Assembly: GCA_013002465.1 (NCBI GenBank)
Contig: JABDJO010000074.1
Coordinates: 1-64,000, forward strand
Origin: Silicimonas sp.
Lineage (GTDB): Bacteria; Pseudomonadota; Alphaproteobacteria; Rhodobacterales; Rhodobacteraceae
Reading direction: 5' to 3'
DNA: 64,000 nucleotides
Position numbers and translations under genes: made by a program. Of the stretch, positions 1 through 64,000 are shown piece by piece; the stretch's first letter is position 1; each line of letters starts with the position of its first letter. The notes under the pieces were generated by a model that was not told the DNA's origin, searched no databases, and saw only the letters and a program-made list of their open reading frames with translations.

Positions 1-655
1 TTGTACGGGCCAGGTGGCGGCGTTGATCTGCAGGCACGCCCGAGCCGCCGTGTATGACCAGTGGCACCTCGGTGATCTTCTGGATTGCAGCTATCCGGGC
101 TTCGTCCAGCCCGCCGGATTGATCCTGCTGAAGATGCACGTTGCCAACGGAAATGGCCATGGCATCGACTTTCGTTTCGCGGGCAAAACGAGCAGCCTCT
201 TCGGGGTCGGTGCCGGCCGAGGCCTCGCCCTGATCATATCCCACAAAGCCGATTTCGCCCTCGCAGGAAATTCCGGCAGCATGAGCCATTTCGGCGATTG
301 CGGCTGTTTCGTCGATGTTCTGCTGCAGGGGGGTTCTTGATCCGTCATACATGAGCGACGTGAAACCGGACTGAAGCGCAACATTGCAGTCTTCCCGTGT
401 ATAACCATGGTCCAGATGTGCCACGACGGGAACGCTTGCCTGCTCGGCCAGATGGCGAAACATCTTGCCCAGGATGGGCAAGGGTGTGTGCTCTCGACAT
501 CCAGGGCCCGCCTGCAGAATAACCGGGCAGTTCTCGGCCTCTGCGGCTTCGACAAAGGCACGCATGTCTTCCCAGCCAAGTGTAACCAATCCCCCAACGG
601 CATAGCCGTCACGCAAGGCGGGCTGAAGCACCTCGGCAAGCGTCGCCAGGGTCAT
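1..655 (-). CDS. Class II fructose-bisphosphate aldolase family protein (IolJ-like), 3' end outside window
   Basis: This is a zinc-dependent class II aldolase. In this setting it most likely splits 2-deoxy-5-keto-gluconate 6-phosphate into DHAP and malonate semialdehyde, the last carbon-splitting step of inositol breakdown. About 218 residues are visible, read from the ATG at 655. The Zn-binding segment HLDHGYT is near residue 83, LMYDGS lies shortly after it, and the phosphate-binding stretch LVIHGGSG is near the window edge. The start overlaps the iolB stop as ATGA, so it is the fourth gene of the iolD-iolC-iolB unit. IolC here is not fused to the DUF2090 aldolase domain common in proteobacteria, which makes a dedicated aldolase expected. 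The family also contains KbaY, GatY and Fba, so the exact substrate is inferred from context. Confidence 0.8.
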   Translation of the reverse strand, partial: MTLATLAEVLQPALRDGYAVGGLVTLGWEDMRAFVEAAEAENCPVILQAGPGCREHTPLPILGKMFRHLAEQASVPVVAHLDHGYTREDCNVALQSGFTSLMYDGSRTPLQQNIDETAAIAEMAHAAGISCEGEIGFVGYDQGEASAGTDPEEAARFARETKVDAMAISVGNVHLQQDQSGGLDEARIAAIQKITEVPLVIHGGSGVPADQRRHLART

Positions 656-1494
656 TTGAACTTGGCAATCATGTCCTTGATGCCGGGAATCGTTTCGATC
701 TGATCGGCATGGGACGGTTGAAAGAACTGGACCAACGGCCGCTGGCTGAGGCCGCCCAGAATTGTGAAATAGTACATTTCATACCCCGGCAGGACACAGC
801 AGGGGTGGTACCCGTTGTCGAGGCAAATCGTTGAACCGTCCACGATGTGATAGGCATCGCCCGGCTTGCCGTCTTCCCGTTGCAGCATCTGCACACCCGA
901 GCCGTGGTTGGGCCGGAAACGGAAGTTATAGGTTTCATCGTGCCGGGTTTCTACGGGCAGGCGGTCGGTGTCGTGTTTGTGGCTGGGAAAGCCCGACCAG
1001 CCGCCGGCGCCGACTGTGAACAATTCACTTACCAGAAGGCGCCCGACCTTGTCGTGTTGCTTTTGCCCAAGGATGTGTTTGATTTTGCGATGTGTTTTGG
1101 TGTCGTCCGATCCGTATTGCACAAGATCCAGCTCATCCGAGCGGACGGCAAAGGGATCCAGCACGCCGTCGAATCTGGCACCCGCAACGAAGACCTCGGC
1201 GGTCTCAGAGGTGCACACCATGGTGGCGGATGCACCGCTTGGCACATAGACGCCCTCGGGTTCGCCATCCCAGACGTCTATGCCGCGCCCGCCGATCCCC
1301 TCGGCCGAGAACCCTTCGACAGAGACGTCGATCAGACCTGTCGCAGGTACGATACAGGTTTCATAGCCCGGCACCTGGTAGGTAAAAGACCGGTCCTTGG
1401 TCAGCTTGACGATGTTGAAGTAATTGAGCGGAACGGTTGCGTCATCAACATCGACGAGGGGCGCGTTCCGGTTGTCATATGGCGCGATGTGCAT
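652..1494 (-). CDS. iolB: 5-deoxy-glucuronate isomerase IolB
   Basis: IolB isomerises 5-deoxy-D-glucuronate to 2-deoxy-5-keto-D-gluconate in the cytoplasmic myo-inositol pathway. The 280-residue product has the usual family length. It has a two-lobed cupin character, with the metal-binding cluster SHKHD followed by ETRHDETYNF around residues 170-190 and a second conserved block (GYHPCCVLPGYEMYY) near the C terminus. The ATG at 1494 is preferred over an in-frame start 54 codons upstream because AAGGGA sits just before it and the upstream stretch would overlap iolC. The gap to the iolC stop is 10 bases, and the stop overlaps the aldolase start. Confidence 0.93.
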   Translation of the reverse strand: MHIAPYDNRNAPLVDVDDATVPLNYFNIVKLTKDRSFTYQVPGYETCIVPATGLIDVSVEGFSAEGIGGRGIDVWDGEPEGVYVPSGASATMVCTSETAEVFVAGARFDGVLDPFAVRSDELDLVQYGSDDTKTHRKIKHILGQKQHDKVGRLLVSELFTVGAGGWSGFPSHKHDTDRLPVETRHDETYNFRFRPNHGSGVQMLQREDGKPGDAYHIVDGSTICLDNGYHPCCVLPGYEMYYFTILGGLSQRPLVQFFQPSHADQIETIPGIKDMIAKFK

Positions 1495-1504
1495 GGGGTT
1501 TCCC

Positions 1505-2485
1505 TTAGGCAGTCGTGGGGCCGGGATGGTCGGCCAAAAAGGATTCAAGAGTTTCTGTGTCGGCCATTGCGGGAGCGCAGCCGGGTCGAGACACGGTGAT
1601 CGAAGCGCAGGCCGACCCGCGCAGAATTGCGGTTTCAAGATCGTGCCCATCAGCAAGCGACGTCATGAGGCCTGCCATGAAGCTGTCACCGGCTCCGGTC
1701 GGCTTCAGGGCATCGACCGGATAGATCCCCGTGCGGATTTCCTTGCCACCAGAGAACGTGATCGCGCCCTCGCTGCCCATCTTGTAGATGACGATCTCGA
1801 CCGTGCCTTCGGACAGCGAACGGGCCTTATCCAGACCTTTGTCGTAATCACCGGCGATGAAGCCGAATTCCTCATCGTTTCCTACGATCATGTCGCATTC
1901 CATTGCAGCACGAGTCAGCACATCGGATGCGACCTGTGCCGATGGCCAGGAATAGGGGCGGTAGTCCACGTCGAAGATGATCGGCAGTCCCGCCGCCTTG
2001 GCCAATTCAAAGGATTGAAACGTCGCCGAGCGGGAGGGTTCGGCGGCAAAGACGGTTCCAGCCGTGATCAAGGCGCCAAAACGACCATAGTCAACGGCGG
2101 TGACATCGTCTTCGTTCATCTGGAAATCGGCGGCGCCATTGCGATAGATGACGTTCCGGTGGCCCTCGACAACGCTTTCGTAAACGGCGAGCGAATTGCG
2201 ATACTCGCCGCCAACTTTTCCGACATGGGTGGTGTCCACGCCGTAGTGTTGCAGTCGGTTGATGCAGTAACTTCCGATGCTGTCATCCGAAACCCGGGTC
2301 ACGAGGGCCGCCTGCCCACCAAGCTTGCAAATGCCGGTACCGATGTTGGCGGATGATCCACCCAGATCGACAGTCATTTTTTCGGCATCTTCGACCGCAA
2401 CGCCCGCGTCGGTGAAAAAGTCGATGCCCGCGCGGCCGACGATGACGAAGTTGTTCTGGCAAATGCCATCAATCAATCTGCTCAT
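1505..2485 (-). CDS. iolC: 5-dehydro-2-deoxygluconokinase IolC (PfkB family)
   Basis: IolC phosphorylates 2-deoxy-5-keto-D-gluconate at the 6 position. The 326-residue product is a stand-alone PfkB/ribokinase-fold kinase. The N-terminal glycine patch (DLGGSSANIG) is at residues 40-49. The C-terminal PfkB signature KPTGAGDSF places the anion hole and catalytic base at G264-A-G-D267. The DUF2090 aldolase extension that many proteobacterial IolC proteins carry is absent. It is the second gene of the minus-strand iol unit, separated from iolD by 127 bases that hold a repeat element. Confidence 0.92.
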   Translation of the reverse strand: MSRLIDGICQNNFVIVGRAGIDFFTDAGVAVEDAEKMTVDLGGSSANIGTGICKLGGQAALVTRVSDDSIGSYCINRLQHYGVDTTHVGKVGGEYRNSLAVYESVVEGHRNVIYRNGAADFQMNEDDVTAVDYGRFGALITAGTVFAAEPSRSATFQSFELAKAAGLPIIFDVDYRPYSWPSAQVASDVLTRAAMECDMIVGNDEEFGFIAGDYDKGLDKARSLSEGTVEIVIYKMGSEGAITFSGGKEIRTGIYPVDALKPTGAGDSFMAGLMTSLADGHDLETAILRGSACASITVSRPGCAPAMADTETLESFLADHPGPTTA

Positions 2486-2498
2486 TGCACCGCCGTCA

Positions 2499-2587
2499 CT
2501 CTTCTTCCTGTTGAAAGTACTCCGGGGTGAATTGGCCGCAGGCCAAGAGGGGCAGAGCCCCTGTCATCGCGGCGCCGCAGGCGGCGC
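2499..2587. repeat. Intergenic palindromic repeat (REP-like), copy 1
   Basis: This element lies between iolC and iolD. A leader, CTTCTTCCTGTTGAAAGTAC, runs into TCCGGGG and is followed by three hairpins: TTGGCC-GCA-GGCCAA (2532-2546), GGGGC-AGA-GCCCC (2549-2561) and GCGCCGC-AG-GCGGCGC (2572-2587). The leader, the CCGGGG box and the GGGGCAGAGCCCC hairpin recur at 39751-39813 with a different first stem. That pattern is expected of a dispersed element whose stem covaries. Because it lies inside the iol transcript it could weaken read-through from iolD to iolC. Confidence 0.75.
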
Positions 2588-2612
2588 AATCTGTCACTCG
2601 TTGAAACGTCAC

Positions 2613-4481
2613 TCAAACTCCCCGCCGTTGCTTATCGCGAGTCGCCTCCCAGTCGAGATGCGCTTTGCGAACACCTTCCTTGTCGGTGACATGGGGCGTG
2701 CCGACTTCCCACCAGGTATGGCCTTCGGTTGTCCAGCCTTCGTACGGGTCGACCTTCATGACGATCACATAGGTCTTGTCGCTGGCTTGCGCACGTTTGA
2801 AGGCTTCTGCAAGTTCGCTGGCATGTTCGACGGTTTCGGCCTCGGCACCAAGCGACCGGGCATGCGCCTCGAAATCGACGCCGACCCGGTTGGTCGCGGT
2901 CGGTGTGTCGGCAATGAGGTTGTTGAAGCTTTCCTGTCCGACGTTGTTTTGCAGTTTGTTGATGACCGCGAACCCACCGTTGTCGAGCACCAAAACGATC
3001 AACTTCTTTTCTGTCAGGACCGAAGAATAGATGTCTGAGTTCATGAGAAGATAACTGCCATCGCCGCAAAAGCTGATCGTGTCACGGTCCGGTTCACGTT
3101 CGGATTGCGCGATACGGGCGCCCCAGGCGCCGGCGATTTCGTATCCCATGCAGGAAAACCCGAATTCGACATCGACAGTGCCGATGTCCAACGTCTTCCA
3201 ATTGGCTGTAACTTCCGCTGGCAGACCTCCGGCGGCGGCGACCACCCGGTCGCGCTTGTGGCAAAGGTCATTCACGACGCCAACGGCCTGAGCGTAAGAA
3301 TTCGGGCGGTTGCCGACGCGGCAATTGTCGACCACGTAGTCGTCCCATTTGGCGCGCTCGGCCTGAGCCTTGACCGTCCATTCCGGCGGGCAGCTATAGT
3401 CGGCAGCGGTTCCAAGTGTTGGCAGAGTCTTTTTTGCGTCACCGACAACAGTCAGGGCCATGTGTTTGGCAGCGTCATGGCGACCGACATTCAGGCCAAT
3501 GAATTTGGCGTCTTTTGCAAAGGCGGTCCAGGAACCAGTGGTGAAATCCTGAAGCCGCGTACCAACCGCGAGAATCACATCCGCCTCTTCGGCGATGGTG
3601 TTGGCGCTGTCCGAACCGGTGACGCCAATGGGGCCGATGTTTAGGGGGTGTTTGTGCGTGAGGTTGGCGCGCCCGGCAATGGTTTCGACCACGGGGATGT
3701 TGGTTGCCTCGGCAAATGCCGTCAGTTCGCCAACCGCATCACCATATTGCACACCGCCACCGGCGATGATCATCGGTCGCCGCGCCTTGGTCAGCATGGC
3801 CACCGCATCGGCGATCTCACCCGGGTCAGCGGACTGGGACCGGATCCGGTGTACCCGTTTGGCGAAGAACGTTTGAGGATAGTCATAAGTCCAGCCCTGA
3901 ACATCCTGAGGCAGGCCGATGAAGGCCGGTCCGCAGTCCGCCGGATCCAGCATTGTGCCAATGGCCAGTGGCAGGGATTGGATGATCTGCGCGGGGTGCG
4001 TGATGCGATCCCAATAGCGGCTGACGGCCTTGAAGGCGTCGTTCAGTCCAAAAGCAGGATTGCCGAAATGTTCGATCTGCTGAAGCACGGGATCGGGCAG
4101 GCGGGTCAGAAACGTATCCCCGCAAAGCATCAGGACGGGCAATCGATTGGCATGGGCCAGGGCTGCGCTTGTCAGAAGATTCGCCGTTCCGGGGCCAGCA
4201 CTTGCCGTGCAGAACATGAACCGGCGGCGCAACCAAGCCTTGGCATAGCCCGCAGCGGCAAACCCCATGCCTTGTTCGTTCTGGCCGCGATAAAGGGGCA
4301 GGGTGTCCTTCACGTCTTGCAAAGCTTCGCCAAGGCAGGTCACGTTACCATGGCCGAATATCCCGAAGCCTCCGCCGCAAAGCCGATGCTCGACGCTGTC
4401 GATTTCGATGAACTGGTTGTTCAGATAACGCACGATGGCTTGTGCCACCGTCAGCGTGATGGTTTCGCCCTCAGTAGTCAC
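2613..4481 (-). CDS. iolD: 3D-(3,5/4)-trihydroxycyclohexane-1,2-dione acylhydrolase IolD
   Basis: IolD is the ThDP-dependent hydrolase that opens the inositol ring, converting the trihydroxycyclohexane-dione to 5-deoxy-glucuronate. The 622-residue product has the three-domain architecture of ThDP enzymes: an N-terminal Pyr domain containing LCGGGFGIFGHGNV, a central domain with ADVILAVGTRL, and a C-terminal PP domain with the ThDP motif beginning at CGDGSYLLMNSD. The GTG at 4481 is chosen because GGAGG lies eight bases upstream; longer in-frame starts have no such site and would run into the divergent promoter. It is the first gene of the minus-strand iol unit and probably responds to the palindrome at 4558-4573. 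Confidence 0.92.
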   Translation of the reverse strand: MTTEGETITLTVAQAIVRYLNNQFIEIDSVEHRLCGGGFGIFGHGNVTCLGEALQDVKDTLPLYRGQNEQGMGFAAAGYAKAWLRRRFMFCTASAGPGTANLLTSAALAHANRLPVLMLCGDTFLTRLPDPVLQQIEHFGNPAFGLNDAFKAVSRYWDRITHPAQIIQSLPLAIGTMLDPADCGPAFIGLPQDVQGWTYDYPQTFFAKRVHRIRSQSADPGEIADAVAMLTKARRPMIIAGGGVQYGDAVGELTAFAEATNIPVVETIAGRANLTHKHPLNIGPIGVTGSDSANTIAEEADVILAVGTRLQDFTTGSWTAFAKDAKFIGLNVGRHDAAKHMALTVVGDAKKTLPTLGTAADYSCPPEWTVKAQAERAKWDDYVVDNCRVGNRPNSYAQAVGVVNDLCHKRDRVVAAAGGLPAEVTANWKTLDIGTVDVEFGFSCMGYEIAGAWGARIAQSEREPDRDTISFCGDGSYLLMNSDIYSSVLTEKKLIVLVLDNGGFAVINKLQNNVGQESFNNLIADTPTATNRVGVDFEAHARSLGAEAETVEHASELAEAFKRAQASDKTYVIVMKVDPYEGWTTEGHTWWEVGTPHVTDKEGVRKAHLDWEATRDKQRRGV

Positions 4482-4557
4482 CAGACCCTCCGCTTGCCAA
4501 ATGCCGCCCTCTCGGTTTCTGATATTGACCAGGGGGACAAAACAAAAGATACCCGTT

Positions 4558-4573
4558 TTGCAACCGGTTGCAA
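4558..4573. promoter_or_regulatory. LacI-type operator palindrome in the iolD/dehydrogenase divergent promoter
   Basis: TTGCAACCGGTTGCAA is a perfect 16-base palindrome with the central CG typical of LacI/GalR operators. It sits in the 118-base divergent region, 77 bases from the iolD GTG and 27 bases from the ATG of the Gfo/Idh/MocA gene, so one bound dimer could cover both promoters. The inner 14 bases recur exactly in front of the LacI-family gene at 7686-7699. That this regulator binds here is inference. Confidence 0.8.
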
Positions 4574-4599
4574 GATGGAATGCGTGGAAGGGATGCAGG

Positions 4600-5703
4600 A
4601 TGGCCGAGATCGGCATCGGAATCATTGGCGGCGGTTATATGGGCAAGGCGCACGCGGTGGCGTTTTCCGCGGTCGGTGCGATTTTCGACACTGCCTTACG
4701 GCCACGCCTTGAGATGGTGTGCGCATCGTCATCAAAGTCCGCCGAAAGCTATCGCCGTCAATACGGTTTTCATCGCGCGACCGCTGACTGGCGGACCCTG
4801 GTCGAGGACGAAAAGGTCGATGCGGTTGTCATCGCCACACCGCAGGCCTTTCACCGGGACATCGCTTGCGCGGCTTTCGCGATTGGCAAGCCGGTTCTCT
4901 GTGAAAAGCCGCTTGGTGCGTCATTGGAAGACAGCCGCGCCATGGTTGAAGCAGCCGAAGCCTCGGGCGCGGTCAATATGGTTGGCTTCAACTATATCCG
5001 CACACCAGCTTCGCAATACGCCCGCAAGCTTTTGCAAGACGGTCGGATTGGCCAGATCACCAATTTCCGAGCTGAGCATACAGAGGATTTTCTGGCTGAT
5101 CCCGAGGCACCGGCAAATTGGCGCACCGAGGGGATTGCGAATGGCACGATGGGGGATCTGTCGCCACATATCATCAATGCCGCTCACGCCCTGATGGGAC
5201 CGATTGACGAAATTTTGGCCTGTATTGAAACCGTCCACAAATCGCGTAGCGGAGTCGCGGTGTCCAATGACGATCAGGCTCAGATGATGGTTCGGTTCGA
5301 AAGTGGTGTTCTGGGCAGCCTGTTCGTCAGCCGCATCGCGACGGGTCGCAAGATGGGGTATGCCTATCAGATTGATGGCACCCAAGGCGCGATCCGCTTC
5401 GATGGCGAAGATCAGAACGCGCTTTGGCTGTATCTTGCCGAGGGACCCGAAGCTGAACAGGGATTTCGCAAAATCCTGACCGGCCCGTCGCATCCCGACT
5501 ATCTGCCGTTCTGCCAAGGCCCGGGGCACGGTACAGGTTACCAGGACCAGATCATCATCGAGGCAAAGGATTTCCTGACCGCCATCGACGCCGGACAGTC
5601 GATCTGGCCAAGCTTCGCCGAGGGGATGGAGGTGAACCGCGTGATCGCCGCCGCCCACGCTTCGCACGAGGCGCGGTGCTGGACCAACGTTAAAGACTTC
5701 TGA
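4600..5703 (+). CDS. Gfo/Idh/MocA family oxidoreductase, probable inositol dehydrogenase (IolG-like)
   Basis: This NAD(P)-dependent sugar or polyol dehydrogenase most likely oxidises myo-inositol or an isomer to the inosose that enters the pathway. The 367-residue product opens with a Rossmann motif (IGIIGGGYMGKAHA). It carries the family EKPLG segment near residue 105, whose Lys is the usual catalytic residue, and a C-terminal alpha/beta domain with DLSPHIINAAHAL. The ATG at 4600 follows a GGAAGGG stretch, and the longer in-frame extension would run through the operator. It is followed 15 bases later by iolE. Members of this family also act on scyllo-inositol or other sugars, so substrate specificity is not fixed by sequence. 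Confidence 0.82.
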   Translation: MAEIGIGIIGGGYMGKAHAVAFSAVGAIFDTALRPRLEMVCASSSKSAESYRRQYGFHRATADWRTLVEDEKVDAVVIATPQAFHRDIACAAFAIGKPVLCEKPLGASLEDSRAMVEAAEASGAVNMVGFNYIRTPASQYARKLLQDGRIGQITNFRAEHTEDFLADPEAPANWRTEGIANGTMGDLSPHIINAAHALMGPIDEILACIETVHKSRSGVAVSNDDQAQMMVRFESGVLGSLFVSRIATGRKMGYAYQIDGTQGAIRFDGEDQNALWLYLAEGPEAEQGFRKILTGPSHPDYLPFCQGPGHGTGYQDQIIIEAKDFLTAIDAGQSIWPSFAEGMEVNRVIAAAHASHEARCWTNVKDF

Positions 5704-5718
5704 GAAGGGAATACCAAC

Positions 5719-6606
5719 ATGATCCAGATCGGAAATGCCCCCTGTAGCTGGGGTGTCGAGTTTGCGGATGACCCCCGCAATCCTGCCTGGCGGAAGGTTC
5801 TGCAGGAAAACGCAGCGGCCGGTTACACCGGGATCGAACTTGGTCCGGTGGGGTTCATGCCCGAGGATCCGGGAGTTCTGAGTGAGGCGTTGGATGAATT
5901 CGGCCAGACCCTGATTGGCGGTGTCGTATTCCGCGCATTCCATGACCCGGAGCAATGGGAAGACGTCATGGACGGCGCTGTGCGCACCTGCAAGGCGCTT
6001 GTCGCCCATGGTGCGCAGCACTTGGTGCTCATCGATTCGATTTCCGAGCGCCGAGCGCCGACCGCGGGCCGCGCCGACGAGGCAGAACAGATGGACGCAG
6101 CCGAATGGTCCGCCTTTCGAGACCGCATCGCCAACGTGGCCCGGATGGGGGCCGAGGAATACGGGTTGACGGTTGGAATGCACGCCCATGCCGCCGGTTT
6201 CATCGACTTCGAACCCGAGTTGGAACGGCTTTTGGATGAAGTTGACGAGAGCATCCTGAAGATCTGCTTCGACACTGGGCATCACAGTTATGCCGGGTTT
6301 GATCCAGTCGCTTTCATGGAGCGCCATATCGGGCGCATCAGCTATATGCATTTCAAAGATATCGACCCCGATGTGAAAGCCGATGTGATCGAAAATCGGA
6401 CAGGATTCTATGATGCCTGCGCCCAAGGGATATTCTGCAACCTCGGGGACGGCGACGTCGATTTCCCCCGAGTGCGTCAGATCCTTTTGGACAACGGCTT
6501 TGATGGCTGGTGTACTGTCGAACAGGATTGCGATCCCGCAGGCGACACGTCGCCGATTGATGACGCCAAGATGAACCGGGCTTATCTGCAATCCATCGGG
6601 TTCTGA
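5719..6606 (+). CDS. iolE: TIM-barrel protein, probable inosose dehydratase IolE
   Basis: The predicted role is dehydration of 2-keto-myo-inositol (inosose) to the dione used by IolD. The 295-residue product is an AP-endonuclease-2-like TIM barrel. Conserved segments are IGNAPCSWGVEF at the N terminus, YTGIELGPVG, the metal-ligand regions GMHAHAAGF and CFDTGHHSYAGFDP, and MHFKDID. It follows the dehydrogenase by 15 bases with a GAGAAGGGA ribosome site and converges on the LacI gene. IolI-type inosose isomerases share this fold, so IolE is preferred mainly because the locus needs a dehydratase and has no other candidate in view. Confidence 0.72.
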   Translation: MIQIGNAPCSWGVEFADDPRNPAWRKVLQENAAAGYTGIELGPVGFMPEDPGVLSEALDEFGQTLIGGVVFRAFHDPEQWEDVMDGAVRTCKALVAHGAQHLVLIDSISERRAPTAGRADEAEQMDAAEWSAFRDRIANVARMGAEEYGLTVGMHAHAAGFIDFEPELERLLDEVDESILKICFDTGHHSYAGFDPVAFMERHIGRISYMHFKDIDPDVKADVIENRTGFYDACAQGIFCNLGDGDVDFPRVRQILLDNGFDGWCTVEQDCDPAGDTSPIDDAKMNRAYLQSIGF

Positions 6607-6641
6607 GCGGTCGCACCCACCAACTGGGCGCGTATTCCGAC

Positions 6642-7640
6642 TTAGGGAATTTGCCGCAAGGTACCTCGTTCGACCACATGGCAATCGAACAGACGGGCCT
6701 GAGGCGCGTTCTCGGTATCGTCCAGCATGCCGACGACCAGTTCGATCGAGGCATCGACAATGCGATCTATGGGGTTGTGGATGGTGGTCAGGCTGATGTT
6801 TTCCCAACCTGCCATCTCCATGTCGTTCAATCCCAGCAAGCCGACATCTTTTGGCACCCGAAGCCCTGCCGATTGAACCGCAGACATGGCACCAATGGAC
6901 AAGACATCGTCGCCGCAGAAATAGGCTTCTGCCCGGTCGCCCTGCAAAAGCCGTGACATCTCTTGTCGGCCTGCATCGAAGGAATATGCGGCGGCGAACG
7001 AACAACTTGCCCTGATTTCTGCATGCTGTTTGGCGATTTCCATGAAACCTGTGTACCGATCTTGGGTCGAGGTGGCGCTTTTGGGACCTGCCATCATGCC
7101 AATATGGCTATATCCATGCGCTATCAGGGTCTTGGCGGCCAACCGTCCTGCCGCGATATTGTCGATCCCGACGATATGCACATTGGGATTGGGTGTGTGC
7201 CGCCCGAATGAATGAACAACCCGAACGCCAGCGTCGTGAAAGCTTTGAGCGAAACTGACCGGCAAGGTCGAAGAGGCCACGATCACCGCGTCCACAGAAT
7301 ACTGTCGAAGCATCCTGACCGAATTCTCCGGGTCGGTTTCACCGGAGAGGTTGACCAATAGGGGTCTGAGGCCACGGTCCTGGAGGCGTCGGGTGAACAG
7401 GTCAAAGACCTGGAGAAAGATCGGGTTGTGGAAATTGTCGCTGACCAACCCGATAAGCTTGGTGCGCCCGGTGGTCAGGGACGATGCCAGGACATTCGGG
7501 CTATAACCGAGGTCGAAGGCTGCCTTGCGCACTTTCTCACGCGTCTTCGCCGACACCGAAGCGCCTTGTGTGTAAGTGCGCGAAACTGCCGAGCGTGACA
7601 CCCCCGCCCGTTCCGCGACATCTTTCAGCGTGACAGCCAT
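6642..7640 (-). CDS. LacI-family transcriptional regulator, probable inositol repressor
   Basis: The 332-residue product has an N-terminal LacI helix-turn-helix (TLKDVAERAGVSRSAVSR, residues 4-21), the minor-groove hinge helix (NVLASSLTTGRT, about residues 49-60), and a periplasmic-binding-protein-like effector domain to the C terminus. It converges with iolE. The start at 7640 has GGGGGACAGG immediately upstream. A 14-base palindrome identical to the core of the one in the iol divergent promoter lies 46-59 bases upstream of its start. Together these suggest a repressor of the iol genes that also controls itself. The ligand is probably a pathway intermediate, which is inferred from the neighbours. 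Confidence 0.88.
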   Translation of the reverse strand: MAVTLKDVAERAGVSRSAVSRTYTQGASVSAKTREKVRKAAFDLGYSPNVLASSLTTGRTKLIGLVSDNFHNPIFLQVFDLFTRRLQDRGLRPLLVNLSGETDPENSVRMLRQYSVDAVIVASSTLPVSFAQSFHDAGVRVVHSFGRHTPNPNVHIVGIDNIAAGRLAAKTLIAHGYSHIGMMAGPKSATSTQDRYTGFMEIAKQHAEIRASCSFAAAYSFDAGRQEMSRLLQGDRAEAYFCGDDVLSIGAMSAVQSAGLRVPKDVGLLGLNDMEMAGWENISLTTIHNPIDRIVDASIELVVGMLDDTENAPQARLFDCHVVERGTLRQIP

Positions 7641-7685
7641 CCTGTCCCCCGTTTGAGCAGGATTTTAGGCTCGGCCCGTGTATTC

Positions 7686-7699
7686 TGCAACCGGTTGCA
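7686..7699. promoter_or_regulatory. LacI-type operator upstream of the LacI-family gene
   Basis: TGCAACCGGTTGCA is a perfect palindrome and an exact match to the inner 14 bases of the site at 4558-4573. It lies between the SLC13 transporter stop and the regulator start, which points to autoregulation. Finding the same 14-mer at both places expected for a local LacI regulon makes coincidence unlikely. Confidence 0.8.
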
Positions 7700-7706
7700 C
7701 CAGCGC

Positions 7707-9566
7707 CTAGTAGAGCAGGTTGATGACCCCAAGCGAAACCACAAGGAACAGCACGGTCATGATACCGCCTGCCCGCATGAAATCGACAACCCGATATCCG
7801 CCCGGTCCCATCAAGAGCGCATTCACCTGGTGCGTGGGAATAAGGAACGAATTCGATGTGGAAATCGCCACGATCAAGGCGAACAGTGCCGGGTCGCCTC
7901 CGGCGCCCAAGGCGATATTGACGGCCAACGGCACCAAAAGGACCGTTGCGCCGACATTGGACATCACCAGAGTGAAAAACGTGGCCAAAAGGGCGACGGT
8001 CGCCTGGATGACCCAGATCGGCATTCCGTCAAGCACCACCAGGACCTGATGCGCAATCCAGGCCGCGGTGCCCGAGCTTTGAACTGCTTCACCCAGGGGA
8101 ATAAGGCTGGCCAACAAAAAGACCGTCGACCAACTGACCGCATCATAGGCTTCGTCGACGGAAATAACCTTGGACAGGATCATGCCAAGGGCACCTACCA
8201 ACAGACAAAGCGACAGGCGCAGATCCGAAAACAGTACCAATGAAATCGAAATGACAAAAAACAACAGCGCCCAGCCCAATTTCTTGGGGCGCAGATCCTC
8301 GTGTGGGAAGTCGGTGGTGACAACAACGAAGTCCCGGTCGTTCTCTAACCGCGCCAGCGCATCCCACTGGGTATGGGCAACGAGTGTGTCGCCGGCGGCG
8401 AAGGGTAGGGTGTTGAACGCGCTGTTGTCGCGTGTCAGCGCCTCTCCACCCCGATAGACGACAAGCGGAGACAGGCCATAGACTTTGCGCATCCAGAGAT
8501 CGCGCATCGTTTTTCCGATGACACCGGACCCCGGGGGAATGACCACCTCGGCGATACCAGCCTTGCCGGGGTTCAATGCTTCGGCGAAAGTCTCAAGTTC
8601 CGAGGCTTCGGGAAGTTCGAAGGCATCCTTGAATTCCGCGATCGCGCGACTGTCTGCAATGACCGCAAGCTTGGCTGGGGCCTCGATCAGCACATCTCGG
8701 GGTGGGGCCGTATAGGTTCTGCCGTGAAATGCCGTTGCAATGATCTGAAGGTTAAAAGCCCCTTGAAGATCGCCCATGGTATGGCCGGCCAGAAGGCTGC
8801 CGTGCGGAACGTCGATTTCGTGAATTATTCCGTCTAGGCCGTAGGTCGTATTGAAATAGTCCAGGGTCGACTGACCCGTGCTGTCGTCACGTTCGGTGAC
8901 CGGCAGGACAAATCGGCCAAAGACCACAAAATAAAGAAGCCCCGTCGCCACAAGGCAAACGCCGATCGGCGTGACCGAGAAAAGCGAATAGGTGTCCATT
9001 CGCACGTCTTCGGCCAGGGTTTCATTGATCGACAAAAGCAGATCGTTCAGCAAGATCAGCGGCGAGGACCCAACCAGCGTCATCGTGCCGCCCAGGATCG
9101 CACAAAATCCCATCGGCATCAGCAACCGCGACATCGGCAATCCGGTGCGGGCAGAAACCCGGCTGACGACAGGAAGGAAAAGCGCAGCGGCACCCACATT
9201 CTGCATGAAGCTGGAAATGAAACCAACGGCGGACGATATCAGCAAGACGATCCGGGATTCCGTGGCGCCACCAAACTTTGTGATCGCGGTCGCGACTGTC
9301 GACATAAGCCCTGTTCGGTCCAGCCCGGCACCGATGATCATCACAGCGATGATCGAGATGACGGCGTTGCTGCCAAAGCCGTGGAACAACTGCCGGGCAT
9401 CGACCAGCGTTTCCAACCCTGGCACCACCGTCAAAAGACCAAGTGTGACCATGACGGAAAATGCGGCAACATCGACGCGCACGATTTCGGACACGAAAAG
9501 TGCGATAGTGACGGCAAGAAGGCCGAGAACGACCATCATCTCGAATGTCAGTCCGAATGGCTCCAT
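7707..9566 (-). CDS. SLC13/DASS-type anion permease with two internal TrkA-C (RCK_C) domains
   Basis: This is an inner-membrane sodium-coupled or proton-coupled transporter of the sulfate/dicarboxylate (ArsB/NhaD, DASS) type. The 619-residue product has an N-terminal membrane half (residues about 7-210), a soluble middle of about 210-420 with two RCK_C-like repeats (HGSLLAGHTMGDL; GSGVIGKTMRDLWMRKVYGL), and a C-terminal membrane half. Repeated Ser-Asn motifs in both halves (FMQNVGAAALFLP; LVMSNVGATVLLVP) are family hallmarks of the ion and substrate sites. The ATG at 9566 follows AAGGAAG at a rather long distance. It lies upstream of the inositol regulator, but with an operator in between, so it may not belong to that regulon. 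The substrate is unknown. Confidence 0.83.
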   Translation of the reverse strand: MEPFGLTFEMMVVLGLLAVTIALFVSEIVRVDVAAFSVMVTLGLLTVVPGLETLVDARQLFHGFGSNAVISIIAVMIIGAGLDRTGLMSTVATAITKFGGATESRIVLLISSAVGFISSFMQNVGAAALFLPVVSRVSARTGLPMSRLLMPMGFCAILGGTMTLVGSSPLILLNDLLLSINETLAEDVRMDTYSLFSVTPIGVCLVATGLLYFVVFGRFVLPVTERDDSTGQSTLDYFNTTYGLDGIIHEIDVPHGSLLAGHTMGDLQGAFNLQIIATAFHGRTYTAPPRDVLIEAPAKLAVIADSRAIAEFKDAFELPEASELETFAEALNPGKAGIAEVVIPPGSGVIGKTMRDLWMRKVYGLSPLVVYRGGEALTRDNSAFNTLPFAAGDTLVAHTQWDALARLENDRDFVVVTTDFPHEDLRPKKLGWALLFFVISISLVLFSDLRLSLCLLVGALGMILSKVISVDEAYDAVSWSTVFLLASLIPLGEAVQSSGTAAWIAHQVLVVLDGMPIWVIQATVALLATFFTLVMSNVGATVLLVPLAVNIALGAGGDPALFALIVAISTSNSFLIPTHQVNALLMGPGGYRVVDFMRAGGIMTVLFLVVSLGVINLLY

Positions 9567-9714
9567 GTGTACTGTCGATCTTCCTTCTTTGCGCTCGGTT
9601 CCCTGGGCAGTGCCGTCAGAGCACATCCTGGACCTGGCTCTTTTTCTTGATGTAGCGGCAATATGGGCAGAGAGCCAGAATTTCGATCACGCAGGAAATC
9701 CCGGGAACGCTGGA

Positions 9715-10224
9715 TCAAGCGATCTGAAAGCGCTTCAAGACGCGGTCGACCGGCGTGCCATCTTTCAGGGGTACATCCGCGATCACGGAATGATCCTGAA
9801 ATCCCATCTTGGTATAGTACCTTAGGCCCGGCTGGTTATCGGTGCGGATCTTGGCGTTGATGGCTTTCAGTCCAAGGCGGGCAGCGGCGATACGGGTTTC
9901 GGCGAACAGCAATTTTCCGGTCCCGGATACAGGCGACGACTGCCGGGCGAAGGACGAAATCTCGCCGATGCCCGGGCCATATGCGTCGGTTTGTTCCAGG
10001 GCCTGAAAACCAGCCAAGGCATTGTTCTCGTCAACTGCCACATGGCAGCAATAGAGCGCCTTGCTCGTCACATACCAATCAATCATGTTTTCTTCGGTGA
10101 CGGGTTCTTCGAAGGCGGTTGTGCCGCCGATTGCAATGATCTCGTTCAGGATCGCGGCCATTTCCGGCGCGTCGTCTGGATGTGAGGGGCGGACTAAATC
10201 TATCTTCAACATATGGCCAGACAT
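9715..10224 (-). CDS. GNAT-family N-acetyltransferase (PhnO/phosphinothricin-type)
   Basis: The 169-residue product has the GNAT fold. An N-terminal segment (DDAPEMAAILNEIIAIGGTTAFEEPVT) resembles phosphinothricin-type acetyltransferases. The central strands carry GIGEISSFARQSSPVSGTGKLLF, where the acetyl-CoA loop would lie, and NQPGLRYYTKMGF is near the end. It would transfer acetyl from acetyl-CoA to an amine, but the acceptor cannot be told. Two nearby in-frame ATGs, at 10224 and 10212, are both possible starts. It follows the DUF1674 gene by 66 bases on the same strand. Confidence 0.75.
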   Translation of the reverse strand: MSGHMLKIDLVRPSHPDDAPEMAAILNEIIAIGGTTAFEEPVTEENMIDWYVTSKALYCCHVAVDENNALAGFQALEQTDAYGPGIGEISSFARQSSPVSGTGKLLFAETRIAAARLGLKAINAKIRTDNQPGLRYYTKMGFQDHSVIADVPLKDGTPVDRVLKRFQIA

Positions 10225-10290
10225 GCGCCAACCTGGCACTCGCTGTCCACCCTTTGTCGAAATTGCGTTGCTATGGAATGCCGCCGAAGA

Positions 10291-10470
10291 TCAGAAATCT
10301 ATTGCGATGCCCTTTTTTTCCCAATCGCCATAGCGAACCGGGTCTGGTCCGTCGCGTCCGCCCAGTTCTTTCGGCTGCGGCTGCGAATCCTCGGCCTTTC
10401 GTCGTGCTTCAGCCTCGGCCAGGGCGCGTTCCGCTTCCGGGGGCAGAGAGGGATCTGATTTGGGTGTCAT
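10291..10470 (-). CDS. DUF1674 small protein, SDHAF4-like succinate dehydrogenase assembly factor
   Basis: This short gene encodes 59 residues. A charged N-terminal half rich in Glu, Ala and Arg is followed by the diagnostic DUF1674 C terminus GGRDGPDPVRYGDWEKKGIAIDF (listed here in two parts: GGRDGPDPVRYGDWE, then KKGIAIDF). The family is homologous to eukaryotic SDHAF4/Sdh8, which protects flavinylated SdhA during complex II assembly; the bacterial role is assumed by homology. It is divergent from rsmB with 65 bases between the starts. No sdh genes are in this window. Confidence 0.88.
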   Translation of the reverse strand: MTPKSDPSLPPEAERALAEAEARRKAEDSQPQPKELGGRDGPDPVRYGDWEKKGIAIDF

Positions 10471-10535
10471 CGGCTATCCTTGTGCCTTGGCGGGGCCTGT
10501 TATAGAGGACGCAGGTTTTCAGGCAAGGCGACAGA

Positions 10536-11795
10536 ATGGCGAAAGCAGGGGCAGAAGTGCGGGCGGCGGCGGTGTCCGCCATGACGTCGGTCACCGAAGA
10601 TGGCCGGTTGTTAAGCGACGTTTTGCCTCGTGTCACCGCCGATTTTGAACCGGCCGACCGTGCACGGGTTGGACGGCTGGCCACCAGTGCATTGCGATGG
10701 TCGGGACGGTCGGACCGTCTTTTGGGGCCACATCTGAGGCTCAAACCCGAAGACAGGGTGCTGAACGCGCTTAGGCTGGCGATATTCGAGATATTCGTCG
10801 ATGGCGCACCGGATCACGCAGCGGTTGACGGAGCCGTTTCTCTTACCTCGCGCTCGAAGATGGGACTTGTGAACGGGGTTCTCAGAAATGTGCTGCGCAA
10901 AGGCACGAACTGGGACGAACTCCCTTTGCCCGGTCTGCCGAAGTGGTTACGCAAGCGCTTTTCCAAGGACTGGGGAAAAGAAGCCGTCGCCGAGATGGAG
11001 GCTGTTTATGCCGCCAACCCACCTTTGGATCTGACCCTGAAGAATGCGGAAGATGCTGCCGCTTGGGCCAAGACGCTGGATGCGGACTTGCGCCCTGACG
11101 GGGGCCTGCGACTGAAGACTTTTGGTCAGGTTTCGCAATTGCCCGGGTATTCCGACGGCGCCTGGTGGGTTCAGGATGCTGGCGCTTCGGTGGCAGCGCG
11201 GTTGCTTCATCCGGCACCCGGCGAGCGCGTTCTGGACCTGTGTGCCGCGCCTGGTGGCAAGGCACTTCAACTGGCCGCCGCCGGTGCCGAGGTGACGGCG
11301 CTTGATGTTTCCAAGGATCGGATGAAGCGCGTTGCAGAGAACTCTGCGCGGACAGGATTGGCAGCCGAATTGATCACAGCCGATGCCCTGGAGTGGACGC
11401 CGCCTGCGCCTTTCGGCGCAATCCTGCTGGATGCGCCCTGTTCGGCCAGCGGAACTTTGCGCCGGCACCCGGATTTGGCGCATGCTCGCGATGGTAGCGG
11501 TATTGATGCCTTGGTCGATCTGCAGGCGAAACTTCTGGATCGTGCGGTAGATTGGCTCGCGCCAGATGGTCGGCTTGTTTATTGTACTTGCTCGCTTTTT
11601 CCCGAGGAAGGCGAAAACCAGATAGGGGCGGCTTTGGCCCGTCATCCACACTTGTCGCTGTCACGCCCCGAGGCTCCTTGGATTGATCCGAAATGGTGCG
11701 CGACGGAAGGTGGTCTCCGACTTCGCCCCGATCACTGGGCCGAGATCGGCGGGATCGACGGGTTTTTTGTGGCGATGCTTGAAAAACGTTCATGA
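10536..11795 (+). CDS. rsmB: 16S rRNA (cytosine-C5) methyltransferase RsmB/NOP2 family
   Basis: This SAM-dependent enzyme methylates C967 of 16S rRNA. The 419-residue product has an N-terminal NusB-like RNA-binding domain (about residues 1-130) and a Rossmann methyltransferase domain with VLDLCAAPGGKALQLA for SAM. Both family cysteines are present: DAPCSASGTLRRHPDL, and the catalytic one in YCTCSLFPEEGENQI. The length is normal for RsmB. It begins the plus-strand run leading to the heparinase-like gene and purH. Confidence 0.93.
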   Translation: MAKAGAEVRAAAVSAMTSVTEDGRLLSDVLPRVTADFEPADRARVGRLATSALRWSGRSDRLLGPHLRLKPEDRVLNALRLAIFEIFVDGAPDHAAVDGAVSLTSRSKMGLVNGVLRNVLRKGTNWDELPLPGLPKWLRKRFSKDWGKEAVAEMEAVYAANPPLDLTLKNAEDAAAWAKTLDADLRPDGGLRLKTFGQVSQLPGYSDGAWWVQDAGASVAARLLHPAPGERVLDLCAAPGGKALQLAAAGAEVTALDVSKDRMKRVAENSARTGLAAELITADALEWTPPAPFGAILLDAPCSASGTLRRHPDLAHARDGSGIDALVDLQAKLLDRAVDWLAPDGRLVYCTCSLFPEEGENQIGAALARHPHLSLSRPEAPWIDPKWCATEGGLRLRPDHWAEIGGIDGFFVAMLEKRS

Positions 11796-11869
11796 CAGGG
11801 TAAACCGAACCCGGTATCATTCTGACCTAACGGCCCGGCAAAACGGGCGGCAGAGGCAGGACGACCCCG

Positions 11870-13618
11870 TTGTCCAATGACGAAAGCTGGTCCGCGCGGA
11901 AAACGCGCTGGTTGAACCGTATTCATGCCCGGGGTGCGTCTTTGTCACGCCCTGCGACTGCCTTCACCTCTACGCCAGAACCGCGCACGATCGGAACCTT
12001 CGCACGCGGACGCCAAATCACCGGGGGCAATTTCCTGTTTGCGGGGTATCTGGTACAGGCGCCCGCCACGATGATCTGGGAATTGCCAATGCCGGATACC
12101 GCGTTTGAGGGCGAGTTGCATGGGTTCACCTGGTTGGACGACCTGGCCGCTGTCGGTGACATGCACGCAACAAAACGCGCCCAAGAATGGACTCACGAAT
12201 GGGTGCGCCGATTTCGCCGCGGGGGCGGACCGGGTTGGACACCCGATCTGACAGGGCGACGGCTGATCCGATGGATCAACCACGCCATACTGCTTTTGAA
12301 CGGACAGGAACGCCACGTCAGCGAGGCCTATTTCAGATCACTTGCCAGCCAGACCATCTTTCTATCGCGACGTTGGAAGGCTGCGTCGCCCGGATTGCCT
12401 CGGTTCGAGGCTTTGACAGGGTTGATCTATGCCGGTCTGGCACTGTCGGGCATGGACCGGCACGTGGGAACGGCGATGCGTGCGTTAGCGCGCGAGTGTA
12501 CGGCTGAAATTGACGCCGAAGGTGGATTGACCACCCGAAATCCCGAAGAACTGCTTGAGATATTTACACTTTTGAATTGGGCAGCGGTTGCCTTGCAGGA
12601 TGCCGGGCGGATGCCGGGCGAAACGCATATGCAGGCGATTGCCTCGGTGGCGCCGGTCCTGCGGGCGCTCCGACATGCCGATGGCGGGCTTGCGCGGTTT
12701 CATGGCGGCGGTCGGGGGCTTGAGGGCAGGCTGGACCGCGCACTTGCCACTGCAGGTGTACGGGGTGCCCCGCGACACGATCTGGCCATGGGATATGCCC
12801 GCGTCGCCCATGGACGAACTACGATGATCATTGATGCTGCCCCGCCGCCTGAACCGGAATCTTCGGCCAATGCCCATGCGTCGACGCTCGCGTTTGAACT
12901 GACTTCTGGCCGCCGGCCTCTTGTCGTCAATTGCGGATCGGGCGCGACTTTCGGCAAGAACTGGCGACGGGCCGGGCGCGCGACCCCCAGCCATTCGACC
13001 TTGGGTCTTGACGGTTATTCCTCGTCTCGGCTTGGTGTGGCGGGCGTGGTTTCCGGACGCAAAGCCGAACTTTTGGTCGATGCTCCCACCGAAGTTCGTT
13101 TCGAACGTGATGAAGTGGAAGGCGGCACGCGAATTGTTTCAGGTCACAACGGGTACAAGGTCAGCCATGGGCTGACCCATGTGCGCACTCTTCATATCGG
13201 CTTTGAGGGTCGTGAACTTCGTGGTGAAGACGTCCTTTTGGCACTCAGTTCGACGGACAAACGTCTTTTTGACACTGCATTCGACAAGTCAAAGTTCGCC
13301 GGTATTGCCTTTGCCATACGCTTTCACCTGCATCCCGACGTGGATGCACGCGTTGATATGAACGGTTCAGCGATCTCGATGGCATTGAAAAGCGGCGAGA
13401 TCTGGGTGTTCCGTCATGAAGGGCCGGTCGAATTGGCGCTTGAATCCAGTGTTTTTCTTGAAAAATCCCGGCTTTCTCCACGTGCGACCAAACAGATTGT
13501 TCTCTCTGGCTCGGCCATGGAGTATGCCACCCGCGTCAGCTGGTCATTGGCCAAAGCGCAGGATACGCCGACGGCGTTGCGCGATTATGTCAAGGAAGAT
13601 GAACTGGCGGTTGAGTGA
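11870..13618 (+). CDS. Heparinase II/III family protein
   Basis: The 582-residue product has a helical N-terminal half ([35 protein letters not shown]) resembling an alpha/alpha toroid, and a beta-rich C-terminal half with the heparinase II/III-like signature around [13 protein letters not shown]. Many Rhodobacteraceae carry such a gene before purH. It may act on uronic-acid polymers, but no signal peptide is visible, so an export route or a true lyase activity is unproven. The start is a TTG at 11870 with AGGCAGG nine bases upstream; the first in-frame ATG is about 68 codons further in and would cut into conserved sequence. It lies 19 bases before purH. Confidence 0.8.
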
Positions 13619-13637
13619 GCAAAAGGGACGAACCCAC

Positions 13638-15227
13638 ATGACCGACCTCTATCCGGTGCGCCGTGCGCTATTATCCGTGTCCGACAAGACCGGACTGGTG
13701 GATTTTGCCAAGGCACTGGCCGCGCACGATATCGAGTTGATCTCGACCGGCGGGACGGCGGCCACTTTGCGAAAGGCCGGGTTGGCCGTGTTGGATGTTG
13801 CCGAATTAACAGGCTTCCCCGAGATGATGGATGGTCGGGTCAAGACACTGCATCCGGCAGTCCATGGTGGGCTTTTGGCTCTGCGCGACGATCCGGATCA
13901 CCAATCCGCAATGGAAACCCACCAGATTGGGGCGATCGACCTTTTGGTGGTCAATCTCTATCCTTTCGAAGCAACAGTGGCCGCCGGTGCGGGCTATGAC
14001 ACTGCGATAGAAAACATTGATATCGGCGGCCCCGCCATGATCCGGGCGGCCTCGAAAAACCACAGATTTGTCAATGTTGTGGTGGATGTCGAAGATTATG
14101 CTGCGGTTCTCGACCAATTGAAGGCCAATGACGGCCAGACAAGCTATGCCTTTCGTCAGCGCCTTGCTCAGACGGCCTATGCACGCACGGGTGCTTATGA
14201 TGCGGCTGTCTCGTCCTGGATGGCGAACCAGTTGGGTGATCAGGCACCCCGGCGACAGGTTTTCGCGGGCACGCTTGCCCAAGGTTTGCGCTATGGCGAA
14301 AACCCCCATCAGAATGCTGCGTTCTATACGGACGGGAATGCCATTTCCGGCGTCGCAACCGCCACACAGCACCAGGGCAAGGAACTGTCCTATAACAACA
14401 TCAACGACACTGACGCCGCTTTTCGATTGGTGGCTGAATTCGACCCCGCCGATGGCTCGGCAGTTGCGATTATCAAACATGCCAATCCTTGCGGTGTCGC
14501 CCGCGGTACCAGCTTTGCCGAGGCGTTTGGCCGTGCATTCGACTGCGACCGAACGTCGGCCTTCGGTGGCATCGTGGCTTTGAATGGTACGCTGGACGGT
14601 GACACGGCCCGCGCCATCTCTCAGATTTTCACCGAAGTCGTGATTGCGCCTGACGCCACCGACGAGGCGCTTGAAGTCTTTTCTGCCAAGGCGAACCTGC
14701 GGCTTTTGACGACCGGCGGCCTTCCTGATCCGGCGGATGCACGCACGGCGGTTCGCCAGGTTTCGGGTGGTTGGTTGGTTCAGGATGACGACATCGGGCG
14801 GATCACGGCGGATGACTTGAAGGTGGTGACCAAGCTTGCACCCACAGAAGCGCAGATCGCAGATATGTTGTTCGCTTGGCGTGTGGCGAAGCATGTGAAA
14901 TCGAACGCCATTATCTATGCCCGCGATTTGGCAACCGTTGGTATTGGTGCAGGTCAGATGAGCCGTGTGGACAGTTCAACAATCGCCGCGCTTAAGGCCA
15001 AACGTATGGCAGAAGACACCGGGCTACCCGACAGCCCGGCGATCGGTTCGGTTGTTGCGTCCGATGCGTTTTTTCCATTTCCGGACGGTCTTTTGGCGGC
15101 CGCCGAGGCTGGGGCAAGGGCCGTGATTCAGCCCGGCGGTTCCATGCGTGACGACGCCGTAATCGAAGCTGCTGATGAAGCAGGGCTTGCCATGGTGTTC
15201 ACTGGCATGAGACATTTCCGGCACTGA
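13638..15227 (+). CDS. purH: Bifunctional AICAR transformylase / IMP cyclohydrolase PurH
   Basis: PurH performs the last two steps of de novo IMP synthesis in the cytoplasm. The 529-residue product has an N-terminal MGS-like cyclohydrolase domain ([48 protein letters not shown]) and a C-terminal AICAR formyltransferase domain with [11 protein letters not shown] and [10 protein letters not shown]. The ATG at 13638 has AAAGGGACG in front of it; an in-frame upstream extension would overlap the heparinase gene. Its TGA overlaps the lspA ATG. Confidence 0.97.
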
Positions 15228-15709
15228 TGAAGACCCTTGGCCCTCTCATTCGCACCACCTTTGTCATTGTGGTGCTTGACCAGCTGACAAAGTTGCTGGT
15301 GGTGCATGTTATGGCGCTGAAAGATTTGGCCGTTATACCGGTTTATCATCCCTATCTGATGTTCCGAATGGCATGGAACGAAGGGATCAATTTCGGCATT
15401 CCGTTGGCCAACAAGTGGGGCCTGATTGCACTTGCCGGTGTAATATGCCTTTGGATTATTGTCTGGATGGTCCGCGACAAGCCGGGAATGTGGGCCCAGA
15501 TTTCGGCTGGATTGGTCGTGGGCGGCGCCATTGGCAATGTCATTGATCGCCTGGCCTACGGAGCCGTTGCCGATTTCTTGAATATGTCCTGCTGTGGCTG
15601 GGAAAACCCATGGTCGTTCAATGTCGCCGATATCGCGATCTTCCTTGGGGCGGTTGGATTGATTTTTCTGACGCCGACAAAGCAACGTGCGGCGGACGAA
15701 GCCGATTGA
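15227..15709 (+). CDS. lspA: Lipoprotein signal peptidase LspA
   Basis: This inner-membrane aspartyl protease cleaves prolipoprotein signal peptides after diacylglyceryl modification. The 160-residue product has four predicted membrane helices. The two catalytic aspartates are visible: D116 in GNVIDRLAYGAVADF and D135 in FNVADIAI. It is translationally coupled to purH (TGATG). The next gene is itself a predicted lipoprotein. Confidence 0.95.
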   Translation: MKTLGPLIRTTFVIVVLDQLTKLLVVHVMALKDLAVIPVYHPYLMFRMAWNEGINFGIPLANKWGLIALAGVICLWIIVWMVRDKPGMWAQISAGLVVGGAIGNVIDRLAYGAVADFLNMSCCGWENPWSFNVADIAIFLGAVGLIFLTPTKQRAADEAD

Positions 15710-15776
15710 ACGCCCGGGCTTCCCACTTGGCACAATGGCCTTTATGAATGGAAAAACCGCTTCGGAGACCACCCGG

Positions 15777-16289
15777 ATGATACGTCGGCTTGTGATGATT
15801 GGACTGGTTCTTGGACTGGCTGCCTGTAACAGGGGCGAGCCGCAGTTGATGAATGTCAAGCAGCCGCGCGGCGAAGGCCCAGACGAGTTCGCGGTTTTAC
15901 CCACTAAGCCATTACAAATGCCGGAAGATTTGGCCGCTTTGCCGGATCCTACGCCTGGTGGGTCAAATCTCACTGATCCAACCCCGGAGGCCGACGTCGC
16001 GCTTGCTCTTGGCGGGAATCCCGAGGTGTTGACCCGACGCTCTGGCGATGGTGCCTTGGTCGCCTATGCAACGCGCTTCGGGGTGGATCGAAACATCCGC
16101 CCGGAACTTGCTGCCGCAGACCTGGAATACCGCCGCAACAATCGCGGTCGCGTTCTTGAAAGGCTGTTTTCCGTGAATGTCTATTACAGTGCCTACGAAC
16201 CCATGCATCTTGATCAATATGCCGAGCTTGAGCGGCTTCGTCGTGCGGGCATACGGACGTCGGCCGTGCCGCCCGAGCCTGAAAGCTGA
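15777..16289 (+). CDS. DUF3035 family lipoprotein
   Basis: The 170-residue product begins with a short signal ending in the lipobox LAAC, with the lipidated Cys at residue 17. The rest is polar, with LPTKPLQMPEDLAALPDPTPGG and a charged C-terminal half. The fit to DUF3035, an alphaproteobacterial family of unknown function usually found beside lspA, is from memory. The ATG at 15777 is used because the lipobox is then correctly spaced and GGAG precedes it. A role in outer-membrane maintenance is only a guess from its neighbours. Confidence 0.83.
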   Translation: MIRRLVMIGLVLGLAACNRGEPQLMNVKQPRGEGPDEFAVLPTKPLQMPEDLAALPDPTPGGSNLTDPTPEADVALALGGNPEVLTRRSGDGALVAYATRFGVDRNIRPELAAADLEYRRNNRGRVLERLFSVNVYYSAYEPMHLDQYAELERLRRAGIRTSAVPPEPES

Positions 16290-16367
16290 GTGTTCACGCA
16301 GAATTTAGGTTGAACACGCATGAAATCAGGCCATGTCTTGAGCAATCCGAACAGAAAAGGAGCGTTC

Positions 16368-17705
16368 ATGCGCATCGCCTTTGTTGCCCTGTCACTATTT
16401 GTGTCCCTATTCCCGGTGGCATCGCGCGCCGACAACGTGACATCCTTCACGTTGGAAAACGGACTTGATGTCGTTGTGATCGAAAACCATCGCGCGCCGG
16501 TGGTGGTACATATGGTTTGGTACAAGGTCGGATCGGCCGATGAACCCCCTGGGAAATCCGGCATTGCCCATTTCCTGGAGCATCTCATGTTCAAGGCGAC
16601 GGACGAACTGGCGTCCGGCGAGTTGAGCGACACGGTTTCAAAAAACGGTGGCAGCGACAACGCTTTCACCTCTTACGATTACACCGGCTATTTTCAACGT
16701 ATTGCGGCGGACCGCCTCGACCTTGTTATGGACATGGAAGCAAGCCGGATGGACGGGCTGGCCCTGGTCGAAGGCGACATTGCCACTGAACGCGACGTCG
16801 TCATCGAAGAACGCAACCAAAGGACTGACAGCGATCCGGGGGCGTTGTTCAACGAACAATTGTTCGCGGCAGCCTATCTGAACCATCCCTATGGTATTCC
16901 GATTATCGGTTGGAAGCATGAAGCCCATGCGTTGACGTTGGAGGATGCCCAGTCCTTTTATGACGCGCACTATGGTCCGAACAATGCCACACTGGTTGTT
17001 GCGGGCGATGTTGAACCGGGCGAGGTGCGGGAACTGGCTGAAAAGCATTATGGCGCCATTCCACCCAACCCGAACATCCGCCAACGCGAACGCCCCACCG
17101 AGCCACCGCAATTGGCCGCGCGGCGGATGCAGTACTCCGATCCACGGATCGGCAATGACTATGTGACACGCATCTATTTGGCACCCGAGCGCAGCCCCGG
17201 TGACCAGAAAGAAGCCGCAGCACTTCGAATGTTGGCACAGGTTCTCGGTGGATCTTCGACAACCTCGGTTCTCGCAAGAAAACTGCAGTTCGAGAACCCG
17301 CGCGCCGTCTACACATCGGCCTGGTACAGCGGCAGGGCGTTGGATCAGACCACCTTCGGACTGGTGATCGTGCCCGTTCCCGGCACACCGCTGGAAGAGG
17401 CAGAAAAGGCGCTGGATCAAGCCGTTGCCGAGTTCATGGAAGAAGGTGTCGACCAGGAAGAGCTGGAACGTATCAAGATGCGAATACGCTCGTCTCAGAT
17501 CTATTCCCAGGACGATATCTCAAGCATCGCCAACCGATACGGGGCGGGCCTGACCGTTGGGCTTTCCATTGAAGACATTGAGGATTGGCCACAGATACTG
17601 GATGAAGTGACCGAGGAAGATATCCTGGCCGCGGCGCAAAAGGTCTTTGATGCGCGCCGTTCGGTGACCGGCTTTGTAAGCAATGGCGGCGAGGTGACCC
17701 AATGA
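16368..17705 (+). CDS. M16 family zinc metallopeptidase, catalytic subunit
   Basis: This is a pitrilysin/insulinase-family protease predicted to be periplasmic. The 445-residue product starts with a signal peptide (cleavage after ASRA, residue 21). The inverted zinc motif is complete: H68-F-L-E71-H72, with the distal Glu in the VVIEERNQRTD stretch. Two M16 domains follow in sequence. The ATG at 16368 has AAAAGGAG seven bases upstream. Its stop overlaps the next gene as ATGA. Such proteins usually pair with an inactive partner, which is what lies downstream. Confidence 0.93.
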   Translation: MRIAFVALSLFVSLFPVASRADNVTSFTLENGLDVVVIENHRAPVVVHMVWYKVGSADEPPGKSGIAHFLEHLMFKATDELASGELSDTVSKNGGSDNAFTSYDYTGYFQRIAADRLDLVMDMEASRMDGLALVEGDIATERDVVIEERNQRTDSDPGALFNEQLFAAAYLNHPYGIPIIGWKHEAHALTLEDAQSFYDAHYGPNNATLVVAGDVEPGEVRELAEKHYGAIPPNPNIRQRERPTEPPQLAARRMQYSDPRIGNDYVTRIYLAPERSPGDQKEAAALRMLAQVLGGSSTTSVLARKLQFENPRAVYTSAWYSGRALDQTTFGLVIVPVPGTPLEEAEKALDQAVAEFMEEGVDQEELERIKMRIRSSQIYSQDDISSIANRYGAGLTVGLSIEDIEDWPQILDEVTEEDILAAAQKVFDARRSVTGFVSNGGEVTQ

Positions 17706-19015
17706 TCCGCGTTATTCTCGGCATTGTCCTGGCGTTCGCACTCTCTGGTCCGCTACGGGCCGCAGTAGACATTCAAGAAGTCACCTCGCCTGGCGGCATT
17801 CGTGCCTGGTTGGTGGAAGAGCATTCGATCCCTTTCACTGCGCTTGAGATCCGGTTTCGCGGCGGGGGGTCTCTTGATCGTCCCGGCAAGCGTGGCGCGA
17901 TCAACCTGATGACAGCCCTGATCGAAGAGGGCGCCGGTGACCTTGATGCCCAAGGTTTTGCAGCAGCAAGGGACAGGCTGGCAGCCAGTTACAGCTTTGA
18001 CGTGCATCGTGACGCGCTGACCATCTCGACCCGTTTCCTGAGCGAAAATCGCGACGAAGCCATCGCGCTTTTGCGACTGGCCCTGAATGAACCGCGCTTC
18101 GATCAGGATGCGGTCGACAGGGTTCGGGGTCAGGTTCTATCGAATATTCGGGGTGACGAGAATGACCCGAACGGCATTGCCTCGCGCACATTCAGCGCCC
18201 TTGCCTATGGCGACCACCCCTATGCAACGCCAATCGACGGCACGATCGAAAGCGTGACGGCCCTGACGCGTGATGACATTGTGACGGCCTTCGCCGACAC
18301 TGTAACGCGCGACCGTGTCTATGTCGGTGCGGCAGGCGATATCACAGCGGAAGAGCTGGGCGTGTTGCTGGACAGCCTGCTTGGTGATCTGCCGGAAAAA
18401 GGCGCACCCTTGCCGAAAATGGCCGAGGTCACTCTGGATGGCGGCGTAACTCTTGTGCCCTTCGACACGCCGCAATCGGTTTCGATCTTTGGCCATACCG
18501 GTATTGCGCGCGACGACCCGGAGTTTTTCCCAGCATTCGTTGCCAATGAGATTTTTGGCGGATCGGGCCGCCAATCCAGACTAAGCCTTGAGGTGCGCGA
18601 AGAACGCGGTCTGACCTATGGGATCGGCTCTTACATCGCCAACTATGATTACGCGCATCTGATGGTCGGACAACTGGCATCGGCCAATGATCGCATGGGC
18701 GAAGCGATAGAGGTGATCCGTGAAGAATGGGCGAAAGTTGCCGCAGAAGGTGTAACAGCCGAAGAGCTGGACCAGGCCAAGACCTATTTGACGGGAGCCT
18801 ATCCCCTAAGGTTTGATGGCAACGGGAATATCGCGCGTATTCTTGTCGGGATGCAGATCGACCATCTGGGCATCGACTACATCGCGACACGAAACTCCAA
18901 GGTCGAAGCCGTGACGCTTGAGGATATCCGCAAGGTGGCAAAGCGCCTCTATCGGCCCGAGGATTTGCGGTTTGTTGTCGTCGGCCAACCGAATGGTGTC
19001 GAGGCCGTGAACTGA
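17702..19015 (+). CDS. M16 family peptidase-like protein, non-catalytic partner
   Basis: The 437-residue product has a signal peptide (MIRVILGIVLAFALSGPLRA) and an M16 fold, but no HxxEH: the matching region reads INLMTALIEEGAGD. It keeps the Arg/Tyr substrate-binding element typical of the partner subunit (REERGLTYGIGSY). This mirrors mitochondrial processing peptidase and bacterial M16B heterodimers, in which one chain supplies zinc and the other binds substrate. Overlap with the catalytic gene (ATGA) fits co-translation and complex formation. Confidence 0.9.
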   Translation: MIRVILGIVLAFALSGPLRAAVDIQEVTSPGGIRAWLVEEHSIPFTALEIRFRGGGSLDRPGKRGAINLMTALIEEGAGDLDAQGFAAARDRLAASYSFDVHRDALTISTRFLSENRDEAIALLRLALNEPRFDQDAVDRVRGQVLSNIRGDENDPNGIASRTFSALAYGDHPYATPIDGTIESVTALTRDDIVTAFADTVTRDRVYVGAAGDITAEELGVLLDSLLGDLPEKGAPLPKMAEVTLDGGVTLVPFDTPQSVSIFGHTGIARDDPEFFPAFVANEIFGGSGRQSRLSLEVREERGLTYGIGSYIANYDYAHLMVGQLASANDRMGEAIEVIREEWAKVAAEGVTAEELDQAKTYLTGAYPLRFDGNGNIARILVGMQIDHLGIDYIATRNSKVEAVTLEDIRKVAKRLYRPEDLRFVVVGQPNGVEAVN

Positions 19016-19047
19016 CGCCTTGGAGCGATCATTAGCTTCCAAAGAAA

Positions 19048-19070
19048 AACGCCCGCTGCTCACGGACGTT
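19048..19070. terminator. Bidirectional terminator between the M16 pair and carD
   Basis: A hairpin with arms AACG-C-CCG and CGG-A-CGTT closes a seven-base loop, CTGCTCA. On the plus strand it runs into CAATTTTCT. On the minus strand the upstream AAAGAAAAA becomes a T-rich tail. The flanking genes converge, so one structure could serve both. Confidence 0.55.
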
Positions 19071-19091
19071 CAATTTTCTGGATCAAGTTGA

Positions 19092-19601
19092 TCAGGCGGC
19101 GCGGCTGATCAGGACATCGCCTACCTGCTTTTGAGCATCCAACTCGTCGCCACCCGACACGGCAGCCACTTCGCGCGTCAGGCGTTCAAGTGCTGCTTCG
19201 TATAGCTGACGCTCGGAATAGCTTTGCTCGCGCTGATCGTCGGCCCTGTGCAGGTCGCGGACAACTTCGGCAATGGCGATCAAGTCACCAGAGTTGATCT
19301 TTTGCTCGTATTCCTGCGCGCGACGCGACCACATGGCCTTCTTGACCCGCGCTTTGCCTTTCAGTGTCGTCATGGCCTTAGATACCACATCAGGCGAGGA
19401 CAGAGTCCGCATACCCACATCGGCGGCCTTATTGGTCGGCACGCGGAGTGTCATTTTGTCTTTCTCGAAAGAGATGACAAAAAGTTCCAGCGTCAGACCG
19501 GCAATCTCTTGTTCTTCGATCGACACGATTTGTCCAACCCCATGGGCGGGATACACAACGAAGTCGTTCGGACGGAATTCCATTTTCTTGGGTTTGCTCA
19601 T
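19092..19601 (-). CDS. carD: CarD/CdnL family RNA polymerase-binding regulator
   Basis: CarD-type proteins bind the RNA polymerase beta subunit and stabilise open complexes, mainly at rRNA and housekeeping promoters. The 169-residue product has the N-terminal Tudor-like RNAP-interaction domain (NDFVVYPAHGVGQIVSIEEQEIAG, residues 12-35) and a helical C-terminal DNA-binding domain containing the conserved MWSRRAQEYEQKINSGDL block. The start at 19601 has AAAGG upstream. A terminator-like hairpin lies only 37 bases upstream of it (see 19638-19675). Confidence 0.93.
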   Translation of the reverse strand: MSKPKKMEFRPNDFVVYPAHGVGQIVSIEEQEIAGLTLELFVISFEKDKMTLRVPTNKAADVGMRTLSSPDVVSKAMTTLKGKARVKKAMWSRRAQEYEQKINSGDLIAIAEVVRDLHRADDQREQSYSERQLYEAALERLTREVAAVSGGDELDAQKQVGDVLISRAA

Positions 19602-19637
19602 TCGGCCTTTCCCTTTTCAGCCCCCGGCGTTTAAGCG

Positions 19638-19675
19638 AAAAAAACACGGCGGGAACACACACATCCTCCCGTCGT
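19638..19675 (-). terminator. Intrinsic terminator or attenuator between fdxA and carD
   Basis: Read on the minus strand, a nine-base stem (ACGACGGGA paired with TCCCGCCGT, one G-T pair) encloses a 12-base loop and is followed by a run of seven T. It terminates the helicase-S4-fdxA transcript or attenuates entry into carD, whose ATG is 37 bases further on. So little room remains for a separate carD promoter that the second option deserves attention. Confidence 0.6.
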
Positions 19676-19859
19676 TTCGTTTTTCTCGTTGGATGGTGTC
19701 GGATCAATCGGACCCAACGCCCCCTATGTCTAAGAAATATAGCACAAAAATGAGGCGATTCCAAGGCGCATGCCGCGTTGCAGCGAAAAGTGTCAGCAAA
19801 TACAGGGCTGTGAGGGCCCTAATGACGCCGCGTCAACGAGGCAGACTTCTTCCGAATCG

Positions 19860-20195
19860 TCAGTCCCCTTCGCCAGGATTCTCGGAAAACAGTTCCATCT
19901 TGCCATCCTTGCCGTCCATTTCGTCGGCATCGGGAAGAGGATCGCGTTTCGAGATTATGACTGGCCAAGCTTCCGAGTATTTTCGATTGAATTCAACCCA
20001 CTGCTCCATGTCCGGCTCGGTGTCGGGACGAATGGCATCGGCCGGGCATTCCGGTTCGCAGACACCGCAATCAATGCACTCGTCAGGATGGATCACCAAC
20101 ATGTTCTCGCCTTCGTAAAAGCAGTCCACAGGGCATACCTCGACGCAGTCGGTGTATTTGCAGGCAATGCAGTTGTCCGTGACGATATAGGTCAT
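19860..20195 (-). CDS. fdxA: Ferredoxin FdxA (7Fe, 3Fe-4S plus 4Fe-4S)
   Basis: This is a small cytoplasmic electron carrier. The 111-residue product has C9, C12, C17 and C21-P, followed by C25, and a second motif with C40, C43, C46 and C50-P. This is the pattern of Azotobacter FdI-type seven-iron ferredoxins. The C-terminal tail (about residues 60-111) is acidic. The ATG at 20195 places the first Fe-S ligands at the standard distance. It lies between the S4 gene and carD. Confidence 0.95.
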
Positions 20196-20245
20196 GAGCG
20201 ATCTCGCATTCGGGGTTCCGCGGTGAGGTACCCCTTCAGCCCGGC

Positions 20246-20614
20246 TCAATCAAGCGGTGTGTCGCGGTAAAGACGTGCATTCCGACGATCTTTCCGGCTG
20301 GGGCGTCCTTTTCCCTCGAAACGAGGATTTCGGGGGGCGGTGTTCTCGTCAGGCGGCGTCAGATCGGTATACAGCCCCTGCGCCTCCGAAGCCGGACCCC
20401 GGCGTGTGGCGAGGTGGTCGATTTGGATAACCCGAATTACCCGCGCCTGTCTAAACGTCAGCACCATGCCCGGTCGCAGTGAGTAGCTGGGTTTTGAAAT
20501 CCGCGTTCCGTCTACGCGCAGACCGCCTGCCTGAACAAGCTTGGTGGCAAGGCCGCGTGTCTTGAAGAACCGCGCGTGCCAAAGCCACTGGTCTATGCGT
20601 TGAGTATCGCTCAG
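20246..20614 (-). CDS. S4-domain RNA-binding protein (HSP15-like), apparent CTG start
   Basis: The 122-residue product begins [19 protein letters not shown] and continues through an S4 fold ([33 protein letters not shown]) to a basic tail ([17 protein letters not shown]). The family resembles HSP15, which binds stalled 50S subunits. The reading frame is open only from 20620 and contains no ATG, GTG or TTG until residue 51, beyond the S4 core. The best start is CTG at 20614, overlapping the helicase TGA as CTGA and mimicking the ATGA overlaps seen elsewhere here. A plain start-codon search would truncate this gene to 73 residues. Confidence 0.85.
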
Positions 20615-23361
20615 TCGTCCTTATCCTTTAGGCCCATAAGTGCCTGGGCAAAGGGATTGTCCGGGTCAATCTTGTCTTTTCTTGGCGGCCGAGCTTCAAA
20701 GTTACGAGGCTTGTTTCCGCGATCTTGTGGCCGCTTTCCCTTGCCGCGTGGCTTGTTCTTTTGTTTGTTGCCCTGGGGCTTTCCACCGCCGCGTTGATTG
20801 GGCCGCGTGCCGCCCCAGGTAAAGGTATAGAAAACCTCGATCTCGGGTCCGTCCGTGGCAGCATCATCGCTTTCAGGGGCTGGCACATCTGGTGTGGCCT
20901 CGCCGTCTGCCGGTTCTTCGTTCGAGTTTTCCGCTGACACCTCGGCCTTAGCAGGTTCCTGCGCATCCGGTTTGGGATCGCGTTGTTTTTCACGCTCGCC
21001 GCGCTCGGCCTTGTACCCAAGGCCTTCCATCAGATTGGCGAACTGGTCCAGAGTCATGCCGGTGATCGAAAGCATATCGGGCTTGGCCTCGAACCCTCCA
21101 CGGCTGTCTTCGGCACGCAAGAGATCAGCAAGACGTTCCAGCATGTCGATGCGGATCGCACGATCGCCGGCAGGCTTGTATCCCGACATCAGATAGTGCT
21201 CGGCGGGCGTATCCTTGACCACGGGGATTGTCACCAGTCCGGGCGGCGGGCTTTCGGGAAATTCGTCGGCACCCTGGGCAAGGGACCAAAGCACCAGCCG
21301 CAGGCGCGTCGGAGCGGGTTTCAGCAAGGCAGGCATGAAGATGGTGAATTGGCCAAATCGTATGCCGTGCTTGCGCAAAAGACCGCGCGCGTCCTGGTCC
21401 AGATCCTTGACCTCTTGTGCGATGTTGCGACGGTCGATGATGCCAAGAGCTTCGACCATGCGAAACCCGAACCCTCGGGCCACCCCGGTCAGCGTTTCGT
21501 CGCGCTGTATCTCGGCCAGCGGTTCAAAAAGGGCCGCGATCTTGCGGTCGATGAAATGCTGCAGTCTGCGCTGCACCTTTTCAGAGACGTCAGCGCCCGC
21601 TTCGTCGTCGACAAAGGCAACGACCTGCGGTTTCAAGGGATCATCACCGAGGGAAAGCCTGCCCACGGCGTGTTCACCCCACATCAAGCCGCCTTGTTCG
21701 GTAAAGTCCATCTCCGTGTCGGGCGCGTTGTAGAATCTGTCCGCGCGCAAGTGGAACTCTGGCCCCAAAGCAGCCGCAGCCGCGGCTTTGACGGTTTTGG
21801 CCTCGTCACCAGTGGCACTTGCGTCCTGATGAAAACGAAACCCCTCAAGCCGACCGACGAATTGTCCCTCGACGGTCACTTCACCCTTATCATTCACCTC
21901 GGCCACAAGGACCTCCTTCTGTTTCAACCGGCGAAGCAGAACAGACGTCCGCCGATCGACAAATCTTTGCGTCAGAGCCTCGTGCAGCGCATCTGACAGG
22001 CGGTCTTCTACCGCGCGCGTGGCCTGTCGCCAATGGGTTTCGTCTTTTGTCCATCCGCGCCGCTGTGCGACATATGTCCAGGTCCGGATAAAGGCCAGTC
22101 GACGGCTGAGTGTATCAATATCCCCGTCGGTTCGGTCGATGCGGTTGATATGTTGCGCAAGCCAGTCTTCGGGCACCTGTCCCAGTTCGTGCAAATGGCC
22201 GAAAATATTGCTGAGAAGTGCCGCGTGTTCCTGATGGCTGATTCCGCGAAAATCCGGGATGCGGCAAACATCCCACAAAAGCCGAACCGAAGGGCCATCA
22301 CTGGCACGGGCTGTCACCTCTGCCTCTTCCGCCAGTGTTTTAAGGGCCATTAGATCATCCGCGTCTCGGGCGCGGACGAAGTGTTCGCCCGTTGCGGGGG
22401 CCTCTAGCGATGCGATCAGCCGCTGCAGCGTCCCAAATTCCAATCGCGCATTTCGCCACTGAAGCTTCTTGATCGGCGAAAAGCTGTGCGAGGTGATTGC
22501 CTCGACAACCTGATCATGGAGCGCAGGCGCTTCGCCGGTGACACCAAATGTCCCATCCGTTCGAAAGCGTCCAGCACGACCTGCGATCTGGGCCAATTCG
22601 TTCGGCTGAAGATCGCGCATCCGTCGGCCATCGAACTTTCTGAGGCTGGAAAACGCCACATGCCCGATGTCGAGGTTCAAGCCCATGCCAATGGCATCGG
22701 TGGCAACCAGATGATCCACGTCGCCGTTTTGATACATCTCGACCTGGGCATTTCGGGTGCGCGGACTTAAGGCGCCCATGACAACGGCAGCCCCGCCTTT
22801 CTGGCGGCGCAAAAGTTCGGCAATGGCATAGACGTTTTCGACCGAAAACCCCACGATGGCCGATCTGGCGGGCATGCGGCTGATCTTTTTGGAACCGGTA
22901 TAGCTCAGCGTTGAAAACCGTTCGTGGTGATAGAATTGTATACCCGGGATCAATGAAGCGATGACACTGCGCATGGTGTCCGAGCCGAGAAATGCCGTTT
23001 CCAGCAACCCGCGGGCATTGAGAAGCCGGTCGGTGAAGACATGGCCGCGTTCGGGGTCGGCACAAAGCTGGATCTCATCGACGGCCAGGAAATCCACCCC
23101 CATGCCCTCGGGCATCGCCTCTGTTGTGCAGACCCAGTACTGGGTGCGGTCGGGAACGATGCGTTCTTCACCCGTGACCAAAGCCACCACGGACGGGCCG
23201 CGAAGTGCCACGATCCTGTCGTAGACTTCGCGCGCCAACAGCCTTAGCGGCAGTCCGATGATGCCAGTGCGATGGGCCAGCATACGCTCGATGGCATAAT
23301 GGGTCTTGCCGGTGTTCGTGGGGCCTAGGACCGCCGTAACGCGGCCTTGCTTATGGGACAT
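20611..23361 (-). CDS. SUV3-like DExH RNA helicase
   Basis: This is an ATP-dependent RNA helicase homologous to mitochondrial SUV3, the partner of the RNA degradosome. The 916-residue product has a Walker A at residues 13-20 (GPTNTGKT), the DEIQ motif at 95-98, and helicase C-terminal motifs (VATDAIGMGLNLDI; AQIAGRAGR). Middle helical domains follow, then a long low-complexity tail from about 790: first acidic, then Gly/Lys/Arg-rich (GGGKPQGNKQKNKPRGKGKR), ending [15 protein letters not shown]. The basic tail may anchor RNA. Translation is coupled to the S4 RNA-binding gene, suggesting a shared RNA or ribosome task. Confidence 0.9.
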   Translation of the reverse strand: MSHKQGRVTAVLGPTNTGKTHYAIERMLAHRTGIIGLPLRLLAREVYDRIVALRGPSVVALVTGEERIVPDRTQYWVCTTEAMPEGMGVDFLAVDEIQLCADPERGHVFTDRLLNARGLLETAFLGSDTMRSVIASLIPGIQFYHHERFSTLSYTGSKKISRMPARSAIVGFSVENVYAIAELLRRQKGGAAVVMGALSPRTRNAQVEMYQNGDVDHLVATDAIGMGLNLDIGHVAFSSLRKFDGRRMRDLQPNELAQIAGRAGRFRTDGTFGVTGEAPALHDQVVEAITSHSFSPIKKLQWRNARLEFGTLQRLIASLEAPATGEHFVRARDADDLMALKTLAEEAEVTARASDGPSVRLLWDVCRIPDFRGISHQEHAALLSNIFGHLHELGQVPEDWLAQHINRIDRTDGDIDTLSRRLAFIRTWTYVAQRRGWTKDETHWRQATRAVEDRLSDALHEALTQRFVDRRTSVLLRRLKQKEVLVAEVNDKGEVTVEGQFVGRLEGFRFHQDASATGDEAKTVKAAAAAALGPEFHLRADRFYNAPDTEMDFTEQGGLMWGEHAVGRLSLGDDPLKPQVVAFVDDEAGADVSEKVQRRLQHFIDRKIAALFEPLAEIQRDETLTGVARGFGFRMVEALGIIDRRNIAQEVKDLDQDARGLLRKHGIRFGQFTIFMPALLKPAPTRLRLVLWSLAQGADEFPESPPPGLVTIPVVKDTPAEHYLMSGYKPAGDRAIRIDMLERLADLLRAEDSRGGFEAKPDMLSITGMTLDQFANLMEGLGYKAERGEREKQRDPKPDAQEPAKAEVSAENSNEEPADGEATPDVPAPESDDAATDGPEIEVFYTFTWGGTRPNQRGGGKPQGNKQKNKPRGKGKRPQDRGNKPRNFEARPPRKDKIDPDNPFAQALMGLKDKDD

Positions 23362-23438
23362 GGGTGAGGTCTGAAAAGTGTGTTTAATTGGTTAAATAGG
23401 ATCGCCTGTAGCGAGGCAAGCAGCTTTGCGCCGCCAGC

Positions 23439-24188
23439 CTATGCGCGGAACAGACGGAAGGCTGCCGATGCCATCCAGCCCGCCGCGATCGCAATAGCAA
23501 GCGACATCAGGCCATAGACCAGTGGCTTGTCGCGGGAAAGTCGGAAAAGAAATCGCTCCAGCCCAACCTTCTGCACAGCAATATCCGTTTGATAGCTGTC
23601 AATGACCCTCCCGTTGCGTGTGAGGAAGAACCGTGCGCGATAGTCACCTTCATGAAGGTTTGCCGGAAGCTGTACGGACGTTGAAAACAGCGTTTGTTGC
23701 TCAACAGAGATGGCACCAATGTTGGTTTGGTACAGGTCCTGGTTCCTGCGGATGCGGATCAGGGCGTTGGTGAAATCCTCGCTTCCCGAAATCCTGGCAC
23801 CGACGGAACGAATGGCGCGGAGAGTCGAGACACGGTACCGCAAATCCTCGATATCCTGGATCACCTCGCTCCAAGGCCCAGACGTTGCAACCGCATAGAA
23901 ACTGGGTGCCTCGTCTACTTCAACCGAGGCGGTGTTGACCCAGATACCCAGGCGTTTTGACTTGCGTCGCACCGTCAGAGGTTCAGAAGGGCCTTCTACG
24001 GTCACCAGTACGTGAAGCGGCGAGGTTTCGGGGATCGGGTTTTCGCGTTTAACTGCGCCGAAGATCAGGATTTCCGAACCGTCAAAGTTGGTGGTAATCG
24101 AAATCCGGCTTTGGCTGAGACCGGCAATGACTTCTTCGGCCTGTGCGGGCAGGGCCAAGAAAAGGAGAAGGGCGAGTATTCGTGCCAT
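23439..24188 (-). CDS. TIGR02186 family (alphaproteobacterial TM) protein
   Basis: The 249-residue product has a signal peptide (MARILALLLFLALPAQA), a beta-rich periplasmic domain starting EEVIAGLSQSRISITTNFDGSEILIFGAVKR, and one C-terminal membrane helix (YGLMSLAIAIAAGWMASAAF). This matches my memory of the TIGR02186/Alph_Pro_TM family, almost always next to a TauE/SafE permease. Function is unknown; a periplasmic accessory of the permease is likely. The start at 24188 overlaps the permease stop (TGATG). Confidence 0.85.
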   Translation of the reverse strand: MARILALLLFLALPAQAEEVIAGLSQSRISITTNFDGSEILIFGAVKRENPIPETSPLHVLVTVEGPSEPLTVRRKSKRLGIWVNTASVEVDEAPSFYAVATSGPWSEVIQDIEDLRYRVSTLRAIRSVGARISGSEDFTNALIRIRRNQDLYQTNIGAISVEQQTLFSTSVQLPANLHEGDYRARFFLTRNGRVIDSYQTDIAVQKVGLERFLFRLSRDKPLVYGLMSLAIAIAAGWMASAAFRLFRA

Positions 24189-25105
24189 CAATGACCTGCC
24201 ACCGCACCAAGGGAGTAAAGCTCGGATGGCTGAAACAGCAGTTCCGTCGCCAGTTTGCCACAGACGATCAAAACCATGGCGGCCAGTAATATCCGAAGCT
24301 GCTCGGCTTTCAGGCGTGCCCCGATCTGAGTACCAATTTGCGCCCCGATGACACCGCCCACCAGCAAAAGAACCGCAAGAACGATATCCACGGTATAGTT
24401 CGTCGTGGCATGCAGCAGCGTCGTGAAGCCGGTCACGAAAATGATCTGAAAAAGAGATGTCCCGACAACGACCTTGGTTGGCATTCCCAGGATATAGATC
24501 ATCGCGGGTACCATGATGAACCCGCCGCCGACCCCCATGATTGCGGCCAGGATACCGACCAAAACGCCGACAATAAGCGGGGGGATTACCGAAATATATA
24601 GACCGGATGTGCGAAATTTCATCTTGAAGGGCAGGGAATGGACCAAGCCGTGCTTTCTGCGCGTCGGCACAGTTCGTCCGCCCCGGGTCTTGCGCAGGGC
24701 ATTCAGACTTTCCACGAACATCAGTGATCCGATGATACCAAGGAAAACCACATAAGACAGGCGGACCAGCAGGTCGACCTGACCGATTGCCTTGAGCGCG
24801 TTGAAGATCTGAACGCCAAGGGCTGCACCAACGAGTCCTCCGATGAGCAGGACTGTACCCATCCTCAGGTCGACGGTTCGACGCTTAAGATGGGCCAGGA
24901 CGCCTGAAAACGACGATGCGACGATCTGATTGGCCTCGGTCGCCACGGCGACAGCCGGAGGGATGCCGATAAAGAAAAGAAGCGGCGTCATCAAGAAGCC
25001 GCCGCCGACGCCGAACATTCCGGACAGAATCCCAACCATGCCGCCCAGCCCCAAAAGCAGGAAGGCATTGACCGATACTTCGGCAATAGGAAGGTAGACC
25101 AGCAT
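24188..25105 (-). CDS. TauE/SafE family sulfite or sulfonate exporter-type permease
   Basis: The 305-residue inner-membrane protein has about eight helices in two homologous halves. Each half starts with the family glycine motif: GMFGVGGGFLMTPLLFFIGIP and IMGVGGGFIMVPAMIYILGMP. Members move small sulfur-containing or organic anions. A start at 25105 is chosen because GGGA precedes it and the upstream extension is not membrane-like. It is coupled to the TIGR02186 gene, so the two probably form one transport unit. Confidence 0.88.
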   Translation of the reverse strand: MLVYLPIAEVSVNAFLLLGLGGMVGILSGMFGVGGGFLMTPLLFFIGIPPAVAVATEANQIVASSFSGVLAHLKRRTVDLRMGTVLLIGGLVGAALGVQIFNALKAIGQVDLLVRLSYVVFLGIIGSLMFVESLNALRKTRGGRTVPTRRKHGLVHSLPFKMKFRTSGLYISVIPPLIVGVLVGILAAIMGVGGGFIMVPAMIYILGMPTKVVVGTSLFQIIFVTGFTTLLHATTNYTVDIVLAVLLLVGGVIGAQIGTQIGARLKAEQLRILLAAMVLIVCGKLATELLFQPSELYSLGAVAGH

Positions 25106-25500
25106 GGCATTCCCATACGCTCGGACGACGGGTGGATTCAACGGCCAAATAGCAGTTGCAATGGGGCCAGATGTGACAAATCGGAACAGGAAGCGAACAT
25201 GTTCACCTTCGCTTAACTTAGATTGGTCCAATCATAGAAAATGGAGTTTGCGGATACGCACCGACGCAATCCGGACTGCTGGGTCGACCAGATATTTTCC
25301 GCCAAAGCGGTTGAAAGAGGGGCAGTCGTCCGTCGGTCAGTAGCAATCGTTGAACGTGAGATTGGGCGCCAGCGGTTGATTTAAGAAATCGACCGACGCG
25401 GGTATCACTTGATTGAATGTGGCGGCCAGTTCGTCATCATTTGCAACAATGGCCGTATCCGCATTCATCGGTAACAGTCTTCCACGAAAAATCGTTGATC
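25106..25500. other. Intergenic stretch between the TauE and nucleoside ABC operons
   Basis: These 395 bases hold no convincing full gene. Visible items are a GATTGG-T-CCAATC palindrome at 25221-25233, about 115 bases upstream of the TauE start, and a 43-codon open frame at 25337-25468. The TauE promoter should lie in this stretch. Confidence 0.5.
25337..25468 (-). CDS. Possible short ORF or gene remnant
   Basis: A 43-residue open frame reads MNADTAIVANDDELAATF and ends LTFNDCY. It starts 32 bases after the last permease gene of the ABC operon, with GGAAG ten bases before the ATG. I recognise no family. The composition looks protein-like, and it could be the tail of a decayed gene rather than an expressed peptide. 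Confidence 0.25.
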   Translation of the reverse strand: MNADTAIVANDDELAATFNQVIPASVDFLNQPLAPNLTFNDCY

Positions 25501-26469
25501 CTATCGCTCTTTGACATAGGGCTCGCCGCCTGCGCGGGGCGGAATGGCCTTCCCGACAAACCCCGCCAGAATGACTACCGTCAAAATATAGGGCAATGCA
25601 TCCAGCAATTGACCGGGGATTTCGACCTGAGTCACCGCCTTTACCACGTCGGGTCGGAATGAAAGCGCCTGAAAAAAGCCGAACAGCAAACAGGAAAACA
25701 GCGCGTACCAAGGTCTCCATTTCGCGAATATCAGTGCGGCCAAGGCGATAAACCCGCGGCCCGAGGACATTTCCCGAACGAACCCTGCCTGCAGGCTGGT
25801 CGCCAAATAGGCACCTGCGAGGCCACAAAGAATGCCACAGATCGCCACGGCCAGGTACCGCAGCCAGATAACCGAGATGCCAGCTGTATCGACCGCAGCA
25901 GGGTTCTCGCCTACTGCGCGCAATCGAAGACCGAACCGGGTGCGAAACAGGATGTACCAGGTCAGGGGAACCGCAAGGAGCGCCACATAAACCAGTATCG
26001 AATGTCCCGAGATCAACTCGGAATATATCAGTCCAAACCAGGGGATGTTCGCGAAGGCGTCAACAAATGGCAATTCGATTTCGTTGAACCTCGCCTCCGA
26101 TCCCAATGACGGCGTTCGCCCGCCTTGCTGAAACCAGTCCTGAGCGATCAGCACGGTAAGTCCCGAGGCCAAAAAATTGATTGCAACGCCCGAGATCAAC
26201 TGATTGCCGCGGAATGTGATCGAGGCCAGACCATGTACGATCGACAAGGCCAACGAGGCGCCGATGCCTGCCAGCAAGCCGATCCAGACCGACCCAGAGA
26301 CCGATGCGATGGCGGCGGAAAAAAACGCAGCCGCCAGCATTTTTCCCTCAAGCCCGATGTCAAAGATACCGGCGCGCTCGGAATATAGGCCGGCCAGGCA
26401 CGCAAATAGCAATGGTGTTGCCAGCCGGACCGTGGTGTCCAGTATTTGCAGGAGTGTCAGGAAGTCCAT
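25501..26469 (-). CDS. ABC transporter permease, BMP/nucleoside type (NupQ/YufQ-like)
   Basis: The 322-residue product is a BPD_transp_2-family inner-membrane permease. The family signature GLYSERAGIFDIGLEGKML is near residue 37, with LRAVGENPAAVDTAGIS in the coupling loop facing the ATPase. It is the second permease of a purine nucleoside or BMP-family importer. The ATG at 26469 follows GAGGAG. It is separated from the other permease by a lysE gene, with only four bases between lysE stop and this start. Confidence 0.9.
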   Translation of the reverse strand: MDFLTLLQILDTTVRLATPLLFACLAGLYSERAGIFDIGLEGKMLAAAFFSAAIASVSGSVWIGLLAGIGASLALSIVHGLASITFRGNQLISGVAINFLASGLTVLIAQDWFQQGGRTPSLGSEARFNEIELPFVDAFANIPWFGLIYSELISGHSILVYVALLAVPLTWYILFRTRFGLRLRAVGENPAAVDTAGISVIWLRYLAVAICGILCGLAGAYLATSLQAGFVREMSSGRGFIALAALIFAKWRPWYALFSCLLFGFFQALSFRPDVVKAVTQVEIPGQLLDALPYILTVVILAGFVGKAIPPRAGGEPYVKER

Positions 26470-26473
26470 CGCT

Positions 26474-27094
26474 TCACTCCTCGGCCGTAGCCAGTTTGAA
26501 AGCCACCAGGGCAAAGAAGCACCCAAGCAACCCTTCGATCCAGCGACGGGCGCGGGCATAAAGGATGCGGAAAGGGTGAGAGCTTAGGGCCACTGCCCAA
26601 ATGCCGTGACCCGCGAAAGAAACTGCAAATGCGCCAATCACAAACAGGACAACCACAGGCAACGGCGCCAGGTTCAGTCCCGACACGGCAGCGATCGCGA
26701 CCCAGAACATCAAAGCTTTGGGATTGATCAATTGCATGAGAAACCCTTGCAGGATGCTGGATCGGCCTGATTCTCGGCGGGCCGTCGGCGGTGGCGGTGG
26801 ATTAATCGCCTTGCGAAAGGCAGTCCAGGCAAGCCAACCAAGATACGTCGCTCCGGCCAGTCGAACGATCGTCAACAACCCGGCCACTTCGGACCAAATC
26901 GCCGCCAGCCCGACGACGGTTGCCACCGCCAACAAAATAGCAGCGCATCCAATCCCAAGACAGGCCATCAATGCGGATCGACGGCCCTCTGAAACGGCAA
27001 TCCCAAGAATTAGCGCCACGCCCGGGCCCGGTGACATCACGCCGGTCATCTGGAGTCCCCACGCAAGGACCAGGTTCGGAAACCACTCTGCCAT
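26474..27094 (-). CDS. LysE/RhtB family amino-acid exporter
   Basis: The 206-residue protein has about six membrane helices. It shows LysE/RhtB features: MSPGPGVALILGIAVSEGRRSAL near the N terminus and MQLINPKALMFWVAI in the middle. The family exports amino acids or related amines. The ATG at 27094 overlaps the preceding permease stop (TGATG); a GTG one codon upstream is also possible. Its place inside the ABC importer operon, tightly coupled on both sides, is unusual and suggests it exports a by-product or excess of the imported compound. Confidence 0.88.
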   Translation of the reverse strand: MAEWFPNLVLAWGLQMTGVMSPGPGVALILGIAVSEGRRSALMACLGIGCAAILLAVATVVGLAAIWSEVAGLLTIVRLAGATYLGWLAWTAFRKAINPPPPPTARRESGRSSILQGFLMQLINPKALMFWVAIAAVSGLNLAPLPVVVLFVIGAFAVSFAGHGIWAVALSSHPFRILYARARRWIEGLLGCFFALVAFKLATAEE

Positions 27095-28194
27095 CACGAC
27101 CCCTCCGGTTTCTTGCGGCGGAACATCAGGAACAGTCGTTCAAGCGGCATCCGAACCATGTTGTCCAAGGCTCCGGTGAAAAGGATCACCAGGGCCTGGA
27201 TGACAACCACCAGTTCACGTGGAATGCTTGTCCAGAAGTCAATCTCGGCCCCGCCTTGCACAAGAAATCCGAACAACAGTGCCGCCAACACGATGCCAAA
27301 CGGATGTGATCGCCCCATCAGCGCAACCGCGATCCCGATGAAGCCGGCACCTTCGACCGAATTCAGAACCAGACGTTCTGCGGCCATGACACTGTTGATT
27401 GCCATGCAACCCGCCAGAGCGCCCGAAATAATCATGGCAATCATGATGATCCGGGTCGGCGAGATGCCAGCATAGGACGCAGCGCTTTCACTTTGCCCAT
27501 AGGCGCGGATTTCATAGCCAAGCCGGGTGCGCCAGATCAGAAGCCAGATCAGGTAACAGGCAAGCAACGCGATAAAAAAGCTTATGTTGACCGGGGCCGC
27601 CGACGAAAACGGGATACCGAAGAACCCCAGGATGTCCGAAAGCCTTGGCAAATTTGTTCCGTCGACAAATCGGGCACTGGTCGGGTCCATCGACCCTTCG
27701 GGCTTCAGGACTTCGACCAATAGATAGACCATCAACGCCGAGGAAATGAAGTTGAACATGATCGTGGTGATCACGATATGACTGCCGCGTTTCGCTTGAA
27801 GATAGGCAGGAATGATCGCCCACGCCGCCCCGAACAGGGCGCCGCCGAGCAGGGCAAAGGGCAGCGCCAGCGTCCAGTGCGGCCACGGCACAGACAGGCA
27901 GACAAGGGCAACTCCCAGCCCGCCAAGGGTGGCCTGACCTTCGCCGCCGATGTTGAACAGCCTTGCGTGAAAGGCAACCGCAACCGCCAGACCGGTAAAC
28001 ATGTAATTGGTGGCAAAAAACAGCATATAACCGAAACCTTCGGAGCGTCCGAAAGTGCCCTCGATCATCAATTTCAACGCCGCGATCGGATCTTCACCGA
28101 TCGCGAGGATCACCAAAGCCGAGATGACAAATGCCAAAAGGATGGAAAACAACGGTATGAGAAAGGCGTCGGCCCACTTCGGCATCACGTCCAT
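27094..28194 (-). CDS. ABC transporter permease, BMP/nucleoside type (NupP/YufP-like)
   Basis: The 366-residue inner-membrane protein belongs to the BPD_transp_2 family. It has VAFHARLFNIGGEGQATLGGLG near residue 75 and the cytoplasmic coupling loop GYEIRAYGQSESAASYAGIS. It forms the channel with the other permease of the operon. The start is ATG 28194, four bases after the ATPase stop; an ATG three codons later (28185) is an alternative. Confidence 0.9.
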   Translation of the reverse strand: MDVMPKWADAFLIPLFSILLAFVISALVILAIGEDPIAALKLMIEGTFGRSEGFGYMLFFATNYMFTGLAVAVAFHARLFNIGGEGQATLGGLGVALVCLSVPWPHWTLALPFALLGGALFGAAWAIIPAYLQAKRGSHIVITTIMFNFISSALMVYLLVEVLKPEGSMDPTSARFVDGTNLPRLSDILGFFGIPFSSAAPVNISFFIALLACYLIWLLIWRTRLGYEIRAYGQSESAASYAGISPTRIIMIAMIISGALAGCMAINSVMAAERLVLNSVEGAGFIGIAVALMGRSHPFGIVLAALLFGFLVQGGAEIDFWTSIPRELVVVIQALVILFTGALDNMVRMPLERLFLMFRRKKPEGS

Positions 28195-28198
28195 GCTG

Positions 28199-29824
28199 TC
28201 ACACCCCTATCCCTGGATTGTCGACCCGTTGGGCCCCGGTGCTGGACGCGGTATCGGCGCGGCCAGTGTCAGTTATCCCAGCCATCAACATGCCCAGCTC
28301 ACGCTCGTCGGTTTCGCTGGGAAGCCGTTCGCCCATAATCTGTCCGTCGAACATGACGGCAATTCGGTCGGCCAGGGACATGATTTCGTCCAACTCGACC
28401 GAAACGAGCAGGATCGCCTTGCCCTTGTCACGCAGCGCTACAATCTGCTGATGAATGAACTCGATTGCACCAATATCGACGCCACGAGTCGGTTGCCCGA
28501 CCAACAGCAACTCTGGATCCCGTTCGATTTCACGGGCCAGGACGATTTTTTGCTGGTTCCCGCCGGAGAAATTCTTTGCCGTCAGCCCGGTGATCGGCGG
28601 CCGAACGTCGAAACGCTCCATCTTCTCGGCGGTGGCCTGTTTGATCGCGTTGTTGTCCATGAACCACCGGGATTTCTGGTATTCGGGCGCCTGGTGATAA
28701 CCGAAGATCATGTTTTCCCAAGCGAAAAAGTCCAGGATAAGACCTTCGCGGTGCCTGTCTTCCGGTACATGTGCGATGCCGCGTTCGCGCCGCGACTGAC
28801 CATCGGAGTGTTTGCCCGTCAGGTCAATCTCGTTGCCGTTGACGCGGATATTGCCGGTGCCATTCATGTACCCACCAAGCACATGCAATAGCTCGGATTG
28901 ACCGTTCCCTGCGACGCCCGCAATGCCAAGGATTTCGCCGCCGCGGACCTGCAGATCAATGCCTTTCAGGCGCTCGACCCCGTTTTCGTCCACCACACGA
29001 AGGTTTTCGACCTCAAGCACACTGGCGTAGGGGGTCGCGGGTTTCTTGTCGACACGCAACAAAACCTTTCGGCCAACCATCAGTTCGGCCAGTTCCTCCG
29101 GGCTGGTTTCCGCTGTCTTGACCGTGGCGGTCATTTCGCCCCGCCGCATCACGCTGACGGTGTCGGTCACATCCATGATCTCGCGCAGCTTGTGGGTGAT
29201 CAGGATGATCGTTTTGCCCTCGTCCCTGAGCCCTTTCAGGATGCGGAACAGGTGGTCTGCTTCGGACGGTGTCAGAACTCCGGTAGGTTCGTCCAGGATC
29301 AGAATATCGGCCTTTCGGTACAGCGCCTTCAGAATCTCAACCCGCTGCTGATAGCCGACACTCAGATCTTCGATCAGAGCATCCGGCTTGACGTTAAGCT
29401 CGTATTCTTTTGCAAGATCGGTGAGAAGAAGCCTGGCCTTGGCCAATGAAGGTTTCAGGCGCGCACCGTCCTCGGCGCCCAGAACGACGTTTTCCAGAAC
29501 CGAGAAGTTTTCGACCAGTTTGAAATGCTGAAAAACCATGCCAATTCCGGCGGCAATCGCGGCTTGGCTGTCGGGAATTTCGGTCTTTTTCCCGCTGATG
29601 AAGATTTCACCACGGTCGGCTTTGTAAAAGCCGTAAAGAATTGACATCAAAGTAGATTTTCCGGCGCCATTCTCTCCGATGATGCCGTGGATGGTGCCTG
29701 GCATGACGCGGATCGCGATGTCCTTGTTTGCCTGCACCGGACCAAAGGCTTTTGAAATACCTCTGAGTTCAATGGCAGGGGCGACCGTGTCCGGTCGCCC
29801 CCCTTGTTCGTTGCCGTCACTCAT
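28199..29824 (-). CDS. ABC transporter ATP-binding protein with two NBDs (NupO/YufO-like)
   Basis: The 541-residue protein powers the nucleoside importer. The N-terminal NBD has Walker A GENGAGKST (about residues 51-59), signature LSVGYQQR and Walker B ILILDEPTGVL. The C-terminal NBD has the degenerate Walker A GVAGNGQSE, signature FSGGNQQK and LLVGQPTRGVD. The weakened second site is typical of the sugar and nucleoside type in this family. The ATG at 29824 overlaps the stop of the binding-protein gene. Confidence 0.93.
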   Translation of the reverse strand: MSDGNEQGGRPDTVAPAIELRGISKAFGPVQANKDIAIRVMPGTIHGIIGENGAGKSTLMSILYGFYKADRGEIFISGKKTEIPDSQAAIAAGIGMVFQHFKLVENFSVLENVVLGAEDGARLKPSLAKARLLLTDLAKEYELNVKPDALIEDLSVGYQQRVEILKALYRKADILILDEPTGVLTPSEADHLFRILKGLRDEGKTIILITHKLREIMDVTDTVSVMRRGEMTATVKTAETSPEELAELMVGRKVLLRVDKKPATPYASVLEVENLRVVDENGVERLKGIDLQVRGGEILGIAGVAGNGQSELLHVLGGYMNGTGNIRVNGNEIDLTGKHSDGQSRRERGIAHVPEDRHREGLILDFFAWENMIFGYHQAPEYQKSRWFMDNNAIKQATAEKMERFDVRPPITGLTAKNFSGGNQQKIVLAREIERDPELLLVGQPTRGVDIGAIEFIHQQIVALRDKGKAILLVSVELDEIMSLADRIAVMFDGQIMGERLPSETDERELGMLMAGITDTGRADTASSTGAQRVDNPGIGV

Positions 29825-30825
29825 CAGAATTCAAGTGCTGGGCAGCTGTCATTCTCGTAATAGCTCGCAACCGAGATATTGCCGGCGATGATGTCTTCGC
29901 GGGCCTTGTCGACGGCCATCTTCATGTCGTCGGAAACCAAAGGCGCGTTGTTCTCGTCAAGCGCATAGCCCACGCCGTCGTTCTCAAGTCCCATGACGGT
30001 GATGCCAGCTTCAAACCCTTCGGTGCCCTTCGAGAAGACGTCGAATACTGCGTTGTCCACACGCTTCAGCATCGAAGTCAGAACCTTGCCCGGATGCAGG
30101 TGGTTTTGGTTGGAATCGACGCCGATCGACAGGATGTTGGCATCCGCCGCCGCCTGAAGAACACCCACACCGGTGCCGCCAGCCGCCGCATATACCACGT
30201 CGGCGCCCTGACTGACCTGTGCCCGTGTCAGTTCACCGCCTTTCACCGGGTCATTCCATGCCGCAGGTGTCGTGCCGGTCATGTTGGCGACCACTTTGAT
30301 ATCGGGGTTAACCGCTTTGGCGCCCTGGGCATAGCCGCAGGCAAAGTGGCGGATCAGCGGGATATCCATACCGCCGATGAAGCCGACAGTCCCCGAGTCC
30401 GAGGCCATGGCTGCCAGCATGCCAACAAGATAGCTGCCTTCATGTTCGGCAAAGCTGATTTGGCGCAGGTTTTCGATATCGAGCCAGTTCACGTCGATGA
30501 TCGCGAATTTGGTGTCGGGATACTTCGGCGCGACTTCTTCCACTGTCGCGGCATTGGCAAAGCCAAGAACCACGATGGGGTTGAACCCGGCTTCGGCCAG
30601 GCGGGTCGCGAATTGTACGCGCTGGGCTTCGGCGGTGACTTCGATCTCGCGATAGCTGCCGCCGGTTTCCTCGGCCCAACGCTTGGCCCCGTTATAGGCG
30701 GCCTCGTTGAACGATTTGTCGAATTTTCCGCCCATGTCGTACATCAGCGCGGGTTCAGCAAGAGCGGCTGTCGCGGTCATTGCCAGCACGGTGGCACCGC
30801 CCAGCATTTTCTGCATCAATGTCAT
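29824..30825 (-). CDS. BMP-family (PnrA-like) substrate-binding protein
   Basis: The 333-residue periplasmic protein has a signal peptide (MTLMQKMLGGATVLAMTATAALA) without a lipobox Cys, so it is soluble. Next comes the BMP-family opening YDMGGKFDKSFNEAAYNGAKRW, then PIVVLGFANAATVEEVAPKYPDTKFAIID and GSYLVGMLAAMASDSGTVGFIGG. Family members bind purine nucleosides or related compounds. It heads the operon (binding protein, ATPase, permease, lysE, permease). GGGAG precedes the ATG, and the promoter should lie in 30826-30979. Confidence 0.92.
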   Translation of the reverse strand: MTLMQKMLGGATVLAMTATAALAEPALMYDMGGKFDKSFNEAAYNGAKRWAEETGGSYREIEVTAEAQRVQFATRLAEAGFNPIVVLGFANAATVEEVAPKYPDTKFAIIDVNWLDIENLRQISFAEHEGSYLVGMLAAMASDSGTVGFIGGMDIPLIRHFACGYAQGAKAVNPDIKVVANMTGTTPAAWNDPVKGGELTRAQVSQGADVVYAAAGGTGVGVLQAAADANILSIGVDSNQNHLHPGKVLTSMLKRVDNAVFDVFSKGTEGFEAGITVMGLENDGVGYALDENNAPLVSDDMKMAVDKAREDIIAGNISVASYYENDSCPALEF

Positions 30826-30979
30826 ATAAAGTTCTCCCGGTTACATGTCTTCGGGCGCGACTTTCTGGAGTATTGCCCCCCGGCGCCCCGTATTGATGCC
30901 CGATTAAGGCCGCAGAGGCCGGGAAGGGTCAATAGGAGTCTTTGGAACAACTACCGAATTTGGTGCAACCGACGTTGGG

Positions 30980-31456
30980 TCAGGTCACGTCCAAAGGCTT
31001 GCTCATAAGGAGCGCGTCGATACGGCCTTTGGCGGTTTTGTAATAGGCTGGTCGCGCCCCGACTTTCGTCCAACCCGCTGAAATATAGAGGTTGATGGCC
31101 GCCTGATTCGCGACTGCAACCTCAAGAAAGCCAGTCGCGGCGCCCAAGTATCGAGCTTGTGTTTCGAAGGCGCGCAGGCAGACTTTGCCAAGTCCCCGTC
31201 GCTGGTGGGCAGGATCGACGACTATTGTCAGTAACTCGGCCTCGTCCAGGCTGACGCGACCCAGAGCAAAGGCTGCCAGGTCTTCCGCTGCTGCCGACGA
31301 GGGAGCATTGCCCCCACGGTTCATTCCAACAGTCGACGGCTGAGGGACAAGAAAAACACCTGGAGATCCTAGAAGGTCGGTGAAGTCCTTTTCGCTCCAT
31401 GGTGCCGGAGTTGTCATGGCCCGGCCGTGCAGCTTGGCCAGTTCGCCGGGTGTCAT
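30980..31456 (-). CDS. rimI: GNAT acetyltransferase, RimI-like
   Basis: The 158-residue product has the GNAT core: ELLTIVVDPAHQRRGLGKVCLRAFE carries the acetyl-CoA loop (QRRGLG), followed by GFLEVAVANQAAINLYISAGWTKVGARPAYY. It would acetylate the N-terminal Ala of ribosomal protein S18 if a true RimI. The gene overlaps tsaB (ATGA), the classical tsaB-rimI arrangement, which supports the assignment. Confidence 0.82.
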   Translation of the reverse strand: MTPGELAKLHGRAMTTPAPWSEKDFTDLLGSPGVFLVPQPSTVGMNRGGNAPSSAAAEDLAAFALGRVSLDEAELLTIVVDPAHQRRGLGKVCLRAFETQARYLGAATGFLEVAVANQAAINLYISAGWTKVGARPAYYKTAKGRIDALLMSKPLDVT

Positions 31457-32163
31457 GGCAAGATCTTTATTGAGGGTTCGCGGCTTGGTGCGGCATCGGC
31501 AGGTCGAATGTAAAGTGGTGCCGGTCGAGGGTTGTTTTGTCCGCTGGCAAGGCGGGTTGCGGCGACCTTGGCGATGGTCGGGGCAATCTTCTCCGGCAAG
31601 CCCGGCAATTCGACACCGGGTGCGTCGCAATCAATGCCGGTCTCTCCGATCTTATAGACTTCGATGTCCGGCAGCGGATCGGCTATTGATATCAATGCGG
31701 GTGCGTCAAGATAGCTGTGGCAGACAAACTCTGCGGCGGCCGCTATTCCAGTGTTCTGCACCTTGCCGTTGGTCGCAATCTGATAATATTGCTGGCCTTT
31801 CGGTCCAGGAAGCAGGGTGACCGTTTTTCCGTCTTCGCCGTTCAGAAGTCTGCGGACAACGTCGAATCCAGTCACACCGATGGCCGGAACGCCTAGCGCC
31901 AGGGCCAATCCCCGCGCCGCGCTGATCGAAATTCGGATGCCGGTGAAATTGCCCGGTCCAATACCGACGGCAATGGCGTCGAGTTCTTCCCACACCGTGC
32001 CAACCTCGGACATCACCAAATCAAGTAATGGAAAAAGCCGTTCTGCCTGACCGCGGGACATGTCCTCGTGTCGCGACGCGACAATTTCGCCACCTAGCAG
32101 CAAGGCGGCGGCGCAGTGAGGGCCGGAGGTATCAAAGGCGAGGATGGTTGGGTGCTTTTTCAT
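31453..32163 (-). CDS. tsaB: tRNA threonylcarbamoyladenosine biosynthesis protein TsaB
   Basis: TsaB is the non-catalytic ASKHA-fold partner of TsaD in making t6A37 of ANN-decoding tRNAs. The 236-residue product begins ILAFDTSGPHCAAALL and contains AIGIGPGNFTGIR in the form AVGIGPGNFTGIRISISAARGLA, the family hallmark. The ATG at 32163 is preferred over a 48-codon upstream extension because it lies just after the GFA gene stop. Confidence 0.92.
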   Translation of the reverse strand: MKKHPTILAFDTSGPHCAAALLLGGEIVASRHEDMSRGQAERLFPLLDLVMSEVGTVWEELDAIAVGIGPGNFTGIRISISAARGLALALGVPAIGVTGFDVVRRLLNGEDGKTVTLLPGPKGQQYYQIATNGKVQNTGIAAAAEFVCHSYLDAPALISIADPLPDIEVYKIGETGIDCDAPGVELPGLPEKIAPTIAKVAATRLASGQNNPRPAPLYIRPADAAPSREPSIKILP

Positions 32164-32164
32164 G

Positions 32165-32593
32165 TCAGCGCCGGAGTGTGGCGCGGGCCGTGCCTTCGAC
32201 GCGTGCGAGGGCGTCGTCAATGTGCAACCAGGGAAGTGCGCTTGCCGCGTGGCAGTGTACTTCGGGTGGAAGCTGATCGGCCTGATCCAGGATGCCAAGC
32301 GGGACATAAGATTGATCTGGCAGGTAGTCGAAACGGGCCATCAGCTGCGATCCGCAATCTGGGCAGAACCAACGCGACACGCCTTCGGTCACGGTTTTCG
32401 CCTTGTCGCGTTCGGGGATCAGCCGCAGGTCGCGGTTGCGAAACGCGGCAAAGGCGGCAACCGGGGCGGCGGTCACGCGTCTGCAATCGCGGCAATGACA
32501 ATAGGCGACCGTGTCAGGCGCGCCCATTGATTCCACCCTGCTTGCGCCGCAATAGCAGCGACCGGTAAAGCTGGCCTTGTCTTCAGGCCGCAA
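32165..32593 (-). CDS. GFA family (glutathione-dependent formaldehyde-activating-like) protein
   Basis: The 142-residue product has the zinc cysteine sets of GFA/CENP-V proteins: CYC after GR, CHCRDCRR, and FCPDCGSQL. Such proteins are annotated as formaldehyde-activating, but the true substrate is usually unknown. The only start is TTG at 32593, overlapping the Nfu gene stop by 11 bases, with GAGG nine bases upstream. It sits inside a tightly packed Nfu-GFA-tsaB-rimI run. Confidence 0.85.
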   Translation of the reverse strand: MRPEDKASFTGRCYCGASRVESMGAPDTVAYCHCRDCRRVTAAPVAAFAAFRNRDLRLIPERDKAKTVTEGVSRWFCPDCGSQLMARFDYLPDQSYVPLGILDQADQLPPEVHCHAASALPWLHIDDALARVEGTARATLRR

Positions 32594-33143
32594 TCGGGCG
32601 GACCTCGATCACTTCGGGGATGTAGTGGCGCAAAAGGTTCTCGATACCCATTTTCAGCGTCAGGGTCGACGATGGACAGCCCGCGCAGGCCCCTTGCATG
32701 TGCAGATAGACAATGCCGCGATCAAAGCCGTGGAAAACGATATCGCCACCATCCTGAGCCACTGCGGGTCGCACGCGCGTATCCAGCAATTCCTTGATCT
32801 GGTTGACAATATCTCCATCTTCGCCATCGTGTTCCGCATGGGCCGACGCCGGTGTCTCGCCTTCGATTGCCGGTTGGCCCGACTGAAAGTGCTCCATGAT
32901 GGCGCCCAGGATCGGGGCTTTCAGAATGTCCCATTCCTGCCCATCAGCTTTGGTTACGGTCACAAAATCCGTTCCGAGGAACACGCCAGCAACGCCCTCC
33001 ACCGCAAAGACACGACGGGCAAGCGGCGACGACGCTGCCATCTCGGCAGCCGGAAAATCTGCGGTGCCTGCACCCAGAACTGATTGTCCCGGAAGAAATT
33101 TCAGCGTCGCGGGGTTTGGCGTGGATTCTGTCTGAATAAACAT
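32583..33143 (-). CDS. NifU/Nfu-type Fe-S scaffold or carrier protein
   Basis: The 186-residue product has an Nfu N-terminal domain (FIQTESTPNPATLKFLPG, residues 2-19) and a C-terminal NifU domain with the cluster-binding CxxC (GACAGCPSS). The likely role is delivery of [4Fe-4S] clusters to target proteins. The ATG at 33143 gives the conserved MFIQTESTPNP opening. Confidence 0.93.
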   Translation of the reverse strand: MFIQTESTPNPATLKFLPGQSVLGAGTADFPAAEMAASSPLARRVFAVEGVAGVFLGTDFVTVTKADGQEWDILKAPILGAIMEHFQSGQPAIEGETPASAHAEHDGEDGDIVNQIKELLDTRVRPAVAQDGGDIVFHGFDRGIVYLHMQGACAGCPSSTLTLKMGIENLLRHYIPEVIEVRPIAA

Positions 33144-33235
33144 GGGTTGCCTCCGATAGGCTTCAGATATGCGGTTCGACGCGGCCGCTGTCAATGGTTT
33201 GGAACGGTTCTAAATCGCGACCCAACTGGCCAGAC

Positions 33236-33691
33236 TCACGACACAGCAGCCAGTTTTTCTTTGGACAGTTCGCCCGGAACAATCGTCAACGGGACGGGTA
33301 GGGAGCCGAACCGGCGCGACAGGTCTGTCACGATTGGTCCCGGTCCGCCTTTTTCAGCACTTGCACCAAGAACCAGAACCCCGATTTCGCCATCCTCTTC
33401 GATTTGTTTCAGGATTTCGGGCACTGCGTCGCCCTCGCGGATCACCAGTTCGGGCTCAACATCCTGGCGGTCGCGCATCCATTTGGCAAAGACCTCATAG
33501 TGCGCGTGGATGCGGTCCCGCGCCTCTTGACGCATGATTTCGCCAACACCGATCCAGTGATTGAATTCCTCGGGAGGAATTATGGCCAGCACCTGCACGC
33601 CGCCGCCAGTGTTGGCGGCGCGCATGGCGGCAAACCGAATGGCGTTCAGGCATTCGCGGCTGTCATCCAGAATGACAAGGAATTTGCGCAT
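33236..33691 (-). CDS. Universal stress protein UspA family
   Basis: The 151-residue product has the Usp alpha/beta fold. FLVILDDSRECLNAIRFAAMRA is at the N terminus, and a nucleotide-loop-like VLVLGASAEKGGPGPIVTDLSRRF resembles the G-2x-G-9x-G(S/T) ATP motif, with some drift. It stands alone between the Nfu gene and an ornithine cyclodeaminase homologue. Confidence 0.86.
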   Translation of the reverse strand: MRKFLVILDDSRECLNAIRFAAMRAANTGGGVQVLAIIPPEEFNHWIGVGEIMRQEARDRIHAHYEVFAKWMRDRQDVEPELVIREGDAVPEILKQIEEDGEIGVLVLGASAEKGGPGPIVTDLSRRFGSLPVPLTIVPGELSKEKLAAVS

Positions 33692-33745
33692 TGGATCGGT
33701 CTCCGTTTCCGGCGCGATGATGCGCCTTTGCCAGGCGTAAGTCCA

Positions 33746-34717
33746 TCATTCAGGGGCAATCCGTTGGCCCGCGCCGGTTGTTTCGGCGCGATGAAGCGCG
33801 AGCGTGGCGGCGGCATAGTCACCAAGGGCGATCCCGCGGAAGGCGAAGGCTGCAGGACGGTCCGGAACCCGGGGTGGTATCCTGTCTGATACAAGGTCTG
33901 TCAGATCGCCCGCGATGGCGCTTGCGTCCAACATGGGCTTTGGAGCCTGGCGTTCCTGTTCCAGGTCGTCCACGACGACTGTCCCGAAATGGTCAAGGCT
34001 TTGGTCAATCCAGGGAATGCAAAGGTCGGTAATGGCGGCAAACGCATTTGGTTTTAGCCAGGCCGCGTTCAAAAAGGGCTTTATCTCGTAGTCCAGCGTG
34101 ACCGAAGTGACGACGATATCGGCTTCGCGCAGGGCTGTCTCGGCTGAGTCCGCCGCCACTGCGTCGAACCCCTGCGCTCGGGCCTCGTCACAAAAGGCGT
34201 CACGGTTGGCAGCACCACGTCCGAACGCGATGACGCGCTTCAGGGGAAACATGTCCTTGAACGCTGCGAGGTGGCTGCGCGCCTGCACACCGCAGCCGAC
34301 AAAGGCGATGGTACGTGACGCAGGATCAGCCAATCGTCGCGCGGCCACGGCGGACAAAGCAGCGGTCCGGTGCGCCGTAATCCAATTCGCGCCCATGACC
34401 GCCCGCAACAGACCGGTTTCGGCATCCAGAACCAGGATTGCGCCATTGATAGACGGCAAATCGCGCTCTGGATTGTCAGGCGACACGGTGACGGTCTTCA
34501 GGACCGTCAGTCCTTCTTCACCGACAGCAAGGGTCGACATCATATATCGGCCGCCGCCGGGCATAAGCGCCGACTTGGGTGTTACATGCAAATGTCCGCT
34601 GGCCTTGGCGTGAAGTGCCGTCTCGATCGCATCGGCAACGTCGGAGGGGGCAAGGCCAAGTGCGCCAAGGGTTTCGTCGGACAGATATAGAAAATCGTTT
34701 GATGTATGGAGCGACAT
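33746..34717 (-). CDS. Ornithine cyclodeaminase / mu-crystallin family protein
   Basis: The 323-residue NAD(P)-binding protein has the OCD/mu-crystallin pattern: MPGGGRYMMSTLAV, ANWITAHRTAALSAVAARRLA and the Rossmann segment IAFVGCGVQARSHLAAF. Members include ornithine cyclodeaminase, alanine dehydrogenase and ketimine reductases, so the substrate is open. AGAGG precedes the ATG at 34717. Confidence 0.85.
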   Translation of the reverse strand: MSLHTSNDFLYLSDETLGALGLAPSDVADAIETALHAKASGHLHVTPKSALMPGGGRYMMSTLAVGEEGLTVLKTVTVSPDNPERDLPSINGAILVLDAETGLLRAVMGANWITAHRTAALSAVAARRLADPASRTIAFVGCGVQARSHLAAFKDMFPLKRVIAFGRGAANRDAFCDEARAQGFDAVAADSAETALREADIVVTSVTLDYEIKPFLNAAWLKPNAFAAITDLCIPWIDQSLDHFGTVVVDDLEQERQAPKPMLDASAIAGDLTDLVSDRIPPRVPDRPAAFAFRGIALGDYAAATLALHRAETTGAGQRIAPE

Positions 34718-34727
34718 TCCAAACCTC

Positions 34728-35233
34728 TTAGAATTGTGTCGATGGTGACCGAGAGGCGTAGGGATGTCTACTGATCAGACGCCTGATCAACCACAATGCG
34801 AATGCAAGCAACTGCGCTGCCAAGGCAATCAGAAGAGCAAGCGTTGTCGACACCAGTTCGCTGATGCGGGTGGTTAGCCGCAAGACACGCGCCCTGCCCA
34901 AGACTGCGAAGTGGGTGCGGGCCTCGGGACCAGCTATGGCGGCCACGCGGGCTATTCTTGCCAGGTTGTCCGTGGAATCGGCATATCGCAGTCAGGCAAG
35001 TGCATCGCCAACCGGCATGGCGTCGGTCAGCTTCCGGGCGTCTGACAAGGCGGTGGACAGGCCCTCGGCAGCTTTTTGTCGTTCAATGCCGCCGGATCAA
35101 GTCGCCGTCGCACGACACCTCGCGCCCGGCTCCGGTAGGGCGCTGTGAATGGCGACCGAGACAAAGACCAGCCGGACGCCAGAAACGTGGCAATACTGGC
35201 AAGACCCAGAAGGGTCCGCACCGGCCGCCGCAT
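34728..35233 (-). pseudogene. Degenerate two-TM membrane protein gene
   Basis: Three coding pieces in two frames read as one former protein. The ATG at 35233 overlaps the ilvE stop (TAATG) and gives a good signal-anchor ([20 protein letters not shown]). Near 35160 the sense passes to another frame (FVSVAIHSALPEPG, then EGLSTALSDARKLTDAMPVG, then LARIARVAAIAGPEAR). It ends in a second membrane helix (LALLIALAAQLLAFALWLI). That second frame is broken by TGA at 35099-35097 and at 34994-34992. One frameshift and two stops make a live product unlikely. I do not recognise the family. Confidence 0.65.
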
Positions 35234-36099
35234 TACTGGGGCTCTGACATCGCCCAATCCCAGTACATCTCGCGCACACGCCGCGTGACCGGCCCAGGTT
35301 GATATTGTGTGCCGTCAAATTCGGTGATCGCGGTCACCTTGTTCATATTACCCGACATGAACACTTCGTCGGCTGTTCGAAAGTCTTCGAAGGTCAGAAC
35401 CTTTTCGGTCACGGGCGTACCGTCCTTGGACAGGTTGACCATGTGCCGCGCGCGTGTGATGCCGGCCAGAAATGTGCCGTTCGCTGCGGGAGTCATCACT
35501 TCGCCATCCCGAACCATGAAAATGTTGGCGGTGGCCGTTTCGGCGACATTTCCCATGGCGTCGGCGACCAGAGCGTTCGGATAACCCTTGGCACGAGCTT
35601 CGGCCAACATGCGTGCATTATTCGGATAAAGGCAACCCGCCTTGGCGTTCACGACCGAACTTTCCAGAACAGGCCTGCGAAAGCGGGTGGTCGTCAGGGT
35701 GACGGCGGCGTCCGAAGGCGCCATGGCTTTTTCTTCCAGACAGATTGCAAACCTGGTGGAATCGGAAACCGGGATAATGGCCGTGTCATCCCCATCGGCG
35801 GCCCAGTACATCGGGCGGATGTACACCGCAGCGGTCCAGTCGAAGGTTTTCAGGCCCTCCCAGACAAGTGCCACGATTTCATCGACAGTATGGTTCGGGA
35901 ACAGCATAAGCGCCTTGGCCGACCGGTTGACGCGTTCGCAATGCGCCCGCAAGTCGGGGGCCACACCATCGAAATACCGCGCGCCATCGAAGACGCCTGA
36001 CCCCAACCACGCGCCGTGATCGGCCGCCCGCATGATCGGAACGTCACCATCATGCCAGGTGCCGTTGAAATAGGTGCGGATGTTGCTGCCAAAGGCCAT
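35233..36099 (-). CDS. ilvE: Branched-chain amino acid aminotransferase (class IV PLP)
   Basis: The 288-residue enzyme transfers amino groups between glutamate and the keto acids of Leu, Ile and Val. Class IV features are [17 protein letters not shown], the catalytic Lys in [16 protein letters not shown], and [13 protein letters not shown]-like text at [16 protein letters not shown]. Family members also include D-amino-acid transaminase and aminodeoxychorismate lyase, but the overall sequence fits BCAT best. GGAGC precedes the start. Confidence 0.88.
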
Positions 36100-36214
36100 G
36101 AGCGGCTCCTTTCAGCGCCAGACCCTAGGCGGCACGGACAGGCAGGTCCAGAGTCGACTTTCGCAAGCGTGTCTCGCTGTAGCGAACTCAGAATTAAAAG
36201 GAACTGACTGCCGC

Positions 36215-36412
36215 TCAATAATGCGGTGGACGCTCGTCCCCCAGGACCACGCCACCCGAATTTTCCGCCTCGCGCGCCGCTTCGCGTTCAAGCAGCATCC
36301 GGACCTTCGCCGTCAGATCGTCGATCTCGCCCGCCTGGCGCGCCACCACCTCATTCAACTCGTCGGTCAATCGTTCCAGATGCGCCAGTCTCTCTTCGAT
36401 TTTCTCGCTCAT
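36215..36412 (-). CDS. slyX: SlyX family protein
   Basis: The 65-residue product is a short coiled coil ([37 protein letters not shown]) ending in the family C-terminal PPHY. The function is unknown. The ATG at 36412 follows AGGAGGACAGGT, a strong ribosome site. It is divergent from hisS. Confidence 0.9.
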
Positions 36413-36481
36413 ACCTGTCCTCCTTGCCCCCCCTTGCCCCACGGGCTAAACCCGCGCGCGACCAGACCCGAGGGAAGGCCC

Positions 36482-37978
36482 ATGGCCAAAACCAAAAAGA
36501 CACCACGCCCCAAGGCGGAAACGCCGAAAGGTTTCCGCGACTATTTCGGCCGCGATGTCGCCGAACGCAAGGACATGCTGGATGCCATCGCCCGTGTTTA
36601 TCACCTTTACGGGTTCGAAGCGCTGGAATCCTCGGCCGTGGAAACGGTTGAGGCCCTTGGGAAGTTCCTTCCCGACGTGGATCGCCCGAATGAAGGGGTA
36701 TTTGCCTGGGAGGAAGACAACGACTGGCTGGCGCTGCGCTATGATCTGACGGCCCCTCTGGCGCGTGTCTATGCCCAGCACCGCAACGATTTGCCGACGC
36801 CCTATCGGCGCTATGCCATGGGTCCGGTCTGGCGCAACGAAAAGCCCGGGCCAGGGCGATTTCGTCAGTTTTATCAATGCGATGCGGATACGGTCGGGAC
36901 CGCTTCGGTAGCAGCAGATGCCGAAATATGCATGATGCTCGCCGATGCGCTGGAGGCGGTTGGCATCGAGCGCGGGGATTATGTGATCCGGGTGAACAAC
37001 CGGAAGGTGCTGAACGGGGTGCTGGAGGTTGCCGGGATTGTCGAAGACGACGAGCGGACGCGCGGGATTGTTCTGAGGGCGATTGACAAGCTGGATCGGC
37101 TGGGGCCGGACGGTGTGCGTGCCTTGTTGGGGAAGGGGCGGAAAGACGAGAGCGGGGACTACACAGAGGGCGCGGGGCTCGATCACGGCGCAATTGCGAT
37201 GATATTGGCCTTTGCGCGACCAGATTCAGGGCCATCCGGATTCGTTATGAAGAATGACAGCGGAGATGCTTTGGACATGTCTCTGCGTGAAATCTGTATG
37301 CGAACAGCTGTAGGCCTCGCGGGTCTCGAAGAACTGAACGATATCGAAAGGTTAGTCCGACGTGCGGGCTACGGTCCCGACCGCATCGTCATCGACCCCT
37401 CCGTCGTCCGCGGCCTCGGCTACTACACCGGCCCCGTCTTCGAAGCCGAACTGACCTTCGAGATCACCGACGAGAAGGGCCGCCCGCGCCAGTTCGGTTC
37501 GGTGGCGGGTGGCGGACGCTACGACGATCTGGTCAAGCGCTTCACCGGCCAGGCCGTACCTGCGACCGGCATTTCCATCGGGGTCGACCGTTTGTTGGCC
37601 GCGCTCCGAGCCAAGGGTCAACTGCAGGGCGATGGCACCGGCCCCGTTGTGGTAACCGTCATGGATCGCGACCGGATGGCGGACTATCAGGCGATGGCAG
37701 CCGAGTTGCGTGCCGCCGGCATCCGGGCGGAAGTCTATCTCGGAAACCCCAAGAACTTCGGCAACCAGTTGAAATACGCCGATAAACGCGGTTCTCCGTT
37801 GGCGATCATCCAGGGGTCCGACGAAGCCGAGCGTGGAGTGGTTCAGATCAAGGACCTGGTTCTGGGGGCCAAGATCGCCGAAACCGCGACCCTTGAGGAA
37901 TGGAAAGATCAACCCGCGCAGTTTGAGTGTTCACGCGCTGATCTTCTTGCACGGGTGCAGGAGCGTCTTCAGAGGTGA
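36482..37978 (+). CDS. hisS: Histidyl-tRNA synthetase HisS
   Basis: This class II aminoacyl-tRNA synthetase is 498 residues long. [12 protein letters not shown] opens the catalytic core. Motif 2 is [29 protein letters not shown]. The histidine-specific segment [14 protein letters not shown] and motif 3 ([13 protein letters not shown]) follow, and the C-terminal anticodon-binding domain ends the protein. The ATG at 36482 is chosen because the in-frame upstream extension reads through slyX antisense. Its stop overlaps hisZ (GTGA). Confidence 0.96.
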
Positions 37979-39036
37979 GCGACAAGTCCGACATTCGGGC
38001 CGAAGCGAACCGTCTTCAAAGCCTGTTCGAAGCACGCGGGGCGGAGGTTTTCGAGACCGACATCCTCCAACCAGCCGGGGCGCTTCTGGATTTGTACGGC
38101 GAAGACATCCGGGCCCGCGCGTTTGTCACCCAGGATCCGCTGCGCGGCGAGATGATGCTGAGGCCGGATTTCACCGTGCCGCTGGTGCAGCGACATATGC
38201 AGGGCGCGCGGGGCGAGGCGCGCTATGCCTATGCAGGCGAAGTCTTTCGACGTCAGGAGGCAGACCCGGAACGCAAGGCAGAGTACCTGCAGGTCGGTTT
38301 CGAGCTTTTCAATGGCCCTGCCGCCCACGAAGCGGACGCCGAGGTGTTCGCGACCATCGCGAGGATACTGGCCCCTTTGGGTCTTCGGGCCGCGATTGGG
38401 GACATTGGTTTGTTGCGTGCAGCGGTTGACGGGTTGAACACCAGCGAAGCGCGAAAATCCGCGCTACTGCACCATCTGTGGCGGCCCGGCCGCTTCCGAT
38501 CGCTGCTCGGGCAATTCTGCGAGGCCAAACGTGTCGCTTCCCCAATCGCGCCATCAGGCGCAGCCGCCGAAGTTGGCTTAAGAACCCGGGCCGAGGTCGA
38601 GGCACGCCTGGCTGCCTTGGCGTCGGATCAGCAAACCCCGCCGCTGGACTCCACGGCGGTCGACGCCATCGACGCCTTGCTGTCGGTGCGGGACAAGGCA
38701 CCAATGGCCGTCACGCATCTGACCGATATCGCAAAGGATTTGCCCGCTATCCGTGATCGCGTCACGACATTGTCCCGGCGGTTCGATGCCCTGGGCGCCT
38801 TGGACGTTGATGTCGATCAGTTGGATTTCGAAGGAAGCTATGGCCGCACCTCGCTGGAGTATTATGACGGTTTCGTCTTCGGTTTCTATGCCGATGCCCG
38901 TCCCGATCTTCCTCCGGTTGCTACGGGCGGACGCTATGATGCCCTGACCCGGGCGATCGGTGGCGGTCGCGGCGTTCCCGCCGTCGGAGGGGTCATACGG
39001 CCCGGTCTCACCACATTGCTGGGAGGCGCGCCATGA
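37975..39036 (+). CDS. hisZ: ATP phosphoribosyltransferase regulatory subunit HisZ
   Basis: HisZ is the catalytically dead HisRS paralogue that makes the short form of HisG active and histidine-sensitive. The 353-residue product has a class II synthetase core ([45 protein letters not shown]) but lacks the anticodon-binding domain. The GTG start overlaps the hisS TGA, and its own stop overlaps hisG (ATGA). Confidence 0.94.
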
Positions 39037-39728
39037 CCTTGAGGCTGGGCGTACCTTCCAAGGGCCGGTTGATGGAAAAAACTTTTGCCTGGTTCGGAGA
39101 CAGGGGCGTCACCTTGGGCTTGTCAGGCGGATCGCGCGAATACGCTGGCCGGGTCGACGGCGCCGACGGTGTCGAACTTGTCCTGCTGGCCGCCGGTGAA
39201 ATTCCGCGCGAACTTGCCGCCGGGCGCATTCATCTTGGCGTTACTGGTACCGATATGGTGCGCGAACGGCTTGCCCTTTGGGACACAAGGGTTTCGTCCA
39301 TAAAGACCCTGGGCTTCGGAGCCGCCGATCTGGTGATAGCCGTGCCCGATTTTTGGGTCGACGTCACAACGCTTGACGATCTCGACCAGGTGGCACGCGA
39401 CTTTCGCCAGGCCCACGGCCATCGCCTGCGCATCGCCACCAAGTATCACCGTCTGATCCGAGAGTTTCTGCGCGACCACGGTGTCGCGGATTATCAGCTT
39501 GTCGACAGTCAGGGCGCCACCGAAGGCACGGTAAAGAACCTTACGGCTGAAGCAATTGCTGACATCACCTCGACCGGCGAAACACTGCGCGCAAATCACC
39601 TCAGGATACTCAACGACGGGCTGGTCCTGTCTTCTGAGGCAACGCTTTACAAAACCCGTGCGGAAGTCTGGGATATGTCAGCCCAAGGCCATTGGACAGC
39701 GCTGCAAAAAAAACTCGGGTTGGTCTAG
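39033..39728 (+). CDS. hisG: ATP phosphoribosyltransferase, short form HisG
   Basis: HisG catalyses the first committed step of histidine biosynthesis, joining ATP and PRPP. The 231-residue protein is the short form without the C-terminal regulatory domain, matching the presence of hisZ directly upstream. Visible features are LGVPSKGRLMEKT at the N terminus and the PRPP-loop region VDSQGATEGTVKNL. Confidence 0.96.
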   Translation: MTLRLGVPSKGRLMEKTFAWFGDRGVTLGLSGGSREYAGRVDGADGVELVLLAAGEIPRELAAGRIHLGVTGTDMVRERLALWDTRVSSIKTLGFGAADLVIAVPDFWVDVTTLDDLDQVARDFRQAHGHRLRIATKYHRLIREFLRDHGVADYQLVDSQGATEGTVKNLTAEAIADITSTGETLRANHLRILNDGLVLSSEATLYKTRAEVWDMSAQGHWTALQKKLGLV

Positions 39729-39750
39729 CGTCGTAAATTGGCGAATTCGT

Positions 39751-39813
39751 CGTTCTTCTTGGTTCAAATATCCCGGGGGAGGCGCGCATCGCGCGACGGG
39801 GGCAGAGCCCCCC
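39751..39813. repeat. Intergenic palindromic repeat (REP-like), copy 2
   Basis: GTTCTTCTTGGTTCAAATA leads into TCCCGGGGG, then a CGCGC-ATCG-CGCG type hairpin and the conserved GGGGGC-AGA-GCCCCC hairpin. It matches copy 1 (2499-2587) in the leader, the CCGGGG box and the GGGGCAGAGCCCC stem, while the first stem differs in sequence but keeps its pairing. It lies just after hisG and may also act as its terminator. Confidence 0.75.
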
Positions 39814-39870
39814 AGTTGCGGATGTTGAACTGCGTGAAACCTTCCGGAATCGTGATACCTTAGGCCAGCT

Positions 39871-40299
39871 TCAACGCACGCCAATGTCCGACAGGGCCGC
39901 CGACAGGCTGGGGGGAAGGTCGTCATTGGCACGGCCCCGCGGCAAGTCTATGGGCGCGTTTCGTGCCTCAAGATACCGCCAGCCCTGGAACGGGCGGCGC
40001 AGTGCCGTGGCGGTGCGGATAATCTCAGGGTTCAGAACGATGGCGCAGCGACGGATGCCGTCGCCGGTGTCGACCTCATCCAGCCGGACGATGCGTTGCC
40101 GGGCCTGGATCGCCCCCTTGATCACCCAATAGATCGACCCACCCTTCAGCAGTTCGGCTTCGCGTTTCGGCCACATCCGGGTGATATGGCGTGGCAAGCC
40201 GTCCGGCCCCTGGGCGCGCGGCGTTGCCTGCCAGACTTTCAGAGTGTCCACGCTTTCGGTGCCAACGCTCAGTTTGATCAGGTGTAGCGAGTTATCCAC
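39871..40299 (-). CDS. DUF1489 family protein
   Basis: The 142-residue product matches the alphaproteobacterial DUF1489 family from memory: LHLIKLSVGTESVDTLKVWQ opens it, followed by HITRMWPKREAELLKGGSIYWVIKG and FQGWRYLEARNAPID. No function is known. The start is GTG at 40299 with GGGGA eight bases upstream. It converges on hisG and is divergent from nrdJ. Confidence 0.85.
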   Translation of the reverse strand: MDNSLHLIKLSVGTESVDTLKVWQATPRAQGPDGLPRHITRMWPKREAELLKGGSIYWVIKGAIQARQRIVRLDEVDTGDGIRRCAIVLNPEIIRTATALRRPFQGWRYLEARNAPIDLPRGRANDDLPPSLSAALSDIGVR

Positions 40300-40391
40300 A
40301 GAATCATCCCCAGGTCACACCCCATATGGTAGCCCATTGCCCGCGGGCTGCAACGTGTTGTAGATTGAGTGCCTATTTCCGAGGATTCGAA

Positions 40392-42659
40392 ATGACCCGC
40401 TTCGCAGCAAAGATCGCGGAACAGATCTGGGATATGAAATATCGGCTGAAAGAAGCCGATGGCACGCCCGTGGATGTATCCGTCGAGGACACCTGGCGTC
40501 GAATCGCCCGCGAGCTGGCCGAAGGCGAAACGGATCCCGTTCTGTGGGAGAACAAGTTCTATGGCGCGCTTGAGGACTTCCGCTTTCTGCCTGCCGGTCG
40601 GATCGTCGCCGGGGCCGGAACAGACCGTGCGGTGACGCTTTTCAACTGCTTTGTCATGGGCACCATACCTGACAGCATGGGCGGCATTTTCGAGAACTTG
40701 AAAGAAGCCGCCCTGACAATGCAGCAAGGCGGTGGCATTGGCTATGATTTCTCGACAATCCGCCCGAAGGGCGCCGACGTAAAAGGCGTGGCGGCGGATG
40801 CGAGCGGCCCCCTGAGTTTCATGGATGTCTGGGACGCCATGTGCCGCACGATCATGTCGGCGGGTTCGCGGCGGGGTGCGATGATGGCGACGCTTCGTTG
40901 CGATCACCCGGATATCGAGGAATTCATTTCGGCTAAATCCGATGCTGCACGGCTTAGAAATTTCAATGTCTCGGTTCTGGTCACCGATGCATTCATGGAA
41001 GCTGTGAAGGCGGACGGTCCGTGGGATCTGCAGTTTGAGGGGCGCGTCTATCACACCGTAGACGCGCGCGATCTCTGGAACAGGATCATGCGCGCCACCT
41101 TTGATTATGCCGAACCCGGCGTGATCTTCATCGACCGTATCAACGCGATGAACAACCTCGCCTACGCCGAAACAATAGCCGCCACCAACCCCTGCGGCGA
41201 GCAACCTCTGCCGCCCTATGGTGCCTGCCTGTTGGGCTCGATCAACCTGGCGCGCCTTGTGCCCAACCCCTTCGAGGACGACGCAGCACTCGACGAAGAA
41301 GCCTTGGACGAACTTGTTACCACAGCCATTCGCATGATGGATAATGTTGTCGATGCATCAAAGTTCCCACTTGAGGCACAGGCCCGCGAAGCGGCGGCCA
41401 AGCGGCGGATCGGGCTTGGAGTCACGGGGCTTGCGGACGCTCTTTTGATGGTCGGCGCGCGCTACGGATCGGAAGAAGCGGCGCGCCTGACCTCGCGCTG
41501 GTTGAAACGTCTTTCCCGCGCCGCATACCTGGCCTCGGCGCAACTGGCGTCCGAAAAAGGCGCCTTTCCGCTCTTTGACGCCGAGGCGTATCTGGCCAGC
41601 GGATCGTTGCAACAGATGGACGACGACGTGCGCGAGGCCATCCGCTCAAATGGTATCAGAAATGCCCTTCTGACTTCGATCGCCCCCACTGGCACCATCA
41701 GTCTTTATGCGGGCAACGTCAGTTCTGGGATCGAGCCGGTCTTTGCCTATGCCTATACGCGCAAGGTGCTGCAGAAAGATGGCAATCGCACCGAGGAAGA
41801 GGTCGTCGATTACGCCGTTCAAATGTGGCGCGACAAGTTCGGCGACGCGGAGTTGCCGGACCATTTTGTGAACGCCCAGACCCTGACGCCCGCTGACCAT
41901 GTTCGGATGCAGGCGGCGGCACAGGAATGGGTGGATTCCTCGATCTCAAAGACCATCAACTGCCCCGAAGACATCAGTTTCGAGGATTTCAAGGATGTCT
42001 ACATGCAGGCCTATGAGACAGGTTGCAAAGGCTGCACGACTTACCGGCCGAACGCGGTGACAGGGTCGGTCCTGGCCGTCAGTGAAGCCGCCGAACCGCC
42101 GATGCGGGATGCACCCGTCCATGACGGCGAGGTGGTCTATATCGCCGAACCCCTCGACCGCCCGCAAACCCTGGAAGGCAATACCTACAAACTGAAGTGG
42201 CCCGACAGTGAGCATGCAATTTATATCACGATCAATGACATCATTCACGGCGGACGGCGCCAACCCTTTGAAGTTTTCATCAATTCCAAGAACATGGAGC
42301 ATTTTGCCTGGACGGTGGCACTAACCCGGATGATCTCGGCGGTGTTCCGGCGGGGTGGGGATGTGTCATTTGTGGTTGAAGAATTGAAAGCGGTCTTCGA
42401 TCCGCGCGGCGGGGCCTGGATGAACGGCAAATATGTGCCCTCGATTCTTGCGGCAATCGGCGGCGTCATCGAGCGCCACTTGATCGCCATCGGCTTTATC
42501 GACGGCGAAGGTATGGGGTTGAAGTCGGACCCACAGGCGCAGGTGGTGAACCTTGGTGACAATCCGGGACCAGCCTGCCCGAACTGCGGTCAGTTTGGCA
42601 TGCAGATGATCGAAGGCTGCATGACCTGCCCGAATTGCGGGCATTCAAAGTGTGGGTGA
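40392..42659 (+). CDS. nrdJ: Adenosylcobalamin-dependent (class II) ribonucleotide reductase NrdJ
   Basis: This enzyme makes deoxyribonucleotides with coenzyme B12 and does not need oxygen. The 755-residue product has the active-site Cys C86 (LFNCFVMG), the thiyl-radical segment N266-P-C268-G-E270-QPL, the finger-loop region, and a C-terminal zinc-ribbon-like tail (CPNCGQFGMQ; CMTCPNCGHSKCG) that supplies the shuttle cysteines. The ATG at 40392 is chosen by homology. I see no B12 riboswitch in the 92 bases upstream. Confidence 0.95.
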   Translation: MTRFAAKIAEQIWDMKYRLKEADGTPVDVSVEDTWRRIARELAEGETDPVLWENKFYGALEDFRFLPAGRIVAGAGTDRAVTLFNCFVMGTIPDSMGGIFENLKEAALTMQQGGGIGYDFSTIRPKGADVKGVAADASGPLSFMDVWDAMCRTIMSAGSRRGAMMATLRCDHPDIEEFISAKSDAARLRNFNVSVLVTDAFMEAVKADGPWDLQFEGRVYHTVDARDLWNRIMRATFDYAEPGVIFIDRINAMNNLAYAETIAATNPCGEQPLPPYGACLLGSINLARLVPNPFEDDAALDEEALDELVTTAIRMMDNVVDASKFPLEAQAREAAAKRRIGLGVTGLADALLMVGARYGSEEAARLTSRWLKRLSRAAYLASAQLASEKGAFPLFDAEAYLASGSLQQMDDDVREAIRSNGIRNALLTSIAPTGTISLYAGNVSSGIEPVFAYAYTRKVLQKDGNRTEEEVVDYAVQMWRDKFGDAELPDHFVNAQTLTPADHVRMQAAAQEWVDSSISKTINCPEDISFEDFKDVYMQAYETGCKGCTTYRPNAVTGSVLAVSEAAEPPMRDAPVHDGEVVYIAEPLDRPQTLEGNTYKLKWPDSEHAIYITINDIIHGGRRQPFEVFINSKNMEHFAWTVALTRMISAVFRRGGDVSFVVEELKAVFDPRGGAWMNGKYVPSILAAIGGVIERHLIAIGFIDGEGMGLKSDPQAQVVNLGDNPGPACPNCGQFGMQMIEGCMTCPNCGHSKCG

Positions 42660-42947
42660 GGCGCCCACTGATAACAAGATACCCATCTCCGAACCCGGTG
42701 CGAAGCAGTAGACCCCGGTGTATGTCGCCGAACTTTGGTCCTTAGGAACGCGTCGGGCGAAGGACGGCCTAGTGGTGCATGCTTTCTAACGCACAACATA
42801 TGCGACGGCGAACGCGCCAGAGCAGCCCACTGTTGCGCCAGAGACTCACTCCATAAGCGGCGCTAATTTGGCAGCCAATTCGATTTGCTCCTCACGCGTT
42901 CCGCGTTAACCTTTTGCCAACGATAAAAAATATACCGAGGCAGGTAG
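42660..42947. other. Intergenic region between nrdJ and the Hint-domain gene
   Basis: These 288 bases carry no convincing gene on either strand. The last 45 bases are AT-rich (GATAAAAAATATACC) and end with GAGGCAGG before the Hint-gene ATG, so a promoter for that gene is likely here. No clear terminator for nrdJ is visible. Confidence 0.5.
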
Positions 42948-44018
42948 ATGAATATGATGACGGGCCGCAAAGGCACGTTCGTCATTTCCTGGTCGCAGAC
43001 CGAGGTCGCCGGACTTTCCGGCGCGCCGGTTGCGTCGCTCGACGCGGGAGTGACATGGGTTTGGCGGGGCGAGCCGGTTTGCATTGACGGCGCAATTGGC
43101 GGGCCTGCGGGCTATAGCGCACTTGAAAATCATGACATGCATCGTCGACGTGCTGCGTCCAGCGCACGCCGCATTGTGGCGCGCGCGCTGGTAAGCGAAG
43201 GCGTACGAACCCCTTTCGTCGACGATATGGCTGATTTCGATCGCGCTTTCACTGTGACCGACGGTCGCCAGGAGTGGACTGCAACATTGATCGACATGCC
43301 GGAAATCGCGCGCCCGCTCCTGATGTTCAACGGGTCCATGCCGCCCGCAGGCGCGCCGCTTCGGATTGCGACGGGCGTAACCGAACCCGCACTTCCTCAC
43401 CGATTCTCTGAAGGGACCGAAGGAGTTGTGTGCTTTACGCCGGGAACCTGGCTTGAAACGCCAAATGGGCCGCAGCTGGTCGAAGAACTGGTGGCAGGCG
43501 ACAAGATCGTAACAAAGGACAATGGCACAGAATCCATCCTGTGGGTTGGCAGCCGCGACGTCTCTGGCGCGCGGCTTTATGCCATGCCTGACCTCAGGCC
43601 TGTTCGTATCCGTGAGGGGGCCCTTGGGTCTGGTCGCCCTGGCGGCGACCTGATCGTTTCACCCGACCATCGCATGTTGATCGAAGGGCAGGCGGCGCAG
43701 GCCCTTTGGGGCGAGGACGAAGTTCTCATCGCGGCGCGGGACCTGATCAATGGAAAGGGAATAACTCGGGATATGGGCGCAAAATCAGTGACTTACTATC
43801 ATTTGATGTTGCCCTCGCATGAGATCCTGGTGGCCAATGGCGTAGAAACCGAAAGCTTCCACCCGGCCGCCGCCCGTCTCGATGCCATCGAGGAAGAACA
43901 GCGTCAGCGATTGTACGACGTCATGCCCGATTTGGCTTATGATCCGGAAACCTACGGTCCAATGACACGCCGTGCCCTCAGCCGGGCTGAAGCGGCATTA
44001 TTGCCCGCCGCCGCCTGA
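42948..44018 (+). CDS. Hint (hedgehog/intein) domain-containing protein
   Basis: The 356-residue product has an N-terminal region of unknown type (residues about 1-160) and a Hint domain starting at VVCFTPGTWLETPNGPQLVEELVAGDKIVTKDNG, the autoprocessing module of hedgehog and intein proteins. The block-B-like DLIVSPDHRMLIEG is also present. In Rhodobacteraceae such Hint_2 proteins are common and often secreted or adhesion-related; whether this one self-cleaves is unknown. The catalytic Cys of CFTPGT is intact. GAGGCAGG lies directly before the start. Confidence 0.85.
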   Translation: MNMMTGRKGTFVISWSQTEVAGLSGAPVASLDAGVTWVWRGEPVCIDGAIGGPAGYSALENHDMHRRRAASSARRIVARALVSEGVRTPFVDDMADFDRAFTVTDGRQEWTATLIDMPEIARPLLMFNGSMPPAGAPLRIATGVTEPALPHRFSEGTEGVVCFTPGTWLETPNGPQLVEELVAGDKIVTKDNGTESILWVGSRDVSGARLYAMPDLRPVRIREGALGSGRPGGDLIVSPDHRMLIEGQAAQALWGEDEVLIAARDLINGKGITRDMGAKSVTYYHLMLPSHEILVANGVETESFHPAAARLDAIEEEQRQRLYDVMPDLAYDPETYGPMTRRALSRAEAALLPAAA

Positions 44019-44139
44019 TACTCGTTGCGGCAGCATTGCAACAAGCCGATCGCGCCCTCCAAACCAGCAACCATTGCCCTGATTTCGCCCGATTTTTGGG
44101 GAAAGCCTATCAGTAAGAATACGATAGCGAGGGTGCAGA

Positions 44140-45057
44140 ATGCTGGAAATTCCATTTCGGTTGGAATCGGTGCCGGCCGACAAAGCCGACACCGCGATTT
44201 ACGAAATGATCGAAAGGCGCCCTGGGGTAAGCCCCGTTCTTTTGGGTGATGCCGACGTTTTCTCAACCGAATGGGCCGAGCAGGTCGATGAATTTGAAGA
44301 GCCGGAAGATATTCTTGCCGAAGCCAGGTCACTTGATATTGATACGTGGTTTGCCAACCGAATACGAAAGCCTGTGCCTGGAGAGTCAGGCGTTGGAGCG
44401 ACCCGCCGGATTCTGAATGGGGTCCACCGTGTGGCAGCTGTTCCCGTGGATGTCATGCTTCTTCCGGTGCGCGCACTTTCCTGGCCTCTCAGCGGGCATC
44501 GGCCACAGTTTCTCTCCACTTCACCGTTCGAAGAAAGTTCAGCCAAGGAACCGCAGGGTGACTATCTGGTCGATATGTTGCGCACGCAACTCGCTGAACT
44601 GGAAGCGGCGGGTGAAGGGACAGCCGAGGAATTGGCCGAAATTCGCGCTGTTATCGAAGAGATCGCTCTCGAAGGCACCAAGGGTATGTTCCCCGACCCG
44701 GTCGCCTATGTGACGCCGCGGCGTGGTGGGCAGTTGGCCGCAGGTCTGCTGGATACCGCCGAGCCCTGGGAAAGCGCCGCCTGGCTGCAGCATGGCGCCT
44801 ACGCGATCTGTGCGCCCAAAGCTGTCTTCGTGGCCCATTGCCGTTGGCTTTGGCAGCAGCATCGCGCACGTATCATTACCGCCTCCACCGATCATGTGGG
44901 GTTCCAGATGGAGCGCCCGCTTCAATCGCCTGAGGTGGCAGCCGACGTCCTCGACCGCTTCATTGCACTTGGTGCGACCGAGATCAACGCCGACCACCCA
45001 GGCACGGATGGGGCCAGTTTGGTCGGTGCCACGCGATTATGGGTTTGGTGGGACTGA
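44140..45057 (+). CDS. Hypothetical protein, possibly DUF4253-related
   Basis: The 305-residue soluble product has an N-terminal part with RPGVSPVLLGDADVFSTEWAEQVDEFEEPEDILAEARS, which loosely resembles DUF4253 proteins. A middle segment is acidic and helical (MLRTQLAELEAAGEGTAEELAEIRAVIEEIALEG). The C terminus reads HCRWLWQQHRARIITASTDHVGFQMERP and ends LWVWWD. No catalytic motif is recognised. The ATG at 44140 has GAGGGTGCAGA upstream. It converges on the DeoR-family gene. Confidence 0.7.
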   Translation: MLEIPFRLESVPADKADTAIYEMIERRPGVSPVLLGDADVFSTEWAEQVDEFEEPEDILAEARSLDIDTWFANRIRKPVPGESGVGATRRILNGVHRVAAVPVDVMLLPVRALSWPLSGHRPQFLSTSPFEESSAKEPQGDYLVDMLRTQLAELEAAGEGTAEELAEIRAVIEEIALEGTKGMFPDPVAYVTPRRGGQLAAGLLDTAEPWESAAWLQHGAYAICAPKAVFVAHCRWLWQQHRARIITASTDHVGFQMERPLQSPEVAADVLDRFIALGATEINADHPGTDGASLVGATRLWVWWD

Positions 45058-45087
45058 ACGCAGTCGATAGCATTTGTAACTTGCGCT

Positions 45088-45903
45088 TCATGCGCCGGAA
45101 ATCCCTTGCTCTCGCCTCCGGGATGCAACCCTCACGACCAGTCGCTCGAATGCCGGGCGAAAAGCGTCGGGTGGTTCGGCATCAGTCACGAGATAATCTT
45201 TGTCGTTCAACGGTGGTTGCCTGAGCGAAGGTCGTTTTTCTTGTGACTCGAATTTGGTCGCATCCACCGCCATGATGGAACGTGCAGCGCTGTTCATCAT
45301 GGCAGTGGCCATATCCACTTCGCATTGCTCGTAGACAAGAAAGCCTTTGGTGGCATGGATCATCGAAGCGGACAGAACACAAAAGTCGACCTCGGCCCGT
45401 TCGACGACCTGAAACGCCGTTCGGTCGAACGAAGCTCCGTCGTGGTCGCGCAATTGGGTGCCGGCCATCGAGACGTTGTTGCCTGGGATCATGGCCAGTG
45501 TGCTGGCCACATAGGCGGAATTGGTCACCACGGTCAGATCCCGACGCTTCTGCAAAGCCTGGGCAATGAACGCAGAGGTGGATCCGGTATCAATCGCAAC
45601 ACTGTCGCCATCCTGGATTATGCTGGCCACCTCGTTCGCAATGGCCATTTTTGCGCCGCGATGAAGCGTCATGCGTGACATGAAAGGCGGATCCAGCGCT
45701 GACTTGGTTGACACGAGCGCCCCGTGAACCTTGTTCAGCGCACCGCGTTCAGCCAAAGGGCGCGTGACACGGCGGATGGTCTGGTCGGAAACGCCAAGAA
45801 TCTGAGATAACTCCTGCACGGACACCGTCCCCATCATATCGACGGTCCGCAGGATTTCTTCGGTATATTTGGAATCTGTGGTTGGCGACTTGAGGTTATT
45901 CAC
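45088..45903 (-). CDS. DeoR/GlpR-family transcriptional regulator
   Basis: The 271-residue product has an N-terminal winged helix-turn-helix (EEILRTVDMMGTVSVQELSQILGVSDQTIRR, about residues 15-45) and a DeoR C-terminal sugar-phosphate sensor domain with DSVAIDTGSTSAFIAQAL. Members usually respond to a phosphorylated substrate, which fits a locus containing two small-molecule kinases and a phosphatase. The start is GTG at 45903. It follows the phosphatase gene by 54 bases on the same strand and is the probable regulator of the divergent amine operon. Confidence 0.9.
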   Translation of the reverse strand: MNNLKSPTTDSKYTEEILRTVDMMGTVSVQELSQILGVSDQTIRRVTRPLAERGALNKVHGALVSTKSALDPPFMSRMTLHRGAKMAIANEVASIIQDGDSVAIDTGSTSAFIAQALQKRRDLTVVTNSAYVASTLAMIPGNNVSMAGTQLRDHDGASFDRTAFQVVERAEVDFCVLSASMIHATKGFLVYEQCEVDMATAMMNSAARSIMAVDATKFESQEKRPSLRQPPLNDKDYLVTDAEPPDAFRPAFERLVVRVASRRREQGISGA

Positions 45904-45957
45904 GGAATCGTACCAGTGCTGCGAAGTATCGAGGATGATTGGTTTTATGCTTCTTGG

Positions 45958-46728
45958 TCATGGGTGATTGACCCGTTCAACCAAGGACGCCAAAAGTTCC
46001 GAAGTGGCGGCGGTTAGTGTTCTGCCATCAGATTGCATCGTCAAAGGCCGGCCTTGCCAATCTGTCATTAGACCTCCCGCAGCTTCGACGACGGCGGATA
46101 CCGGAAGAAAGTCATAGGGCTTGAGGTCATAATCCACGACGGCATCCGCATGTCCGCTTGCCACTAAGGCGTGAGGATAGCAATCCGCAGACATACGTCG
46201 GACAGCGCCGGTGTTAATCAGCCGTGCGAATACTGCGGGCTCGTGCATCGCAATCTTGTCGGCTTCATTCAAAAACAGCCGCGCATTGGAGAGCGTATCG
46301 CAATCGCTCACCTGGATGGGTTTGCCATTGAGTGTCGCGCCCAGCCCACGCGCTCCGGAATAGAGTTCTTCGAGGGCGGGCATGTTGATAATGCCCAGTG
46401 CAGGCGCCCCGGCTTCGGCGTACCCCAACAACACTCCGAACAGCGGCAGACCCGTGATGAATGATCGGGTGCCATCAATCGGGTCGACGATCCACAGATC
46501 GGCGGCGTCGCCGCTTTGGCCATATTCCTCACCAAAGATCGTCTCGCCCGGGAAATGCTGACTTAGCGCCTCGCGTATTGCGCGTTCGGTGGCCTGATCG
46601 GCGATCGTAACAGGGCTTTCATCGGATTTTGCAATAATGTCCAGCGGTTTGCGGAAATGGGCAAGGGCGACATCCGAAGCCTCAAGGGCGATGCTTCGGG
46701 CCAATGTCAGGCGATGTGGTAGGTCCAT
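45958..46728 (-). CDS. Inositol monophosphatase-family phosphatase (HisN/IMPase-like)
   Basis: The 256-residue Mg-dependent, Li-sensitive-type phosphatase has the family motifs GEEYG (metal-binding Glu), WIVDPIDGTRSFITGLPLFG, and a C-terminal LKPYDFLPVSAVVEAAGGLMTDWQG. The PYDF in the last motif resembles histidinol-phosphatase members more than the WD of true IMPases. It lies divergent from the ABC/amine operon and upstream of the DeoR gene. The substrate may be histidinol phosphate, or a phosphorylated intermediate made by the choline-kinase-like enzymes next door; the context favours the latter. Confidence 0.85.
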   Translation of the reverse strand: MDLPHRLTLARSIALEASDVALAHFRKPLDIIAKSDESPVTIADQATERAIREALSQHFPGETIFGEEYGQSGDAADLWIVDPIDGTRSFITGLPLFGVLLGYAEAGAPALGIINMPALEELYSGARGLGATLNGKPIQVSDCDTLSNARLFLNEADKIAMHEPAVFARLINTGAVRRMSADCYPHALVASGHADAVVDYDLKPYDFLPVSAVVEAAGGLMTDWQGRPLTMQSDGRTLTAATSELLASLVERVNHP

Positions 46729-46829
46729 GGCGAGACATCTCTTATTTGCGTCACAGCGCCAATTTGCCTTGGCAGCCGGTGCGAGGCAATGAAAATCCAC
46801 AAAAACCAACACAGTATGTAGTTTTTTGT

Positions 46830-46843
46830 TGATTTTAAAATCA
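46830..46843. promoter_or_regulatory. Perfect palindrome in the phosphatase/ProX divergent promoter
   Basis: TGATTTTAAAATCA is a perfect 14-base palindrome in the 201-base divergent region, within an AT-rich patch (about 46795-46860) unlike its surroundings. It is a candidate operator for the adjacent DeoR-family regulator and would sit close to promoters of both transcripts. No second copy was seen in the window. Confidence 0.5.
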
Positions 46844-46929
46844 GTTGTTGTTGAATGATTGTGTCAGGCCGCAGCCATTCGCCAACTTACGCAGATCTGT
46901 GCGCCGGCCGAAAACGGGGAGATAAGATA

Positions 46930-47862
46930 ATGAAATGCCTGCATATTGTTAGTGTTGCGATGCTTGCCGCGGCGCCTGTACTTGCTGCGGATTCCAGTGA
47001 TCCGATCAAACTGACGTTGCATGATTGGTCTGGTCAGTTGATCACCACGACCCTGATGGGAGAAGTTCTGAAAGAGGCCGGAAACAACGTTGAATATGTC
47101 CAGGCCGACTACATTGCACAGTTCGCGGGGTTGAAGACCGGCGATCTGCATCTGGCGATGGAAATCTGGGAAACCACTGGGCGTGAAGCTTTGGACGAAG
47201 CCGTTGGCACAGGCAATGTGGTCAACTTTGGCGAAACCGGCATGAACGCGATCGAGGAATGGTGGTATCCGGCCTATATGGAAGAGCGCTGCCCGGGCTT
47301 GCCTGATTGGAAGGCTTTGAACGATTGCGCCTCTGAATTTGCAACCGCCGAAACCGCACCTATGGGGCGTTATCTGGGTGGGCCGGTGACCTGGGGTGGA
47401 TTTGACGACGAACGGGTTGAAGCATTGGCCATGGACTTTGAAGTTGTGCATGCCGGAACCGACGCCGCGCTTTTTGCCGAACTTGAAGCCGCCTATCAGC
47501 GCCAAGACCCCATCGTGCTTTGGGTCTATGCTCCGCACTGGGCGCCCGCGAAGTACGATGGCAAGTTTGTCGAGTTTCCCCCGTATTCGGCTGAATGCTA
47601 TAGCGACCCTTCGGTCGGCATGAATCCGAACGCCGCTTATGACTGCGGCAAGCCGACGGGGCCGATCTGGAAAGCCGGTTGGGCGGGTCTGGCCGACAAG
47701 TGGCCAAGTGCCGCAAAAACCATCGAGAACTTCACGATATCGAACGAAGATATGGGTGCGATGGTCGCGGATGTCGACTTGAACGGCAAGTCGGTGGACG
47801 AAGTTGTCGCAGCCTGGATGGATGCAAACCAGGACTCCTGGAAATCCTGGATCGCCCAATAG
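46930..47862 (+). CDS. ABC transporter substrate-binding protein, ProX/OpuAC (quaternary amine) type
   Basis: The 310-residue periplasmic protein has a signal peptide (MKCLHIVSVAMLAAAPVLAA). The OpuAC fold opens with KLTLHDWSGQLITTTLMGEVL. LAMEIWETTGREAL, NAIEEWWYPAYMEERCPGLPDWKAL and FPPYSAEC carry the aromatic residues that box a methylated ammonium group in this family. The ligand should be betaine-like, but the exact compound is unknown. GGGGAG precedes the ATG at 46930. It is the first gene of the operon that runs to 57653. Confidence 0.9.
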   Translation: MKCLHIVSVAMLAAAPVLAADSSDPIKLTLHDWSGQLITTTLMGEVLKEAGNNVEYVQADYIAQFAGLKTGDLHLAMEIWETTGREALDEAVGTGNVVNFGETGMNAIEEWWYPAYMEERCPGLPDWKALNDCASEFATAETAPMGRYLGGPVTWGGFDDERVEALAMDFEVVHAGTDAALFAELEAAYQRQDPIVLWVYAPHWAPAKYDGKFVEFPPYSAECYSDPSVGMNPNAAYDCGKPTGPIWKAGWAGLADKWPSAAKTIENFTISNEDMGAMVADVDLNGKSVDEVVAAWMDANQDSWKSWIAQ

Positions 47863-47976
47863 TATGCATCGTGGGGCGCGCTTCTCTGCGCCCCGCGCTT
47901 GATCCATACTTGTCCCTGATGCGCTTGCCCCGGCCCCCACAACTGGGCGGCCGGCGACGCTGCGCCCGAGGTTTCA

Positions 47977-48990
47977 ATGAGCAACCCTGTCATCCTTGAT
48001 TGCCGGCACGTCTGGAAACTCTACGGTCCGGGTGCCGAGGCACTGCTAACCGGTCATCGCGCCCCGGATGCGGCCGATTTGAAGGCTGCCGGGGTGATCG
48101 GCGCGGTCCGAGATGTGAACGTCCAAATCCACAAGGGCGAGATCTTCGTGATCATGGGCCTTTCGGGGTCGGGCAAGTCGACACTGGTTCGATGCCTGTC
48201 CCGCCTTGTCGAACCAACGGCAGGCGAAATCGAATTTGACGGTCAGGACCTCTTGCGGGCGACCGATGCCGAGTTGATCGAGATTCGGCGCAAGAAGATG
48301 GGCATGGTGTTTCAGCAATTCGCCCTTATGCCGCACCTGACCGTCTTGGAGAACGCCGCTTTTCCGCTTGAAATACAGGGCGTTGATCGAAAATCCCGCG
48401 AGGCCCGCGCGCACGAAGTGATCGAACTTGTCGGCCTGAAGGGGCGCGAAGGCTATTACCCCCGCGAATTGTCAGGTGGCCAGCAACAACGGGTCGGCAT
48501 TGCCAGAAGCCTTGCCGTGGAACCCGACCTTTGGTTTCTGGACGAACCCTTCTCGGCACTTGACCCGTTGATCCGGCGCGAAATGCAGGATGAATTCATG
48601 CGGCTTCAGAACATGCTGAAGAAGACCATCGTTTTCATCACCCACGACTTTGACGAGGCGATCAGGCTGGCTGACCGCATTGCGGTCATGAAAGACGGAA
48701 CGATTGAACAGATCGCAACGCCGGAAGAACTGGTCCTCAATCCCTCGACAGAATACGTCGCCGAATTCACCCGCCATGTCGCCCGGGCCAAAGTCATCAG
48801 GGCGGCCAGTCGAATGGAGCCCGCCACCAGCGATGTTTTCGCTGGTGAAGTCCCCCATGATGCGACGATTGAAGACATCGCCGACGTGGTTGAAGCCGCC
48901 AACGCTCCGTTGAAGGTGATGAAGGACGGTCAGGTTGTGGGGCAGATCGCCGCCAGTGCCGTCATCGACGTTCTGGTCGGTCGCAATTGA
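47977..48990 (+). CDS. ABC transporter ATPase, ProV/OpuAA-type
   Basis: The 337-residue protein has Walker A GLSGSGKST (about residues 62-70), a Q-loop in MGMVFQQFALMPH, signature LSGGQQQRVGIARSLA and Walker B LWFLDEPFSALD. The N-terminal 50 residues (CRHVWKLYG, then HRAPDAADLKAAG) and a short C-terminal tail in place of full CBS domains match ProV-like ATPases. Its stop overlaps the permease ATG (TGATG). Confidence 0.93.
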   Translation: MSNPVILDCRHVWKLYGPGAEALLTGHRAPDAADLKAAGVIGAVRDVNVQIHKGEIFVIMGLSGSGKSTLVRCLSRLVEPTAGEIEFDGQDLLRATDAELIEIRRKKMGMVFQQFALMPHLTVLENAAFPLEIQGVDRKSREARAHEVIELVGLKGREGYYPRELSGGQQQRVGIARSLAVEPDLWFLDEPFSALDPLIRREMQDEFMRLQNMLKKTIVFITHDFDEAIRLADRIAVMKDGTIEQIATPEELVLNPSTEYVAEFTRHVARAKVIRAASRMEPATSDVFAGEVPHDATIEDIADVVEAANAPLKVMKDGQVVGQIAASAVIDVLVGRN

Positions 48991-50981
48991 TGGTCAGGCT
49001 GGCAAGACACCTGACCAGTGGTCGCTTGTTCTGGGCCGGGCTTTTCGTGATCACCTGGGTGCTGTCGCAATATTCATTCCAGATCTACAAGGCGCTGGAC
49101 GCTCGCTGGATCATCCGCTTTCCAAAGCAATACCAACTGCAGCTTGATGGCTGGATATCCGCTTTTCTGGATTGGCTGGTCAACACCGCCAATTTTTGGT
49201 TGTTCTCTTTTCGCGATGTCACGCGCGGCATCGCCTATCTGATCGAAGTTCCCTATCAGTTTCTTCGCAACCTCTTGATCGAGGGGTTTCAGTCGGGTCT
49301 TGGCGATCAGGCTGTCCAACTCGCGCCATCGCTAAGCTGGATTGCCGTAATCGCCATTGCCGTGGTGATCGGGCACTATGCGCGCGACCGGGCATTGGCC
49401 GTTCTGGTTGGCGTTTGTTTTCTCTATCTGGCCGTTTTTGGCCAATGGGACAGCGCGATGATCACGCTGGCCTCGGTCCTGGTTGCTGTGCCCATTGGTG
49501 CGGTTGGCGGGTTGGCGCTTGGTATCCTGGCATACAAGGTTGATTGGGTTGAAAAAACGCTGCGCCCGATCCTTGACCTGATGCAAACCGTTCCGGTTTT
49601 TGCCTATCTTGTTCCGATCCTGATCCTGTTCGGTTTTGGCCCCGTCGCGGCTCTCGTGGCGACAGTGATCTATGCGATGCCGCCTATGGTGCGCGTGACG
49701 ATTGTTGCCTTGCGCAATGTCCCCGAGGAATTGCTTGAAGCCGGTCGGATGAGCGGTTGCACACCGCGCCAGATGACCTGGAAAGTCCTTGTGCCTGCCG
49801 CGACACCGACACTGATGGTGGGCGTTAACCAAGTCATAATGCTGACGCTGAACATGGTGATTATCGCGTCGATGATCGGGGCTGGCGGTCTTGGGTTCGA
49901 CGTGTTGGCGAGTCTGCGCAAACTGGATATCGGCGGCGGGATCGAAGCGGGGCTTGCCATCGTGGTCATGGCGATAGCTTTGGATAGGGCGTCACAGGCC
50001 TTTGCAGAACGGCGGGTGCGTTCGCATAGGACTGGCGGCCTGATCGCAAGGCATCCCTGGCTAGCAACGGCAATCATTGTGTCGCTTGCCACACTAGCCC
50101 TTGGGCAAGTTCTGCCTGCCATCCAAACCTATCCCGACGCGCTAAAAATCACGACAGGCCAATTCTGGTCCTCGGCCATGGAATGGATCAACGTCAATTT
50201 CTTCGACTCATTCGAGGCGATCAAGACCGTCGCACTGCAGTACCTTTTGCTGCCCGTCAAAAAGTTCTTCGCAGGTATTCCCTGGCTGTGGGGTATCATT
50301 GCGACCGGATTGATCGCCTTGCGCGTTGCGGGTTGGCGGCTTGGATTGCTGGCCGCGCTCATGATGGCGTTCATTGCCGCCTCGGGCCTGTGGCCCAAAG
50401 CGATGGTGACAATCTATCTTTGTGGAGTATCAGTTTTCATCGCCGTGCTGATTGGCATTCCATTGGGCATATGGGCCGCCGAACGACCCAAGGCTGGACG
50501 CGTGATCCTTGGGCTGATGGACACGCTTCAGACCTTGCCGTCATTTGTGTATCTGATCCCAGTTGTCATGCTGTTCCGCGTTGGCGATTTCAGCGCAATG
50601 GTGGCCGTCATTCTATATGCTCTGGCCCCCGCCGTGCGCTATGCCGCCCACGGTGTCCGCGAGGTGCCAGCACAACTGGTCGAGGCCGGGCGAATGGCAG
50701 GGTGTACCCCCCGACAATTGATGTGGCGGGTGAAGCTGCCACTTGCAACGCCACAGCTTTTGCTGGGCCTGAACCAGACGATCATGCTGGCACTATCAAT
50801 GCTGGTCATCACCGCATTGGTCGGCACCCGCGACCTCGGACAAGAAGTCTATATCGCGCTGACCAAGGCGAACGCCGGGCAGGGGATCGTGGCCGGTCTG
50901 TCGGTTGCCTTCATTGCCATCGTCGCAGATCGGATCGTCAATGCCCTGTCCGAAAGCCAAAGACAAAGGTTGGGATTATGA
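48990..50981 (+). CDS. ProW-type permease with two fused transmembrane domains
   Basis: The 663-residue inner-membrane protein contains two complete BPD_transp_1 domains in tandem. Each has its own EAA coupling loop: LLEAGRMSGCTPRQMTWK near residue 248 and LVEAGRMAGCTPRQLMWR near residue 563. Most ProW/OpuAB proteins carry one domain and dimerise, so this chain alone may form the whole channel. The ATG at 48990 overlaps the ATPase stop, and its TGA overlaps the next start (ATGA). Confidence 0.92.
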   Translation: MVRLARHLTSGRLFWAGLFVITWVLSQYSFQIYKALDARWIIRFPKQYQLQLDGWISAFLDWLVNTANFWLFSFRDVTRGIAYLIEVPYQFLRNLLIEGFQSGLGDQAVQLAPSLSWIAVIAIAVVIGHYARDRALAVLVGVCFLYLAVFGQWDSAMITLASVLVAVPIGAVGGLALGILAYKVDWVEKTLRPILDLMQTVPVFAYLVPILILFGFGPVAALVATVIYAMPPMVRVTIVALRNVPEELLEAGRMSGCTPRQMTWKVLVPAATPTLMVGVNQVIMLTLNMVIIASMIGAGGLGFDVLASLRKLDIGGGIEAGLAIVVMAIALDRASQAFAERRVRSHRTGGLIARHPWLATAIIVSLATLALGQVLPAIQTYPDALKITTGQFWSSAMEWINVNFFDSFEAIKTVALQYLLLPVKKFFAGIPWLWGIIATGLIALRVAGWRLGLLAALMMAFIAASGLWPKAMVTIYLCGVSVFIAVLIGIPLGIWAAERPKAGRVILGLMDTLQTLPSFVYLIPVVMLFRVGDFSAMVAVILYALAPAVRYAAHGVREVPAQLVEAGRMAGCTPRQLMWRVKLPLATPQLLLGLNQTIMLALSMLVITALVGTRDLGQEVYIALTKANAGQGIVAGLSVAFIAIVADRIVNALSESQRQRLGL

Positions 50982-51853
50982 ACGAAGCCGCCATCTTCAA
51001 GGCCGCGCGCCTTTCCTGTTTTGCCAACCCGTCCGAGATCGAGCCCCTGGGCGGTGGGATAACCAACGTCAACCTGCGCGTCACCGACGGCGACCGGCGC
51101 TTTGTTGTGCGATTGGGGGCGGACATTCCCGAGCATGGTGTAATGCGCTGGAACGAACTTGCCATTAGCAAAGCCGCCGAGGCTGCGGGCGTATCGCCGG
51201 GCGTCTATCACCATGAAGAAGGCGTTCTGGTCCTTGAGTTCCTTCTGGCCGAGACCTTTACCGAAGAAGCGGTGCGTGATCCCGAAAACCTGCCGCGCAT
51301 CATTGACCTGATGAAGGCGGCGCACCTTGGGCTTGCCAACCACCTCACGTCGCCGGTGCTCGGCTTCTGGCCATTTCAGGTCAATCGCACCTATATGGCT
51401 CGCCTCCAGGCCGATGGTTCAAAGCATCAAAGCGCGCTTCCCAAGTTGCGATCAGACCTGGAAGCATTGGAATCGGCGACCGGCCCGGTGACATTGGTAA
51501 TTGGGCACAACGACATGCTGGCTGCCAATGTCCTTGATGACGGATCCAGGCTTTGGCTGATCGACTGGGAATACGGGGGGTTTAACACGCCACTCTTTGA
51601 CCTTGCCGGGCTTGCTGGCAATAATGGGCTTTCCGAAGATCAGGAACGCGCGGCCCTTGAGCAGTATTTCGAAGCCGCGCCTGAACTGCACTGGCGTCCC
51701 TATCAGGCGATGAAGTGCGTGTCGCTGATGCGCGAAACGCTCTGGTCAATGACGTCAGAGATCCATTCAGAACTCGATTTCGATTATTCCGCCTATACGG
51801 CTGAAAACATGGATCGATTCAACGTCGCGCTCCAGGACTTCCGTAACTCGTGA
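50978..51853 (+). CDS. Choline/ethanolamine kinase-like (APH-fold) phosphotransferase 1
   Basis: The 291-residue protein has the APH/choline kinase fold: the nucleotide-loop region PLGGGITNVNLRVTDG, Brenner's motif VIGHNDMLAANVLDDG (catalytic Asp and Asn) and the metal-binding LWLIDWEYGGFNTPLFDLA. It would phosphorylate a hydroxyl on a small imported molecule. Overlap with the permease gene (ATGA) ties it to transport. It precedes two amine-demethylating flavoproteins, so an amino alcohol is the likely substrate type. Confidence 0.88.
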   Translation: MNEAAIFKAARLSCFANPSEIEPLGGGITNVNLRVTDGDRRFVVRLGADIPEHGVMRWNELAISKAAEAAGVSPGVYHHEEGVLVLEFLLAETFTEEAVRDPENLPRIIDLMKAAHLGLANHLTSPVLGFWPFQVNRTYMARLQADGSKHQSALPKLRSDLEALESATGPVTLVIGHNDMLAANVLDDGSRLWLIDWEYGGFNTPLFDLAGLAGNNGLSEDQERAALEQYFEAAPELHWRPYQAMKCVSLMRETLWSMTSEIHSELDFDYSAYTAENMDRFNVALQDFRNS

Positions 51854-51862
51854 GGATTGATC

Positions 51863-54295
51863 ATGACGCAACCTGCCTCGTCAAAAACCATCATTGTGGG
51901 TGGCGGTATCATCGGGTGTTCAACGGCCTACCATCTGGCTGCGATGGGTCACGAGGTTTTGCTTCTGGAAAAGGCGGCTTTGACCTCGGGGTCAACCTGG
52001 CACGCGGCTGGTTTGGTGGGGCAACTGCGCTCGAACGCCAATATCACGCAGCTCTTGGGATACTCCATTGATCTCTATGATCGTCTTGAAGCGGAAACCG
52101 GACTGGCGACCGGTTGGAAAATGAACGGTGGCCTGCGTCTGGCGTGCAACGAAGAACGCTGGACAGAAGTGAAACGACAGGCCACGACGGCCCATTCGTT
52201 TGGCCTAGACATGCAGCTTTTGAACCCCAAAGAAGCACAAGACCTTTGGCCGCTTATGGAGATTGGCGATGTCGTCGGCGCGGCCTTTCTGCCGACTGAC
52301 GGCCAGGCCAGCCCGTCGGATATCACGCAGGCTCTTGCAAAGGGCGCGCGCGCGAAAGGTGCAAAAATTCTGGAAAACACGCCAGTTACGCAGATCCTGA
52401 CAGACAAGGGTCAAATATCTGGCGTGCGGACCCCTCACGGCGACATTCAATGCGAAAAGCTGGTCCTGTGCTGCGGCCAATGGACCAGAGAACTGGCCAA
52501 GACCATCGGTGTGACTGTCCCGCTGGTGTCGGTCGAACATCAGTACATGATCACCGAACCTTTTGATGTTCCATCCAACCTTCCGACGCTACGCGACCCT
52601 GACCGGCTGACCTACTATAAGGAAGAGGTCGGCGGTCTGGTCATGGGCGGGTATGAACCAAATGGCATTCCCTGGGCTACGGATGGCATTCCCGACCCTT
52701 TCGACTTTCAACTGCTGGATTCTAACTACGACCATTTCGGGCAACTGATCGAACTGTCTCTGCCGCGCGTGCCCAAGCTGGAAACTGTGGGCGTGAAAGA
52801 GTTGATCAATGGCCCCGAAAGCTTCACCCCGGATGGCAATTTCATCCTTGGTGAAGCCCCCGAGATGTCGAACGTTTTCATCGGTGCCGGTTTCAATGCG
52901 TTTGGAATCGCATCTGGCGGGGGGGCTGGCATGGCCTTGGCCGAGTGGGTCGCCAACGGGCAGCCGCCCTATGATCTGTGGGCGGTCGACATTCGTCGCT
53001 TTGGTCGACCGCATACCGATACAGAATGGGTCAAAGCCCGCACGCTTGAGGCCTATGGCAAACACTACACCATGGCCTGGCCGTCGGAAGAGCACGACAG
53101 CGGTCGCCCCTGCCGCCGCTCACCGCTCTATGACACACTTGCGGCGTCGGGTGCGGTGTTTGGTGAGAAACTTGGCTGGGAACGGCCGAACTGGTTTGCC
53201 GAGCCTGGAGAAGAGCCGCGCGACATTTATACCTTCGAGCGCCCGAATTGGCATGGCCCAGTTGGGCGGGAACACAAGGCGGCGCGCGAGGCCGCGGTTC
53301 TCTTTGACCAAACCTCGTTTGCGAAGTTCATTTTAAAGGGCCCCGATGCCGAAGCGGCCCTGCAATGGATCGCGGCCAATCGCGTCGATCGGCCGGTTGG
53401 GTCAATCATCTATACACAGATGCTGAACAACGCCGGTGGGATCGAGTGCGATCTGACCTGTGTGCGCACCGGATATGACAGCTATTACATCGTCACCGGG
53501 ACCGGATTTGCCACCCATGATTTCAACTGGATAGCGCGCAGCATTCCCGAAGGCATGAACGCGCAACTTGTGGATGTGACCTCATCGAATGCCGTTCTAT
53601 CGCTTTTTGGGCCAAAATCGCGGGACATTCTGGCCAGTGTCACCAAAGACGATGTCAGCAATTTGGCACAGCCCTTCGCCACGGCGAAGGAGATTGGCAT
53701 CGCAGGCTGTCCGGTGCAGGCTTTGCGGATCACTTATGTCGGCGAATTGGGCTGGGAGTTGCACTTGCCGACGGAATACGCCCAGACCGTCTATGATGCC
53801 TTGCACGACGCCGGTGCCGATCATGGCCTGCGCAATGCCGGGTACCGCGCAATCGAAACGCTGCGCCTTGAGAAAGGCTATCGCGCATGGTCGGCCGATA
53901 TCGGCCCAGACCACACGCCGGACGAGGCCGGTCTTGGTTGGGCGGTCAAACTGCGGTCGAACATTCCGTTTCTGGGGCGCGAGGCGGTTGCCGCTCAGCG
54001 CGAAGCGGGGGTGAAGAAGTTACTCGCGACATTCACCACAGACGGCGACACCATCCTGTCGGGTCGGGAAACCATTTATCGCAACGGCACGCGCTGTGGT
54101 TGGCTGAGTTCAGGCGGATACGGGCACACTGTGCGAAAATCCATTGGCATGGGATACGTGCGGTCCGACCGGGTCATCGACCGTGACTACGTTCTAAGTG
54201 GCACTTATGAACTTGAAGTTGCGACCGAACGCGTGCCTGCCGATGTAACGCTCGCGCCACTTTATGATCCAAGGATGGAACGCGTAAAGGTCTGA
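51863..54295 (+). CDS. Dimethylglycine/sarcosine dehydrogenase-like flavoprotein 1 (DAO + GcvT)
   Basis: The 810-residue protein has a DAO domain with the dinucleotide motif IIVGGGIIGCSTAYHLA (residues 10-26). TSGSTWHAAGL follows, with His47 at the place where DMGDH and sarcosine dehydrogenase bind FAD covalently. An FAO_M linker comes next, then a GcvT aminomethyltransferase domain from about residue 430 (MLNNAGGIECDLTCVR; GYRAIETLRLEKGYRAWSADI) and a GcvT C-terminal barrel. Such enzymes oxidatively N-demethylate a secondary or tertiary amine and pass the carbon to tetrahydrofolate. The ATG at 51863 has GAGG upstream, and the gene lies nine bases after the kinase. Confidence 0.93.
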   Translation: MTQPASSKTIIVGGGIIGCSTAYHLAAMGHEVLLLEKAALTSGSTWHAAGLVGQLRSNANITQLLGYSIDLYDRLEAETGLATGWKMNGGLRLACNEERWTEVKRQATTAHSFGLDMQLLNPKEAQDLWPLMEIGDVVGAAFLPTDGQASPSDITQALAKGARAKGAKILENTPVTQILTDKGQISGVRTPHGDIQCEKLVLCCGQWTRELAKTIGVTVPLVSVEHQYMITEPFDVPSNLPTLRDPDRLTYYKEEVGGLVMGGYEPNGIPWATDGIPDPFDFQLLDSNYDHFGQLIELSLPRVPKLETVGVKELINGPESFTPDGNFILGEAPEMSNVFIGAGFNAFGIASGGGAGMALAEWVANGQPPYDLWAVDIRRFGRPHTDTEWVKARTLEAYGKHYTMAWPSEEHDSGRPCRRSPLYDTLAASGAVFGEKLGWERPNWFAEPGEEPRDIYTFERPNWHGPVGREHKAAREAAVLFDQTSFAKFILKGPDAEAALQWIAANRVDRPVGSIIYTQMLNNAGGIECDLTCVRTGYDSYYIVTGTGFATHDFNWIARSIPEGMNAQLVDVTSSNAVLSLFGPKSRDILASVTKDDVSNLAQPFATAKEIGIAGCPVQALRITYVGELGWELHLPTEYAQTVYDALHDAGADHGLRNAGYRAIETLRLEKGYRAWSADIGPDHTPDEAGLGWAVKLRSNIPFLGREAVAAQREAGVKKLLATFTTDGDTILSGRETIYRNGTRCGWLSSGGYGHTVRKSIGMGYVRSDRVIDRDYVLSGTYELEVATERVPADVTLAPLYDPRMERVKV

Positions 54296-54299
54296 CATC

Positions 54300-56711
54300 A
54301 TGTCTGAAAACTCGGCAAAGCATCTGATCATTGGCGGCGGAATCATTGGTTGTTCGATCGCCTACCATCTTACTCGGATGGGCGAAGAAAATGTGGTGCT
54401 TCTTGAACGCGCGGGCCTGACCGAGGGTGCGACTTGGCACGCGGCTGGATTGGTCGGGCAGTTGCGTTCATCGCGCAATACCACGCGTATGTTGCAAAAG
54501 TCCGTCGCCATGTACGACCGGCTTCAGAACGAAGAAGGTCTGAATTTCGATTGGAAGAAAACCGGCTCGCTGCGATTGGCCGCCACGCGTGACCGGATGC
54601 TGGAAGCCAAACGGCTGGCGACAATGGCGCGCAGCTTTGATCTTGAGATGCAGATTATTTCGCCATCCGAAGCCAAGGATTTGTTCCCGCTCATTGATGC
54701 TGCGGGGCTTGAAGGAGCCGCTTTCATTCCGTCAGACGGCTATGTGGATCCAGCGTCTCTCTGTCAGGCCATCGCAGGGGCGGCCCGCAGGCAAGGTGCC
54801 GACATCCGCCTGAACGTAGAAGTCACGGATTTCACTGTGGCGAAGGGCAGGATCACATCGGTCCATACCACCGAAGGCCAATGGGATGCTGACACGGTCA
54901 TCCTTGCAACCGGCATGTGGAGCCGCGAACTGGGCGCGAAACTGGGCATCCGTGTGCCCGCCTGCGCCGTGGAACACCAATACATCGTAACCGAAAGCAC
55001 CGGCGCAGAGATTGGCCACTATCCGACCCTTCGTGACCCCGAACGACTGGTCTACTACAAGCCCGATGTCGCCGGGCGGTTGGTCATCGGCGGGTACGAA
55101 GATGACACCGTGGCATTCGGCAATCCTTGGATCCCTGAGAGATTCGTGCGCCAACTTCTGCCCGAGAACATGGATCGGTTCCTGCCTCTGGCCGAACTTG
55201 CAAGCCAGGTCACACCGATCGTCAACGAGGTTGGTATTCGGCAAGTCATCAACGGCCCCATTCCCTATTCCGCCGATGGTGACTTTGTCATGGGATGGCA
55301 GCCCGGGTTCGACAACCTGATGATGGCCACGGGTTTTCTTTATGGAATCGCCGCCGGTGGTGGGGCCGGGGAAATGATCGCCGAATGGATTGTCGCCGGG
55401 TCACCGTCGCTGGACCTTTGGCCATTGGATGTGCGCCGTTTCGGTCCGCATCACGGCACACGCGCCTTCATGTTCCCCCGGGCGGTCGAGCATTATGCCC
55501 ATCACTACAAGATGCGGTACCCTGGACAGGAACACGAAACCGCGCGCCAGTTGCGCCTGTCTCCGCTATACCGACGGCTGAAAGACGCCGGGGCGGTATA
55601 CGGTTCCAAGAACGGATGGGAACGCTCGCTTTGGTTCGCGCCCAAGGATGTTGAACCGGTCGATCAGCTGGATTTCCTTGAGCCCGGATGGAAACGTTTT
55701 GCAGCCGAGGAACACAAAGCCGTCCGAGAGCGCGTTGCGCTGATCGACCAGACCAGCTTCGCCAAATTCGAGATACTAGGCGAAGGCACGCTGGGTGCCC
55801 TTCAATGGCTATGCGTATCGAACATGGACAAGCCCGAGGGCGCGATCATCTACACCCAGATGTGTAATGCTGCTGGCGGGATCGAGGCGGATGTGACCTT
55901 CATCCGGTTGGGCCGCGATCATTTCCGCATGATCACGGGCTCCGGGTTTGGCGTGCATGATAGTGACTGGCTCGGGCGGAACCTGCCCAAGGGCGTGCAC
56001 GTCGTCGACGTGACAAGCGGTTGTGCGGTCCTGAACCTTGTGGGCCCCCTGTCCCGGAAAGTGCTTGAGACTGCCTCGGAAAGTGACGTTTCGAACCAGG
56101 CAATCCCGTTTTCAACGGCAAGCGATATCGTGATCGGAGCTGCGCCCGTTCTGGCCGCACGGATCGGCTATGTGGGCGAACTGGGCTATGAGTTGCACAT
56201 TCCGACCGAATTCGCCGCCCATGTCTATGACGCCCTTTGGACTGCGGGTCAGAAAAACGGGATCGCAAATGTCGGCTATCGCGCGGTCGAAAGCCTGCGC
56301 ATGGAAAAAGGCTATGTCTACTGGTCGGGGGATATATCGCCGGACTACACGCCGATCGAGGCCGGGCTTGGGTTCAGGGTGCATCTGAAATCAAAAGGTG
56401 ATTTTCTTGGACGCAATGTGCTTGAAGATCAAAAGAACAACGGAACCAGCCGACGGCTTTGCACTTTCGTCAGCGACGCCCATTTACCGCTGACCGGTGG
56501 CGAGACGATCCTGAGGGACGATCAGGTCGTGTCATTGGCCACATCCGCCGGCTTCGGCTACTCGGTCGGAAAAACCATCCTGCGCGGTTACCTTGACCAA
56601 ACACACTGGGGCACAACAGAATTCATGCTTGAGGTCTTCGGCGAGCGCCACGGGATCACCCAAGTCGATGGACCGCTCTACGACCCCGAGAACCGCGCGC
56701 TAAAGGCATAA
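54300..56711 (+). CDS. Dimethylglycine/sarcosine dehydrogenase-like flavoprotein 2 (DAO + GcvT)
   Basis: The 803-residue paralogue of the preceding protein has the same architecture: LIIGGGIIGCSIAYHL, then TEGATWHAAGL with His47 as predicted covalent FAD ligand, a linker, and GcvT domains (MCNAAGGIEADVTFIR; GYRAVESLRMEKGYVYWSGDI). The two share obvious sequence along their length but differ clearly enough to be old duplicates rather than a recent copy. It starts four bases after the first. Two adjacent demethylases would suit removal of two methyl groups in sequence. Confidence 0.93.
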   Translation: MSENSAKHLIIGGGIIGCSIAYHLTRMGEENVVLLERAGLTEGATWHAAGLVGQLRSSRNTTRMLQKSVAMYDRLQNEEGLNFDWKKTGSLRLAATRDRMLEAKRLATMARSFDLEMQIISPSEAKDLFPLIDAAGLEGAAFIPSDGYVDPASLCQAIAGAARRQGADIRLNVEVTDFTVAKGRITSVHTTEGQWDADTVILATGMWSRELGAKLGIRVPACAVEHQYIVTESTGAEIGHYPTLRDPERLVYYKPDVAGRLVIGGYEDDTVAFGNPWIPERFVRQLLPENMDRFLPLAELASQVTPIVNEVGIRQVINGPIPYSADGDFVMGWQPGFDNLMMATGFLYGIAAGGGAGEMIAEWIVAGSPSLDLWPLDVRRFGPHHGTRAFMFPRAVEHYAHHYKMRYPGQEHETARQLRLSPLYRRLKDAGAVYGSKNGWERSLWFAPKDVEPVDQLDFLEPGWKRFAAEEHKAVRERVALIDQTSFAKFEILGEGTLGALQWLCVSNMDKPEGAIIYTQMCNAAGGIEADVTFIRLGRDHFRMITGSGFGVHDSDWLGRNLPKGVHVVDVTSGCAVLNLVGPLSRKVLETASESDVSNQAIPFSTASDIVIGAAPVLAARIGYVGELGYELHIPTEFAAHVYDALWTAGQKNGIANVGYRAVESLRMEKGYVYWSGDISPDYTPIEAGLGFRVHLKSKGDFLGRNVLEDQKNNGTSRRLCTFVSDAHLPLTGGETILRDDQVVSLATSAGFGYSVGKTILRGYLDQTHWGTTEFMLEVFGERHGITQVDGPLYDPENRALKA

Positions 56712-56726
56712 GACAGGAGAGGGACG

Positions 56727-57653
56727 ATGTCAGACCATACCGCAGAAGTCATGGAGGCCTTGCGAAAGGCACCTGAGTTCAAAGCTGTTGCCACGGTCGA
56801 TAAGATCACGCGATTGGGTGGGCTGACCAATCTGGTGCATCGTGTCGACATGGACAATCGTTCCGTCATCGTGCGTATCCCGGGCGAAGGAACCGAGGCC
56901 TATATCGACCGCGCGGTAGAAATCCATAACGCCAAAGCCGCGGCGAGGGCGGGCGTTTCGCCCGAGGTGATCTATGCCGAAGCCGAAACCGGCCTGATGA
57001 TTTCGGAAGCCGTTCCCAATATCGAAACCATGACGCCCGATCTATTTTCGACGCGCAAGGGTTCGCCAGCGCGGGCAGGGCGCGCTTTGGCAAAGCTGCA
57101 CAAATCGCGGGAAGCATTCGAGTTCCGGTTCGAGCTTTTTGCGATGATCGACGACTATCTCAAGATCCTGGCAACAAAGGACGTGGCCTTGCCCGAGGGA
57201 TATCACGACGTCGTTGCCGCTGCAGCGCCGGTCAAAGACGTCTTGGCTGCCGCGAATGCTCCGCTTGCGCCGTGCCACTGCGATCCTTTGTGCGAGAATT
57301 TCCTCGATGACGGCACGCTCATGTGGATCGTTGACTGGGAATACTCGGGCATGAACGATCCGCTTTGGGATCTGGGTGATCTATCGGTCGAGGCCGGCAT
57401 GGACAACGCTCAGGACAATGAGATGATGACGGCCTACTTCGACCGCGAACCAACTGCTGCCGAATCCGGTCGCATGGTGATCTATAAGGCGATGTGCGAT
57501 CTGCTGTGGACCCTATGGGGATTGATCCAGTTCGCAGATGACAACCCAGCCGAGGATTTCTGGGCTTACGCCACCGGGAGGTTCGAACGCTGCAAGACGC
57601 TGATGGAAGATCCGGCATTCCAACAGCATCTGGACGCCGTGCGCCGGGGCTGA
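56727..57653 (+). CDS. Choline/ethanolamine kinase-like (APH-fold) phosphotransferase 2
   Basis: The 308-residue protein has a LicA/choline-kinase-like fold: ITRLGGLTNLVHRVDMDNRSVIVRIPGEGTEAYIDR for nucleotide binding, catalytic LAPCHCDPLCENFLDDG and metal-binding MWIVDWEYSGMNDPLWDLGDLSVEAG. It differs markedly from the first kinase of the operon (more like eukaryotic-type choline kinase in its DPLWDLGD segment), so the two may act on different intermediates or form a pair. It is the last gene of the operon and converges with an Fe-S protein 13 bases away. Confidence 0.9.
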   Translation: MSDHTAEVMEALRKAPEFKAVATVDKITRLGGLTNLVHRVDMDNRSVIVRIPGEGTEAYIDRAVEIHNAKAAARAGVSPEVIYAEAETGLMISEAVPNIETMTPDLFSTRKGSPARAGRALAKLHKSREAFEFRFELFAMIDDYLKILATKDVALPEGYHDVVAAAAPVKDVLAAANAPLAPCHCDPLCENFLDDGTLMWIVDWEYSGMNDPLWDLGDLSVEAGMDNAQDNEMMTAYFDREPTAAESGRMVIYKAMCDLLWTLWGLIQFADDNPAEDFWAYATGRFERCKTLMEDPAFQQHLDAVRRG

Positions 57654-57666
57654 ACGCGAGAGTTCT

Positions 57667-58857
57667 TCAAGGATCAGAGCGGCCGGTATCTTGCTGCCAC
57701 CATTCCGCAGGTTTGCGCCGCCGACCATGCGACCTGGTTAAGCGCAGCGCCAGTTTGCGCAATGGGCCAAGCGCCAGCTTCAACCACAAGCGGTTACCCA
57801 ACTTTTCATAGTCGCGATTGAACGGACAAACCCGCATGCAGATCGCGCAATCGGTCGAGAGTTTGGCCCAGAACGAGAAGCATTTCTCGGCATCCGAAGT
57901 CCACTTGCGCACCCCCTTGATGGCCGAAATATTTGCCGTTTCCCTAGAAGGTGGCCCATAGGGCAACGCCTTTACCGGGCAGGCATCAGCACATTTGGTG
58001 CAAATATCGCAAAAGGCGCGCACCCCCATGGGCTTGGGGTTGTCATGGGCTAGCGGCAGGTTGGTGAAAATCTTGGAGAACCGAAGGCGCGGACCAAACT
58101 CTGGCGTTATGACCATTTGGTTGCGGGCGTATTCGCCCAGACCGGCCTTTACTGCATATGGGATGACAAGAGCCGTGTCGTTCATCGAAGCAACAGCTTC
58201 ATAGCCAAGTTTGCGGATATACGTGGCCAGTTGCATCACGATAGCTGCTTCGTGGCTGTATTCCCGCCCTGTGGCGGCACCGGCCAGGGCCGAGGGGTAG
58301 GTCGCGACAAGTTCCTTGTCCATTTCATGGCCCAGTACGATGACGGAGTGCAATCCGTCGGGCAGGTCGTGAGGGGCGTCCGACATATCACGGGTATCGA
58401 CCCGGGCAGTATAGATCCACCGTTCGTCCAGATCGGTGATGCCGCACAGATCCGCGCCGAAGAACTTGGCGATGCGCTTGATTTCAGATGACATTTTCCC
58501 TGCGTCTTCGATCTTGACCATCTGATCGGCAACGAGTGTGTCGGGTTCAATCGCGGCCTGAAACCCTTCGCGCCTTCCATCTGTAGCGCTTCGGTTAGAG
58601 ACGACATCCGAAATCAGCCAGGACGCATTGCGCAGCGCGAAATCCCGCTGCGAGAACCCATCCCCACGACGCGGCGCAGCCTCCATTCGGTACGAAGCAA
58701 AGAACTTGTCCGTCTCGTTGGACCTGACCTGATCATCCCAGAAGGCGCGTGTGAAAATGTCGTTGCGTTGTGCGAAGCGCTCGAATTCATCGGTAACGTC
58801 AATTCCCGCCGCCGCGTCGGTTTCTTTTCTGGGCGGGGTGTTCTTGGGCCAGGTCAT
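57667..58857 (-). CDS. Cytoplasmic reductive-dehalogenase-like corrinoid/Fe-S protein
   Basis: The 396-residue product has no Tat signal. The region TGREYSHEAAIVMQLATYIRKLGYEAVASMNDTALVIPYAVKAGLGEYARNQMVITPEFGPRLRF resembles the B12-binding core of RdhA enzymes. Two ferredoxin motifs follow: C283, C286, C289, C293-P and C326, C337, C340, C344-P. Tyr200, Asn226 and Arg259 have the same spacing as the active-site Tyr246, Asn272 and Arg305 that I recall for PceA. It might reduce a carbon-halogen bond or another substrate with cob(I)alamin. QueG is a relative but is shorter and has different motifs. It precedes an aldo/keto reductase on the other side of its promoter. Confidence 0.8.
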   Translation of the reverse strand: MTWPKNTPPRKETDAAAGIDVTDEFERFAQRNDIFTRAFWDDQVRSNETDKFFASYRMEAAPRRGDGFSQRDFALRNASWLISDVVSNRSATDGRREGFQAAIEPDTLVADQMVKIEDAGKMSSEIKRIAKFFGADLCGITDLDERWIYTARVDTRDMSDAPHDLPDGLHSVIVLGHEMDKELVATYPSALAGAATGREYSHEAAIVMQLATYIRKLGYEAVASMNDTALVIPYAVKAGLGEYARNQMVITPEFGPRLRFSKIFTNLPLAHDNPKPMGVRAFCDICTKCADACPVKALPYGPPSRETANISAIKGVRKWTSDAEKCFSFWAKLSTDCAICMRVCPFNRDYEKLGNRLWLKLALGPLRKLALRLTRSHGRRRKPAEWWQQDTGRSDP

Positions 58858-58926
58858 TGCAACAGGCTATTTGACCCATGGCCCGTCAGCAAACGTTAGA
58901 TTGTGAGCCGCGGACGTGGCGAGCAC

Positions 58927-60003
58927 TTAGATGGCACCATGAACCTTGTCATCGGGACGCGTGTTCAGATTGTACTTCATGATGCGCCCATGGCGCCCGT
59001 TGCGGTCGCGCTCTAATCCGAAAACCGGACCTTGAGGACCGGGCGCGGTGTCCAGAACCACCTCAATCAAAGCAAAATCCGCTTCATCAAGGTCAAAGCG
59101 AAACACTTCAAGCGTTTGCGGAAGATGCCGGGCATAGCGCGCGCCCACAATGGCAGCCGCGACCTGAGGTCGATCCAACACCCACCGTGTCGCAACCGAC
59201 GACAGTGATACACCATGCTTCTTGCCGATCGTCTGCAACGCGCTCAAAAGCTCTTGAAACTTGGGCCACGGACCGAATTCGTCGATGATCAGGCGGTATT
59301 TGACCAGACTGCGGTTTTCAAACGCGAATCCGGGATCCGGCTGGTTCAGCCATTTTTCGGTCAGAAACCCTCCGGCCAGGGTTCCATAACAAAGCAGGTG
59401 AATACCATTGAATGCGGCCCAGTCTGCCAATCCGTTTTCAGGTCGCCGGTCCAGCAATGAATACTGGGTCTGGGTCGAAACCAACTGAAATCCCGCTTCC
59501 AGAAAGGGCTGGATATCGGAGGAATCCCAGTTGTTGACACCAAGATGGGCAATTTTGCCCTGCTCCTGACACCTCTTCAAAACCTCCAATCCAGACTGGG
59601 GATTGCCGATCGACAGATCCCACCAGTAAAACTGAACCAGATCAAGGCGTTCAACGCCCAGTCTTTTCAGTGATCGGTCGATGATTGCCTCTACATCCAC
59701 CGGGCGAAGATCGGCCAGCAATCCCAGGTCGGGCACCAGTTTCGTGTGAACATGAACCCTGTTGGCCACCTCTGCTCCACGCGTTTTTCGAATGTCGGCA
59801 ATGAATTCTCCGATCATTTCCTCAACGCCAACATAAATGTCGGCGCAATCAAACGTCGTGATGCCTGCGTCCAGAAACGCCTCCATATCCCTGACAGCCG
59901 CCGCGCGGTCCACTGACCCATGGTCGCCGGCAAGCTGCCAACCGCCCTTTATGACGCGCGATATTTCATAGTCCGGGCGCAGCTTCGTGGTTTTGGAATT
60001 CAT
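58927..60003 (-). CDS. Aldo/keto reductase with altered catalytic His
   Basis: The 358-residue TIM-barrel NADPH-dependent reductase has the catalytic Asp and Tyr in TTFDCADIYVGVEE and the Lys in VHVHTKLVPD. The position normally His (VQFHWWD in close relatives) reads VQFYWWD, so the usual catalytic tetrad is D-Y-K with Tyr instead of His. Cofactor-binding elements near the C terminus (AAIVGARYARHL) are present. The ATG at 60003 is preferred because the 39-codon upstream extension lacks conserved features. The substrate is unknown. Confidence 0.85.
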   Translation of the reverse strand: MNSKTTKLRPDYEISRVIKGGWQLAGDHGSVDRAAAVRDMEAFLDAGITTFDCADIYVGVEEMIGEFIADIRKTRGAEVANRVHVHTKLVPDLGLLADLRPVDVEAIIDRSLKRLGVERLDLVQFYWWDLSIGNPQSGLEVLKRCQEQGKIAHLGVNNWDSSDIQPFLEAGFQLVSTQTQYSLLDRRPENGLADWAAFNGIHLLCYGTLAGGFLTEKWLNQPDPGFAFENRSLVKYRLIIDEFGPWPKFQELLSALQTIGKKHGVSLSSVATRWVLDRPQVAAAIVGARYARHLPQTLEVFRFDLDEADFALIEVVLDTAPGPQGPVFGLERDRNGRHGRIMKYNLNTRPDDKVHGAI

Positions 60004-60094
60004 CGTCTGCCTGTCTGTTGGGGGGGGCGTCGCGACACGTGTGGTCAGGTTATCGAATGCGACATGGTGCTCACGGGTTGAAACATTCCTGGTT

Positions 60095-60655
60095 TCAAAG
60101 GCTTTGTCCCTCGACCTCACGTTCCAGCCGCTGAATTGAATCTCTCAAACCATCGCGCTGTGGGTGCAGGGCCTGAACCTCGCGCCAGGCGTCCAGCGCA
60201 TCTTCGGGGCGCCCAAGTTCTTCCAATATCAAGGCAAGACCGCTTAGCGCACCAAAATGGCGAGGGTTCAAACTTAGCGCCGTCTGGATGTCGGACAGGG
60301 AAAGACCAAACTGACCTGCCTGAAAAAAGGCGGTAGCGCGTGCGTTGTATGCCTCGGCAAATTCAGGTGCATGATCAATCAGCGCCGTGAAGTGTTCGAT
60401 GGCGAGTTTCGTGTTGCCCTCGGATAATGCGGTTCGGCCCCTATCCAGAAGCAGATCCATCGATGGCGATCCGGACTTTGACCAGATGTCGTAAATTCGC
60501 GCCTCGATTTGCGTTGCAGCTTCGGCATCCGCGCCCTTAAGCCCTTCGAATAATGCTTCAAGTTCGGCGTCATCCGCCAAGGCAAGACCCTGTGACGCAA
60601 CGCAGATTGCCCATGCCGCTACGATACATTTGAGAATTCTGAATTTACCGATCAT
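60095..60655 (-). CDS. Exported TPR-repeat protein
   Basis: The 186-residue product has a signal peptide (cleavage near ASQGLALAD) and three to four tetratricopeptide-type helices (ALSEGNTKLAIEHFTALIDHAPEFAEAYNARATAFFQAGQFGLSLSDIQTALSLNPRHFGALSGLALILEELGRPEDALDAWREVQALHP). It is a likely periplasmic protein-interaction module. It is divergent from the SCP2 gene and 91 bases upstream of the aldo/keto reductase. Confidence 0.88.
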   Translation of the reverse strand: MIGKFRILKCIVAAWAICVASQGLALADDAELEALFEGLKGADAEAATQIEARIYDIWSKSGSPSMDLLLDRGRTALSEGNTKLAIEHFTALIDHAPEFAEAYNARATAFFQAGQFGLSLSDIQTALSLNPRHFGALSGLALILEELGRPEDALDAWREVQALHPQRDGLRDSIQRLEREVEGQSL

Positions 60656-60720
60656 ATATGGATCTTAGCGTAACCCGGGGCAATTGCGAGCCCTTCTGAC
60701 AGTGAAGTGAGGTTCTTTCC

Positions 60721-61011
60721 ATGAGCGATACGATCGACCAGGCGGTCTCGGCCCTGAATGCAAAAATGGATGGTGACGGATTTGACGGTACAGCCAAATT
60801 CGTTATCGAGGGCGAAGGCTCGATCATGCTGGATGGGGATGGCGCGCGCGCAGGCGACGAAGAGGCCGATGTAACGATGACGGCGGATACCGAGACTTTT
60901 GCCGAAATACTGGACGGTTCGCTAAATCCGACATCGGCCTTCATGACCGGAAAACTGAAGGTCGATGGTGACATGGGGGCTGCCATGCGGTTGGCGCCCA
61001 TGCTTGGCTAG
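60721..61011 (+). CDS. SCP-2 sterol transfer family protein
   Basis: The 96-residue product has the SCP2 domain: AKFVIEGEGSIMLDGDGARA, then DVTMTADTETFAEILDGSLNPTSAFMTGKLKVDGDMGAAMRL. Bacterial members bind fatty acyl or other hydrophobic ligands. GAGG precedes the ATG. It lies one base before the alpha/beta hydrolase start, so the two are co-transcribed and may handle lipids together. Confidence 0.92.
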   Translation: MSDTIDQAVSALNAKMDGDGFDGTAKFVIEGEGSIMLDGDGARAGDEEADVTMTADTETFAEILDGSLNPTSAFMTGKLKVDGDMGAAMRLAPMLG

Positions 61012-61012
61012 G

Positions 61013-61951
61013 ATGGAACCGGCCCCCTTTCGCACCGATCTGGCCGAAGGGCCGGATAATGTGCTTTCGGAATGGCGCACATCCCATGACGGTCTGCGAC
61101 TGCGGGTGACAATTTGGCCGGTGAACGATGCTGTCGGAACCATTCTGCTGTTTACGGGCCGAACTGAGTATGCCGAAAAGTACGGTCGCGTTGCGAATGA
61201 CCTAACATCTGCAGGATACTTAATCGCGACGATTGATTGGCGTGGTCAGGGCAAATCCGAGCGGATTGCCGAAGACCCCCGGCTTGGTCACATCGAGGAT
61301 TTTCCTGATTTTCAGTTGGACGTGGCAACGCTCGTGCAGGCTGCGCAGGATCACGATTTGCCCGAACCTTGGTACCTGATCGCGCATTCGATGGGTGGGT
61401 GCATCGGCTTGCGCGCACTGATCGAGGGTTTGCCGGTCGAAAGAGCTGTTTTCTCTGCCCCGATGTGGGGCCTTCACATGCCATTGGTCGTCAGACCTTT
61501 GCCCTTTGTCCTGCCGCCCGTCATGCGGGCGGTTGGCCGGGGCACCGATTTCGCGCCCGGGACCCGGCCCGAAAACTACGTGGTCTACTCTGGGTTCGAA
61601 GACAACATGCTGACCACCGATCTGGATACCTATGAATTCATGGCCCGCCATGCCGAGGCGGGTCCGGACTTTGCGCTTGGCGGCCCGTCAGTTGACTGGG
61701 TTGGGCGTGCGACTACGGAAAACCGCTATCTTGCGAGTTGCCCGCGTCCTGCCAAACCTGTTCTGACGTTTTTTGGAAGCGACGAGCAGATCGTATCCAT
61801 CAGCGCAATCAAGGCCATGCATGATGACTGGCCGTCAGCAACTCTTCGCCTTATCGAGGGCGCGCGCCATGAATTGATGATGGAGGCACCCAAGTTCAGG
61901 AATGAATTCATCACCGAATCCGTCGAGTTCCTGAGTCCTGTCCAAACCTAG
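61013..61951 (+). CDS. Alpha/beta hydrolase, lysophospholipase (PldB) type
   Basis: The 312-residue product has the alpha/beta fold: TILLFTGRTEYAEKYGRVANDL near residue 44, the nucleophile elbow AHSMGG (GxSxG-type serine) at about residue 125, an acid in FFGSDEQIVS and the catalytic His in EGARHELMME. The closest group I recognise is monoacylglycerol lipase / lysophospholipase. The ATG at 61013 is just after the SCP2 stop. It converges with the small Cys-rich gene, overlapping by four bases. Confidence 0.9.
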   Translation: MEPAPFRTDLAEGPDNVLSEWRTSHDGLRLRVTIWPVNDAVGTILLFTGRTEYAEKYGRVANDLTSAGYLIATIDWRGQGKSERIAEDPRLGHIEDFPDFQLDVATLVQAAQDHDLPEPWYLIAHSMGGCIGLRALIEGLPVERAVFSAPMWGLHMPLVVRPLPFVLPPVMRAVGRGTDFAPGTRPENYVVYSGFEDNMLTTDLDTYEFMARHAEAGPDFALGGPSVDWVGRATTENRYLASCPRPAKPVLTFFGSDEQIVSISAIKAMHDDWPSATLRLIEGARHELMMEAPKFRNEFITESVEFLSPVQT

Positions 61952-62238
61952 GCGACATCGCGGTGATCTTCCCTTTTCCGGATCATGGCACGGATACTGC
62001 GTTTCCGAATGATTTCAACAACCTCGGGGAGATAACCAACGGGTCCAGCGGTGTTGTCCAGATCCAATGCGGCAATCAAATCGTCGCGGTCAAGAAACCC
62101 GTCGTAACGCAATCCAAGTGATCGCACCGCCCTAGTCGTTTGTCCGCCCAGCTGGCAACTATCCGCACGCGACGGGCAGGGCGACGACCCATTCAGAAAA
62201 CAGGCACCACTGCCCCGGCAATACTTGAACTCACACAT
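61948..62238 (-). CDS. Small cysteine-rich protein, unknown
   Basis: The 96-residue product has five cysteines in its first 28 positions (C2, C7, C13, C21, C28), a pattern suggesting a metal site or disulfides. A polar helical region follows (VRSLGLRYDGFLDRDDLIAALDLDNTAGPVGYLPEVVEIIRKRSIRAMIRKR). The ATG at 62238 is used; a TTG three codons upstream is also possible. The overlap with the convergent hydrolase is only four bases, consistent with a real gene. No family is recognised. Confidence 0.55.
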   Translation of the reverse strand: MCEFKYCRGSGACFLNGSSPCPSRADSCQLGGQTTRAVRSLGLRYDGFLDRDDLIAALDLDNTAGPVGYLPEVVEIIRKRSIRAMIRKREDHRDVA

Positions 62239-62365
62239 GCGACCCAACCTGACTGTTACAGCGCACCGAACATGCGCAAATTAAGATGTACGAACGCCTG
62301 AAATCCGGCGAGTTATCGGAGTATTGATCTTGTGAGAATAAAAAATCCAAACAATGTCTGGGAAT

Positions 62366-62394
62366 GAGGCGCGCTCCCCCCACGAGCGCGCCTC
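62366..62394 (-). terminator. Perfect 11-bp hairpin downstream of the OmpA-like gene
   Basis: GAGGCGCGCTC and GAGCGCGCCTC pair perfectly around a seven-base loop (CCCCCAC). On the minus strand the following bases include a T-run only after about 20 bases, so it is a weak fit to a classical terminator; it could be the second half of a tandem hairpin end. It lies 64 bases after the OmpA stop. Confidence 0.45.
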
Positions 62395-62407
62395 GCCCCA
62401 CCCAGAC

Positions 62408-62439
62408 CGGAATGGCTACAACAAACACTGGCCATTCCG
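62408..62439 (-). terminator. Second hairpin in the OmpA 3' untranslated region
   Basis: CGGAATGGC and GCCATTCCG form a perfect nine-base stem with a 14-base loop, starting 19 bases after the OmpA stop. With the hairpin at 62366-62394 it makes a structured 3' end that may stabilise or end the mRNA. Confidence 0.4.
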
Positions 62440-62457
62440 TTGAGCATTCAAAAAGCT

Positions 62458-63063
62458 CTAGTCGTCAAACTCCTGAACTTGAAACTGGTCATCGCTGTCG
62501 ATCTGAGGAACACGGTCGACGAATTGAACGGACCTGGAACGCGAAACGCGGTCCTGTTGATCTCTTTGCATCACGCGCACCACGCCGCTGACGTCGGTCA
62601 TGACACGGCGGTTCGTGCGTTCGCGGTCTTCGGTTGCAACTAACGGGAGGGCTTCGCCATAGGACAGGACGACGTCCAGTCGACTTTGGTCGATGCCTTT
62701 GGAAATCAGATACGCCGCCACCTGATCGGCCCGACGTTTGCCCAGATCGTCATTATAGACTTCTGAACCGGTCTTGTCGGTGTGGCCGTAAACGCGAATT
62801 TTTGCAAAAGGGTGGTCGATGATCCACTCGGCCTGTTGATCCAGCCGGGAGGTCGCTTCGGCATCCAGCATCTCCGCATCGAACGAAAAGTTCACAATAT
62901 AGGGAACTTCCGCTCTGAATTCGCGCGCAAGCACGCTGACTGCGGGAGGCTGTGGAACAGCCAAAGTCGCCTTGGTCCGCGACGTTTCGAAGTTGGCCGT
63001 TCCGCACCCTGCCAAAGCAAGGAGACAGATTGAGAGAGCCGGACCTATGGACGAACGAACCAT
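62458..63063 (-). CDS. OmpA-family peptidoglycan-binding lipoprotein
   Basis: The 201-residue product has a lipoprotein signal ending in LAGC (lipidated Cys20). After a linker comes an OmpA C-terminal domain (NFSFDAEMLDAEATSRLDQQAEWIIDHP, VYGHTDKTGSEVYNDDLGKRRADQVAAYLISKGI, LSYGEALPLVATEDRERTNRRV) that binds the peptidoglycan diaminopimelate. It would link the outer membrane to the cell wall. The C-terminal tail is Arg/Asp-rich. Two earlier in-frame starts (63081, 63069) exist; 63063 gives the best lipoprotein signal. Confidence 0.88.
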   Translation of the reverse strand: MVRSSIGPALSICLLALAGCGTANFETSRTKATLAVPQPPAVSVLAREFRAEVPYIVNFSFDAEMLDAEATSRLDQQAEWIIDHPFAKIRVYGHTDKTGSEVYNDDLGKRRADQVAAYLISKGIDQSRLDVVLSYGEALPLVATEDRERTNRRVMTDVSGVVRVMQRDQQDRVSRSRSVQFVDRVPQIDSDDQFQVQEFDD

Positions 63064-63333
63064 CGCCACACCATTCACCATTTACACACTACACACACGA
63101 GGCCGGGACACATTGGCCTCGGAGACATTTTTAGGACAAAATTGTGGCGAGAGTTTGGCGCGTCAGAGCGATAATGTCGCCGATACTAGGACAATCCAAG
63201 GCGATTAGCTGGCGATTGTCGATGTCAAAGACCTAATCGCAGGATTTTTGGTAAATGACCCGACTGAATTTGGGCAGGATTGGGGCGTAAGACCTCGAAT
63301 CGGACAAGAATGTGGCACCCTGAGCAAAAGGAA
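63064..63333. other. Intergenic region between ompA-like gene and leuA terminator
   Basis: This 270-base stretch holds no gene. It contains a CGAGGCC/GGCCTCG hairpin near 63099-63122 followed by GGAGACATTTTTAGG, and two related boxes, GGACAAAATTGTGGCG near 63134 and GGACAAGAATGTGGCA near 63302. A promoter for the OmpA-like gene is expected here. Confidence 0.5.
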
Positions 63334-63359
63334 TGCCGCAGAAGGAACCTTCTGCGGCA
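63326..63359 (-). terminator. leuA intrinsic terminator
   Basis: TGCCGCAGAAGG and CCTTCTGCGGCA form a perfect 12-base inverted repeat around the central AA, nine bases downstream of the leuA stop. On the minus strand it is followed by ATTCCTTTTGC, a moderate T-tract. This is the clearest terminator in the window. Confidence 0.8.
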
Positions 63360-63368
63360 CTCCTGGTG

Positions 63369-64000
63369 TTAACCGGCGTCCTTATAACTGACGGTTTTCA
63401 CATCGGCGTCCGGATCGGATTTCTCGCGCCGCACCAGAAGCCTGTTCAAGGCGTTCACATAGGCCTTGGCGCTGGCGACCACTGTGTCGGTGTCTGCGGA
63501 TTCCCCAGTGGCAATCCGCCCCTCTTCCTCCATCCGCACGCTGACGGTGGCTTGAGCATCCGTGCCTTCGGTTACGGCGTGGACCTGATAGAGTTGCAGA
63601 TGTGCGTTGTGGGGAAAGAGTTCCTTCACCGCATTGAAAGCCGCATCCACTGGCCCGTCGCCTTTTGCGGTAGCGCGCTGTTCCTTGCCGTCGATCTCAA
63701 GAATGATGTCAGCGGACTGGGGCGCTTCGGTGCCGCAGATCACGCGCAGGAACTTGACCTTGATGCGGTCGTGAACCTCGCCGGTTTCCTGATCCCGCAT
63801 CAGTGCGATCAGATCGTCCTCGAACACCTCTTTCTTGCGGTCGGCAAGGGCTTTGAAGCGCACGAAGACGTCTTTCAACTGGTTATCGCCCAACTCGTAA
63901 CCCAGTTCTTTCAGCTTGGAGCGCAGCGCAGCACGGCCCGAATGCTTGCCCATGACGATATTCGTCTCGGTCAGGCCGACGTCTTCGGGGCGCATGATCT
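63369..64000 (-). CDS. leuA: 2-isopropylmalate synthase LeuA, C-terminal part (5' end outside window)
   Basis: The last 210 codons of leuA are present; the sequence runs off the right edge in frame. The visible part has the end of the catalytic barrel (PEDVGLTETNIVMGKHSGRAALRSKLKELG), the linker subdomains and the C-terminal LeuA regulatory dimer domain (GDGPVDAAFNAVKELFP, YQVHAVTEGTDAQATVSVRMEEEGRIATGESADTDTVVASAKAYVNALNRLL), where leucine feedback inhibition acts. The enzyme condenses acetyl-CoA with 2-ketoisovalerate. The LeuA dimer domain also occurs in citramalate synthase, but this sequence fits LeuA best. Confidence 0.9.
   Translation of the reverse strand, partial: IMRPEDVGLTETNIVMGKHSGRAALRSKLKELGYELGDNQLKDVFVRFKALADRKKEVFEDDLIALMRDQETGEVHDRIKVKFLRVICGTEAPQSADIILEIDGKEQRATAKGDGPVDAAFNAVKELFPHNAHLQLYQVHAVTEGTDAQATVSVRMEEEGRIATGESADTDTVVASAKAYVNALNRLLVRREKSDPDADVKTVSYKDAG

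Follow-up and report, generated by a model that had tools for sequence, protein, structure and literature searches.

The known bacterial route for choline is oxidation to betaine. Routes that join an amino-alcohol kinase to a phospho-lyase exist for ethanolamine and aminopropanol, and FAD enzymes break down N-methylated aminoethylphosphonate, a C-P compound, by a route not known to involve a kinase. The cassette described here would, like the kinase and phospho-lyase routes, phosphorylate an amino alcohol before its breakdown, but it adds demethylation and has no phospho-lyase; with the aminoethylphosphonate route it would share the use of a FAD enzyme on a substrate that has both an N-methyl amine and a phosphorus anion. 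The glycine betaine route of Ruegeria pomeroyi likewise uses serial folate-linked flavoprotein demethylases (DMGDH and sarcosine dehydrogenase), but on carboxylate substrates, and the words "kinase" and "ethanolamine" are absent from the main text of its description (PMC4744692). In the sea, methylated amines reportedly make up an important share of dissolved organic nitrogen (PMC13390433). Our literature search found no description of a kinase-demethylase cassette of this kind.

We analyzed one 64-kb window (the whole stretch of DNA under study), in which a sequence-only reading had placed seven same-strand genes, encoding a ProX-like protein, an ATPase, a double permease, Kin1, Fad1, Fad2, and Kin2, and, divergent from them, a phosphatase and a DeoR regulator. 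All seven genes lie where that reading put them, the two divergent genes were confirmed on the minus strand, and Pfam and NCBIfam matches agree with the families it had named (ProX-like, kinases, DMGDH/SarDH-like). The features are:

45088..45903, minus strand, DeoR/GlpR-type regulator with a C-terminal sensor domain (PF08220 and PF00455)
45958..46728, minus strand, HisN-like phosphatase of the inositol-monophosphatase family (PF00459, 189 bits)
46793..46805, minus strand, putative DeoR operator half, one mismatch to TTTTTGTTGATTT
46823..46835, plus strand, putative DeoR operator half, exact TTTTTGTTGATTT
46930..47862, plus strand, ProX/OpuAC-type substrate-binding protein, a TmoX relative (PF04069; best solved relative 4xz6, 277 bits)
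47977..48990, plus strand, ABC ATPase of ProV type (TIGR01186, 346 bits, over the cut-off of 326.6)
48987..50981, plus strand, double permease with two BPD_transp_1 stretches (PF00528; two TIGR03416 stretches, 438 bits, over the cut-off of 363)
50978..51853, plus strand, Kin1, choline/ethanolamine-kinase-like protein (PF01633; AlphaFold model)
51857..54295, plus strand, Fad1, FAD-dependent demethylase-type protein with a folate domain (PF01266, PF16350, PF01571, PF08669)
54300..56711, plus strand, Fad2, second FAD-dependent demethylase-type protein with a folate domain (same four Pfam domains as Fad1)
56727..57653, plus strand, Kin2, choline/ethanolamine-kinase-like protein (PF01633)

The phosphatase reading frame reaches a GTG at 46812, and we judged the ATG at 46728 the likelier start; ProX starts at ATG 46930, with a GGGGAG stretch upstream. 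A gap of 114 bases separates ProX from the ATPase gene, the ATPase and permease genes overlap by 4 bases, as do those for the permease and Kin1, and the later genes follow at 3 bases (Kin1-Fad1, with a TTG start for Fad1; 9 bases if Fad1 starts at ATG 51863), 4 bases (Fad1-Fad2), and 15 bases (Fad2-Kin2). The ProX importer, two unlike kinases, and two folate-linked flavoproteins form one operon.

Comparison with related genomes gives good support for the nine genes as a real conserved unit, beyond chance, and the complete set was found in 36 loci. Culturable strains with the cassette include some of Roseovarius, Marivita, and Phaeobacter marinintestinus. Of 149 family genomes, 32 carry Kin1 and 22 carry Kin2, and every one of the 22 is among the 32 (Fisher 5.7e-19 over the 149 genomes, not corrected for kinship). 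Fad1 adjoins Kin1 in 108 of 114 loci. The neighbor of Kin2 in 69 loci is Fad2 (53), a methyltransferase-like gene (14), or a DAO-only oxidase (2), so that in these 69 loci Kin2 stands with a plausible N-methyl-changing enzyme. The methyltransferase-like genes are METTL27-like in 12 loci, and in two Kin2 loci the neighbor is related to sarcosine/dimethylglycine and phosphoethanolamine methyltransferases. Against a catabolic role of the cassette, methyltransferases in this position could signal synthesis rather than breakdown.

Across the family genomes the kinases and demethylases thus belong together, as the sequence-only reading had supposed, and are not mostly found apart. The unit it proposed stands as a conserved one, with DeoR nearly constant (68 of the 72 loci that have ProX and Kin1, some of them cut short) and the phosphatase frequent (48 of 72, and therefore not a fixed member), but not as an indivisible one: 10 of the 32 Kin1 genomes lack Kin2, so the two pairs are not always required together. 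The true sub-modules are Kin1-Fad1 and Fad2-Kin2, each of which stands alone in some genomes. Further shared genes were sought by clustering 1639 ORFs from 120 loci, and beyond the cassette families this gave no other widely shared family. The next clusters (up to 19 loci) were taken as antisense ORFs from their positions rather than tested one by one; one 4-locus cluster dismissed in this way is the METTL27-like gene, so other opposite-strand genes may have been overlooked likewise.

Kin1 and Kin2, which are 31% identical, are members of the choline/ethanolamine kinase family, and we infer their substrate. Both exceed the PF01633 (Choline_kinase) cut-off of 29 with 68.7 and 66.3 bits, respectively, and the catalytic Asp/Asn/Asp are invariant in 113 Kin1 and 70 Kin2 sequences. 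The AlphaFold model of Kin1 (mean pLDDT 95) is closest to 3dxq (Z 28.6) and scores 27.7 to choline-bound LicA; ranks 1 to 33 of the fold comparison are all choline/ethanolamine kinases (Z 28.6 to 23.2), below which come homoserine kinase (23.0), N-acetylhexosamine kinase (21.0), and APH(2'') (20.6). The microcompartment aminopropanol kinase 6ef6 (Z 20.4) is less like Kin1 than the choline kinases are. Kin2 scores 399 bits to 3dxq and 109 bits to the choline kinase LicA (4r77). LicA, 3dxq, and the P. vivax ethanolamine kinase share family and fold with Kin1 and Kin2, which differ in being tied here to demethylases. The guanitoxin-type kinase GntI (NF041256), the best NCBIfam name for both, was rejected at 146 and 135 bits against a cut-off of 357.

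Fad1 and Fad2 (48% identity) each carry DAO, FAO_M, GCV_T, and GCV_T_C in one chain, above all four cut-offs. In 98 Fad1 sequences the His that links FAD and the residues matching H225, Y259, and D552 of dimethylglycine oxidase are invariant; among 52 Fad2 sequences the latter three are present in all, and the FAD-linking His in 50, with a gap in 2. We take these residues to be the FAD-linking His, the catalytic His/Tyr, and the folate Asp. By domains and catalytic residues both proteins fit the DMGDH/SarDH family, and their substrate is presumed. The genome has eight further full-length Fad1 homologues. Fad1 and Fad2 each form their own clade and both fall with one paralogue, which we assume to be sarcosine-dehydrogenase-like, while a pair of Fad1 homologues on contig C12 presumably resembles the glycine betaine pair. 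When 98 Fad1, 52 Fad2, and 8 paralogue sequences were aligned in a search for phosphate-binding residues, R58 (Fad1 numbering), shortly after the FAD-linking His, and H386 were among the positions that are basic in both families and rare in the paralogues; each also occurs in one paralogue, and the comparison singled out no phosphate-binding residue.

The pocket of ProX, compared over 75 sequences, has W33, W80, W155, W198, and Y200 invariant, E109 in 74 (X in one), and G84 in 67 (A in 8). Set against the TmoX pocket given in PMC8918994 (W55, W102, F106, E131, W177, F220, and W222), these sequences differ at three of seven positions (F106 to G/A, F220 to W, and W222 to Y). The TmoXVW importer (PMC8918994; PDB 4xz6) thus has a ProX-type binding protein with four of the seven pocket positions in common, but different partner genes. 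The DMSP importer DmpXWV shares the OpuAC family and the aromatic cage, but has Y-x-W where ProX has W-x-Y, in a comparison by published residues rather than by alignment (PMC10030565). Uptake of TMAO was rejected as the role of ProX because its pocket is unlike and the genome encodes, in another cluster, a TmoX-like protein, 41% identical to ProX, that keeps all seven published pocket residues. The genes around this TmoX are, we assume, Tdm- and Tmm-like. A choline-binding ChoX (TIGR03414) was likewise rejected, as ProX reaches 32.6 where the cut-off is 379. Aromatic boxes like this one generally take quaternary amines, and flavoproteins of the present type are not known to demethylate those, which counts against the reading preferred below.

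The regulator carries both HTH_DeoR and DeoRC, which places it in the DeoR/GlpR type. Allowing one mismatch, TTTTTGTTGATTT has two matches in the 64-kb window against 0.07 expected, both in the phosphatase-ProX gap. Allowing two, it occurs upstream of 35 of 77 ProX genes, 35 of 47 split Fad2 genes, and none of the 6 Fad2 genes behind Fad1, and in 13 of 2912 random windows. Before split Fad2 it was found in 28 of 29 loci where a DeoR gene is close, in 7 of 17 where DeoR is present but distant, and in 0 of 1 where DeoR is missing; for ProX the corresponding counts were 28 of 35, 6 of 37, and 1 of 5. A common DeoR-type operator is therefore predicted to precede both sub-modules. The phosphatase falls short of its nearest NCBIfam model, the histidinol-phosphatase TIGR02067 (236.2 against a cut-off of 275.15), and belongs to the wider family PF00459 (Inositol_P).

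The cassette is quite probably a route in which kinases and demethylases together process an N-methylated amino alcohol. The fuller reading that we prefer, to which we give slightly less than an even chance, is that the cassette is inducible and serves to take up and N-demethylate a small compound of this class, likeliest N,N-dimethylethanolamine and/or N-methylethanolamine, by way of phosphorylation, demethylation to folate, and dephosphorylation. Judging from the pocket, the amine would be imported by ProX, the ATPase, and the double permease; Kin1 and Kin2 would phosphorylate its hydroxyl group, Fad1 and Fad2 would remove N-methyl groups by oxidation and transfer the carbon to tetrahydrofolate, and the HisN-like phosphatase would then release the amino alcohol. 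The phosphate would probably serve as an anionic handle, as the carboxylate does in dimethylglycine and sarcosine, and the DeoR repressor may sense the phosphorylated intermediate. Methylated ethanolamines are a tentative choice of substrate, and we see the chances that phosphorylation precedes demethylation as evenly balanced. A sister operon has the same DeoR regulator, HisN-like phosphatase, and twin kinases, plus an M20 amidohydrolase, and EutB-EutC (ethanolamine ammonia-lyase) in 2 of its 10 loci (L159 and L169) provides an ethanolamine link for the substrate. More speculatively, both operons might represent phosphate-tagged catabolism of N-substituted ethanolamines, in which twin kinases would tag, an exchangeable enzyme (folate-linked demethylase, DAO oxidase, methyltransferase, or the M20 amidohydrolase) would act on the nitrogen, the HisN-like phosphatase would untag, and the DeoR family would read the tag.

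The steps could run in the other order: Fad1 and Fad2 would demethylate the amino alcohol in its free form, and the kinases would then phosphorylate what results, either to salvage head groups or to provide the signal for DeoR. The methyltransferase-like genes found with Kin2 fit head-group metabolism, as does one run of importer, phosphoethanolamine-methyltransferase relative, Kin2, and HAD-type phosphatase (L177), and 24 of 72 loci have no phosphatase. However, the phosphatase, where present, would reverse salvage, and a free amino alcohol lacks the anionic group that the demethylase family normally requires, and we regard this order as rather improbable. Also unlikely, if somewhat less so, is a kinase-demethylase route for a different methylamine with a hydroxyl group, for example a carnitine-like compound, a hydroxyproline betaine, or a hydroxy amino acid that is methylated. 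The aromatic box typical of quaternary amines points that way, as do a DDAH-like hydrolase upstream of Kin1 (L118), an alpha/beta hydrolase (L107), and a diaminopimelate-decarboxylase-like gene behind Kin2 in three loci of one genus (L180-L182), for which an amino acid substrate fits better. These odd genes are confined to few loci, though, no recurring extra quaternary-amine enzyme appeared among the clustered neighbor ORFs (neighbors sampled by Pfam), and EutB-EutC in the sister operon argues for ethanolamines.

Ordinary choline/glycine betaine metabolism, with kinases that make phosphocholine and flavoproteins that are plain dimethylglycine and sarcosine dehydrogenases, would suit the protein families and the betaine/choline type of the importer. 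It is nonetheless very unlikely, given the eight other Fad1 homologues, including the presumably betaine-like C12 pair, the separate clades of Fad1 and Fad2, and the low choline-binding score of ProX. If the preferred reading of phosphorylation followed by demethylation is true, it would be an additional route in roughly one in five of the family genomes sampled (as counted by Kin1), would give a function to proteins now annotated merely as phosphotransferase or FAD-dependent oxidoreductase, and would show phosphate as an anionic handle in an N-demethylase.

Ethanolamine ammonia-lyase is not the usual sequel, since EutB passes its cut-off in 1 of the 32 genomes with Kin1 and in 10 of the 117 without it (no association), is absent from the cassette genome, and is found in few sister-operon loci. 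A PRK06148-type fusion, presumably a kinase-phospholyase, was also not found in the cassette genome. It shows a weak association with Kin1 genomes, passing its cut-off in 8 of the 32 and in 10 of the 117 other genomes (p 0.017); with weaker matches included the counts are 11 and 15 (p 0.007), and neither p value is corrected for kinship. Kin1 loci without the importer have other neighbors, namely OCD- and PALP-type genes (L111), CrtC/lipocalin (L096), and an AMP-binding enzyme (L119), which we set aside as lineage neighbors.

The sequence-only reading had described seven closely spaced genes in one direction, with a phosphatase and a regulator divergent from them. This gene list and spacing were borne out when the window was read, and the Pfam and NCBIfam names agree.

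Genes of the cassette in the window
45088-45903, minus strand, divergent from ProX: DeoR-type regulator (DeoR)
probably 45958-46728, minus strand, divergent from ProX: phosphatase, inositol-monophosphatase family
46930-47862, plus strand: ProX, OpuAC-type binding protein
47977-48990, plus strand: ATPase
48987-50981, plus strand: double permease
50978-51853, plus strand: Kin1, choline/ethanolamine-kinase-like
51857-54295, plus strand: Fad1, folate-linked FAD demethylase type
54300-56711, plus strand: Fad2, folate-linked FAD demethylase type
56727-57653, plus strand: Kin2, choline/ethanolamine-kinase-like

The next gene (57667-58857, minus strand), convergent with Kin2, encodes a reductive-dehalogenase-like iron-sulfur protein (TIGR02486, 171 bits; cut-off 160) and was left out of the cassette gene set.

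Kin1 was found in 32 and Kin2 in 22 of 149 family genomes (identity at least 39% and at least 61%, respectively), and Kin1 was present in all 22 Kin2 genomes (Fisher 5.7e-19, kinship not corrected). A class-wide sample of 337 genomes gave Kin2 matches at E ≤1e-25 in 17, of which 12, including our own genome, had at least 47% identity. By record title, Rhodobacterales predominate among the best 80 of 192 Kin1 relatives kept from a scan of named genomes, together with Roseibium/Labrenzia, Rhizobiaceae, Kiloniellaceae, and bins called Granulosicoccaceae or Cocleimonas. Using tblastn on fetched loci, with four duplicates removed, the neighbours of Kin1 included Fad1 in 108/114 loci and the permease in 82/114; one of the six loci without Fad1 beside Kin1 is cut by a contig end. 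Loci with both ProX and Kin1 (n = 72) also carried DeoR (68), Kin2 (51), the phosphatase (48), and Fad2 (45). The complete nine-gene set was seen in 36 loci, many loci being cut by contig ends or fetched length. Gene order differs among loci: Fad2 follows Fad1, as in the window, in 6 of 53, and is split from it in the other 47, often with its own DeoR gene and upstream of the phosphatase and importer. Because order varies and Fad2 mostly lies apart from Fad1, we regard the cassette as two sub-modules, Kin1-Fad1 and Fad2-Kin2.

Some loci hold other genes around Kin1. At L045, where Fad1 is not beside Kin1, a gene for a 1155-residue protein (10715-14182) overlaps Kin1 by four bases. A DDAH/arginine-deiminase-like gene lies between a ProX-type importer and Kin1 at L118 (7781-8674), and ornithine-cyclodeaminase-like and PALP-family genes, a pairing familiar from ectoine use, are near Kin1-Fad1 at L111 and its relatives L112, L114, and L115 (family test on L111).

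A predicted shared operator points to co-regulation. The 13-base motif TTTTTGTTGATTT, assembled from words common in the regions preceding ProX and split Fad2 genes, has two matches at ≤1 mismatch in the 64-kb window (0.07 expected), both in the 201-base phosphatase-ProX gap. At ≤2 mismatches it precedes 35/77 ProX genes (2 when shuffled) and 35/47 split Fad2 genes (1 when shuffled), counts biased in its favor because the motif was derived from those regions. It was found before 3/32 Kin1 genes without a permease upstream, before none of the six Fad2 genes placed after Fad1, and in 13/2912 random windows of the same loci. Dependence on regulator type is a fairer test than these raw counts. Taking as close a DeoR at least 50% like that of the window, the motif precedes split Fad2 in 28/29 loci with a close DeoR, 7/17 with only a distant one, and 0/1 without DeoR; the corresponding values for ProX are 28/35, 6/37, and 1/5. 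ProX genes without an adjacent distant DeoR had the motif in 25/33 cases versus 10/44 with one (p = 7e-6, kinship not corrected). Where both ProX and Fad2 upstream regions were available (n = 44), the motif was in both in 23 loci and in neither in 8.

Both the Kin1 and the Kin2 family keep the kinase aspartates and asparagine without exception. A Kin1 structure predicted with 29 orthologues (mean pLDDT 95, pTM 0.90) had choline/ethanolamine kinases at ranks 1-33 of a structural comparison (lowest Z 23.2), with Z of 28.6 for 3dxq, 27.7 for LicA with choline, and 27.6 for P. vivax ethanolamine kinase. Homoserine kinase (23.0) ties with the last-ranked of these, followed further down by N-acetylhexosamine kinase (21.0), APH(2'') (20.6), and aminopropanol kinase (20.4). 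Kin2 scored 399 bits to 3dxq, a protein from Mesorhizobium loti that bears the name choline/ethanolamine kinase family protein, and 109 bits to choline kinase LicA.

Fad1 and Fad2 both have the four domains of dimethylglycine/sarcosine dehydrogenases and conserve the counterparts of the FAD-linking histidine and of dimethylglycine oxidase H225, Y259, and D552. Eight other full-length homologues occur in the genome. In a 31-row tree Fad1 (99/97) and Fad2 (100/100) each form one group, joined by a sole paralogue, L193 on contig C12 (97/94 with Fad1), with long branches and an unsure exact place. L193 adjoins a second homologue, L197; since we take the two to resemble an ordinary betaine pair, that route is probably encoded elsewhere in the genome, outside the cassette.

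ProX is 41% identical to a TmoX-like protein encoded in a separate cluster of the same genome (L212). The seven pocket positions published for the TMAO-binding protein TmoX (PMC8918994) are W, W, F, E, W, F, W, whereas the residues of ProX there are W, W, G, E, W, W, Y. Across 75 ProX proteins five positions are invariant, the glutamate is kept in 74 (X in one), and A replaces G in 8. These 75 include proteins from Fad2-Kin2 loci without the other pair (L180-L182) and from Kin2-methyltransferase loci (L075, L177). ProX keeps the aromatic box and the glutamate, but its cavity is remade. This speaks for a single ligand shared by the whole family, these loci included: a compound with a methylated ammonium group, but not TMAO.

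A sister operon was found in five family genomes (G046, G051, G071, G124, G134; loci L071, L072, L159-L161), two class genomes (G474, L184; G430, L186 and L189), and on Agrobacterium and Shinella plasmids (L169, L170). All 10 loci carry an M20 amidohydrolase. The other parts, not all seen in each locus, are a DeoR gene, a peptide-type ABC importer, a HisN-like phosphatase, and twin kinases, which resemble Kin2 at 23-31% where this was measured. EutB-EutC (ethanolamine ammonia-lyase) occurs in two of the ten (L159, L169), and G046 has a 28-residue, below-cut-off EutB match starting at a contig end. Regulator, kinases, and phosphatase are common to this operon and the cassette, whereas importer and processing enzyme differ. 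The gene content of the sister operon, which has no assigned function, suggests breakdown of an amide of ethanolamine or a similar conjugate. HisN proper acts on histidinol phosphate, which is itself the phosphate of an amino alcohol.

In the leading and simplest account of the cassette, an N-methylated amino alcohol would be imported, phosphorylated, demethylated with transfer of the methyl carbon onto folate, and, last, dephosphorylated; the substrate, step order, phosphatase role, and regulator ligand are what we infer here, whereas the analysis itself shows the gene content and its conservation, the co-regulation signal, the protein families, and the pocket and catalytic residues. Ethanolamines are named as substrate mainly because of the sister operon, an indirect ground. 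Against this account, the phosphatase is missing from 24/72 ProX-Kin1 loci and the second pair, Fad2-Kin2, from 10/32 Kin1 genomes. A gene fusion that we take to be a kinase-phospholyase is weakly associated with the cassette (8/32 Kin1 genomes vs 10/117 others) and was absent from our own genome. Also counted against it is a diaminopimelate-decarboxylase-like gene directly 3' of Kin2 in three genomes from a single genus (L180:8204-9496, L181:8301-9593, and L182), at loci without Kin1 and Fad1. EutB was not enriched with the cassette (1/32 Kin1 genomes vs 10/117 others) and was absent from our own genome. Among the matches listed in openly licensed full-text literature, we found no description of the cassette or of a demethylase for phosphorylated methylethanolamines.

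All 69 Kin2 loci (identity at least 45%) have an N-methyl-type enzyme within the 700-base limit: Fad2 in 53; a relative of sarcosine/dimethylglycine and phosphoethanolamine N-methyltransferases in two (L176, L177); a DAO-only oxidase in two (L178, L179); and a METTL27-like methyltransferase in 12, whose N-methyl reading is provisional because METTL27 itself has, to our knowledge, no settled substrate. At L177 the importer, the phosphoethanolamine-methyltransferase relative, Kin2, and a HAD-type phosphatase form one run that lacks a demethylase and may be a variant of the unit that makes choline. Of the 16 Kin2 loci without Fad2, 12 have the METTL27-like gene in divergent orientation to Kin2 (L059, L062, L064, L066, L069, L073, L074, L075, L077, L078, L147, and L172, the L077 copy being a 70-residue piece at a contig end), and the position of this gene could offer a first clue to the substrate of METTL27-type enzymes.
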